From: Synechococcus sp. AG-670-A05
GTDB taxonomy: Bacteria; Cyanobacteriota; Cyanobacteriia; PCC-6307; Cyanobiaceae
Direction of reading: 5' to 3'
DNA length: 38,076 nucleotides
Assembly (NCBI GenBank): GCA_003211535.1
Contig: QCSJ01000006.1
Span: 17,501-55,576, forward strand
Each line of letters opens with the position of its first letter. Within the stretch, counting starts at the first letter, position 1. Positions 1 to 38,076 of this stretch are shown here, one piece after another. Under the pieces are notes generated by a model. The model did not search any database and had not been told where the DNA came from. It worked only from the letters and a program-made list of their open reading frames with translations. Made by a program: the position numbers and the translations under genes.

Positions 1-163
1 CACCGCTGGGGGCCATCAACACCCGTAGCGGATCCCTCTTCAGCACAACACTGAAGTTCCCACCGGTGCCATCGCACCATCGCCGTTGATGCAGGCGTCT
101 GGTCGTTGCGATCAGGTCAGACCTGATGTGGATGCCATCTTCCAAGGGACGCACCTCCTCCAT
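1..163 (-). CDS. mtnB: Methylthioribulose-1-phosphate dehydratase (MtnB-like), N-terminal part only
   Basis: This is the first part of a class II aldolase/adducin-family protein on the minus strand, cut by the left window edge. Reading from the ATG at 161-163 gives about 54 residues beginning MEEVRPLEDG. They include the family pattern CDGTGGNFS followed by VLMAPSG, which matches the start of MtnB proteins (W-x-x-G-T-G-G-N-F-S, then M-A-P-S-G). MtnB dehydrates 5-methylthioribulose-1-phosphate, the product of MtnA, in the methionine salvage pathway. The mtnA gene runs divergently right beside it, which supports the call. The reading is uninterrupted to the edge. The zinc ligands and catalytic residues lie outside the window, so a related aldolase (fuculose-phosphate aldolase type) cannot be excluded. 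Fusion to a downstream MtnC phosphatase is also possible but not visible. Confidence 0.72.
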   Translation of the reverse strand, partial: MEEVRPLEDGIHIRSDLIATTRRLHQRRWCDGTGGNFSVVLKRDPLRVLMAPSG

Positions 164-194
164 CTTCTATACAGGAAACAGCAGCGGACCTTCG

Positions 195-1208
195 TTGACG
201 CTTCCCCCCAGCCTTCTATGGGATGGCGATCGTCTGAAGCTTCTGGACCAGCGTCGGCTTCCGCATGAGGTCAGTTTTCTGACCTTGCGCCAGTGGCGCG
301 ATGTGGCCGAAGCCATCGCCACCATGGCGGTGAGGGGTGCACCTGCTATTGGCGTGGCGGCAGCGTGGGGCGTCGTGTTGGCAGCCCAGGCGGGTGAGGA
401 TCTCGATGTGGCAGTTTCGGTGCTGAAGTCATCCCGCCCTACAGCGGTCAATCTCGCCTGGGCTTTGGAGCGGATGCGGAGATCCCCTGCCGCTCAGGAC
501 CCGGTGGATCCGCAGGAGCTAGCCGGCGTGGCAGCTGCTTTGCAAGAGGACGATCGCGCTCGCACCCAGACTCTGGTGGACCATGGCGTGGGTCTACTTG
601 CACCAGGGAGCCGTGTTCTCCATCATTGCCACACCGGCGCAATCGCCACGGCGGGGGTTGGAACCGCGCTGGGGGTAATCGCCGCAGGCCATGCCCGGGG
701 TATGGTCAACCACGCCTGGCTGGATGAAACACGCCCCCGGCTTCAGGGTGCGGCCCTTTCGGCCTGGGAACTGGGCTGTCTTGGAGTGCCGTGCACCGTA
801 ATTGTTGACAGTGCCAGTGGACTATTGATGCGCCGCCAGGAGGTAGATGCTGTGCTGGTGGGATGTGACCGGGTTGCCGCCAACGGCGATGTGGCCAACA
901 AGGTGGGCACGTACAACCTCGCCCTGGTGGCTCGGGCTCATGGCATTCCCTTCTACGTCTGCGCTCCAGGAAGCAGCATTGACCTCACCACACCGGATGG
1001 GGACGCCATCACCATCGAAGAACGGCCGGAGGACGAGATCACCCAGCACCGGGGCCAGCGTTTGGCGGCACCTGGGGCAACGGCCTGGAATCCCGCTTTC
1101 GACATCACCCCGGCCCATCTGGTTTCGGCATTGATCACCGAGTTCGGTGTGATCCGTGCGCCTTACCGAGACGCTTTGCAGCTCCTTCCCTTGGATCGTC
1201 AGCTTTGA
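195..1208 (+). CDS. mtnA: S-methyl-5-thioribose-1-phosphate isomerase (MtnA)
   Basis: The enzyme converts methylthioribose-1-phosphate to methylthioribulose-1-phosphate in methionine salvage; it belongs to the eIF2B-like isomerase family. Visible motifs are LLDQRRLPHEV near the N terminus, RGAPAIG, the cysteine block HCHTGAIATAG (catalytic Cys) and VGCDRVAANGD (catalytic Asp). The length of about 337 residues is normal for the family. An in-frame ATG exists at 126, but it lies inside the 5' end of the opposed mtnB gene and adds a residue stretch without family character. The TTG at 195, preceded by GCGGA, gives a conventional N terminus and leaves a 31-base spacer between the divergent starts. 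The 3' end overlaps mutM by 10 bases on opposite strands. Function is confident; the start is not. Confidence 0.9.
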   Translation: MTLPPSLLWDGDRLKLLDQRRLPHEVSFLTLRQWRDVAEAIATMAVRGAPAIGVAAAWGVVLAAQAGEDLDVAVSVLKSSRPTAVNLAWALERMRRSPAAQDPVDPQELAGVAAALQEDDRARTQTLVDHGVGLLAPGSRVLHHCHTGAIATAGVGTALGVIAAGHARGMVNHAWLDETRPRLQGAALSAWELGCLGVPCTVIVDSASGLLMRRQEVDAVLVGCDRVAANGDVANKVGTYNLALVARAHGIPFYVCAPGSSIDLTTPDGDAITIEERPEDEITQHRGQRLAAPGATAWNPAFDITPAHLVSALITEFGVIRAPYRDALQLLPLDRQL

Positions 1209-2035
1209 CAGGTCGGGCACCAATGGGTGCTTCGTCCCGACAACTTGTCTCTTCGAATGGGAGTGCCGCAGCGCCGACAGGGCTCGCCTCCCCGGCGATA
1301 CACCCAGGTCTGCCCCCCGTAATTCCCGTTCACGCCCTCCAGATCACGAAAATCACTGAAGGTGGTACCTCCGGCCCCAATGCTGGTGGTGAGCACATCC
1401 ACCAGAGATGTTCGCAACCTCTCGAGCTGGTCAAGGGTGAGTTGTCCAGCAGGAGTTAGAGGGGGGATGCCTGCAGAGAATAAACTTTCATCGGCGTAGA
1501 TGTTGCCGACACCGGCCACCAAGGCCTGATCCAGAAGTGCTGTCTTGATCGGACGGCTGCTGTTCTTTAAACGGCGCTTCAGGTATGGAGCGCTGAACAG
1601 CTCGCTGAATGGTTCAGGTCCCAGTCGCGCCAACCCAGGCATGCCAACGGTGAGCTCCACGTCCGGGGCAACCCACCACATTTCGCCGAAGCTCCGCACA
1701 TCAACGAAACGCAGTTCGTCACCCTTGGAGTTCCAGAAACGCACGCGGGTGTGGGTGCAAGGATTTGTGGGCTCCGCAACCCACTGAAACTGTCCGGTCA
1801 TGCGCAGGTGAACGCCCCAAACACCACGGTCTGGTTCCAGGGAGGCCATCAAGTATTTGCCCCTTCGGCTCCAGGCTCCAACCCTTGCTCCTGTCAGGCC
1901 ATCGGTGAAGGCAGTGACACCACCCATGCTGGCAATCGCTCTGGGGCGGCAGACCTCCAGCCGGTCAATGACAAAAAAAGAAAGACGATCCTCCAGTCCT
2001 CGGCGAACCGTCTCGACTTCGGGAAGTTCTGGCAA
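1199..2035 (-). CDS. mutM: Formamidopyrimidine-DNA glycosylase (MutM/Fpg)
   Basis: This base-excision repair enzyme removes 8-oxoguanine and formamidopyrimidines and nicks the abasic site. The N terminus MPELPEVETV carries the catalytic Pro (position 1 after Met removal) and Glu. RGKYLM carries the conserved lysine. The helix-two-turn-helix is seen at VAGVGNIYADE, and the C terminus is a four-cysteine zinc finger (C-x2-C-x16-C-x2-C, starting CRRCGTP). At 278 residues it is full length. It lies 5 bases downstream of psaE on the same strand, so the two are probably co-transcribed; the psaE-mutM link would put an oxidative-damage repair enzyme behind a photosystem I promoter. Its end overlaps mtnA by 10 bases. 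Confidence 0.96.
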   Translation of the reverse strand: MPELPEVETVRRGLEDRLSFFVIDRLEVCRPRAIASMGGVTAFTDGLTGARVGAWSRRGKYLMASLEPDRGVWGVHLRMTGQFQWVAEPTNPCTHTRVRFWNSKGDELRFVDVRSFGEMWWVAPDVELTVGMPGLARLGPEPFSELFSAPYLKRRLKNSSRPIKTALLDQALVAGVGNIYADESLFSAGIPPLTPAGQLTLDQLERLRTSLVDVLTTSIGAGGTTFSDFRDLEGVNGNYGGQTWVYRRGGEPCRRCGTPIRRDKLSGRSTHWCPTCQS

Positions 2036-2040
2036 TAGCC

Positions 2041-2250
2041 TCAGGCCTGCTCGAGCTCAGCTTCCGAGAAGTTGTTGGTGTTCACACCACCATCAGTGCC
2101 ATCGATGCCGGTGTAGTTGACCTTCTCAAAACGCACAACGACCGGATAGCGAATTCCGGACGTGTCGACTGAGGCGACGGTGCCGACTTCATTGAACCAG
2201 TACGACTCTGGACGCTTGATGCGCACCTTGGCTCCGCGGGAAATCGCCAT
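2041..2250 (-). CDS. psaE: Photosystem I reaction centre subunit IV (PsaE)
   Basis: PsaE is a small stromal-side (cytoplasmic) subunit of photosystem I that helps dock ferredoxin and supports cyclic electron flow. The 69-residue product starts [18 protein letters not shown] and ends in an acidic tail (FSEAELEQA). The SH3-like core [19 protein letters not shown] and the [12 protein letters not shown] strand are diagnostic. The reading frame stays open upstream for more than 100 residues, but that stretch is compositionally meaningless and the ATG at 2248-2250 matches known PsaE starts. No Shine-Dalgarno sequence is evident. The gene is followed after 5 bases by mutM. The opposed gene may begin only 13 bases away, so the psaE promoter probably lies within that gene's first codons. 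Confidence 0.97.
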
Positions 2251-2263
2251 CGCTGGGCATGAA

Positions 2264-3391
2264 ATGGATGCAATTGCGAGCGTATCGCCTGGACTGGGAC
2301 AGGAACCGCCTGCGTCACAGAATGTCGTCCCGCCGCCTTGTGCATCGCCCTTGACCAGTTCCGTTGTGCCTGAACCCCCCGCTTTGCAGCTGGATCTGCC
2401 GGATCCGGACCGCGATGACATCAGCACGATGGAGTTCCTGGCCCGGTTGGAACAAGCCTGGGCGGTGTGCGATCGCTTTGATCTGCAGACGGAGATCTGG
2501 CGTGGTCGCATTCTCAAGTCGGTGCGTGACCGAGAAAAACGCAGTGGCGAGGGCCGTGGTGCCGGCTTTCTCCAGTGGTTGCGAGAGCGGGAAATCAGCA
2601 AGACCCGTGCCTACGGACTTATCCAGCTGTCGGAATCAGCCGAAACGATGTTCAGCGAAGGGGTACTGGAGGAATCCAGCGTCAATCAGTTCTCCAAGCG
2701 CGCCTTCATGGAAACGGCTCAGGCGGCCCCTGAAGTTCAGCTGATGATCTCGGAAGCAGCCAATGGAGGGCAGGACATCACCCGCAAGCAGGTGCGGCGG
2801 TTGACCGATGAATTCATCGCGGCCACCAGTCCGCTGTTGCCTGAGGAGATCCGCCAGCGCACCCAAGAGAATCTGTTGCCGCCCAGGGCGGTGGCTCCGC
2901 TGGTGCGTGAGCTGGCCAAACTGCCGGAGCCCCAGCAAGAGGATCTGCGCAAGGTTCTACGGGATGAGCCGGAACTGGACCGGATCAAGGACGTAACCAG
3001 TACGGCCCGATGGATCACCAAAGCCACGGAATCCGGCGTGGCTGTCCGGGCGTTTCAGCAGGGAGAACTGGATCTGGATAAGGCGATGCAGGAAGCGCAA
3101 CGGTTGGATGCCCTGGGTCTGCTGGCTGATGCCGTGGGGCAGGCCCAGGCCCTGGAAGCTGCCGTGCTGAAGCTGCACACCTCCTGGCGGCGGCTTGGAG
3201 GGCTTCAAGAACGGCTGTGGGTGGAAAGCGGAAGCAGCACGCCTTACTTAAGGGATGTCCTGAATGCTCTGCAGTCCCTGAGTGGTGCCACGTTGCGGGT
3301 GTCTCTCGGAGAGTTGGCCGGAGGTAAGAAGGTGCGGTTGCAGCTGGTGGAGGAAGCCCCGGATCAGTTGGAACCACCTCCCCTGGCCTGA
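2264..3391 (+). CDS. Conserved cyanobacterial protein of unknown function with a ParB/KorB-like helix region
   Basis: I do not recognise a named family. From the ATG at 2264 the protein has 375 residues. The first 50 or so are Pro/Ser-rich and probably disordered. An acidic patch then leads into a helical domain starting at [11 protein letters not shown]. The stretch [19 protein letters not shown] resembles the helix-turn-helix-like segment of ParB/KorB/DUF3102-type proteins, a weak inference. The rest is helical with many Leu, Glu and Arg residues, and ends in a proline-rich tail. Other possible starts are GTG at 2366 and ATG at 2429; the later ones would leave room for the divergent psaE promoter. 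recQ follows after 41 bases on the same strand. No membrane segment or signal peptide is seen. Confidence 0.72.
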
Positions 3392-3432
3392 CGCCAGATG
3401 TTGGGTCCATTACGCTGGGGCCGCTAGATGTA

Positions 3433-4920
3433 GTGGTTGCGGATTCGCTTGAGACCGCTCTCCACACCCATTTCGGCTGGCCGCGTTTTCGGGCGGGGCA
3501 GCGCCCTGTGGTGGAAGCCGTCTTGAACGGCAGGGATGCCCTGGCTGTGCTGCCCACCGGAGGGGGAAAATCCCTCTGCTATCAGCTGCCTGCTCTAGTC
3601 CGGAAAGGCCTGGAGGTGGTGATTTCACCGCTGGTTGCGTTAATGGAGGACCAGGTTCTTCAATTGCAGCGGCGGGGTATTGCCGCTGCCTGTTTCCATG
3701 CCGGTCTGGATCCAGCTCGACGTCAGCAGGCGATGGCTGCCCTGCGGGATACAAGCCTCCGACTGCTTTATCTGGCCCCGGAACGCCTCCAGGGAGAGTC
3801 CACCCAGCGCATGCTGGAAACCCATGCCGCTGAGCGGCGCCTAGTGGCCTTGGCCGTGGATGAAGCCCATTGCATTAGCGCCTGGGGCCACGACTTCAGG
3901 CCTGACTACCGCCGCCTCGGTCTGATCCGCCGTCTGTGTCCTGGGGTGCCCATGTTGGCGCTGACTGCCACGGCTGCCCCCCGCGTACGGGCCGACATCC
4001 TGCGACTGCTCGATCTGTGCAGTCCGCTGGTGCAGGTCAGCTCAGCCCGGCGGGACAACCTCAATTACGCCATGCGGCGGCGGCCGCGGGATCCAATGCC
4101 TCAGGTTCTGGAGGCCCAGGAAGAGTCCCGTGATGCGGCGTTGATCTACGCCCGCACCCGTCGATCCGTGGAGCATTGGGCGGAGCGACTGCAAAGCCAG
4201 TCCGTGGCGGCAACTCCGTATCACGCAGGTCTTGACCCAGCCACACGTCAGGCCGCACTGACGCAGTTTCTTGAGCAGGAGAGGCCTGTCCTTGTGGCCA
4301 CGGTGGCCTTCGGCATGGGTGTTGATCGCGGTGATGTGGGACTGGTGTTGCATCTCGATCTTCCTGCTTCATCGGAGGGATATCTCCAGGAGTCCGGCAG
4401 GGCTGGGCGGGACGGTTTGCCGGCTCGTTGTTTGGTGCTCTTCTCTCCGGCAGATCGCACCAGTCTTAGTTGGGCGATGCAGGCGGCCGCCATACGGGGT
4501 ACTAACCCTGATGAGCGGCATCGTTTGGATATGGCCCAGCAGCAATTGCGTCAGATGGAGGCGGTGGCCGAGGGTGAGATGTGTCGTGAGCAGGCGCTGC
4601 TGTTGGCGGTGGGCGAGCTGGTGGACCCATGTGGCCGGTGTGATCGATGTTGCGACTCACCCAAGCGAAAGGATTGGTCGCGCCAGGCGACAACGCTGTT
4701 GACGCACCTGAATAATTTCGATGGCACCGATATGCGCCGACTCGGCGAGCACCTGGCTGTCCATGAAAGAGGAAAGGGGGATCGCTGGACCTGGCTGGCC
4801 CGGCGCCTTGTTCAGGAAGAGCTCATCCGCGAGAGCAATGACGGTGTCCAGCGTCTGCAGCTGCGGGAGAGTGGTCGGCGCTACCTGGAGCGACCCTGGC
4901 CTCTGGATTTTGCCGCCTGA
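3433..4920 (+). CDS. recQ: RecQ-family ATP-dependent DNA helicase, short form
   Basis: This superfamily 2 helicase unwinds DNA 3' to 5' in recombination and repair. Seen in order: FGWPRFRAGQRPVVEA (Q-motif region), Walker A TGGGKS, the DEAH box followed by the RecQ signature CISAWGHDFRPDYR, ALTATA (motif III), and AFGMGVDRGDVGLVLHLDLP leading into the motif VI region ESGRAGRDGLPA. A RecQ zinc-binding module with cysteines at CREQ and CGRCDRCC follows. At 495 residues it is shorter than E. coli RecQ (about 610). A short winged-helix-like remnant can be read at the C terminus, but no HRDC domain. The start is GTG; no better upstream codon is visible. It ends one base before the convergent LysM gene. 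Confidence 0.93.
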   Translation: MVADSLETALHTHFGWPRFRAGQRPVVEAVLNGRDALAVLPTGGGKSLCYQLPALVRKGLEVVISPLVALMEDQVLQLQRRGIAAACFHAGLDPARRQQAMAALRDTSLRLLYLAPERLQGESTQRMLETHAAERRLVALAVDEAHCISAWGHDFRPDYRRLGLIRRLCPGVPMLALTATAAPRVRADILRLLDLCSPLVQVSSARRDNLNYAMRRRPRDPMPQVLEAQEESRDAALIYARTRRSVEHWAERLQSQSVAATPYHAGLDPATRQAALTQFLEQERPVLVATVAFGMGVDRGDVGLVLHLDLPASSEGYLQESGRAGRDGLPARCLVLFSPADRTSLSWAMQAAAIRGTNPDERHRLDMAQQQLRQMEAVAEGEMCREQALLLAVGELVDPCGRCDRCCDSPKRKDWSRQATTLLTHLNNFDGTDMRRLGEHLAVHERGKGDRWTWLARRLVQEELIRESNDGVQRLQLRESGRRYLERPWPLDFAA

Positions 4921-4921
4921 T

Positions 4922-5869
4922 TCAAGCTTTCGCCTTACAGCGGTCCTTGATCAGATCCTTCTCAAAACTCCTTTTGGGTGAGGCCCAGGTCTTCCAGCTG
5001 CCGTCCCCACCGGTGACATTCAGCTTCTCGGCAGCGCAGTTCACGGCCAGATAAAGTGCCTGACCGTCAGAGTTGAGGCTTGGCACCACCTGGCTGCCAC
5101 CCATCGGCTGCCAGTTCGCCCAATCCACCTGCAGTGGGCCATAGGACCGCCAGTCTGTACCCTTGGCCACGATGGCTGTGGGCTGCGGTTTCGGCTGAAC
5201 TTTTGGCTTGAATTTGATGTCGACTTGTGTCGCTGTACTGGTGGGTTGGGGTTGAGACTTTTTCTGCGGTTTTGGCTCTGTCTGGGCCGCTGGTTGCTCC
5301 GGTGACTTCAGGTAGAGCTTGGTGCCCACCTTCACCTTGTTCGGATCGCTGATGGCGTTGATGTCGATCAGGGTGGCGACGGGAAGTTCGAAGGCCCTGG
5401 CGATCTGGGTGAGGGTCTGCCCTCGCTCCACGGTGTGCAGGCTGGCCCCGGGCGCCACGTTTATCGGAGCCGGCTTCGGCTTGGCTTGAGCGATCATGGC
5501 ATTGCTGGGCAGCTTCAGCATTTGTCCAACTTCCACGTGGTTGGCGTTGCGCAGGCCGTTCACGAGCATCAGATCCCTGCTGCTCACGCGGTAGCGAGCC
5601 GCAATGTCGCCCAGGGTGTCACCGGGCTGAACCCTGTGGCGCCCGGGGCCAGCATTCACCGGCGGGCCGGGGACCTCAAGAAGGCTGCCGGCTTCGATGT
5701 AATCGGAGTAACGCAGTCCGTTGAGGCGCATAAGTTGACGGGTGCTCACCCCGAAGCGGTCGGCAATCTCCGAAAGCGTCTCGCCGGATTGCACCGTGAC
5801 CGTTGCGGCTGTGGCCGACAGCGGGAGAAGAGCAGTCAGTACAAGTACCCCAAGTCCCTTGCAGCCCAT
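4922..5869 (-). CDS. Secreted LysM-repeat protein
   Basis: The protein of about 315 residues opens with a signal peptide (MGCKGLGVLVLTALLPLSATAA). Three LysM modules follow, beginning near VQSGETLSEIADRFGVS, VQPGDTLGDIAARYRVS and VERGQTLTQIARAFELP. LysM modules bind peptidoglycan, so a role at the cell wall is likely. A Pro/Lys/Gln-rich linker separates them from a C-terminal domain of about 75 residues (DWRSYGPLQVDWANW and on) with one cysteine pair, which I do not recognise as an enzyme. An in-frame TTG 21 bases upstream (5890) is the alternative start, but the ATG gives a cleaner signal peptide. It is convergent with recQ, with only one base between the stop codons. Confidence 0.85.
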   Translation of the reverse strand: MGCKGLGVLVLTALLPLSATAATVTVQSGETLSEIADRFGVSTRQLMRLNGLRYSDYIEAGSLLEVPGPPVNAGPGRHRVQPGDTLGDIAARYRVSSRDLMLVNGLRNANHVEVGQMLKLPSNAMIAQAKPKPAPINVAPGASLHTVERGQTLTQIARAFELPVATLIDINAISDPNKVKVGTKLYLKSPEQPAAQTEPKPQKKSQPQPTSTATQVDIKFKPKVQPKPQPTAIVAKGTDWRSYGPLQVDWANWQPMGGSQVVPSLNSDGQALYLAVNCAAEKLNVTGGDGSWKTWASPKRSFEKDLIKDRCKAKA

Positions 5870-5967
5870 GCATTCATAACAATTGATCAAACGATACGGT
5901 GCCTGCGCTGAAGCGCCAGTCTTCTAGAGCGACTGCAGGACCAGGGAAGTTATGGATTGCTGGCACA

Positions 5968-7347
5968 TCAGCCCGCCAATCGCCTCAGCAGGTTGAGATC
6001 CAGGCTGTAGGGGGGATAACGCAGTTTGAAATCCAAGCGGAAGGGGCGTCGCAGCACAGCCTTGGCATGGCTGAATGTGTCAAAGCCAGCCTGGCCGTGG
6101 TAACTGCCCATGCCGCTACCACCCACGCCGCCGAAAGGCAGATCCGGCACACCTGCCTGCATCACCACGTCGTTGAGGCAGACCCCACCAGAGCTTGTGG
6201 TGTCCAGCACTTCCTGCTGCTGAGCCTCATTGCCTCCGAAGAGGTATAGCGCCAGGGGTTTCGGCCCCTGACGGATCTCGGCCAGGGTCTGGGGGAGGTC
6301 CGTCAGCTCCAGCACCGGCAGTAGGGGGCCGAACAGTTCATCGGCCATCAGGGGATCCCGACGATCGTCCACCCGAATTACCGTGGGTGCGATACGTCTC
6401 TGCTCACGGTTGATCTCGCCGCCGATCAGGACGCGCCCGTTTTTCTGTGCCTTATCCAGCAGGGCCTCCAGACGTTGGAACTGGCGATCATTCACGATGC
6501 AGGCGAGCTGCTCGGACGCAATTGGGTCGTTCCCGTACATTTCGGTTCGGGCAGATGCCATGGCCTCCAGAAGCGGAGCCTTCAGTTCGGGCTGCACAAG
6601 CAGGTGATCCGGCGCGATGCAGGTCTGGCCGGCATTGAGTCCCTTGCCCCAGATCAGACGCCGTGCACTCACCGTCAGATCCGCACCTTTCAGCACCAGG
6701 GCAGGACTTTTCCCTCCGAGCTCCAGCGTCACCGGCGTGAGATGTGCTGCGGCGCCTTCGAGCACTTTGCGCCCGATGGCTCCACCGCCGGTGAAGAAGA
6801 TGTGGTCGAACGGTAGAGCCACCAGCGCCGCCGCGACGGCTCCATCCCCGAGTTCAACCCGAACCACTTCAGGCTGGAAGTGCTTTCTAATCAGGCGGCT
6901 GATCAAGGACGCCACATTAGATGCATGTTCGGAGGGCTTCAGAACCGCTGTGTTTCCCGCAGCGAGGGCGCTGATCAAGGGCTGAAGCGTCAGGGAGAAG
7001 GGATAGTTCCAGGGACCAATGATCAGAACGCAGCCCAGGGGCTCCTGGATGACATCCGCCCGGCCAGGGCGTTGGGCCAGAGGCACAGAAACACGCCGGG
7101 GCCGCATCCAACGGCGCAGCTGGCGCTGGGCCAGCTTTAGTTCCTGGCGCAAGGCGACAATTTCGAAGAAGGCTTCGGTGGGTGGTTTACCCAGATCCGC
7201 CGCCAGGGCTTCGACTACCTCCTGTTCATGCTGCTCAACCAGTTCGCTCAGGCGCAGCAGTTGCTCCTGACGCCAGGTTGCGGCTCGGGTCAGACCTCGT
7301 CCCACGCTGTCCTGCATGAGGTGGAGCTCTTCGATGGACAGGGGCAC
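5968..7347 (-). CDS. NAD(P)-dependent aldehyde dehydrogenase, class 3 / fatty-aldehyde type
   Basis: The enzyme oxidises aldehydes to carboxylic acids. Visible landmarks are PLGCVLIIGPWNYPF (cofactor-binding region), FTGGGAIGRKV, LELGGKSP (general base Glu) and NAGQTCIAPDHLL (catalytic Cys). The order and spacing, and the length of about 459 residues, fit the ALDH3 subfamily that acts on medium and long-chain or aromatic aldehydes. The GTG at 7347 gives an N terminus (VPLSIEELHLMQ) like those of relatives. The longer reading from 7446 would overlap the divergent GH13 gene, and an ATG at 7317 is another option. A C-terminal hydrophobic or aromatic segment is present but I see no clear membrane anchor. 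Its substrate cannot be read from the sequence. Confidence 0.9.
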   Translation of the reverse strand: MPLSIEELHLMQDSVGRGLTRAATWRQEQLLRLSELVEQHEQEVVEALAADLGKPPTEAFFEIVALRQELKLAQRQLRRWMRPRRVSVPLAQRPGRADVIQEPLGCVLIIGPWNYPFSLTLQPLISALAAGNTAVLKPSEHASNVASLISRLIRKHFQPEVVRVELGDGAVAAALVALPFDHIFFTGGGAIGRKVLEGAAAHLTPVTLELGGKSPALVLKGADLTVSARRLIWGKGLNAGQTCIAPDHLLVQPELKAPLLEAMASARTEMYGNDPIASEQLACIVNDRQFQRLEALLDKAQKNGRVLIGGEINREQRRIAPTVIRVDDRRDPLMADELFGPLLPVLELTDLPQTLAEIRQGPKPLALYLFGGNEAQQQEVLDTTSSGGVCLNDVVMQAGVPDLPFGGVGGSGMGSYHGQAGFDTFSHAKAVLRRPFRLDFKLRYPPYSLDLNLLRRLAG

Positions 7348-7401
7348 GGGGCTGACGATTAGGCCTGTCGGGTCTAGCAGTGGTGCAGCGGCATCCGGGG
7401 G

Positions 7402-9063
7402 ATGAGCCAAACCATGCCGTGGTGGACCGGCACGGTCATCTATCAACTCATCGTGCGCAGCTTCGCTGATGGCAACGGTGATGGCATCGGCGATTTCAAG
7501 GGTCTGGCTTCACGCTTGCCTTATCTGCGCTGGCTCGGGGTGAAGACCCTCTGGCTCACACCGATCTACCCATCCCCTTTGCGGGATGGCGGTTACGACA
7601 TCACCGACTTCAAGGACATTCACCCTGACCTGGGTGATCTGGCGTCGTTTCACCGTTTTCTGACGGCCGCTCACAGCCAGGGCATGCGGGTGATTCTCGA
7701 TCTAGTGCTGAACCACACCAGCGACCTTCACCCCTGGTTCCAGCGGGCCCGCTGGGCTCCGAAGGGCAGTCCTGAGAGGGATGTTTACGTCTGGAGTGAC
7801 GACCCATCCCGCTACGGAGATGCGCCGGTGCTGTTCCGTCACTTCGAAGCCTCCAACTGGGAGTGGGATCCGGTGGCGGAGCAGTACTACCTGCATCGTT
7901 TCCTGCGCCATCAGCCGGACCTCAACTACGCCAATCCGCTGGTGCAGGAGGCCATGCTCGAGATGGTTGACTTCTGGCTGGAACGTGGTGTCGACGGCTT
8001 TCGCCTCGATGCGGTGCCATTTCTGTTTGAGGAGGAGGGCACACGATGTGAAGGGCTGCCGGAAACACACGCCTTCCTTCGACGCCTGCGGGCCCGCGTG
8101 GATGAGGGGGGACGAGAGGTGCTGTTGCTTGGGGAAGCGATTCAACCGGTTCAGGAAGCAGCCCCCTATTTGGCGGAGGACGAATTGCATGGAGCCTTCA
8201 ACTTCGCGCTGACAGCCCACCTGTTCGCGGCTGTTGCGTCCGGCAGCACCCGCCAGCTGGGAACTTGCCTGGACGAGGCGGAACAGGCGGTGGAGGGACC
8301 GCGCTGGGCCTTGCCACTTCGCAACCACGATGAACTCTGGCTGGGGGATGGGCACCTGATTCCCGATGAGGTGATCCAGTCGATCCGGGTGGGCTTACCC
8401 CAGGGGCAGGGGCATTGGCTCAACTGGGGCATTAACCGTCGTCTGGCGCCATTACTCAACGGCGACCCCCGCTCTAACCGTCTTCTCCATGGACTGATCT
8501 ACAGCCTTCCCGGCATGCCCTGCTTGTACTACGGCGATGAGCTTGGGATGGGGGACTGGCCGGGGTTGCGGGATCGGGATCCGAACCGCACACCGATGGC
8601 CTGGACACCTGCCCGCAACGGGGGGTTCTCCTCGGCTCCCGACCCTTTGCTGGTGCTTCCCCCTATCACGGCGCCTGGCTATGACTACCGAGTCGTGAAC
8701 GTTGAGGTGCAGAAACAGTTGCCGGGTTCCTTGCTGAACTGGCATCGGCGCATGCTCACCTGCCGGCGTTTGCTGCCGGCCCTCGCACACGGATCATTCC
8801 AGCTGTTGCCGTGCAGCCATCCCGGCGCCCTGGTCTATGTCCGCGCCACTGAGGCCATGACGGTGTTGGTGGCGGCCAATGTCACTGCCGCTGGTGCCTC
8901 CTTCAGCCTGGATCTCACGGCCTGGGAAGGTCTGCGGACCCGTGAGGTGATGTGGGGCTGTGAATTTCCGCTGGCCAGCCGCGAATGGTTCGTGAACCTG
9001 CCTCCTTACGGCATCAACTGGTGGTTGATCGGTGAAGTGGATACAGCCGTGCCCGTGAGTTGA
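7402..9063 (+). CDS. GH13 alpha-glucosidase/transglycosidase, trehalose-synthase-like
   Basis: The 553-residue protein has the (beta/alpha)8 barrel of glycoside hydrolase family 13. The N terminus (YQLIVRSFADGNGDGIGDF), the YPSPLRDGGYD segment, the CEGLPETH segment and GDELGMGDWPGLRDRDPNRTPM all resemble trehalose synthase (maltose alpha-D-glucosyltransferase, GH13_16). Catalytic residues are in place: nucleophile D203 in DGFRLDAVP, acid/base E245 in LLGEAIQPV and transition-state D310 in LRNHDEL. The true substrate is open: maltose/trehalose, or a glucoside such as glucosylglycerol, would fit the family. The gene lies between an aldehyde dehydrogenase and glpD/glpK. Its 3' end overlaps glpD by 58 bases on opposite strands. 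No signal peptide, so it is cytoplasmic. Confidence 0.9.
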   Translation: MSQTMPWWTGTVIYQLIVRSFADGNGDGIGDFKGLASRLPYLRWLGVKTLWLTPIYPSPLRDGGYDITDFKDIHPDLGDLASFHRFLTAAHSQGMRVILDLVLNHTSDLHPWFQRARWAPKGSPERDVYVWSDDPSRYGDAPVLFRHFEASNWEWDPVAEQYYLHRFLRHQPDLNYANPLVQEAMLEMVDFWLERGVDGFRLDAVPFLFEEEGTRCEGLPETHAFLRRLRARVDEGGREVLLLGEAIQPVQEAAPYLAEDELHGAFNFALTAHLFAAVASGSTRQLGTCLDEAEQAVEGPRWALPLRNHDELWLGDGHLIPDEVIQSIRVGLPQGQGHWLNWGINRRLAPLLNGDPRSNRLLHGLIYSLPGMPCLYYGDELGMGDWPGLRDRDPNRTPMAWTPARNGGFSSAPDPLLVLPPITAPGYDYRVVNVEVQKQLPGSLLNWHRRMLTCRRLLPALAHGSFQLLPCSHPGALVYVRATEAMTVLVAANVTAAGASFSLDLTAWEGLRTREVMWGCEFPLASREWFVNLPPYGINWWLIGEVDTAVPVS

Positions 9064-10583
9064 TCTAGTCGCTCCTCCACCAGTGTTTGCAGCCGGCGGG
9101 CTTCCGTCAGATCCACCATTGCAAGCCGACAGCGCCGGGCCAGAACATCGCTGGCACTGCGGGCGTGCTCCTTTTGGATGGCGTGATCAATCTCTCCCTG
9201 GCACAGGGGGATAACGTTGCTTAGCGGTTCGCGCTGCCCCGGATCGATGCCAGAGATCAACGGCAGGGCCTGCAGGCCATGGTTGCTCTGCAGGTGGGCA
9301 ATCTGCTGATCCCTGAAGGCCCCTTCCGGCAGCAGATTCTGTAGCTGAATGGCCTGCTCCCTGAGCCGCTGACGCGTTTCCGTAGGGGTGTCCGCGCTCC
9401 CCAGCAGTGAGAGTGGTTGCGGCGCGCCAAGGGGATGACCCAGCTGGGTGGCAACCGCCTGGAGGGTGTCATCAGCCATGGGGCGGCAGGTGGTCCACTT
9501 GCCCCCCATCACACTCACCAGTCCACAGGGCAGCTTCTCCACCTCGTGCTCCCGCACCACACGGCTGCTGTCGAGGCTGTCCCCTGCCGGGCGGAGCAGC
9601 GGCCGACCTCCAGCCCAGCGGCTGGTCACCGTGGGATCGGATAAGCCTGGGAACCATTGGCGGACGTAACCCAGTAAGTAGCTCTCCTCCTCGTCGGTGG
9701 GGGTGGTGGCTGCATCGATGGCGCAGGGGGCGTCGGTGGTCCCCACCAGGGTGCGGCCGTGGAAGGGCAACATGAACAGCACGCGTCCATCCGCTGTTGA
9801 CGGCACCAGCAGCCCCAGACCTCCCGGACAGAGGTTCTGCTCCAGCACGAGATGGCAGCCACGGCTGGTGAGCATGCGCGGGGCTGCCTGTGGATCCGCA
9901 AGCTGGCGGATCGAATCCGCCTGGATTCCGGTGGCATTGACAATCACCCCAGCGGTCCAGCGCTCCTGTATCCCCGAGTCGGTTTCGCTGATGGCGGCGT
10001 TCAGACGCCCGTCCACCGATCGTTCCAATCCAACAACACGGCAACGGGTGCGCAGGGTGGCGCCCCCCTGTTCGGCGGTGCGTGCCAGCAGCAGATTCAA
10101 CCGTGCGTCATCGAACTGCCCATCGCTGTAGGCCACCCCGCCACGGCCCGGTTTCAGCATTGGCAGGGACTCCTGCAAGACCTCACGGCTGATGGCACGG
10201 CTGCGGCCGATGCGTTGCTGGCCGGCCAGAAGGTCGTAGAGGCCGAGTCCCGCCTTGTAGTACAGCTGGCCCCAAAGTGTGTCTGTCGGCAACACCAGCT
10301 CAAGCCGCTGGGCAAGAAACGGCGCCTGCTCCAGCCAGTGACCACGCTCCAGCAGGGCTTCCCTGACGAGTTGCAGCTGGGCCATGTCGAAGGTTTTGAA
10401 CGCCAGTTCCAGGTAGCGGACCCCGCCATGGAGGAGCTTGGTGCTGCGGCAGCTGGTGCCTCCACCTATGTCGCCAGCATCCAGCAACGCCACCGTCAGC
10501 CCCCGCCGCACGGCCTCCATCGCCACGGTTGCTCCGCTGGCTCCGGCTCCAATCACCAGGAGGTCAACGTTGTGATCAGCCAT
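9006..10583 (-). CDS. glpD: FAD-dependent glycerol-3-phosphate dehydrogenase (GlpD)
   Basis: The enzyme oxidises glycerol-3-phosphate to dihydroxyacetone phosphate and passes electrons to the quinone pool at the membrane. The dinucleotide-binding motif VIGAGASGATVAMEAV is at residues 10-25. It is followed by the family segment STKLLHGGVRYLE and, further on, GGKWTTCRPMAD, typical of GlpD/GlpA. At 525 residues it is full length. It overlaps the end of the upstream glpK by 8 bases on the same strand, so the two are translated from one message and act in sequence (kinase, then dehydrogenase). Its 3' end runs 58 bases into the opposed GH13 gene. Confidence 0.95.
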   Translation of the reverse strand: MADHNVDLLVIGAGASGATVAMEAVRRGLTVALLDAGDIGGGTSCRSTKLLHGGVRYLELAFKTFDMAQLQLVREALLERGHWLEQAPFLAQRLELVLPTDTLWGQLYYKAGLGLYDLLAGQQRIGRSRAISREVLQESLPMLKPGRGGVAYSDGQFDDARLNLLLARTAEQGGATLRTRCRVVGLERSVDGRLNAAISETDSGIQERWTAGVIVNATGIQADSIRQLADPQAAPRMLTSRGCHLVLEQNLCPGGLGLLVPSTADGRVLFMLPFHGRTLVGTTDAPCAIDAATTPTDEEESYLLGYVRQWFPGLSDPTVTSRWAGGRPLLRPAGDSLDSSRVVREHEVEKLPCGLVSVMGGKWTTCRPMADDTLQAVATQLGHPLGAPQPLSLLGSADTPTETRQRLREQAIQLQNLLPEGAFRDQQIAHLQSNHGLQALPLISGIDPGQREPLSNVIPLCQGEIDHAIQKEHARSASDVLARRCRLAMVDLTEARRLQTLVEERLDQLTGTAVSTSPINHQLMP

Positions 10584-12081
10584 GCCACCCCAGGCTGCGG
10601 TTCACGGCGTCATTCCAGCGATCACGCATGTGCCTGCTCCGCTCAGTGTTGATCTGCGGTTCGAACCGCTGCACATCGTCCTGCCGGTGGCCGGCGAAGT
10701 CGGACAGGTCGGGGATGAGGCCGCATTGCACACCCGCCAAAAGAGCGATACCGCGGGCTGTGCTCTCCAGGTTCCTGGGTCGACGCACCGTAAGGCCGGT
10801 GCTGTCCGCCTGAACCTGCAGCAGGGGATCGGAGGCTGCTGCTCCGCCATCTACCGCCAACTCCCCCAGGCCATGGCCGAGTGCCTCCTCCGCCAGCTCT
10901 ACCAGAGTGGCCACCGACAGAGCGATGCCATCCAGGGCCGCTCGGGCGATGTGGCCGCGGTTGCTGTCCCGGGTGAGCCCCACCAGCACCCCGCGGGCCT
11001 GGGGGTCCCAGTGGGGAGTCCCCCAACCGGTGAAGGCAGGCACCAGCATCACTCCGCCGCTGTCCGGCACCGACTGCGCTAGGGCATTCACTTCATCCGC
11101 CCGCTCTATGATTTGCAAACCGTCCCGCAGCCACTGCACAACTGTTCCTGCATTGAACAGGCTGCCCTCGAGGCAGTAGGTGGGCTTGCCGTCGGCATCA
11201 GTCCAGCCGAGGGTGCTGAGCAGTCCGGCGTTGGAGCGGCGGATGATATTGCCTGTGTTGATCACCAGAAAGGCCCCGGTGCCGTAGGTGCATTTGGCTT
11301 CGCCGGGCTCTAAGCAGAGCTGACCAAGGGTCGCGGCCTGCTGATCACCGAGAAGGGCCTGAATCGGCAATCCGCCGAAGGGGAGATCCGCTGCGATGCG
11401 TCCGAACTCTCCTCGGCAAGGCAGCAGCTCCGGTAAAGCACTGCCGGGGAGATCGGTCTGCTCCCGGAACTCATCCACCCAGCATCGCTGCTCAAGATCC
11501 ATCAGTAGCGTGCGGCTGGCATTGCTCATGTCGCTGCCGTGGCGTTGCCCTCCGGTGAGGTTCCAGAGCAGCCAGCACTCCACTGTGCCGAAGCACAGAT
11601 CGCCCTGGACCGCGGCGGCTTTGGCCTCGGGCTGATGCTCGAGCATCCATCGGATCTTGCTGGCGCTGAAATAGGGATCCAACAGCAAGCCGGTGCGCTG
11701 GCACCACGTAGCTTCGAGGCCGGCTGTTTTCCAACCGTGGCAGATGTCAGCGGTGCGGCCGTCCTGCCAGACCAGGGCCGGACCGCAGGGGCTGCCGCTG
11801 CTGCGACGCCAGAGCACGGTGGTTTCGCGTTGGTTGGTGATGCCGCAGCTCACCACGGACCGACGTTGCTCCTCATCGAGCTGCTGGTGCAGATCCTGCA
11901 GCGCTGTCTTCTGGCTGTTCCAGATGTCTCTGGGGTGTTGTTCCACCCAGCCATCGGCGGGGTACTGAATCGGCAGGGGGGTCGTCGTACTGGCCACGAG
12001 GTCACCCTTAACGTCAAACACTGCTGCGCGGGAGCTGCTGGTGCCTTGATCCAGCGCCAACAGGAGAGGCTGATGTGCCAT
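10576..12081 (-). CDS. glpK: Glycerol kinase (GlpK)
   Basis: This FGGY-family kinase phosphorylates glycerol to glycerol-3-phosphate. The N terminus LLALDQGTSSSRAAVFD is the phosphate-binding loop. GITNQRETTVLW and PALVWQDGRTAD carry conserved substrate residues, and FTGWGTPHWDPQARG is the typical second signature region. The length of 501 residues is normal. It is the first gene of a glpK-glpD unit, overlapping glpD by 8 bases, and diverges from the alpha-amylase gene with 51 bases between starts, so both promoters must sit close together. No glycerol facilitator is present, so intracellular glycerol, for example from glucosylglycerol breakdown, may be the source (inference). Confidence 0.96.
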   Translation of the reverse strand: MAHQPLLLALDQGTSSSRAAVFDVKGDLVASTTTPLPIQYPADGWVEQHPRDIWNSQKTALQDLHQQLDEEQRRSVVSCGITNQRETTVLWRRSSGSPCGPALVWQDGRTADICHGWKTAGLEATWCQRTGLLLDPYFSASKIRWMLEHQPEAKAAAVQGDLCFGTVECWLLWNLTGGQRHGSDMSNASRTLLMDLEQRCWVDEFREQTDLPGSALPELLPCRGEFGRIAADLPFGGLPIQALLGDQQAATLGQLCLEPGEAKCTYGTGAFLVINTGNIIRRSNAGLLSTLGWTDADGKPTYCLEGSLFNAGTVVQWLRDGLQIIERADEVNALAQSVPDSGGVMLVPAFTGWGTPHWDPQARGVLVGLTRDSNRGHIARAALDGIALSVATLVELAEEALGHGLGELAVDGGAAASDPLLQVQADSTGLTVRRPRNLESTARGIALLAGVQCGLIPDLSDFAGHRQDDVQRFEPQINTERSRHMRDRWNDAVNRSLGWHG

Positions 12082-12132
12082 GGCCGACTCGTTTCTTCCC
12101 TGCTAGCGAGGGGATTGCTGCCTGGAAAGGCC

Positions 12133-13563
12133 ATGGCGTCCTCCACGCCCTTCTGTGACCCTCCGGCCTGGGTGGCCGATGCCGTGATCTATCAGATCTT
12201 TCCGGATCGATTCCGCCGCAGCGGTCAGGTGAAGGCCCAGCGGCATCTGGAGCTGAAGCCCTGGGGCAGTGACCCCCGAGAGCAGGGCTTTCAAGGGGGA
12301 GACCTTTACGGGGTGATAGAGGCACTGGATCAGCTGCAGGCCATGGGGATTAGTTGCCTGTACCTGACTCCGATCTTCAGCTCTGCCGCCAATCACCGGT
12401 ATCATGCCTACGACTACTTCGAGGTGGATCCCCTGCTGGGGGGGGATGCTGCTTTGGATGCGTTGATCGTTGCCCTGCATCAGCGTGGCATGCGGCTAGT
12501 GCTGGATGGTGTGTTCAACCACTGCGGTCGTGGCTTCTGGGCCTTCCATCACCTCGTGGAAAACGGCCAGGACTCCCCATACCGCGATTGGTTTCATGTG
12601 CACCGCTGGCCGGTGCAGCCCTACCCGGCCGAGGGCCAGGACTGCGGCTACGACTGCTGGTGGGCCGTGCCTGATCTTCCCAAGTTCAACCATGCCAATC
12701 CCGCGGTGAGGGAGCACCTGCTTGAAGTGGGGCGCTTCTGGCTGGAACGGGGCATCGATGGTTGGCGTCTAGATGTGCCTGCTGAAGTGCCCGCTGCGTT
12801 CTGGGTGGATTTCCGTCGCGTGGTCCGGGAGGTCAACCCTGACGCCTGGATTGTTGGTGAGATCTGGGGTGATGCCAGGTCCTGGCTTCAGGGCGAGCAC
12901 TTTGATGGGGTAATGAATTACCGCCTCGGCTGGAGCAGCCTTGGCTGGGTGGCAGGAGATCGGTTGCGGCAGGGCTACCGCAATAAGGAATATCCGCTCA
13001 ATCCTCTAAGCAGCGAGGCGTTGCTCGATATATGGAGCACCACGACCGGGTGGTACAGGCCAGCCGTGAACCGAGCTCAAATGAACTTGTTGGACAGCCA
13101 CGATGTCCCGCGTGCATTGCACAGCCTCAACGGGGATGTGGAGGCCCTGGAGCTTGCCCTGCTACTGCTTTTTCTTCAGCCAGGGGCCCCTTGCGTGTAC
13201 TACGGCACAGAAGCGGCACTGTCCGGAGGTCCTGATGCTGAACTTTCCGGAGGCCCGGAACCCGCTTGCCGTGAAGCCTTTCCTTGGGATCAACCCTGGG
13301 CTGCGGATCTAAGACCCACCATTGCTGGTCTGGCTGGCCTGCGGCGAAACCACCCGGAGCTCACCCGTGGCTATCTGCTCTGGGAACCGATCGGACGCGA
13401 CGGGTTGTTTGGAACGATCTCAGGCGGCTACAGCGTCTGGGTCAACCGCAGCATTACGACCTCCATGGAAATTCAACCGGGAGGTTCCACGATCTGGAGT
13501 TGTGGTGTCTGTGACGGGCAATCCCTGAAGCCGCAATCTGCAGTGGTGCGTCTGCAGGGATGA
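12133..13563 (+). CDS. GH13 alpha-amylase family enzyme, neopullulanase/cyclomaltodextrinase-like
   Basis: This cytoplasmic enzyme of about 476 residues acts on alpha-glucans or maltodextrins. The opening VADAVIYQIFPDRFRRSG and the ANHRYHAYDYFEVDP segment are typical of neopullulanase, maltogenic amylase and cyclomaltodextrinase. Catalytic residues are D214 (GWRLDVP), E243 (IVGEIWGD) and D324 (LLDSHD). It lacks the N-terminal starch-binding domain of many GH13_20 enzymes, so it is a short form. The ATG at 12133 follows a GGAAAGG with very short spacing. The frame is open upstream across glpK, but that part is antisense to glpK and is not protein-like. The gene ends 1 base before the 3' end of the opposed tRNA-Thr gene. 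Confidence 0.88.
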   Translation: MASSTPFCDPPAWVADAVIYQIFPDRFRRSGQVKAQRHLELKPWGSDPREQGFQGGDLYGVIEALDQLQAMGISCLYLTPIFSSAANHRYHAYDYFEVDPLLGGDAALDALIVALHQRGMRLVLDGVFNHCGRGFWAFHHLVENGQDSPYRDWFHVHRWPVQPYPAEGQDCGYDCWWAVPDLPKFNHANPAVREHLLEVGRFWLERGIDGWRLDVPAEVPAAFWVDFRRVVREVNPDAWIVGEIWGDARSWLQGEHFDGVMNYRLGWSSLGWVAGDRLRQGYRNKEYPLNPLSSEALLDIWSTTTGWYRPAVNRAQMNLLDSHDVPRALHSLNGDVEALELALLLLFLQPGAPCVYYGTEAALSGGPDAELSGGPEPACREAFPWDQPWAADLRPTIAGLAGLRRNHPELTRGYLLWEPIGRDGLFGTISGGYSVWVNRSITTSMEIQPGGSTIWSCGVCDGQSLKPQSAVVRLQG

Positions 13564-13564
13564 A

Positions 13565-13636
<72 letters not shown>

Positions 13637-13646
13637 ATGTGGAAGA

Positions 13647-13728
13647 TGGGCCGGGTTGGATTTGAACCAACGTAGGCAGAGCCAGCGGATTTACAGTCCG
13701 CCCCCATTAACCACTCGGGCACCGACCC
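13647..13728 (-). tRNA. tRNA-Tyr (anticodon GUA)
   Basis: This is an 82-base class II tRNA on the minus strand with a long variable arm. The acceptor GGGTCGG pairs with CCGGCCC, allowing one G-U pair. The anticodon stem-loop is GCGGA-CTGTAAA-TCCGC, giving anticodon GTA, and the T loop is TTCAAAT. No CCA is encoded. It lies 10 bases upstream of tRNA-Thr and the two are probably co-transcribed. Confidence 0.97.
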
Positions 13729-13813
13729 GAACCACACTTGAAGAACTTACCAGCCGGTGTGACGCCCACGACCGAATCGATACGATCTCCACAGCTGAAA
13801 CCCGCCTGCGGCC

Positions 13814-14251
13814 ATGCACCTGCTGCTGCTGAACGGACCCAACCTCAATTTGCTGGGCCAGCGGGAGCCAGGGATTTACGGAAGGGGAACGCTGGCATCG
13901 ATCGAAGACCTACTTGGACAGGAGGCCACCGCTGAGGGGGCTCAACTGGATTGTTTTCAGAGCAACTTCGAAGGGGCTCTTGTGGAACGTATCCATCAGG
14001 CCATGGGGTTGAGCCAGGGGATCCTGATCAATGCCGGCGCGTACACGCATACCTCCGTTGCACTCAGGGATGCACTGCTGGGGGTGGCGATTCCCTTCGT
14101 GGAGTTGCATCTCACCAACACCCATGCTCGCGAAAATTTTCGTCATCGCTCTCTCTTGGCAGATCGGGCTGTCGGGGTGGTGTCTGGTTTTGGGCCTATG
14201 AGCTATTCCCTTGCTCTGCAGGGTCTACTTCACCATTTACGCCAATCCTGA
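13814..14251 (+). CDS. aroQ: Type II 3-dehydroquinate dehydratase (AroQ)
   Basis: The enzyme catalyses the third step of the shikimate pathway. The N terminus [20 protein letters not shown] is the classic signature. The active-site Tyr is in the GIYG segment, [19 protein letters not shown] carries the conserved Asn and His-Thr-Ser, and [16 protein letters not shown] carries the second active-site His. At 145 residues it is full length and forms the usual dodecamer in this family. Its stop codon overlaps the start of miaE by one base (TGATG), indicating translational coupling. Confidence 0.96.
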
Positions 14252-14892
14252 TGAAGCTTGGCAGTCCCCCAAAAAGCGTCTCGTCGATCCTCTGGTTAAA
14301 GGCTCCTACCAGTTGGAGTTGGGTCGAACAGGCGAATTCCTGCCCGATGGAGGTTCTGATCGACCATGCGAATTGCGAGCGCAAAGCAGCTGGATTTGCA
14401 GTTCAGATGATGTTTAGGTACCTCTGCGAGCCGGGTCTTGGTGAAGTCCTGAGTCCCTTGGCAAGAGAGGAGTTGGAGCATTTCGAACAGGTTCTATCGG
14501 TTATCAAGGCCCGAGGTCGCTACTTGGAGCCGCTTCCCTCCCCCGGCTATGGCGCCGATTTATCTAGACATATTCGCAAAGTAGAACCTCACCGAATGTT
14601 GGATTCTTTTCTAGTGGCTGGATTGATCGAAGCTCGCTCACACGAGCGAATGGCTCTTCTTGCAGAGCACAGCCCTGATGCAGAGCTCAGAAGGTTATAT
14701 GGAGGCTTGTTGGCGAGCGAAGCACGTCACTTTGGACTGTACTGGGGGTTGGCTGAATCTCGCTGGAAAAGGGAATTGATCTGTCAAAGACTGGATGAGC
14801 TCTCTGAGGTCGAAGCAACTGTGTTAGAGGGCTCTTTAAGTCAACAAAATGACGTAAGGATGCATTCTGTTGGAGTTATCCGAGGCTATTAA
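14251..14892 (+). CDS. miaE: tRNA-(ms2io6A37) hydroxylase-like protein (MiaE)
   Basis: MiaE is a ferritin-like di-iron monooxygenase that hydroxylates the isopentenyl group of ms2i6A37 in tRNA. The 213-residue protein shows IDHANCERKAA, the iron ligand motif EELEHFEQV (E-x-x-H), an arginine-rich middle and a second ligand motif SEARHFGLYW, in the order expected for this family. The ATG at 14251 is embedded in the aroQ stop codon, so translation is coupled. Longer in-frame readings across aroQ are not protein-like. The N terminus is poorly conserved, and the gene sits where base composition begins to fall toward the AT-rich segment on its right. Confidence 0.88.
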   Translation: MKLGSPPKSVSSILWLKAPTSWSWVEQANSCPMEVLIDHANCERKAAGFAVQMMFRYLCEPGLGEVLSPLAREELEHFEQVLSVIKARGRYLEPLPSPGYGADLSRHIRKVEPHRMLDSFLVAGLIEARSHERMALLAEHSPDAELRRLYGGLLASEARHFGLYWGLAESRWKRELICQRLDELSEVEATVLEGSLSQQNDVRMHSVGVIRGY

Positions 14893-14940
14893 CTATTCCA
14901 GTTCTCATGCAATTTGAATTCGCACATGTAGTTGGCCCTT

Positions 14941-14968
14941 GAAAAGCGGGCAAGTGAATGACTTGCCC
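14941..14968 (-). terminator. Intrinsic terminator for the DJ-1/PfpI gene
   Basis: GGGCAAGT (14948-14955) and ACTTGCCC (14961-14968) form a perfect 8-base-pair stem with a 5-base loop. Read on the minus strand it is followed by GCTTTTC, a short T run. It lies about 50 bases after the stop codon at 15017, so it fits as the end of that transcript. On the plus strand no T run follows, so its use after miaE is doubtful. Confidence 0.65.
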
Positions 14969-15016
14969 ACTTGATTGCCGGATGATTAACTCGCCACAAC
15001 TTATGCAGTTGGCCTC

Positions 15017-15631
15017 TTAAGCTTCCTCGATGCCTTTGATAAATAGATCAATTAATTCATCGGTAAATGCAGGATGCTTGGCTGTAATGAGATCACCATC
15101 GACAACACTTCCCACGGTTCCATCGTCACCGTATTGCACATCAGCACCTGCATTCTCAACGTCACAAATAATATTGTGAGCACATGTTACTTTGCGACCT
15201 TCGAGTAGTGTTTTGTCAGCGCAAAGAAGCCAAAGAGAGTGGCAGATAGTACCAATTTTTACGCCAGGCGTTGCATTGATTTTGCGTAGCAGTTCGACTG
15301 CAGGAGCATCATTGGGTTTTCCTTTTGCGGGTTGAACTGTATAACGCAAGCGATCTGTTGCATAGGCTCCAATCAGGAGGAAACCCTTGTAATCAATAGG
15401 GTTGACATCCTTGACATCCTTGGAAACAGTAATATGTTCTTCAACCCAGCCATTGTCTGGATTAGAGCCAAACTGAAGGGTGGGATTTCCCCAAAGGTTC
15501 GTTACGTATTCCAGATCAAAACCAGCGGCGGGAAATCGCTTGTTAAAAAGGCGATATTCGGTCATGTCGAAGTGATCTTCGATGAATACACCGATTTTCC
15601 CTTTGGACTCACCGTGGGCAGGGAGAAGCAT
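15017..15631 (-). CDS. DJ-1/PfpI-family protein
   Basis: The 204-residue protein has the DJ-1/PfpI glutamine-amidotransferase-like fold. The start GKIGVFIEDHFDMTEY carries the conserved acidic residue. The nucleophile elbow is GTICHSLWLL with Cys followed by His, as in PfpI-type proteins. An AHNIICDVENAGADV segment and a C-terminal FTDELIDLF helix follow. Members act as glyoxalases, deglycase-like proteins, chaperones or hydratases, and the sequence does not choose between these. It is the first gene in the AT-rich segment, faces miaE and diverges from a small NTF2-like gene. Its own terminator lies at 14941-14968, so it is probably monocistronic. Confidence 0.82.
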   Translation of the reverse strand: MLLPAHGESKGKIGVFIEDHFDMTEYRLFNKRFPAAGFDLEYVTNLWGNPTLQFGSNPDNGWVEEHITVSKDVKDVNPIDYKGFLLIGAYATDRLRYTVQPAKGKPNDAPAVELLRKINATPGVKIGTICHSLWLLCADKTLLEGRKVTCAHNIICDVENAGADVQYGDDGTVGSVVDGDLITAKHPAFTDELIDLFIKGIEEA

Positions 15632-15914
15632 GGTTAAGGCACAGAGACAAACTTAAAGCCGTGAAGGCTTTCAATATAACTATAGTCAAAGGAATATTGA
15701 TTAACTATAGATTTTGATTCTTACCATAATCGTCTCGCGGCTCAGCCGACCTTTGGTAAAAGATTGTCGTGTTCTCAAGACAACCTTACGCAAAGGACTT
15801 TCGTGGCTGGAATTTTGCTTGACGTTTTTCGGTGACTAGCTATTTTTAAGATTGAATGGATTCGTTTGTTTCGGTAAATGTATTTCCATTCTCATGTTTT
15901 ACCCTGATGTTCTC
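15632..15914. other. AT-rich 283-base divergent intergenic region with a 9-base direct repeat
   Basis: It separates the divergent PfpI-family and NTF2-like genes and holds no plausible coding frame. TAACTATAG occurs at 15677-15685 and again at 15702-15710, 25 bases apart. AAAGCC (15655-15660) and GGCTTT (15666-15671) can form a small hairpin in the presumed leader of the minus-strand gene. Promoters for both genes must lie here, but I cannot fix them by eye. Confidence 0.5.
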
Positions 15915-16478
15915 ATGGCGCGTACCAACTATTACGAGGGTCTTGCGGCAGATTATTCCCGCCCTGGTCTTGTCAGTGAAGAGTTAAAGGCCAAGTTGAT
16001 TCAGCGTTCAGCTGAAATTGGCGTCCTCCAGGAGTCAACGCTCCCATCAATCGGTCCTGATTACACCCATGAGCAGATCGAAGCTGAAAATCGTGAATTT
16101 TGGCCAACGCACTGCGAGGCACTCCGCCAAGGTCGTGGTGATCTTTTGACCAAGGAGTATCGTCCTGATCTTGTATATCACTGCCAAGACGGTCCTTATA
16201 ATGGGATTACTGAACAGCAGAAGCGCGAAAAGCACTGGTGGGCTATTATTGCTCAACCAAATGTAACGATGGTATGGCCGATTGTTCAGTTTTGGGGTGA
16301 ATTCACCCACTTTGAGTGGATATGTCTTGATGACAATACTCATGAGCAGATTGCCAAAGGAAGTGTCTGTTGGGTACGCCGTGGCCATCGCGGAGGTTGC
16401 TACTACAAGAGTGAGCAGCTGACATTTGTTCGTGATGTATTCGCCTCTGAAGATCTTCTTAAACTGATCAGCGTTTAA
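15915..16478 (+). CDS. Small NTF2/SnoaL-like protein of unknown function
   Basis: The 187-residue protein starts at the ATG of MARTNYYEGLAADYSRPG; an upstream reading from 15852 exists but adds unlikely residues. The part from about residue 60 (NREFWPTHCEALRQGRGD and on, then YNGITEQQKREKHWWAIIA, and aromatic beta strands ending YYKSEQLTFVRDVF) has the pattern of an NTF2/SnoaL-like alpha+beta barrel. Such folds often bind small hydrophobic ligands or serve as enzymes, but I cannot assign an activity. It is divergent from the PfpI-family gene and convergent with the TPR/oxygenase gene, ending in a shared hairpin terminator. Confidence 0.68.
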   Translation: MARTNYYEGLAADYSRPGLVSEELKAKLIQRSAEIGVLQESTLPSIGPDYTHEQIEAENREFWPTHCEALRQGRGDLLTKEYRPDLVYHCQDGPYNGITEQQKREKHWWAIIAQPNVTMVWPIVQFWGEFTHFEWICLDDNTHEQIAKGSVCWVRRGHRGGCYYKSEQLTFVRDVFASEDLLKLISV

Positions 16479-16482
16479 TTGT

Positions 16483-16544
16483 CTTCCAATGAATGGATAT
16501 CACTCTCGAAATTTTTTTGAGGGTGATTTCCTTTGGAAGTTTTT
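16483..16544. terminator. Hairpin terminator between convergent genes
   Basis: An outer arm CTTCCAA (16483-16489) pairs with TTGGAAG (16533-16539), and an inner arm ATCACTCTC (16499-16507) pairs with GAGGGTGAT (16519-16527) with one G-T pair. TTTTT follows on the plus strand at 16540-16544. The opposite strand reads into A/T-rich sequence, so it may work both ways. It ends the NTF2-like gene. Confidence 0.7.
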
Positions 16545-17928
16545 ATTGAACATTAAAGGCGACACATACTCTTTCTTCAGTACTGCTCAGAGGAATTGTG
16601 CTATGTGGAAAGTAGCTCGGAAACATAACGGCTAAACCAGGTTCCGGCTCGATCTGAAGTTGAGACTCGTTTTCTGCTTTAGAGAAGCATAAATTTCCTT
16701 TACCACTTGCCAGAGTTGTACCTTGACCGCTAGGTACTCTCAAATATAAAACCCCGCTGTATTTAGCTTCGGGATGAATATGTCTCTTCTGAAATCCCTC
16801 CTCTTTAAGTATAACTCCCCATCCACTGAGCTTAATGGGTGTTGACCACTTACCTGTTAGTCCTTCCTGCTCTTTTCTTGGCATCTCGAGTAATATGTTT
16901 GTTAGTTTGTTCATGAGTTGACTGATTGCATTCGAGTTGTGTCTGCTTTTAAAGAGTTCGTGAGTTTGAAAACCTGAACGAGTTGGTTTACCTGCCCGAT
17001 TCCAAACAAGACTTTGATCATTTTTAATTTCATTTACTATTTCCTCAAGTATTGGATCATTATTCTTGAATATATGTTTGCGTTTAACTTGGATGTCAGG
17101 ATCGTATAATTTGCTCATGCTGATTTTATCTTGTTGGTCTTCAGGCAGTTCTAATACTGCAGCATGCCATCGAATAGCATCGAACGATTGCTTATTGTGC
17201 AACAGTTTGCTGACAGCTCTGTCCCAGTTTTTCTCTTCGATTGCCAAGTATACTTCTCGTATATTTGTATTGTTGAATCCTTCACGCTTACTACTTTCTC
17301 GTGAGCTTTGCGTTTGAGCAAGGCTGCTCAATCTTCTTAAGGCTTCTGGTGCATCTGGAACTATATTTAGGCATTCCTTGTATTCTTTAACGGCTTCATC
17401 AGTTCTGCCAAGGGTCTCCAGGAATCCTGCTAAATTGTAGTGCCCAAGAAACTCATTAGGTCTTATATTAACTACTTGCCTGTATACTTTTTCTGCAAAA
17501 TCATATTTTCCCGTTTCGGATAATACGATAGCGTAGTTTGTCAGTAAGCTTGGATCAGGTTTGAATTGCCCATGAATGGCTTCTTCAAGTATATTCTTGG
17601 CCTCACTCAATCGACCAGATTTGATTAAGGCTTCGCTTAATGCGCCAATAAGAGGCGGTGAAAATCTATCTTTTTTTTGTAAAATACTGAAGAGGTCGCT
17701 TGCTAGATTCCAGTATTGACTTTGTAGTGCAGTTTGTCCAATACTAAAAATAATCTGCGGTGGCAGTTGAGAGCTCTCGTTTTGGCCATAGATTTGTTGA
17801 AACAAGTCAAGAAACTTTTCAGATTTATTTGTTCCAATGAAATACCTTGCAGTTTCAATAAGAAGCTGAATATTATTCGGATCTTGCTTTAAATCCGCAC
17901 TGAGTTTTTGAGGATTGGTCTTCATCAT
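16543..17928 (-). CDS. TPR protein with C-terminal 2-oxoglutarate/Fe(II) oxygenase-like domain
   Basis: The 461-residue protein has about five tetratricopeptide-like helical pairs in its first 210 residues (for example KYDFAEKVYRQVVNIRPNEF and EAVKEYKECLNIVPDAPEAL). The C-terminal 150 residues match the putative 2OG-Fe(II) oxygenase family PF13759. KRHIHPEAKYSGVLYLRVP carries one histidine motif, and PGLAVMFPSYFPHSTIPL plus ERVCVAFNV carry the distal His and the Arg expected to bind 2-oxoglutarate. This architecture recalls hydroxylases that work on proteins or cell-surface sugars; the substrate is unknown. The gene is strongly AT-rich. It starts 33 bases beyond the terminator of the epimerase gene, so it is a separate transcript. 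Confidence 0.8.
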   Translation of the reverse strand: MMKTNPQKLSADLKQDPNNIQLLIETARYFIGTNKSEKFLDLFQQIYGQNESSQLPPQIIFSIGQTALQSQYWNLASDLFSILQKKDRFSPPLIGALSEALIKSGRLSEAKNILEEAIHGQFKPDPSLLTNYAIVLSETGKYDFAEKVYRQVVNIRPNEFLGHYNLAGFLETLGRTDEAVKEYKECLNIVPDAPEALRRLSSLAQTQSSRESSKREGFNNTNIREVYLAIEEKNWDRAVSKLLHNKQSFDAIRWHAAVLELPEDQQDKISMSKLYDPDIQVKRKHIFKNNDPILEEIVNEIKNDQSLVWNRAGKPTRSGFQTHELFKSRHNSNAISQLMNKLTNILLEMPRKEQEGLTGKWSTPIKLSGWGVILKEEGFQKRHIHPEAKYSGVLYLRVPSGQGTTLASGKGNLCFSKAENESQLQIEPEPGLAVMFPSYFPHSTIPLSSTEERVCVAFNVQ

Positions 17929-17961
17929 TGAGTACGGTTTGTTGATGGTTTTTCGGTATAG

Positions 17962-17993
17962 AAAAAAAGAGACGCCTTGCGGAAGGCGTCTCT
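17962..17993 (-). terminator. Strong intrinsic terminator after the epimerase-STAS gene
   Basis: AGAGACGCCTT (17968-17978) and AAGGCGTCTCT (17983-17993) form an 11-base-pair perfect stem with a 4-base loop. On the minus strand the stem is followed by an uninterrupted run of T (complement of 17962-17967). It lies 46 bases after the stop at 18039 and defines the end of the glgX/epimerase transcript. Confidence 0.93.
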
Positions 17994-18038
17994 CGATTCT
18001 ACAGAAATCAGTAGATCTGGGTTATTTAGATGTGATTA

Positions 18039-20201
18039 TTAGCCGATGATCTCAAACTCTTCGCCAAGCTCGGCATCTTTCAGTCCTTCAGAGATTTCAG
18101 GATTTAAACCTTTCAATTTGACAGAGAATGAGGCTCCACGCTGCTGTGCTGTGAACAGTAGATAGTTCCAGCCAGTGTCGTCGACAGACTTCAGATTAGT
18201 CATATCAAGTACAATTCCCTGAACACCGCTGAGTTTTTCCAACTCTTTTTTGAAGAGAGGTAGATTTTGCTTGGAGAGGTCTCCATCAAGTGCGAACTGA
18301 GCAATTCCACTATCGAAATTTATCAGATCCGTACTAAAGCCAAGTCCTGTCGGTTCGATGCGGACTCGAACCCGTAGAGACTTATCAGATTCAGGGAGGT
18401 TGACGATCATGTTCTCCTTGTCAAAATCAGTGTAATTCTTATCATCAATCCATACCTCTGAAAGCTCTACGCTACCTTTTGGAAGAAGATCAGGAGCAAC
18501 ATAGAGTTTATTATCAGGCCAACCCTGAGGATTAGGCTTGAAGTAAAAGTCCATCGGTTGCTTGTTTACCAACAGATTCGAATAGATTGCAGCGAGGAAG
18601 CAAAGTTCGAAAGAGTGATAGCCAGCCATCGAGTGACTGCCCTTGCCACGTTCTGAGCCGAGGGCATAAGGTTGGCCGTTGGCTAGCACATTGAAATAGA
18701 TACCACCAGACTCGTAGTCGAGGAACCAGCCGTTGTAGAAGGCCGTTCCTTCACGAGCAAAATTCAGGTATTCAGGTTTGTCGTCATAGACGCCAGCCAT
18801 GATGTAGTAAGCGAGGATTCCTTGCTCCTGCTGCCACCATGCTTTGCGATCGTGCCAGACACGGCGATAATTTTCTTCGCCCTCCTTAAGAGTTCTTTCC
18901 ATCATGTCGTACCAGCCACCCCGCTGGGTATCACAACCTGAACCTGGAATGGCATCTGCAATTTGGTGAGCAAATGTCTTGTAGCTCTCCTTGGGCATCA
19001 AGCTGTGCATTCTTGTCAGGTTCCAGGCAACCTTGAGGTTGTGGCCAACAACACAGCGGGCTTGGTGAATTCCCCATTTCAGATCATGCGTCCAGTCATC
19101 GTAGAACTTTTCGTTCATGAAGGGGCTGTAGCCATAATCAGGGAAATGTTCGCAGATAGTATCGAACGTATCTTCGAGAAACTTTGCGTAACTTTCTTCG
19201 CCGGTTGCGAGATAGAGATTGATCAGATATGCCGGAGCATGATCACCAACAGAGTTCCAGTTCTTCTTCGCCTTATTAACTCCGAGTGAATCTGCTTTCG
19301 CGTCAAAAGTTACTGGGTCAACATGCGAATAATATCCTCCGTATGGACCATGATCTTTGTAGTAACGGTTGAGGAAAGCGATTGTGTGATCGATGTCATT
19401 CCGAATGCCATCGCCACCTGTGAGTCGCCAAGTTTGGGTGGGGCCTGCCAGTGCATAAATTTGCTCGTAGCAAGGAATAGCATTCCCGCCTTCATCTCCA
19501 CCAGCGGTTGATCCCATATATTTGCGAACACTGCCGTTATCTTGAATGTCAATTTGACTATACCAATAGCAAATCCCTTCGCTCTTATTTTGGTGCCTGA
19601 AATGCCTTTGCATGTATTCTGTACCGTTGACTGCTGCTTCAAGGGCTCGTTCGTCCCCAGTCATCATGTAAGCAGTCGCGAATCCATAAATCAATCTTGA
19701 AATGGTATCAAGATTTTGGATACCATCCTGTTTTTTCCCTTCTGCACTGAGATCAGTTCTGAACTTCTTGAAGTCGATTGGTTCGCCTTCAACAACTTGG
19801 AATTGAGCTTCAAGGTAGAAATTCAGTAGTTGTTGGATTTGATGGATCCACCAGTTCTGTTCTTCAAAGCGCAGATCACCTTTGTCGCGTCCAAAAAGCA
19901 GGAGATGTTTGGCTTCGAATTTTAGTCGATCGTTTTCTGGATAGAACAGGCCATAAACGTGGATAAAACGATCTACTACAAGAATGTGATTGAGATCTGG
20001 AGCCATTTGGAATGGCTCTCCTAGGTTTCTTACTAGTTCTGCATAAGCGGCATCTGTAATTTTTACGGTGAACATCCGCCCATCAGATGTTTCCAGCTCG
20101 ATTTCACCTTGGCAATCAAAAGTTTCTGGGTAAGAAACGCTTCTGATGTAGCCAGCAATTAGGTCTGAGAAGGGAAAATCTAGTTGATTCTTGGAAGCCA
20201 T
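18039..20201 (-). CDS. N-acylglucosamine-2-epimerase-like protein fused to a C-terminal STAS domain
   Basis: This is a 720-residue multidomain protein. Residues 1-130 form a beta-rich domain I do not recognise. Residues about 160-545 form an (alpha/alpha)6 barrel like that of N-acylglucosamine 2-epimerase / cellobiose epimerase, with VVGHNLKVAWNL (H387), AWWQQEQGIL (455-463) and GYHSFELC (H529) at the places where the family carries its catalytic His and acidic residues. Several family-typical positions differ, for example Lys after GHNL, so the reaction may differ. Residues 560-625 form a beta linker. Residues 631-718 match a STAS (anti-sigma antagonist) domain: FALDGDLSKQNLPLFKKEL, IVLDMTNLKSVDDTGWNY. 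The usual phosphorylatable D-S-[ST]-G is D-D-T-G here. It follows glgX by 59 bases on the same strand, and a strong terminator comes after it. Confidence 0.85.
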   Translation of the reverse strand: MASKNQLDFPFSDLIAGYIRSVSYPETFDCQGEIELETSDGRMFTVKITDAAYAELVRNLGEPFQMAPDLNHILVVDRFIHVYGLFYPENDRLKFEAKHLLLFGRDKGDLRFEEQNWWIHQIQQLLNFYLEAQFQVVEGEPIDFKKFRTDLSAEGKKQDGIQNLDTISRLIYGFATAYMMTGDERALEAAVNGTEYMQRHFRHQNKSEGICYWYSQIDIQDNGSVRKYMGSTAGGDEGGNAIPCYEQIYALAGPTQTWRLTGGDGIRNDIDHTIAFLNRYYKDHGPYGGYYSHVDPVTFDAKADSLGVNKAKKNWNSVGDHAPAYLINLYLATGEESYAKFLEDTFDTICEHFPDYGYSPFMNEKFYDDWTHDLKWGIHQARCVVGHNLKVAWNLTRMHSLMPKESYKTFAHQIADAIPGSGCDTQRGGWYDMMERTLKEGEENYRRVWHDRKAWWQQEQGILAYYIMAGVYDDKPEYLNFAREGTAFYNGWFLDYESGGIYFNVLANGQPYALGSERGKGSHSMAGYHSFELCFLAAIYSNLLVNKQPMDFYFKPNPQGWPDNKLYVAPDLLPKGSVELSEVWIDDKNYTDFDKENMIVNLPESDKSLRVRVRIEPTGLGFSTDLINFDSGIAQFALDGDLSKQNLPLFKKELEKLSGVQGIVLDMTNLKSVDDTGWNYLLFTAQQRGASFSVKLKGLNPEISEGLKDAELGEEFEIIG

Positions 20202-20260
20202 GATTCGGATTTGTGGAAGTTGGTTGAATTTTCTATTAAAATTAAGTGATGAGTGAAGCC

Positions 20261-22426
20261 CTAGCTGGATGCTCGGGAGGCGAGAACCACAATGCTTCGG
20301 CCTGTCACAACATAACTGCTGTCGTGAACAGCAATCTGTTGTTCAGGTGGGCTGATGTCGTTGGGAGAGGGCAGCGAGGTATCGATAGCTCGATACCATT
20401 GAAGCCCGTCAACTTTTGGAATGTCAAATTCAATTCCATCCCAATACATATTAAACATAACGTGAATATTGTTTGTATGATTCGTGTCTTCAGCGGTATC
20501 TCCTAGCGTCATAGCTAGGCATCGGGAATTCGAATCGTCCCAGCCAGGGTTATTGAGTTTTGTGCCATGCCATGATATATCGTACAGGCCATACTTGTTG
20601 CAGTCACCCGTGAAATAGCGCCCTTTAAAGTGATCTATATATCTCCTTCTCTTCTCCATTAGGCAAGACCAGAACCGTATCATTTCTTGGCTTTGTTTGT
20701 TTTCAATCTGCTCCCAGTTGAACCAGTTTATTTCGTTGTCGTGGCAATAAGTGTTATTGTTGCCTCCCTGACTTCTCATGAATTCATCGCCGGCAACTAT
20801 CATTGGAACTCCCATCGAGAGCATGTGAATAGTCGCAAAATTCTTGACTTGTCTTTTCCTTAGGTCATTGATCCATTGGTCTTGCGTTTCTCCTTCTGCT
20901 CCACAGTTCCAGCTGACATTGTCGTCGATCCCGTCATTGTTTCCTTCGCCATTAGCCCAGTTATGTTTTTCATTGTATGCGGTTAAATCATAAAGCGTAA
21001 ATCCGTCGTGAGCTGTGACGAAGTTGACGCTATTTGTGGGCTCATGATGACGACCTTCGTAGAGGTCCGCACTTCCTGTAATGCGCCCAGCTACCTCGCC
21101 AATGATGCCAGGCTCGCCCTTGATGAAGTTACGAATGCAATCGCGATATTTACCATTCCATTCTGCCCACCGTGCGCCAGGAAAAGAGCCAATCTGGTAA
21201 AGTCCTGCCGCGTCCCAGGCTTCTGCAATCACTTTGGATTGTCCAAGTAAATCATCCAATTCAATTGACCAGACAACAGGAGGATGCTCAAGCGGTTCGC
21301 CATCTTCGCCTCGACTCAGGACAGAACCTTCATCAAAGCGAAAACCGTCCACATGCATTTCTTTCACCCAGAAGCGCAGTGAATCAATAATGAGCTTTTC
21401 GCCGACTGGATGATTGCAATTAAAGGTATTACCACAGCCCGTATAGTCGTAATAAAATTCCTTGCTATTATCAGGGCCGGTCAGGTAATAGTATGAACTA
21501 TTGTCAATTCCTTTGAAGCTAAACGTTGGCCCTTGGTGATTGCCTTCATCAGTATGATTATAGACAACATCCAAGATAACTTCTAGTCCAGCCTTGTGAA
21601 GAGCTTTGACCATATCTCTGAATTCATCAATGTGTTTGCTTGTGTCTTCGTTGACGCAGTACCCTTGATGAGGTGCAAAGTACCCCATGGTGCTATACCC
21701 CCAGTAATTAACTAATTTGCGCCCTTCGTGTTCCTTGGTTACGTCTGTGTGGTCAAAGCTGCAGACTGGCAGCAGCTCTACTGCTGTGATGCCAAGTGAC
21801 TTGAGGTAAGGGATTTTCTCAATCAGTCCCAAGTAAGTTCCAGGATTGGCAACCCCACTTGTTGGGCTTTTTGTGAAGCCGCCTACGTGCATTTCGTAGA
21901 CGATCGTTTCGGACATGGCTCGTTTAAGAGGTTGATCGCCCTCCCAGTCGTAGTTGTCGGTGTCGATGACAACACTTCTCATACTCTTATAGAGATTGTC
22001 GCCTGGCATGCAGGCTGGTCCCCTCTCCCAGAGATTTAAACAGTTGCCCTTTGAATAAGGATCAACCAGTACCTTTTCGAAGTCAAAGCGATGTCCGTTC
22101 CAGGTTTCATCCGGCCCATCTACCCTGTAGGCATAGCCCATGCCTGGCAAGACTCCTTCTACAAATGTGTGCCAGATATTGAAGCTGCGATTGTCCTCGC
22201 TGCTCAGTTCAATGACTTTGACTGGTTCTAGGTCGTCAGGTTTTGTGAAGATGAGAAGCTGAACTCTATTGGCGCTTGAGCTGTATAAAGAAAAATTTGT
22301 TCCCCCTGATTCCGGTGTGCTCCCGAATGGATGTGGCGAGCCTTTGTAGCGACGAAATGAAGTGCCCTCTGGTTCAAGCGGATTTCGCTTAAGGCTTTCT
22401 TCGTGCATGGGTGTGCTCGTTGTCAT
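20261..22426 (-). CDS. glgX: Isoamylase-type glycogen debranching enzyme (GlgX)
   Basis: The 721-residue GH13_11 enzyme hydrolyses alpha-1,6 branches of glycogen. A CBM48-like domain (SPHPFGSTPESGGTNFSLYS) is followed by the barrel: YEMHVGGFTKSPTSG, LLPVCSFD, ILDVVYNHT (region I) and VDGFRFDEGSVLSRG with nucleophile D365. VIAEAWDAAGLYQIG has acid/base E402, and FVTAHDGFTLYDL has D474. The usual Leu-Ala after the nucleophile is replaced by Glu-Gly. It is upstream of the epimerase-STAS gene and probably co-transcribed with it. Its base composition is AT-richer than the GH13 genes at 7.4 and 12.1 kb, pointing to a different history. Confidence 0.93.
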   Translation of the reverse strand: MTTSTPMHEESLKRNPLEPEGTSFRRYKGSPHPFGSTPESGGTNFSLYSSSANRVQLLIFTKPDDLEPVKVIELSSEDNRSFNIWHTFVEGVLPGMGYAYRVDGPDETWNGHRFDFEKVLVDPYSKGNCLNLWERGPACMPGDNLYKSMRSVVIDTDNYDWEGDQPLKRAMSETIVYEMHVGGFTKSPTSGVANPGTYLGLIEKIPYLKSLGITAVELLPVCSFDHTDVTKEHEGRKLVNYWGYSTMGYFAPHQGYCVNEDTSKHIDEFRDMVKALHKAGLEVILDVVYNHTDEGNHQGPTFSFKGIDNSSYYYLTGPDNSKEFYYDYTGCGNTFNCNHPVGEKLIIDSLRFWVKEMHVDGFRFDEGSVLSRGEDGEPLEHPPVVWSIELDDLLGQSKVIAEAWDAAGLYQIGSFPGARWAEWNGKYRDCIRNFIKGEPGIIGEVAGRITGSADLYEGRHHEPTNSVNFVTAHDGFTLYDLTAYNEKHNWANGEGNNDGIDDNVSWNCGAEGETQDQWINDLRKRQVKNFATIHMLSMGVPMIVAGDEFMRSQGGNNNTYCHDNEINWFNWEQIENKQSQEMIRFWSCLMEKRRRYIDHFKGRYFTGDCNKYGLYDISWHGTKLNNPGWDDSNSRCLAMTLGDTAEDTNHTNNIHVMFNMYWDGIEFDIPKVDGLQWYRAIDTSLPSPNDISPPEQQIAVHDSSYVVTGRSIVVLASRASS

Positions 22427-22443
22427 TTCAGGGACAGTCGGTG

Positions 22444-22611
22444 ATGGCGTCGTGGGATTTTTTCTGGATCCCTTCGATGCTATTGACTGCTGTGCAGGCG
22501 AACCCGCACACGCTCCTCTTGAATAGCAGTGATCTCTGCCAGTGGACCTTGAAAAAGGAACTTTGTCTTGATTTGGCGAAGTACCTTGACAATGGCTTGT
22601 GCACTGACTAA
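22444..22611 (+). CDS. Possible small secreted cysteine-containing protein
   Basis: A 55-residue frame from ATG at 22444 starts MASWDFFWIPSMLLTAVQA, which could be a signal peptide. It continues with a short mature part holding three cysteines (SSDLCQWTLKKELC and NGLC). AGGGAC lies about 11 bases upstream. It fills the 181-base spacer between glgX and the bicA-like gene and is divergent from glgX. It ends by overlapping the last bases of the opposed transporter gene (4 bases). The evidence is composition and placement only, so it may be chance. Confidence 0.35.
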   Translation: MASWDFFWIPSMLLTAVQANPHTLLLNSSDLCQWTLKKELCLDLAKYLDNGLCTD

Positions 22612-24287
22612 CCGAGTATTTTTGTGTGCGCCTGTTGAAGGGCTTCTAGCCGCGTGTCTGTTGTCACGTCGACGCCGAAGCGTTTCAGTCGCTCTTTCGG
22701 TTTTTGATTTGCTCCGGCAACGATTGCGAGTCGACCAAGGGATTCAGCTTCCTGCACCATGCGCTCGATAGCCAATGATGCGGTGACCCCAATTCTTGGG
22801 ACATCAGAGATGTCAAGAATCAGAACTTTATAGTTGCTAATTAATCCAATACGAGCACTGATCCCTTTGGCTGCTCCAAAACTCAGTGGACCTCGTAATC
22901 GAAAGAGCATCAGTTTGTTTCCACAGGCTTCCATAAGTATTTGCTCCTCTTGGCTTAGGTCCCCGATCTGGTGGTTCCCACCCATTTGAGGGTTGTCGTG
23001 ATCCATGCTCTGAAGTTGGGTCTGCGTGATGGCATCCACTGTCAGCATGTTGGCGACGAACATCCCCACCAGCACCCCCCAGATCAGGTCCCAGAAGACA
23101 GTCATCAGCATCACGGCGTACATCAGTGCTGCGGTTTTGACCGAAAGCCGGTGAGCCCTGAGCAGAAAGCCCCAGTCGATGATGTCGAGCCCAACCTTGA
23201 TCAGTATCCCCGCAAGCAAGGCTGTAGGGATCTCTGCCGCTAGCGGACCCGCACCAAGAAGCACAAGCAGCAGCACCAAGGAGTGGGTCATGCCTGAGAT
23301 CGGCGTCGCACCCCCCGATTTGATATTTATGACTGTGCGCATCGTGGCTCCAGCACCGGGAAGGCCTGAAAGCAGTCCTGATGCAGTGTTCGCGATTCCC
23401 TGTCCAATCAGCTCTCGGTTGGAGTCATGGTTCGTCTGGGTGATGTTGTCTGCCACCAGCGACGTCAATAATGAGTCGATTGCTCCAAGTAGGGCCAGCA
23501 CTACGCCCGCCTTCAGCAGTTCCGGCAGATGCTGACCGAAATTCGGCATTGCAAACCGGAGCCCTCCGTCCGGAATGGCTCCGATGCGGTTCAGGGGTTC
23601 CAGTCCCAACGACTGCAATCGGTCGTCGTTGAACATCAACATCGACAAAGGCGTCACGATCAGCAGGGCCAAAAGCGGTGATGGCACCCACTGGCGAATC
23701 CGGATCGGCGTAAGGAACACCACCGCAAGGGTCATCACGCCAATGCTGACCGCTGCAGGATTCGGCAACGGCTGTTCGGCCAGTGTCGTCAGGCATCCGA
23801 CGACTCCTCCTGTTGTGGTCACTCCCAAGAAGGGGCCGATTTGAAGGATCAGGATGATGAACCCGATTCCGGACATGAATCCCGAGACCACCGAATAGGG
23901 CACCAGGGTGATGAAACGTCCAAGGCGAAGCACTCCGAGCAGTGCTTCGAAGACGCCACCGATCGCCACAGCAGCCATGACCAACGGCAACATCTCACCG
24001 GCCGACAGGCCTGTTGTTACTCCAATGGCGGCCAGGCTGGAGACCACGCCTGCCACCGTGACGCTCATGGGCCCAGTCGGCCCGCTCACCTGGGACGGGG
24101 TCCCCCCGAACAGAGCTGCGACGAACCCTGTGACGATGGCGCCGTAGAGGCCGTAAATCGCTCCTCCTGGACCCAGGGCTGCATTTCCGAAGGCCAGAGC
24201 AAGAGGCAAAGCCACTACGGCTGCGGTCAGCCCCCCCAGAAGGTCTCCCCGCAGATTGCGCGTGTGCAAGCCGTGAATCAAAGCCAT
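22608..24287 (-). CDS. bicA: SulP-family anion permease, BicA-like bicarbonate transporter
   Basis: The 559-residue inner-membrane protein has ten or more hydrophobic segments and a C-terminal STAS domain (about residues 430-550). The N-terminal part (NLRGDLLGGLTAAVVALPLALAFGNAAL) and FGGTPSQVSGPTGPMSV are typical of SulP transporters and closely match the BicA sodium-dependent bicarbonate transporters of cyanobacteria as I remember them. In those, this family supplies HCO3- to the CO2-concentrating mechanism. Sulfate or another anion remains possible. The gene starts 3 bases after a thioredoxin-like gene ends on the same strand, so the two form an operon. The STAS domain has no canonical D-S-[ST]-G motif. 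Confidence 0.82.
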   Translation of the reverse strand: MALIHGLHTRNLRGDLLGGLTAAVVALPLALAFGNAALGPGGAIYGLYGAIVTGFVAALFGGTPSQVSGPTGPMSVTVAGVVSSLAAIGVTTGLSAGEMLPLVMAAVAIGGVFEALLGVLRLGRFITLVPYSVVSGFMSGIGFIILILQIGPFLGVTTTGGVVGCLTTLAEQPLPNPAAVSIGVMTLAVVFLTPIRIRQWVPSPLLALLIVTPLSMLMFNDDRLQSLGLEPLNRIGAIPDGGLRFAMPNFGQHLPELLKAGVVLALLGAIDSLLTSLVADNITQTNHDSNRELIGQGIANTASGLLSGLPGAGATMRTVINIKSGGATPISGMTHSLVLLLVLLGAGPLAAEIPTALLAGILIKVGLDIIDWGFLLRAHRLSVKTAALMYAVMLMTVFWDLIWGVLVGMFVANMLTVDAITQTQLQSMDHDNPQMGGNHQIGDLSQEEQILMEACGNKLMLFRLRGPLSFGAAKGISARIGLISNYKVLILDISDVPRIGVTASLAIERMVQEAESLGRLAIVAGANQKPKERLKRFGVDVTTDTRLEALQQAHTKILG

Positions 24288-24290
24288 GGC

Positions 24291-24698
24291 TTAGTCGAGA
24301 CCGCTCCATCGGCTGAGTTTGTTGATCGACTGAACCCCTTCCCTCTGTTGTCCCTCTGATAACAGCCAGGTGGGGTAGGCCCGCACCTCTGCATTACGGC
24401 ACGCAGCGGCCTCCCTGGGGCGTTGCTCCGGCATCCAGCACCCCACAGAAGGAACCCGAGCTGCGGCTTGCTTGCCAAGCAGCCACGTCTGCCGCACGCA
24501 GGCGGGGCAGGACCAGGCCCCGTAAAAATATGCCCCAACCCTGCTCAGGCGCTCAGAAAGATTAAGGGCCTGTGCTGTTGATACAAGTTGTGGCTGTTTG
24601 ATCAGGCCGTCCGGTGACTTGGCAAGTGCTGGTGTGGTCACAACACCAAGACCCAATTCGACTCCTAGGAATCGTGCCGCTTGGCTCCACCGCATCAC
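24291..24698 (-). CDS. Secreted or anchored thioredoxin-like protein of the VKOR-associated type
   Basis: The 135-residue protein has an N-terminal hydrophobic segment ending at TPALAKS, which may be a signal peptide or anchor. It is followed by a thioredoxin-like domain. The active-site motif is GAWSCPACVRQ (C-P-A-C), with a second cysteine pair at SVGCWMPEQ and AAACRNAEV and the cis-proline loop at AYPTW. This layout matches the thioredoxin-like domain that is fused to VKOR membrane enzymes in cyanobacteria, here as a separate gene. It would form or isomerise disulfides outside the cytoplasm or in the lumen (inference). It lies 3 bases upstream of the bicA-like gene. The start may be ATG at 24698 or the next codon. 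Confidence 0.7.
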   Translation of the reverse strand: MMRWSQAARFLGVELGLGVVTTPALAKSPDGLIKQPQLVSTAQALNLSERLSRVGAYFYGAWSCPACVRQTWLLGKQAAARVPSVGCWMPEQRPREAAACRNAEVRAYPTWLLSEGQQREGVQSINKLSRWSGLD

Positions 24699-24814
24699 CC
24701 TTCGAGATCTGACTTAAAAACGCTAGAGGTGTCATCGCGTTCGGGCTTCCCTCCACGGGGAACCCACACTGATGAAGGCTTTCTTGAGAGAATTATCAGA
24801 AGTTATCGGGGACC

Positions 24815-25774
24815 ATGTCGGGCAGCGGCTACAAGAATTATTTCCAAGTCTTAGGGGTTGAACGCAGTGCCGATGCCGATTCGGTAAAGCGAGCTTTCCG
24901 AAAGCTCGCTCGTAAGTACCACCCAGATGTGAATCCAGGGGATGTAAGTGCCGAAGCTCGCTTCAAAGAGATCAGCGAGGCCTATGAAGTGCTCTCGGAT
25001 CCCGACAAGCGCCGTCGATATGAACAATTCGGTCAGTACTGGAACCAAGCCGGACCATCAGCGGGTTCGGCTGGCGCTGGAATGGACGTGGATTTCGGCC
25101 GGTATGGAAATTTTGATGATTTCATCGGCGACCTTCTCGGACGTTTCGGCGGTCCCGTAGGAGGCGGCGGCTTCCAGAGCAGCGGATTCCCCGGTGGGGG
25201 GTTCCCAGGAACCAATGCAGCAGCCCGCGCTCCTGTGAATTTGGATGCCGAAGCATCTCTGAATATCACCTTCGCGGAAGCCTTCCGTGGCAGTGAACGA
25301 ACTCTATCTGTGAATAACGAGCGGGTGTTGGTGCGCATCCCTTCTGGCGTTAAGAACGGCTCTCGCCTTCGCTTGAAGGAGAAGGGAAATCTTCAACCAG
25401 GGACGGGCCGACGCGGGGATTTATTCCTGAATCTGAGCGTCAAGGATCATCCTGTGTGGCGCCTCGAGGATGACCAACTTAGGGCGGATCTGCCCGTCAG
25501 CCTCGATGAGTTGGCGCTGGGAGCAACCGTCACTGTGATGACGCCCGATGGTGAAGCGCAAGTGACGATCCCCGCAGGTACAGCGCCGGGTAGAAGCCTT
25601 CGATTGAAGAGCAAAGGTTGGCCGGCCAAGGGTGGACGGGGTGATCTGCTGCTGACACTTGCTTTGGTGATGCCGGCTTCGTGGAGTGATGAAGAACGGA
25701 AATTGCTCGAGCAGCTGCGCAGACAGCGGTCTGAGAGTCCCCGCCATGGCTGGCTCCGATCAGCTGCTCTTTAA
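24815..25774 (+). CDS. dnaJ: DnaJ-type (CbpA-like) Hsp40 co-chaperone without zinc finger
   Basis: The 319-residue protein has a J domain (residues about 5-70, KNYFQVLGVERSADADSVK, with the HPD tripeptide in YHPDVNPG), which stimulates DnaK ATPase. It is followed by a Gly-rich linker (roughly 100-145) and the two C-terminal substrate-binding beta domains. There is no CxxCxGxG zinc-finger repeat, which makes it a type II/CbpA-like Hsp40. GGGG lies just before the ATG. It is likely in an operon with hemB, whose start is 38 bases after its stop. No CIRCE element was seen upstream. Confidence 0.92.
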   Translation: MSGSGYKNYFQVLGVERSADADSVKRAFRKLARKYHPDVNPGDVSAEARFKEISEAYEVLSDPDKRRRYEQFGQYWNQAGPSAGSAGAGMDVDFGRYGNFDDFIGDLLGRFGGPVGGGGFQSSGFPGGGFPGTNAAARAPVNLDAEASLNITFAEAFRGSERTLSVNNERVLVRIPSGVKNGSRLRLKEKGNLQPGTGRRGDLFLNLSVKDHPVWRLEDDQLRADLPVSLDELALGATVTVMTPDGEAQVTIPAGTAPGRSLRLKSKGWPAKGGRGDLLLTLALVMPASWSDEERKLLEQLRRQRSESPRHGWLRSAAL

Positions 25775-25812
25775 CCACGGGCCGTACGATCACCGCCTGG
25801 ACACAGATCCCC

Positions 25813-26814
25813 ATGGAGCTCACTTACCGACCTCGTCGTTTACGTCGGACTCCGGCCCTGCGCGCCATGGTGCGGGAGCATCAGCTGTTTGCAGCTGATT
25901 TCATTTATCCGCTGTTTGTCCATGAGGGCACGAATGTTGAACCCATCGCTGCAATGCCGGGGGCAAGCCGATGGAGTCTGGCGGCCCTCACCGGTGAAGT
26001 TCAGCGCGCCTGGGACCTGGGGGTGCGATGCATCGTTCTCTTCCCCAAGGTTGCCGAAGGGCTGAAAACTGAGGATGGCGCTGAGTGCTTCAACGCTAAT
26101 GGTCTGATTCCCAGAGCGATTCGTCAGATCAAGCAGGAGGTGCCGGGCATGGCGATCATGACCGACGTGGCACTCGATCCTTATTCCTGCGATGGCCACG
26201 ACGGAATTGTCAGCGCAGACGGAATCGTCCTCAACGACGAGACGATCGAATTGCTCTGCAAGCAGGCAGTTGTTCAGGCTGAAGCCGGTGCCGATCTAAT
26301 CGGCCCCAGCGACATGATGGACGGCAGGGTTGGGGCCATTCGTGAGGCCTTAGATGACGAAGGCTTCGAACACGTTGGCATCATCAGTTACACCGCGAAG
26401 TACTCCTCCGCCTACTACGGGCCATTCCGTGAAGCACTGGATTCGGCCCCCCGTGCTGCAGGGAGCAAACCGATTCCAACCAACAAAGACACTTATCAGA
26501 TGGATCCAGCCAATGCCAGGGAAGCCATCACTGAAGCTCAACTGGATGAGCAGGAGGGTGCCGACATCATGATGGTGAAGCCAGGTCTGGCTTACCTGGA
26601 CATCATTTATCGTCTCCGCGCCGAGTCTGAGCTGCCCATTGCGGCATACAACGTCAGTGGTGAGTTTTCGATGGTGAAGGCAGCTTCCGAGCGCGGTTGG
26701 ATCGATGAGCGTGCGGTGGTTCTTGAAACCCTGCTCAGTTTCAAGCGGGCCGGTGCGGATCTGATCATCACGTATCACGCCTGTGATGCTGCGCAATGGC
26801 TCTGTCAGGGCTGA
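25813..26814 (+). CDS. hemB: Delta-aminolevulinic acid dehydratase / porphobilinogen synthase (HemB)
   Basis: The enzyme joins two 5-aminolevulinates to porphobilinogen, the second step shared by chlorophyll, haem and bilin biosynthesis. The active-site lysines are visible: SYTAKYSSAYYGPFR and MMVKPGLAYLD. The metal-loop segment DVALDPYSCDGHDGIV lacks the three-cysteine zinc site and is of the Mg-type plant/cyanobacterial form. At 333 residues it is full length. It follows dnaJ by 38 bases and precedes a glyoxalase-family gene by 49 bases on the same strand. Confidence 0.97.
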   Translation: MELTYRPRRLRRTPALRAMVREHQLFAADFIYPLFVHEGTNVEPIAAMPGASRWSLAALTGEVQRAWDLGVRCIVLFPKVAEGLKTEDGAECFNANGLIPRAIRQIKQEVPGMAIMTDVALDPYSCDGHDGIVSADGIVLNDETIELLCKQAVVQAEAGADLIGPSDMMDGRVGAIREALDDEGFEHVGIISYTAKYSSAYYGPFREALDSAPRAAGSKPIPTNKDTYQMDPANAREAITEAQLDEQEGADIMMVKPGLAYLDIIYRLRAESELPIAAYNVSGEFSMVKAASERGWIDERAVVLETLLSFKRAGADLIITYHACDAAQWLCQG

Positions 26815-26863
26815 GCGGACCAACGTCCCAACACTTCAGAATGCACATCGTCGCTGGCTGCAG

Positions 26864-27244
26864 ATGACAACAGTTGATCGGCTTGGTCATGTGGCGATCA
26901 AAGTACAGGACGTCTCCAGAGCGGTTGCGTTTTACGAAGGGCTCGGCATGCGCCTCGTCTGGAAATCAGAAGATTGGTGCTATCTGGAAGCGGGTGAGGG
27001 CAGGGATGGTCTGGCGTTGCTCGGGCCTGGCTACAAGGCCGCTGGCCCCCACTTCGCCTTTCATTTTCGCGATCGTCAGGAGGTTGATCGTGTGCACGAT
27101 CGTCTAAAAGCTGAAGGCGTGCATGTCGGTGCTGTACATGATCACCGTGATGGCACCGCGTCGTTTTACCTGAAGGATCCCGAAGGCAATTGGCTGGAAA
27201 TGCTCTATGAACCCCCCGGTGGCATTCCCTCTAACTGCCGCTGA
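26864..27244 (+). CDS. Glyoxalase/VOC-family protein
   Basis: The 126-residue protein has two beta-alpha-beta-beta-beta modules of the vicinal oxygen chelate family. Metal-ligand positions are seen as His in LGHVAIKV, an acidic residue near YLEAGEG, His in PHFAFHF and Glu in NWLEMLYEP. This fits glyoxalase I, dioxygenase or fosfomycin-resistance-type relatives, and the reaction is not determined. The ATG at 26864 gives the standard N terminus (MTTVDRLGHV); upstream readings add an unlikely tail. Its 3' end overlaps mutS2 by 38 bases if the latter starts at 27207. Confidence 0.88.
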   Translation: MTTVDRLGHVAIKVQDVSRAVAFYEGLGMRLVWKSEDWCYLEAGEGRDGLALLGPGYKAAGPHFAFHFRDRQEVDRVHDRLKAEGVHVGAVHDHRDGTASFYLKDPEGNWLEMLYEPPGGIPSNCR

Positions 27245-29645
27245 CCTGATGCCGGGAATCGATCAGGCTGTCCAAGAAACCCTGGAGCTGCTTGAGTGGC
27301 CCAGGGTCTGCGATCACCTGTCGAGTTTCGCCTCCACAGGAATGGGGCGTGATGCGGCTAGGAGTCTGGTCTTGCCCGAGACCCTAGAGGGTAGTCGGCA
27401 GCGGCTCAAGGAGACTGTCGAGATAGCGGTGCTCGATGACCTGATCGAAGGCGGTCTCAGCTTTCGAGGCGTGCAGGACCTCACACCAGTGCTTTTGCGC
27501 TGCAGCAAAGGGGGTGTGGCCTCGGGCGAGGAGCTCCTGGCTGTGGCCGAGACCCTTGCCGCTGCCCGGCGCCTGCGCCGTCAGATCGATGAGCATGAGC
27601 TCCGGCCGGCCTGTTCGGCGCTGATCGACACGATGGTGACGTTGCCGGAGTTGGAACAGCGGCTCAAGTTCTCACTCGAGGAGGGCGGGCGCATCGCCGA
27701 TCGGGCCAGTGCACCCTTGGCTAGTTTGCGAAAGCAATTGCAGGGCCTGCGCCAGGAACGCCGGGACAAGTTGCAGGACCTGTTGCGTCGCCTGGCAACC
27801 TTTCTGCAGGACAGCGTGATAGCCCAACGCCATGGCCGCCCCGTGCTGGCAGTGAAAGCCGGTGCTTTGGCACAGGTTCCGGGACAGGTTCACGACAGCT
27901 CAGCCTCGGGAAGCACGGTGTTTGTCGAACCCCGCTCCGTGCTCACGATCGGTAATCGACTGACAGACCTGGAAGCTCGAATCCGGGAGGAGGAACGCCG
28001 GGTGCTGAGCGCGCTCAGCGCGGCTGTAGCAGACGAATACCCAGTGCTTAAGCAACTGGTGTCGATCCTGTTGCAGCTGGATCTGGCCCTGGCCAGAGGC
28101 CGTTACGGCCGCTTCCTCGGCGGCACCGCTCCGCGCATGGAGGCTTCTGCCGAGGCACCGTTCCGCTTCCAAACTCTGCGGCATCCGCTGTTGGTCTGGC
28201 AGCACAAGCGTTCCGGTGGGCCGGCGGTGGTGCCGATCTCGATGGAGGTTTCTGCGGACCTGCGGGTGGTGGCGATCACGGGGCCCAACACCGGCGGAAA
28301 GACGGTGACCCTCAAAAGCATCGGTCTTGCGGCGTTGATGGCCAGGGCGGGATTGCTGCTCCCCTGTGCAGGGATGCCGACTCTGCCCTGGTGCGGCCAG
28401 GTCCTGGCCGACATCGGCGATGAACAGTCGTTGCAACAGAGCCTGTCCACCTTCAGCGGTCATATCAAACGAATCGGCAGGATTCTGGAGGCGTTGCAGT
28501 ACGGCCCCGCGCCAGCGTTGGTGCTGCTAGATGAGGTGGGGGCCGGTACTGACCCCAGTGAAGGCACAGCTCTGGCGACGTCCCTGCTCAAGGCCCTCGC
28601 CGACCGCGCCCGACTCACCATCGCCACCACGCATTTCGGCGAACTCAAGGCCCTGAAATACAACGATGCTCGGTTTGAGAATGCCTCGGTGGCCTTCAAT
28701 GCCGAGACCCTCTCCCCCACCTATGAGCTGCTCTGGGGCATCCCTGGTCGCAGCAATGCCCTGGCGATTGCCAGTCGGCTCGGGCTGGACGGCCAGGTGC
28801 TGGAGGAGGCGCGTCAGTTGCTGGCGCCTGCTGCTGATGGAGAGGTCAACAGTGTGATCCGCGGTCTAGAGGAACAGCGGCAGCGGCAGCAGGCAGCGGC
28901 GGAGGACGCTGCAGCGCTACTGGCCCGCACCGAGCTTCTCCACGACGAACTGCTCCTGCGATGGCAGAAGCAGAAACAGCAATCGGCCGAACGTCAGGAG
29001 CAGGGGCGCCAACGGCTGGAACGCTCGATCCGCGACGGCCAGAAGGAGGTGAGATCTCTGATCCGGCGGCTGCGGGATGACCGCGCTGATGGTGAAACAG
29101 CACGGCGGGCCGGACAGCGCCTGCGCCGGCTAGAGGACAGTCATCGCCCAGAACCTGACCGGCGTCAGCCCTTGCCAGGATGGAAACCCGAACCAGGTGA
29201 GCAGATCCGGGTCCTGGCCCTTGGCAAAGCGGCGGAGGTGCTGGCGATATCTGACGATGGCACCCAGCTCACCGTGCGCTGCGGCGTGATGCGCAGCACT
29301 GTGGAGCTGTCTGGTGTGGAAAGTCTGGATGGCCGCAAGCCGGAGTCGCAAGCCAAGCCGGTGGTGAAGGTTAACGCTCGGATCAATCCCGGCTCAGGGG
29401 CTCAGGTGCGCACCAGCCGAAACACGCTCGATGTGCGTGGCATGCGTGTGCATGAAGCGGAGGCTGCTGTGGAGGAACAGCTTCGGGGGGCCAATGGGCC
29501 TGTGTGGGTGGTCCACGGGATCGGAACCGGCAAGCTCAAGCTTGGGCTGCGGGCCTGGCTGAAGACGGTGCCCTATGTCGATCGTGTTACCGACGCAGAG
29601 CAGGGCGATGGCGGCAGCGGATGCAGTGTGGTGTGGATACGTTGA
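27207..29645 (+). CDS. mutS2: MutS2 ATPase with C-terminal Smr nuclease domain
   Basis: MutS2 proteins bind branched DNA or stalled collided ribosomes; in bacteria they act in recombination suppression or ribosome rescue. Seen in order: an N-terminal core (ETLELLEWPRVCDHL), ATPase Walker A TGPNTGGKTVTLKS, STFSGHIKR, Walker B VLLDEVGAGTDPSEG, a coiled-coil rich in Gln/Glu/Arg (residues 540-640), and the Smr domain (LDVRGMRVHEAEAAVEE with HGIGTGKLK). The length of 812 residues is normal. The ATG at 27207 is preceded by GGAAA; an alternative ATG at 27249 would avoid overlapping the glyoxalase-family gene. Confidence 0.94.
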   Translation: MNPPVAFPLTAADLMPGIDQAVQETLELLEWPRVCDHLSSFASTGMGRDAARSLVLPETLEGSRQRLKETVEIAVLDDLIEGGLSFRGVQDLTPVLLRCSKGGVASGEELLAVAETLAAARRLRRQIDEHELRPACSALIDTMVTLPELEQRLKFSLEEGGRIADRASAPLASLRKQLQGLRQERRDKLQDLLRRLATFLQDSVIAQRHGRPVLAVKAGALAQVPGQVHDSSASGSTVFVEPRSVLTIGNRLTDLEARIREEERRVLSALSAAVADEYPVLKQLVSILLQLDLALARGRYGRFLGGTAPRMEASAEAPFRFQTLRHPLLVWQHKRSGGPAVVPISMEVSADLRVVAITGPNTGGKTVTLKSIGLAALMARAGLLLPCAGMPTLPWCGQVLADIGDEQSLQQSLSTFSGHIKRIGRILEALQYGPAPALVLLDEVGAGTDPSEGTALATSLLKALADRARLTIATTHFGELKALKYNDARFENASVAFNAETLSPTYELLWGIPGRSNALAIASRLGLDGQVLEEARQLLAPAADGEVNSVIRGLEEQRQRQQAAAEDAAALLARTELLHDELLLRWQKQKQQSAERQEQGRQRLERSIRDGQKEVRSLIRRLRDDRADGETARRAGQRLRRLEDSHRPEPDRRQPLPGWKPEPGEQIRVLALGKAAEVLAISDDGTQLTVRCGVMRSTVELSGVESLDGRKPESQAKPVVKVNARINPGSGAQVRTSRNTLDVRGMRVHEAEAAVEEQLRGANGPVWVVHGIGTGKLKLGLRAWLKTVPYVDRVTDAEQGDGGSGCSVVWIR

Positions 29646-29830
29646 GGTGGCGCCCGTCTCTTGGCTGTGATGAACAAATGGCTCCTGGTCGTTCAGTTCT
29701 TGCTCGTCGATGCTGTTGGTCTGCCTCCCCTCGCCCATAACGAGTGTTAAACCAATTAGACGGTTTCCGGCCAGGAGGTCTGTGAGGAGGAGGACGACTC
29801 CAATGGGGCCTGCAATCTGTTGGGCAATGT
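29646..29830. other. 185-base spacer between convergent mutS2 and ABC ATPase genes
   Basis: I see no confident gene here. AAACC/GGTTT around 29751-29768 can form only a 5-base-pair hairpin without a T run. One minus-strand frame reads as a hydrophobic stretch (IAGPIGVVLLLTDLLAG), but it lacks an ATG, GTG or TTG start before the stretch. Confidence 0.35.
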
Positions 29831-31054
29831 TTAGTTCAGCGCGGGCAGCTTTGGACCGTCAGCGACGCGATCCTGTTGAGCAATCGCTTCTCCATCGGCA
29901 TCGAAAAGTCGCCAGCCACTGGGTTCAGGATTAAGGTGCAGCACATCGTCGAGCTTGACGTATAAGTCTGGGTCGGTGCGCACCTGCACGCGATGGTCTA
30001 CATCGTGCAGGCGGCAGGTGATCAGTTGCTCGTTTCCCAGCACTTCGCAATGAATCACCGAGGCCGGTAGGTTGCGATTGGTTGCCGGTGCCACACGCCA
30101 GCATTCCGGCCGCAGTCCCGCCGTCAGGGTCTGCCCTTCCAGCGCGGGCAAGGCCGCCGCCAGAGGGCCCTCCACCGACAGCCGTTTCTGGCCAAGAAGC
30201 AAGGTGGCGCCTGGGCCGATTACCACGGGAAGCATCGTCATCGGTGGACTGCCGATGAACTGAGCCACAAACAGATTGGACGGCCACCGGTAGAGCTCTA
30301 TCGGGGTTCCGAGCTGCTGTAGGCGACCCTGGTTGAGCACGGCGATGCGATGACCCATGGTCATGGCCTCCACCTGGTCATGGGTGACGTAGACCGTTGT
30401 GGTGCCCAGTTCCCGCTGCAGGTCAACGATGCGGCTGCGGGTTTTATTGCGCAGCTTGGCGTCCAGGTTGCTGAGCGGTTCGTCCATCAGAAACACCGCC
30501 GGCTTCCTCGCCATCGCTCGCCCCAGGGCAACCCGTTGCTTCTGCCCGCCTGAGAGCTCCTTGGGCAGACGGTCCAGGAGTGGTTCCAGCTCCAGGGCCT
30601 CGGCGACGGACTGAACACGCTGCTCAATCAAGTGTTCGCGCGGAGACCGCACCCTCAGAAAGGCGGGAAGTCCGCGGCTCAACTGACTGAGCTGATCCTG
30701 CAACTGCTGCGGAAGGCTGCGATGGCGGCTGCGCCGCAGGCCGAAACTGAGGTTGTCGCGCACGCTCAGATGGGGATACAGCGCGTAGCTCTGGAAAACC
30801 ATAGCCACGTCGCGACGTCCGGGCCTCACCCGGCTCACGGGCCGTTCGCCGATGACAATTTCGCCCGCCGTGGGGCTCTCCAAGCCAGCAAGCAGCCGCA
30901 ACAAGGTGCTCTTGCCGCATCCCGAGGGGCCCACCAGCACCAGGAACTCCCCGTCCTCGATGCTGAGGTCCAGGTCGCGGATCACCTGTACGGAGGGCGA
31001 ACCACGACGGCCGGGGTAGGTCTTGCTGAGAGCTTCGAAACGGACGCCGGTCAA
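29831..31054 (-). CDS. ABC transporter ATPase of the MalK/UgpC/GgtA type
   Basis: The 407-residue protein is the ATPase of a sugar or compatible-solute importer. Walker A is GPSGCGKST, the Q loop FQSYALYP, the signature LSGGQKQRVALGRAMA, and Walker B is followed by MDEPLSNLDAKLR. The C-terminal half carries TOBE/MalK regulatory domains. An insertion of about 35 residues (RSRHRSLPQQL to REHLIEQR) lies between the Q loop and the signature, longer than in E. coli MalK. No permease or binding-protein genes are next to it; in cyanobacteria GgtA, for glucosylglycerol/sucrose/trehalose uptake, is similarly orphaned, so this is a candidate. The start is TTG at 31054, with an in-frame stop just upstream. 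It is divergent from obgE. Confidence 0.88.
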   Translation of the reverse strand: MTGVRFEALSKTYPGRRGSPSVQVIRDLDLSIEDGEFLVLVGPSGCGKSTLLRLLAGLESPTAGEIVIGERPVSRVRPGRRDVAMVFQSYALYPHLSVRDNLSFGLRRSRHRSLPQQLQDQLSQLSRGLPAFLRVRSPREHLIEQRVQSVAEALELEPLLDRLPKELSGGQKQRVALGRAMARKPAVFLMDEPLSNLDAKLRNKTRSRIVDLQRELGTTTVYVTHDQVEAMTMGHRIAVLNQGRLQQLGTPIELYRWPSNLFVAQFIGSPPMTMLPVVIGPGATLLLGQKRLSVEGPLAAALPALEGQTLTAGLRPECWRVAPATNRNLPASVIHCEVLGNEQLITCRLHDVDHRVQVRTDPDLYVKLDDVLHLNPEPSGWRLFDADGEAIAQQDRVADGPKLPALN

Positions 31055-31112
31055 CGGCTGTTAAGCAGCGGCTGAATCTTAGGGTTGGGAGCTGGATCCA
31101 TCTCGCGGCACC

Positions 31113-32105
31113 GTGCAGTTCATCGATCAGGCACGGATCACGGTGCGCGGGGGGCGCGGTGGAGATGGCATCGCCGCGTTTCGACGCGAGAAATACGTCC
31201 CGGCCGGGGGACCCTCCGGAGGAGATGGCGGCCATGGCGGACCGGTGGTACTGGAGGCGGACAGCAACCTTCAGACCCTGCTCGATTTCAAATACAAGCG
31301 ATTGTTCGCTGCGGATGATGGCCGGCGCGGTGGTCCGAACAAGTGCACGGGAGCCACGGGGCGTGATCTGGTGATCAAGGTGCCGTGCGGGACCGAGGTG
31401 CGCCATCTCTCCTCAAGCATCCTGCTGGGGGATCTGACGGCTCCTGGTCAACGGTTGACCGTAGCGTTCGGCGGCCGAGGCGGCCTGGGAAATGCTCACT
31501 ACCTCAGCAATCGCAACCGTGCACCTGAGAAATTCACCGAGGGCCGGGATGGGGAGGAATGGCCACTCCAGCTGGAACTGAAGCTCCTGGCGGAGGTGGG
31601 CATCATCGGCTTGCCCAATGCAGGGAAGAGCACCCTGATCGCTGTGCTGTCAGCAGCTCGCCCCAAGATCGCCGACTACCCCTTCACAACGCTCGTGCCC
31701 AATCTCGGCGTCGTACGACGACCGAGTGGTGATGGCACGGTTTTCGCCGATATTCCGGGACTCATTGCCGGTGCAGCTCAGGGTGCCGGACTGGGGCACG
31801 ATTTTCTTCGTCACATCGAGCGCACCAGGCTATTGATTCACGTAGTCGATGCAGGTGCCGATGATCCCGTCGAAGATCTTCGGGTGGTGGAGAAGGAATT
31901 GGAGGCCTATGGCCATGGCCTCGTGGACCGTCCTCGTCTGTTGGTGCTGAACAAGCGGGAACTGTTACTGGATGAGCAACTGCCGGAACTCAGGCGTGAG
32001 CTGGAAGAAGCCAGTGGCCGCTCTCCTATTTGCATTTCAGCAGCGATGGGCGCCAATCTTGATCAACTTCTGTGCATGGTCTGGAGCGAACTCGGAATCC
32101 CCTAG
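31113..32105 (+). CDS. obgE: Obg-family GTPase ObgE/CgtA
   Basis: This ribosome-associated GTPase acts in 50S subunit maturation and stress signalling. The N-terminal Obg fold is glycine-rich ([28 protein letters not shown]). The G domain follows with the P loop [11 protein letters not shown], the switch region [28 protein letters not shown], and NKRE as the base-specificity motif. The length of 330 residues is typical of cyanobacterial Obg without the long C-terminal extension. The start is GTG; the ABC ATPase gene starts 58 bases away on the other strand. Confidence 0.96.
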
Positions 32106-32200
32106 AGCCCCATCGATCGTGATCCGTGTCGGCCACCACATCGGTGGTTGTGAATGGGCTCAGACACCGCCATAACGGAATAGTGATCCACGAATCCGTG

Positions 32201-32383
32201 ATGACCTTCTACACCTGCCTTGATGACAAGGGATCTGTGATTGCCCGCTGTCAAACAGAAGAGGAAATTGCCGTACTCCGACGCATGGGTAGACCCATCG
32301 CCAAGGTGCATGCCATGAAGCAAGAGGAAGCTGTCGTCTGCAGCCTCACCGGGAGCCCGTCAGATTACAACGACGAGTACTAA
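32201..32383 (+). CDS. Conserved small protein of unknown function (60 residues)
   Basis: From the ATG at 32201 the protein reads MTFYTCLDDKGSVIARCQTE and on, ending in an acidic tail (SPSDYNDEY). An upstream ATG at 32126 would add 25 residues but looks like leader sequence. It lies 95 bases downstream of obgE and ends at a clear intrinsic terminator at 32394-32424, in convergence with CP12. No domain is recognised. I believe marine Synechococcus and Prochlorococcus have similar short proteins, but this could not be checked. Confidence 0.72.
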   Translation: MTFYTCLDDKGSVIARCQTEEEIAVLRRMGRPIAKVHAMKQEEAVVCSLTGSPSDYNDEY

Positions 32384-32393
32384 TTATTTTTTT

Positions 32394-32424
32394 AGGGAGC
32401 TGAGTCAGGACAGCTCCCTTTCTT
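32394..32424 (+). terminator. Intrinsic terminator after the 60-residue protein gene
   Basis: AGGGAGCTG (32394-32402) and CAGCTCCCT (32411-32419) form a perfect 9-base-pair stem with an 8-base loop, followed by TTCTT on the plus strand. It lies only 10 bases after the stop codon at 32383 and 8 bases from the CP12 stop on the other side. Read for CP12 the downstream side is A-rich, so it serves the plus-strand gene best. Confidence 0.85.
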
Positions 32425-32432
32425 ACAAAAAT

Positions 32433-32651
32433 TCAGTCGTCGTAGACGCGGCACTCGTCCGCTTCTGGGTTGGCATCGCAATACAGCTCCAGAGGGGTGG
32501 GGTCGTGCTTGTCGTCAGGATTGTGCTCCTTGTACTCCTCGAGCGAGTGGAGCTCACCCTCGAGGTGGCGGACCTTGGCTTCGTCGCCGGCTGCCTTGGC
32601 TGCTTCGATGTCGGTCTTGTCCTTCTGAATGTGCTCGTCGATCGATTTCAT
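32433..32651 (-). CDS. CP12-like Calvin-cycle regulatory protein lacking the N-terminal cysteine pair
   Basis: CP12 is a small disordered protein that assembles glyceraldehyde-3-phosphate dehydrogenase and phosphoribulokinase into an inactive complex in the dark. The 72-residue product has the conserved C-terminal half PLELYCDANPEADECRVYDD, with the cysteine pair that binds GAPDH and the core EYKEHNPDD segment. The N-terminal half (MKSIDEHIQKDKTDIEAAKA) has no cysteines, whereas canonical CP12 has a second pair there for phosphoribulokinase. So redox control of PRK binding may be absent or different. It follows uup by 83 bases on the same strand and is convergent with the 60-residue protein. 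Confidence 0.88.
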   Translation of the reverse strand: MKSIDEHIQKDKTDIEAAKAAGDEAKVRHLEGELHSLEEYKEHNPDDKHDPTPLELYCDANPEADECRVYDD

Positions 32652-32734
32652 GGGGACACTTTTCGTCAGAATCCACCTTACGGCCGATGGTCAGTTCTTG
32701 CTCCTGCGATGCCCTTTTCAACCGTTCGCTGACA

Positions 32735-34636
32735 TCAGGCTTGAAGCTCGCTGAGTTCTAGCCATCGCTCTTCCGCAGCCTCAATCGTGACAATCAGCTC
32801 TGCCAGTTCCACGCTTAGATCGGATAGATCAGTGCCATTGGTGGCGAGCTTTTTCTCAAGCGCCGCTTTGCGTTGCTCCAGTTGGGGCAGTTGCTGGTCA
32901 AGTTGCTGCAGTTCCTTGGTTTCATTGAAACTGCGACGCCTCGGCCCCGCTGGCGTTGTCTTGGACTGACGAGTATCTGCCTTCTTGGCCGGTGCTGAGG
33001 TCGAGGTACGTTGCCGTTCCTGCTGACGCTGCTGCTCGAGAAAGCCGCTGTAGTTGCCTTCGAAGCGTTGCAGACTCGCCTGTTCAAAGCAGAACAGGCG
33101 GTCAACGGTGCGATCCAGAAAATAACGGTCGTGGGACACAACAATCACGCAGCCCCGGAAGTCCTCTAGGAAATCCTCCAGAACGCTCAAGGTGCGGACG
33201 TCGAGATCGTTTGTGGGTTCATCCAGCAGCAGCACATTCGGGGCCTGGATCAGCATCCGGCAGAGGGTCAGACGTCGACGCTCCCCTCCAGACAGCTTGG
33301 CCAGGGGACTGTGCTGCTGGGCAGGGGGGAACAGAAACCGTTCCAGCAATTGGGATGCGGTGATCTGCTCGCCGCCGGCTTCGATGCGGCTGGCGGCTTC
33401 CTCAACGAATTCGATCACCTTGCGTTGGAGGCCTTTCCCTTCGATGAAGGCTTCGGTGTGCTGGTCGAGGTAGCCGATGTGGACGGTCTCCCCCAGGCGC
33501 AGCGTTCCGGAGGTGGTCTGGCGCCGACCGGCAATCAGATCCAGCAGGGTGGATTTGCCGCAGCCGTTGGGCCCAATGATGCCGATGCGATCTTCCGGGC
33601 TGAAGCTATAGCTGAAGTCGCGCAGCAGTGATCGTCCTTCGGGCTTGCCATCGACAGTCACCCCAACGGATTCTGCCTCGATCACAAGCTTGCCGATTCG
33701 GCGGCTGACGCTCTCCATCTCAAGGGTTTTGCGCTCCTGCTGGAGTGGTGCTTCTCGCATGGCCTCGATCCGCTGCAAGCGGGCTTTCTGCTTGGTGCTG
33801 CGGGCTTTGGGACCCTGCCGGAGCCAGGCCAGCTCCCGGCGCAGAACGCCTCGGAACTTGGCGGCTGAAGACGCCTCCGAGGCCTCCTCCTCTGCCTTGT
33901 GCTGAAGAAACGTGCTGTAGTTGCCCTGGTAGGTGCGGGCCCGACCACGGTCCACTTCCACCATGCGGTTGGTGACCCGATCGAGCACGTAGCGGTCGTG
34001 GGTCACCAGCACCAGAGCCCCTGGGTAGCGGTCCAACCAGCTCTGCAGCCACTCCACGGCGGCCGCATCCAAATGGTTGGTGGGCTCATCCAGCAGCAGC
34101 ACATCCGGGCAGGCCACCAGGGCTGAAGCCAGGCCAACCCGCTTCCGATAGCCCCCTGACAGATCCGCTACCGGGCGCTGGAGATCACTGATGCCCAGCT
34201 TTTGCAGCACTTCGCGACATTGCTGCTCCAGGCTCCAGGCCTCCTCATCGTCCATGCGCTGGCTCAGCTGGCCTAGTTCAGACAGCAGGGTTTCGTCCTC
34301 AGGAGCCGCCGCCACTGCATCGCTGAGGGCGCTGAAGCGCAGCAGCAGGTCTCGTTTGGCACCGCAGCCCTCCAGCACCTGCTCCAGCACGGTCAGCCCG
34401 GGGGTGACATGGCTCTCCTGACCCACCAGCTCTACCCGCAGCCTGGGGGAACAACGTCGTTCTCCGGCCCCCAGTGGTTCGCTGCCCGTCAGCACCTTCA
34501 GCAGGGTGGACTTGCCAGCGCCGTTCGGGCCGATCAGTCCAAGCCGTTCCCCCTCACCGATATGCAGTTCAAGATCGGCAAACAGGGTGCGGACGCCGAA
34601 GTCCTTGGCGGCACCCACAAGGCTGATCAGACTCAC
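32735..34636 (-). CDS. uup: ABC-F ATPase, Uup type
   Basis: The 633-residue soluble protein has two ABC ATPase domains joined by an interdomain linker, and acts on ribosomes or DNA rather than as a transporter. First Walker A GPNGAGKST, signature LSGGYRKRVGLA and Walker B LLLDEPTNHLD; second GPNGCGKST, LSGGERRRL and LLLDEPTNDLD. The C-terminal 80 residues form a coiled coil (ETKELQQLDQQLPQLEQRKA and on), as in the DNA-binding tail of Uup. The start is GTG at 34636, overlapping the stop of the upstream membrane protein (GTGA). It is the third gene of an operon. Confidence 0.93.
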   Translation of the reverse strand: MSLISLVGAAKDFGVRTLFADLELHIGEGERLGLIGPNGAGKSTLLKVLTGSEPLGAGERRCSPRLRVELVGQESHVTPGLTVLEQVLEGCGAKRDLLLRFSALSDAVAAAPEDETLLSELGQLSQRMDDEEAWSLEQQCREVLQKLGISDLQRPVADLSGGYRKRVGLASALVACPDVLLLDEPTNHLDAAAVEWLQSWLDRYPGALVLVTHDRYVLDRVTNRMVEVDRGRARTYQGNYSTFLQHKAEEEASEASSAAKFRGVLRRELAWLRQGPKARSTKQKARLQRIEAMREAPLQQERKTLEMESVSRRIGKLVIEAESVGVTVDGKPEGRSLLRDFSYSFSPEDRIGIIGPNGCGKSTLLDLIAGRRQTTSGTLRLGETVHIGYLDQHTEAFIEGKGLQRKVIEFVEEAASRIEAGGEQITASQLLERFLFPPAQQHSPLAKLSGGERRRLTLCRMLIQAPNVLLLDEPTNDLDVRTLSVLEDFLEDFRGCVIVVSHDRYFLDRTVDRLFCFEQASLQRFEGNYSGFLEQQRQQERQRTSTSAPAKKADTRQSKTTPAGPRRRSFNETKELQQLDQQLPQLEQRKAALEKKLATNGTDLSDLSVELAELIVTIEAAEERWLELSELQA

Positions 34637-35271
34637 GAGGTGCGCGCGGGCAGTTGACCGTCCAGATAAGCAAACACGCTCTTGTCCCCCACATCAGCAG
34701 CAGCGTCCATCCCGAACTTGCGCAGGGCTAGAACCACCAGCAGGGTTGCTGCCACCGCCATCAGCGTTAGGCAGACCTTTGAGGTGGTCAGGCCGGCCAA
34801 TTGCCCCAGCAGAGCCAGTGGCAGCAGCAGGGTGAGTCCGATTGCCTCCGGGCGCTGAAAGCAGAAGAACTCCTTGAAGCCGATGCCCGCTAGGGCGGCG
34901 AAAAGGGGCCCGATCGCCAGGATCCAGAGCCGTTGATCAGCCAGGGTGATCAGGGCACGGGTTGGCCCTGAGCTGATCAGGAGGGTGGCCCAACCAAGGC
35001 AGCCCATCAGCCAGAACAGCTGAAGCGCCCGGTGCAGGGGGCGGAGGTAGATGTGAATCCACAGCAGAGCAAGCCCGAGCCCGCTGCCCATGGGCAGGAT
35101 CCAGAGCCAGGCCCAATGGGCACCAAGCAGCCAGCAATGCAGAATCCCCGCCAGCAGAGTCAGACCTGTGGTTAGTAGCGCCAGGCGGTAGCGCTGCACC
35201 TCGCGGCGGTCGTTTTCGGTGATCGAATAGGGGCCGTAGACCCCCTCAAATTGCGAATCAGCCGTAGTCAT
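34633..35271 (-). CDS. DUF2301-like integral membrane protein
   Basis: The 212-residue protein has about six hydrophobic helices (LLTTGLTLLAGILHCWLLG, WAWLWILPMGSGLGLALLW, ALQLFWLMGCLGWATLLI, and more toward the C terminus). They follow a short polar N terminus (MTTADSQFEGVYGPYSITEN). The sequence with GFKEFFCFQRPEA between helices resembles the cyanobacterial/plastid DUF2301 family (PF10063), whose function is unknown. It overlaps both neighbours by 4 bases: ATGA with the upstream reductase and GTGA with uup. Translation is therefore likely to be coupled. A longer 5' reading is not needed. Confidence 0.78.
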   Translation of the reverse strand: MTTADSQFEGVYGPYSITENDRREVQRYRLALLTTGLTLLAGILHCWLLGAHWAWLWILPMGSGLGLALLWIHIYLRPLHRALQLFWLMGCLGWATLLISSGPTRALITLADQRLWILAIGPLFAALAGIGFKEFFCFQRPEAIGLTLLLPLALLGQLAGLTTSKVCLTLMAVAATLLVVLALRKFGMDAAADVGDKSVFAYLDGQLPARTS

Positions 35272-36239
35272 GGCCTGGGAGTGCCAGCATGCACCAGTGT
35301 GCTCAGGTCCGGACCGGCCGGAACAATTCCCCCGGGATTGAGGGGGAACAAAGCTCCAAAGTAATCGGAGCGCCAGGCGTTGGCATCACAGGTGTCGTTC
35401 ACTCCAGGCAGCGTGTGGAAGCGTTGCCGCCAGCTCCAGAGATGGGGGAACTGCCAGAGGGGCCGGCGGCTGCAGCCGAACAGGGGGGCGTAGACAAGTT
35501 CCCAGCGGATCAGGGTTGGGAACAGGCGGATATCCGCCAGCGTGAGATGGTTGCCGCAGAGCCAGGACCGTCCGTCCGCAAGGGCCTGTTCGACCTGTTC
35601 AAGCGTCTTGAACAGCTCTGTTTCGGCATGGTCGTAGGCCGCCTGTGTTCGGGCGAATCCACAGCGATAGACTCCGTCATTGACGGTAGGCTGCAGAATT
35701 GACTGCCAACGTTCGATGACCTCGAATTGATGCGCTGGTGCCAGATCCGGTGCCGCATCCGGTGCCGGCCAATGGTTGAGCAACTCCACCAATCGTGCAC
35801 TGTCGTTGCCGAGAATTCGAGGCCCGCTGGGATCCACCAGCACCGGCACGGTGGCCCGGTACGAGGGAGGCGCACCGCACCGCCTGTAAAGCTCCATCAA
35901 GGTGTGGCAACCTTGCCAGGGAGGATCCAATTGCCAGCGGCCGGCGCGGTGGTCGGCGCTGGCGACTAGCAGCTTGAGGCTGCCGCCGAGTTGTCGCAGC
36001 TGATGCACCAGCCAGGTGCGGTGAGCCCAGGGACAGCTTCTCCCGAGGATCAGCAGGGGCCGTTGGTGCTCCGGAAGAGTTGCTTCGACGAAAGGGGGAA
36101 GGGTGGTGCTGAGGTGATCGCTGCTGGGTCGCCGGTAATTTCCTTCCTCATCAGCCGGTCCCAGACCTCCCATCAATTGCTGCCATTGCCATCGCCAGCC
36201 CTCTCGTGCGGCGATGACAAGAGCCGGAGGGATTGGCAT
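35268..36239 (-). CDS. Glutathionyl-hydroquinone reductase / omega-type glutathione S-transferase
   Basis: The 323-residue protein resembles YqjG/ECM4-type (Xi class) glutathione transferases, which reduce glutathionyl-hydroquinones. The catalytic cysteine is in GRSCPWAHRTW (C-P-W-A-H). A thioredoxin-like N-terminal half is followed by an all-helical half including GFARTQAAYDHAETELF and the LCGNHLTLADIRLFPTLIRW helix. It is the first gene of a three-gene operon that continues with the DUF2301-like membrane protein and uup, with 4-base overlaps. The intended substrate is unknown; a role against quinone or oxidant stress is an inference. It diverges from the aspartoacylase gene with 70 bases between starts. 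Confidence 0.86.
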   Translation of the reverse strand: MPIPPALVIAAREGWRWQWQQLMGGLGPADEEGNYRRPSSDHLSTTLPPFVEATLPEHQRPLLILGRSCPWAHRTWLVHQLRQLGGSLKLLVASADHRAGRWQLDPPWQGCHTLMELYRRCGAPPSYRATVPVLVDPSGPRILGNDSARLVELLNHWPAPDAAPDLAPAHQFEVIERWQSILQPTVNDGVYRCGFARTQAAYDHAETELFKTLEQVEQALADGRSWLCGNHLTLADIRLFPTLIRWELVYAPLFGCSRRPLWQFPHLWSWRQRFHTLPGVNDTCDANAWRSDYFGALFPLNPGGIVPAGPDLSTLVHAGTPRP

Positions 36240-36309
36240 GGCTCAGATGCTGTTGGCAACAGTCTTGCGGTTTCCCATGCTTCAGTCATGTTGATGTCGA
36301 AGCGTCGTG

Positions 36310-37221
36310 ATGACCCGCTGCGATGTGCTGGTGGTGGGTGGCACCCATGGCAATGAAAACAATGGGGCCTGGCTGGTCGACCAGTTGCGTGACCAGCCCG
36401 ATCTGCTGGAAACCGCTGGCCTTTCTCTGGCCCTTGAAATAGGTAATCCCGAAGCTCGTGCCGTTAACCGTCGCTACGTCGACCGCGATCTCAATCGCTG
36501 CTTCACTCCCGATCTGCTTAATCAGGAGGGGCAGGAGCTGGAACCGCAGCGTGCTCGGAAGCTCCTCGCATTGCACGGCCCCACCAGCGCGAACTCTTGC
36601 CGGGTGGCCCTGGATCTGCACAGCACCACAGCGGCCATGGGCTGCTGCCTGGTCGTGTATGGCCGGCGGCCCGCCGATCTGGCCCTGGCGGCACGGGTGC
36701 AAGGGTCTCTTGGACTACCGATTTATCTGCATGAGGCCGATGCGGCCCAGACTGGATTTCTGGTGGAGCAATGGCCCTGCGGATTGGTGATCGAAGTGGG
36801 GCCTGTGCCCCAGGGAGTCCTGGATGCGCGGGTGGTGCGCCAGACCAGGATCGCCCTCGAGACCTGTCTGCAGCAGTTGGCCGCGGCAAGAGAAGGTCGT
36901 GGCCAGGACCCCCACAGCCTGGTGGTGCATCGACACCTCGGCAGTGTGGATTTGCCGCGTGATCCAAGAGATCGTGTCGCTGCACTGGTGCATCATCAGC
37001 TTCAGCGAAAGGATTGGCAGCCATTAGTGGATGGAGCTGTTGTCTTCGAATGTCCGAGCGGAGAAGCGGTGCTCCTCCAGCAGGGTCAAGGCGAGGCCTG
37101 GCCGGTCTTCATCAACGAGGCGGCCTACGCCGAGAAGAGAATCGCCTTTTCATTGACCCGACGCGAGGTCTGGTCGATCGACCCCAGCTGGGGCGAGGCG
37201 CTTGAGCAGCTGATGACCTGA
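36310..37221 (+). CDS. Aspartoacylase / succinylglutamate desuccinylase family zinc hydrolase
   Basis: The 303-residue enzyme belongs to the AspA/AstE family of zinc carboxypeptidase-like amidohydrolases. [14 protein letters not shown] holds the His and Glu zinc ligands, DRDLNRCF the substrate Arg, [10 protein letters not shown] the second His, and [10 protein letters not shown] the catalytic Glu. The physiological substrate in cyanobacteria is not known. GTG at 36307 precedes the ATG at 36310; I choose the ATG. From memory, in marine picocyanobacteria this gene is often adjacent to psbA; none is seen here, and the 299-base spacer downstream has no psbA sequence that I could recognise. Confidence 0.92.
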
Positions 37222-37520
37222 GCTCTAGAGCAGCGACCCGTTGTAGAGGAACTTCAAGGATCTCATTGCCGTCGATGGAGACCAGCTTCGATTTCGACGA
37301 TTTGAGTAGGAGGACTTTGTTGTTCCCAGCCCGGTGCCCCTCCTTTGAACAGAAACCGATAATGAACAGCAAGTAATGAACAGCAACCGATAACAGTAGG
37401 CATCGGTTACTGGCAGGCAGACCTTCATTTAGCTTTTCGGCTCGCATCCAGGCGAAGTTGGCCGCTTTGGTTGTGGTCCGGGTATGGGTGTCACTCCACT
37501 TTGATCAGCTCTGGAGGGAT
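37222..37520. other. 299-base region without a confident gene
   Basis: Two short minus-strand frames exist here (longest 111 residues, running into the aspartoacylase gene), but their start and composition are not convincing. The region contains the repeat cluster at 37347-37409. A segment NNKVLLLKSSKSKLVSIDGN reads like protein; it lies downstream of AAAGGAGGGG but has no ATG at a workable distance. It may be a decayed gene. Confidence 0.4.
37347..37409. repeat. Short direct and inverted repeats between aspartoacylase and lipoprotein genes
   Basis: TGAACAG occurs three times (37347, 37364, 37378). TAATGAACAGCAA is exactly repeated at 37361-37373 and 37375-37387. AACCGATAA occurs at 37355-37363 and 37386-37394. 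ATCGGTT at 37403-37409 is the inverted copy of AACCGAT and can form a 7-base-pair hairpin with 37386-37392. Confidence 0.6.
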
Positions 37521-37853
37521 TTAGCCACAGGCCCAGACACCTTTGCCTTCTTTACTGCAGATCAGATCGCTGGACTGACCATCGGCCCAGTACAGCCGCA
37601 GTCGATCGTCGTTAGTCCCAAGACGCAGGGTGAGGGACTGAAGCGGGCCAGCAGGGACGTTCTTATCGAGCTCCTCATTCGCGGGAGTTGTTGAGCTGAG
37701 TTTCTGCTCCAGTTGATTCACCCGCAGTTCCAGGCGCTCTAGGGACGCTTGGTTGGTTTGATCGCTGCTGGAAGACGACGGCCCTGAGCCGCAGCTGCTG
37801 ATGGACAGGACAGCCAATGCCATGAATGGCAGGACGAAGTGACAGCGTTTCAT
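37521..37853 (-). CDS. Small predicted lipoprotein with coiled coil
   Basis: The 110-residue protein starts MKRCHFVLPFMALAVLSISSC: a signal peptide followed by a lipobox (I-S-S-C), so it is probably anchored by a lipid at cysteine 21. A Ser-rich stretch and a coiled coil of about 20 residues (LERLELRVNQLEQKL) follow. The C-terminal part is a small domain with two cysteines (DLICSKEGKGVWACG). The layout of lipobox, short heptad coil and compact tail recalls murein lipoprotein-like or assembly proteins, but no family is assigned. A probable small gene (37887-38033) lies 33 bases upstream on the same strand. Confidence 0.75.
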   Translation of the reverse strand: MKRCHFVLPFMALAVLSISSCGSGPSSSSSDQTNQASLERLELRVNQLEQKLSSTTPANEELDKNVPAGPLQSLTLRLGTNDDRLRLYWADGQSSDLICSKEGKGVWACG

Positions 37854-37886
37854 CCGACGCAGAGACGTTTGCTTTGCTTCAGCGTC

Positions 37887-38033
37887 TCAGCTGATGCTGG
37901 TCGAGACCAGCCGCTCACTCCAATAAATTGTTGCTCCTTGGGCCTCCAGTTCGTTGCGCCTGTGGCGGGCCCACGCGAGAGGAACGGTTTCCTCGAGACG
38001 ACGTCCAGCGAGGAGCCAACGGATCAAGACCAA
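37887..38033 (-). CDS. Probable small protein (48 residues) of unknown function, TTG start
   Basis: The minus strand from TTG at 38033 to TGA at 37887-37889 reads an arginine-rich, helical product with the segments IRWLLAGRRLEETVPLAWAR and RRNELEAQGATIYWSERLV. GGAG lies 6 bases before the TTG, which is good spacing. The frame remains open to the right edge of the window, so a start further upstream is possible. A TTG at 38027 is an alternative. The composition (aromatic, charged, no stops) looks like real protein. Its stop is 33 bases from the lipoprotein start, so the two may share a transcript. Confidence 0.5.
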   Translation of the reverse strand: MVLIRWLLAGRRLEETVPLAWARHRRNELEAQGATIYWSERLVSTSIS

Positions 38034-38076
38034 AACGGGCTCCGAACAACACGCAAATCTTAAATCTTTGTGAGCT

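Follow-up and report, generated by a model that had tools for sequence, protein, structure and literature searches.

The window, i.e., the whole stretch of 38,076 nucleotides that was analysed, comes from Synechococcus sp. AG-670-A05, whose genome of about 2.0 Mb is 83% complete. Its minus strand carries a gene for a glycogen-debranching enzyme (GlgX) and, just downstream, a gene whose product joins an epimerase-type barrel to a C-terminal STAS domain (Table 1). The closest named relatives, Synechococcus sp. AG-673-B04 and AG-679-B05, are presumably marine and encode fusion proteins that are 95% identical. In the AF2 model of the whole protein (pLDDT 85.5, pTM 0.83), a β-rich N-terminal domain is followed by the α-helical barrel, a β segment (residues 550-617) and, from about residue 620, the STAS domain. 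A terminator-like hairpin lies just behind the gene; across the region, such sites are in no excess (10 found vs 9.4 expected from shuffles). Elsewhere in the window, a block of sugar and glycerol genes (7402-13563) encodes a TreS-like amylase-family protein, glycerol-3-phosphate dehydrogenase, glycerol kinase, and a maltodextrin-glucosidase-like protein.

Table 1 Features of the GlgX-fusion gene pair and its surroundings, numbered from the first nucleotide of the window
Feature	Position	Strand	Remarks
Fused AGE-like barrel and STAS gene	18039..20201	minus	720 aa, stop included
N-terminal β-rich domain, residues 11-110	19872..20171	minus	AF2 strands 14-102; conserved in alignment; without listed Pfam match
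(α/α)6 epimerase-type barrel, residues about 111-545	18567..19871	minus	Foldseek best match 8h1l, E 1.8e-18; profile match 8bry, E 9.9e-8
STAS domain, residues 618-720, STAS-b type	18042..18350	minus	PF01740, model, STAS tree
Asp675 codon, phospho-Ser position	18177..18179	minus	alignment to stand-alone STAS partners
His387 codon (GHNLK), first catalytic His position	19041..19043	minus	aligned with GHGIE of canonical AGE; 44/44
Lys390 codon, Glu in AGE	19032..19034	minus	44/44 Lys
Gln460 codon (WWQQEQ), Glu in AGE	18822..18824	minus	44/44 Gln
His529 codon, second catalytic His position	18615..18617	minus	44/44 His
GlgX glycogen-debranching enzyme, fused-locus subtype	20261..22426	minus	TIGR02100 over cut-off; 59 bases upstream of fusion gene
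Intrinsic-terminator-like hairpin and T-run just after fusion gene	17967..17994	minus	12 pairs
TPR and 2OG-Fe(II) oxygenase gene (PF13759)	16543..17928	minus	follows fusion in picocyanobacteria; present at 22/33 fused loci
SulP transporter with STAS tail	22608-24287	minus	closest NCBIfam family BicA at 548 bits (cut-off 880); upstream neighbour of GlgX-fusion pair

The AF2 model displays the (α/α)6 barrel fold of the AGE/cellobiose 2-epimerase superfamily, and the top Foldseek ranks are occupied by structures of glucose 2-epimerase, mannose isomerase, cellobiose 2-epimerase, YihS, and AGE/GlcNAc 2-epimerase (best E-value 1.8e-18). The AGE profile PF07221, proposed in the earlier note as a check, gives a divided result: hmmscan returns no match to the fusion protein up to an E-value of 0.1, whereas a genome search gives 29.3 bits summed over the frame (cut-off 23.4), with 20.5 bits for the best single stretch. 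Matches to GH127 (15.9 bits by hmmscan, cut-off 24.9) and to the NCBIfam cellobiose 2-epimerase EpiA (17.9 bits, cut-off 800) are below threshold.

The glutamates of the GHxxE and WWxxxE motifs matter for AGE activity. When the fusion protein is aligned by profile with three cyanobacterial AGEs of the canonical type (about 20% identity, 360 columns), R169 coincides with the conserved Arg, and H387 and H529 with the pair of catalytic His; the Glu of GHGIE corresponds to K390 and that of WWVHLE to Q460. Both glutamates are likewise absent from all 44 rows of an alignment of fused and unfused proteins (a chosen subset of loci), in which R169, H293, H387, K390, E459, Q460, H523, and H529 are each found in 44/44. 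The sequences GHNLK and WWQQEQ do differ from canonical AGE, as had been noticed before; however, they are invariant family-wide with both catalytic His kept. Since Lys390 and Gln460 are common to fused and unfused proteins, the changed motifs mark the family, not damage in this protein. The two histidines serve as acid/base catalysts in AGE-type enzymes (PMC5726027). Judged from the alignment, the Glu to Lys and Glu to Gln replacements may mean that catalysis is lost or changed.

The PF01740 match at residues 630-718 (E-value 2.2e-4) scores 21.4 bits by hmmscan, just under the cut-off of 22.6, and 26.1 bits in the genome search, over the cut-off. Modelled alone, the STAS part reaches a pLDDT of 94, and SpoIIAA (in complex with SpoIIAB) and RsbV are among its best Foldseek matches (best E-value 3.2e-6), i.e., it has the fold of RsbV/SpoIIAA-type antagonists. 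The open reading frame, the PF01740 match, and the AF2/Foldseek results, together with the recurrence of the architecture in 14/388 genomes, bear out the earlier claim of an epimerase-type barrel and a STAS domain in one 720-residue frame. In RsbV and SpoIIAA, the Ser of the D-S-[ST]-G motif is phosphorylated. Residues 674-677 of the fusion protein read D-D-T-G, and in the alignment D675 takes the place of the Ser found in stand-alone STAS partners; the claimed Asp at the phosphorylation position is confirmed, and the protein lacks a phosphorylatable Ser or Thr at this site.

Relatives of the protein were matched in 48 of the 388 genomes of a class survey, one of them weakly (G234), and as one continuous fused frame in 14, the source genome included (as read from the matches). 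A contig scan gave 61 loci, where some proteins stop near residue 617 and others extend to the full end. In a barrel-only tree, 43 fused proteins form one side of a branch with SH-aLRT 99 (the trees are of the quick type, without bootstrap). As the fused barrels make up one clade, a single fusion event is the simplest reading. The occurrence of a single frame in 14/388 genomes and in one clade means that the barrel-STAS architecture is not due to chance. Some copies stand apart by their origin: the fused copy of L023 (66% identical, Asp at the site) lies on a contig binned as Cytophagales, and the bin that contains L005, L008, L012, and L045 bears the title uncultured proteobacterium, which in either case points to lateral transfer or mis-binning. 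Barrel relatives in G138, G212, and G337 (40-41% identical over residues 64-610) are neither fused nor placed in the icfG group.

Most relatives with an unfused barrel belong to icfG-type operons that comprise the barrel, STAS-a, GlgX, STAS-b, an RsbW-type kinase, and a PP2C phosphatase. The icfG cluster of Synechocystis contains the epimerase-like Slr1855, the STAS proteins Slr1856 and Slr1859, an isoamylase/GlgX, the IcfG phosphatase, and the kinase Slr1861 (PMC8670252 and PMC12329169). In genomes G009 and G039, whose unfused barrels are 52% and 57% identical to the barrel protein of the fusion, the short-form barrel lies (among the matches listed) in one cluster with two STAS genes, GlgX, a kinase of the RsbW type, and a PP2C of the SpoIIE type; matched by gene content, this set corresponds to the Synechocystis cluster. 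In a STAS tree of 111 columns and 81 rows, whose inner forks are weak, the fused STAS domains cluster with STAS-b and not STAS-a (SH-aLRT 99). Fusion of the barrel to the adjacent STAS-a (Slr1856-like) is ruled out by this grouping.

The two kinds of loci differ sharply in gene content (fragments L054, L057, L059, and L061 are left out of the locus counts). Among 25 unfused loci, several of them on short contigs, STAS-a is present at 24, STAS-b at 20, the kinase at 18, and PP2C at 17; the locus with none of the four is L060, a 34% identical outlier. As separate genes, STAS-a, STAS-b, kinase, and PP2C were found at 0/33 fused loci, 22 of which extend at least 7 kb on both sides. Profiles of the icfG kinases and PP2C had no match (E-value 0.01) in the open reading frames of 56 fused loci (38 span 12 kb or more and 17 less than 6 kb; copies included and some genomes represented twice). 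The icfG-STAS profile detected the fused protein itself at 54/56 of these loci and no other; L004 and L065, which contain unread residues, fell below the threshold, and transporter STAS domains form a different group and were not counted. The full icfG set is thus not together at fused loci, which retain of it GlgX and the fused protein. The earlier note had suggested an enzyme with its own partner-switch module and a survey for a cognate kinase or phosphatase conserved nearby; with none found by profile at 56 fused loci, this part needs correction to an enzyme whose switch has lost its known local inputs and is not a working module.

Pfam analysis of 146 neighbouring open reading frames at ten deep fused loci (25 commonest families listed) includes five matches to HATPase_c, and a cNMP-binding domain accompanies it in one or more of the five; a list of this length leaves room for a rare HATPase_c_2 or SpoIIE gene. 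The deep fused locus L029 continues (12454-15554) with two proteins, one response-regulator/thioredoxin-reductase-like, which L131 also has, and the other a cNMP-binding protein with HATPase_c. The Gastranaerophilales copy at L060 is unfused, and with no icfG-type STAS, kinase, or PP2C found there and a GlgX nearest the subtype of the window, it is possibly an old two-gene GlgX-barrel pair.

Stand-alone STAS partners carry the phosphorylatable Ser by pattern in 28/28 STAS-a and 23/24 STAS-b proteins; the one missed must be the Treponema STAS-b, which reads SSAGIR. Residues at the same position in 43 fused proteins are D (28), E (1), S (7), T (4), N (1), G (1), and I (1), i.e., 29/43 are acidic. 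These rows exclude the near-copies L063, L064, L065, L068, L070, L072, and L073 and the second copies L127, L128, L130, and L135; the 34% identical L060 is outside that tree, and L012 is a fused copy cut at its 5' end. The deepest 11 fused rows have Ser or Thr in 10 cases and Asp in the eleventh (G072). The other 32 form a long-branched clade of Acaryochloris/Leptolyngbya-like and picocyanobacterial copies with 28 acidic residues, 1 Thr, and 3 N/G/I. At least five switches between acidic and non-acidic residues are required on the 43-row tree, while a 23-row Synechococcus/Prochlorococcus-type clade is acidic throughout. The Asp noticed in this protein is therefore shared by most fused proteins, but it is no rule of the whole fusion. 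Loss of a phosphorylatable residue across the 32-row clade as a whole is a firm conclusion; a selected phosphomimic is likely for the 23-row clade alone.

Along the same series, the icfG-STAS profile scores 75 bits against the deepest fused copies and about 18-20 bits against the nearest kin of the window's protein, and the STAS domain evolves faster than the barrel (median dN 0.196 vs 0.045). Its dN/dS is nevertheless about 0.03-0.08 in four close pairs (dN/dS of 0.044/0.749 for L001-L002, 0.039/0.932 for L001-L003, 0.054/0.661 for L069-L071, and 0.041/1.387 for L005-L066), which are relied on here as dS has reached saturation in most of the 66 pairs (47-54, according to domain). For the pair L066-L067, the STAS dN is 0.165 and dS is not computable. 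In 21 Synechococcus/Prochlorococcus-type proteins checked, some of them near-copies, 30 STAS positions including D675 are invariant. The substitution pattern indicates that the STAS domain is under purifying selection, i.e., maintained but diverged. A degenerate, decaying protein is ruled out by the STAS dN/dS and the invariant positions.

The GlgX gene upstream of the fusion gene largely co-occurs with it. It is present at 29/33 fused loci, and by best score it is of the window's type at 50/50 fused loci with a strong match (copies included), whereas GlgX at 25/25 icfG-type loci scores best against that of G009 or G039; the window's GlgX is 41-44% identical to these two. Loci L059, L079, and L088 are cut or short loci of the fused type, of which L059 and L088 are inside and L079 outside the GlgX tree. 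Among the matches listed for 34 same-genus genomes (the source genome included), GlgX of the fused type (at least 70% identity) occurs in 17/17 with the fusion and 1/17 without it; several of these genomes are incomplete. The match to the fusion in G018 covers part of the protein (residues 1-209), and in G002, the one exception, GlgX lies at the edge of a contig. The GlgX genes of G007 and G027 are split. In G007 (C1:1734893-1737057), the fused-type GlgX lies in two frames and is possibly a broken gene, whereas the gene for the fusion is intact. At the Prochloron-type loci L030 and L031, no GlgX was found in about 22 kb.

It is very probable that a single fusion took place, that the STAS part is of STAS-b origin, that no kinase or phosphatase neighbours the gene, and that the Ser was lost. 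The data support the joining of an icfG-type AGE-like barrel, in the simplest case a single time, to a STAS-b domain (Slr1859-like) and the later loss of the phospho-Ser, with an acidic residue throughout the 23-row Synechococcus/Prochlorococcus-type clade. GlgX cuts branches from glycogen. The barrel superfamily works on free sugars and reducing ends, and these would arise from debranching and subsequent breakdown. When GlgX, encoded in the same operon, sets free a sugar or malto-oligosaccharide, the barrel would bind its reducing end and, with two His retained, probably epimerise or isomerise it. The STAS domain would no longer be toggled by phosphorylation at the D675 site; held in a phosphorylated-like state, it might serve the barrel permanently for docking or allosteric control. 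In the preferred reading, an icfG-type partner-switch operon has thus been reduced to a single protein that is independent of the kinase, coupled to GlgX, and equipped with a STAS domain locked in a phosphorylated-like state. Taken as a whole, this reading has about an even chance of being right, its functional part being an inference. The extension in which an antagonist domain is genetically locked in a phosphorylated-like form, and sugar occupancy of the barrel rather than phosphorylation signals to glycogen debranching (or a sigma regulator), is conceivable but rather doubtful.

Several observations count against the preferred reading. The N, G, T, or I at the phosphosite of some fused proteins argues against strict selection for a phosphomimic, and the fading of the STAS score to about 18-20 bits might equally reflect drift. 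With Lys and Gln in place of two active-site Glu of canonical AGE, catalysis by the barrel may be lost or changed. The link to GlgX has exceptions, given its absence from L030 and L031 and the window-like GlgX at L060, where the barrel is unfused. Finally, a kinase encoded elsewhere in the genome, such as the product of the strong HATPase_c_2 gene, could still bind the STAS domain.

The last point leads to an alternative that we consider unlikely, in which partner switching continues, with the Asp-STAS domain as a constitutive, sugar-gated ligand or decoy for a remaining RsbW/PmgA-like kinase, and the sugar state of the barrel tunes a sigma factor. In the source genome, a single strong HATPase_c_2 gene and a single gene of the SpoIIE type are present; among the matches listed, one strong HATPase_c_2 and one SpoIIE-type phosphatase are kept by each of the complete same-genus fusion carriers (G003, G007, G020, G023, G029, and G032). 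Purifying selection on the STAS domain is also consistent with this alternative, as is the two-hybrid interaction of Synechocystis PmgA with Slr1856 and Slr1859 (PMC12329169). However, complete same-genus genomes without the fusion likewise have one of each among the matches listed, with a weaker HATPase match in G033, and the kinase is therefore not dedicated to the fusion; G009, with its icfG-like cluster, has two HATPase_c_2 and two SpoIIE-type matches among those listed. No kinase travels with the fusion, but one exists that could bind it. Moreover, a phosphomimic Asp would be expected, from SpoIIAA/RsbV biochemistry, to weaken kinase binding, and the HATPase_c_2 gene as a PmgA homologue is a guess. 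The idea that the fusion's STAS is the sole non-transporter STAS of the genome was dropped, as complete relatives carry a further Ssr1600-like STAS; its absence from the 83% complete source genome is probably a gap.

Equally improbable seems a barrel that acts as a non-catalytic sugar sensor and relays ligand binding to the STAS domain, which in turn regulates GlgX or another enzyme directly. The invariant Lys390 and Gln460 in place of two active-site Glu and the linkage to GlgX speak for such a sensor, whereas the retention of both catalytic His, Arg169, and the further invariant His293 in all 44 rows goes beyond what a sensor would need. That the STAS domain is a structural leftover without a regulatory role, drifting since the loss of the kinase, fits its faster evolution and the variable phosphosite outside the Synechococcus/Prochlorococcus-type clade and is very unlikely given a dN/dS far below 1 and the 30 invariant positions.

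With regard to the preferred reading, the loci form an ordered series (unfused with Ser, fused with Ser or Thr, and fused with Asp) that shows a partner-switch module losing its kinase and yet being kept. The poorly understood epimerase-like protein of the icfG cluster is tied physically to a STAS partner, and to GlgX by neighbourhood and co-inheritance, and a single protein now allows the role of this carbon-control cluster to be tested. Much primary production is due to marine Synechococcus and Prochlorococcus. As few partner-switch genes were found in the relatives searched (among the matches listed), it would matter in these organisms if glycogen use included a link without a kinase. AGE-type barrels, STAS domains, and the icfG cluster are already known; no description of the fusion with its locked site and GlgX-linked locus was found in the literature searched, which comprised few subscription papers. 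The new regulatory layout proposed in the earlier note derives from the known icfG cluster and is less isolated than had been supposed.

The protein resembles several known systems in part. RsbV/SpoIIAA anti-sigma factor antagonists share its STAS fold and provide the best Foldseek matches; here, an Asp replaces the phospho-Ser, an enzyme-type barrel is attached, and no cognate kinase or phosphatase was found nearby. Members of the AGE/cellobiose 2-epimerase superfamily (PF07221; e.g., 2gz6, 5zig, and 8h1l) have the same (α/α)6 barrel, two catalytic His, and Arg, whereas the fusion protein has Lys390 and Gln460 for two Glu and additionally contains the N-terminal β domain, the C-terminal β segment, and the STAS domain. 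STAS-tailed SulP/BicA transporters, one of which is encoded in the window, also bear a C-terminal STAS on a larger metabolic protein; they are, however, membrane transporters, and the STAS of the window's transporter is placed outside the icfG STAS groups (weakly supported, on a long branch). The icfG cluster of Synechocystis PCC 6803 (slr1852-slr1862; PMC8670252 and PMC12329169) has the same kind of barrel beside STAS and GlgX genes, where Slr1855 is likened by description and not by sequence. The window differs from it by the fusion of the STAS-b-type domain to the barrel, by another GlgX subtype, and by the lack of any detected STAS-a, kinase, or PP2C. Near the fusion gene lie a DJ-1/PfpI gene (15017-15631, minus strand) and a gene for a 186-residue protein (15918-16478, plus strand), homologues of which are inside or beside icfG-type operons at 16/25 and 9/25 unfused loci, respectively. 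The 186-residue protein has no NCBIfam match (an NTF2-like fold is a guess) and is 85% identical to one in the icfG-like cluster of G009. Both genes look as if they were remnants of the old cluster.
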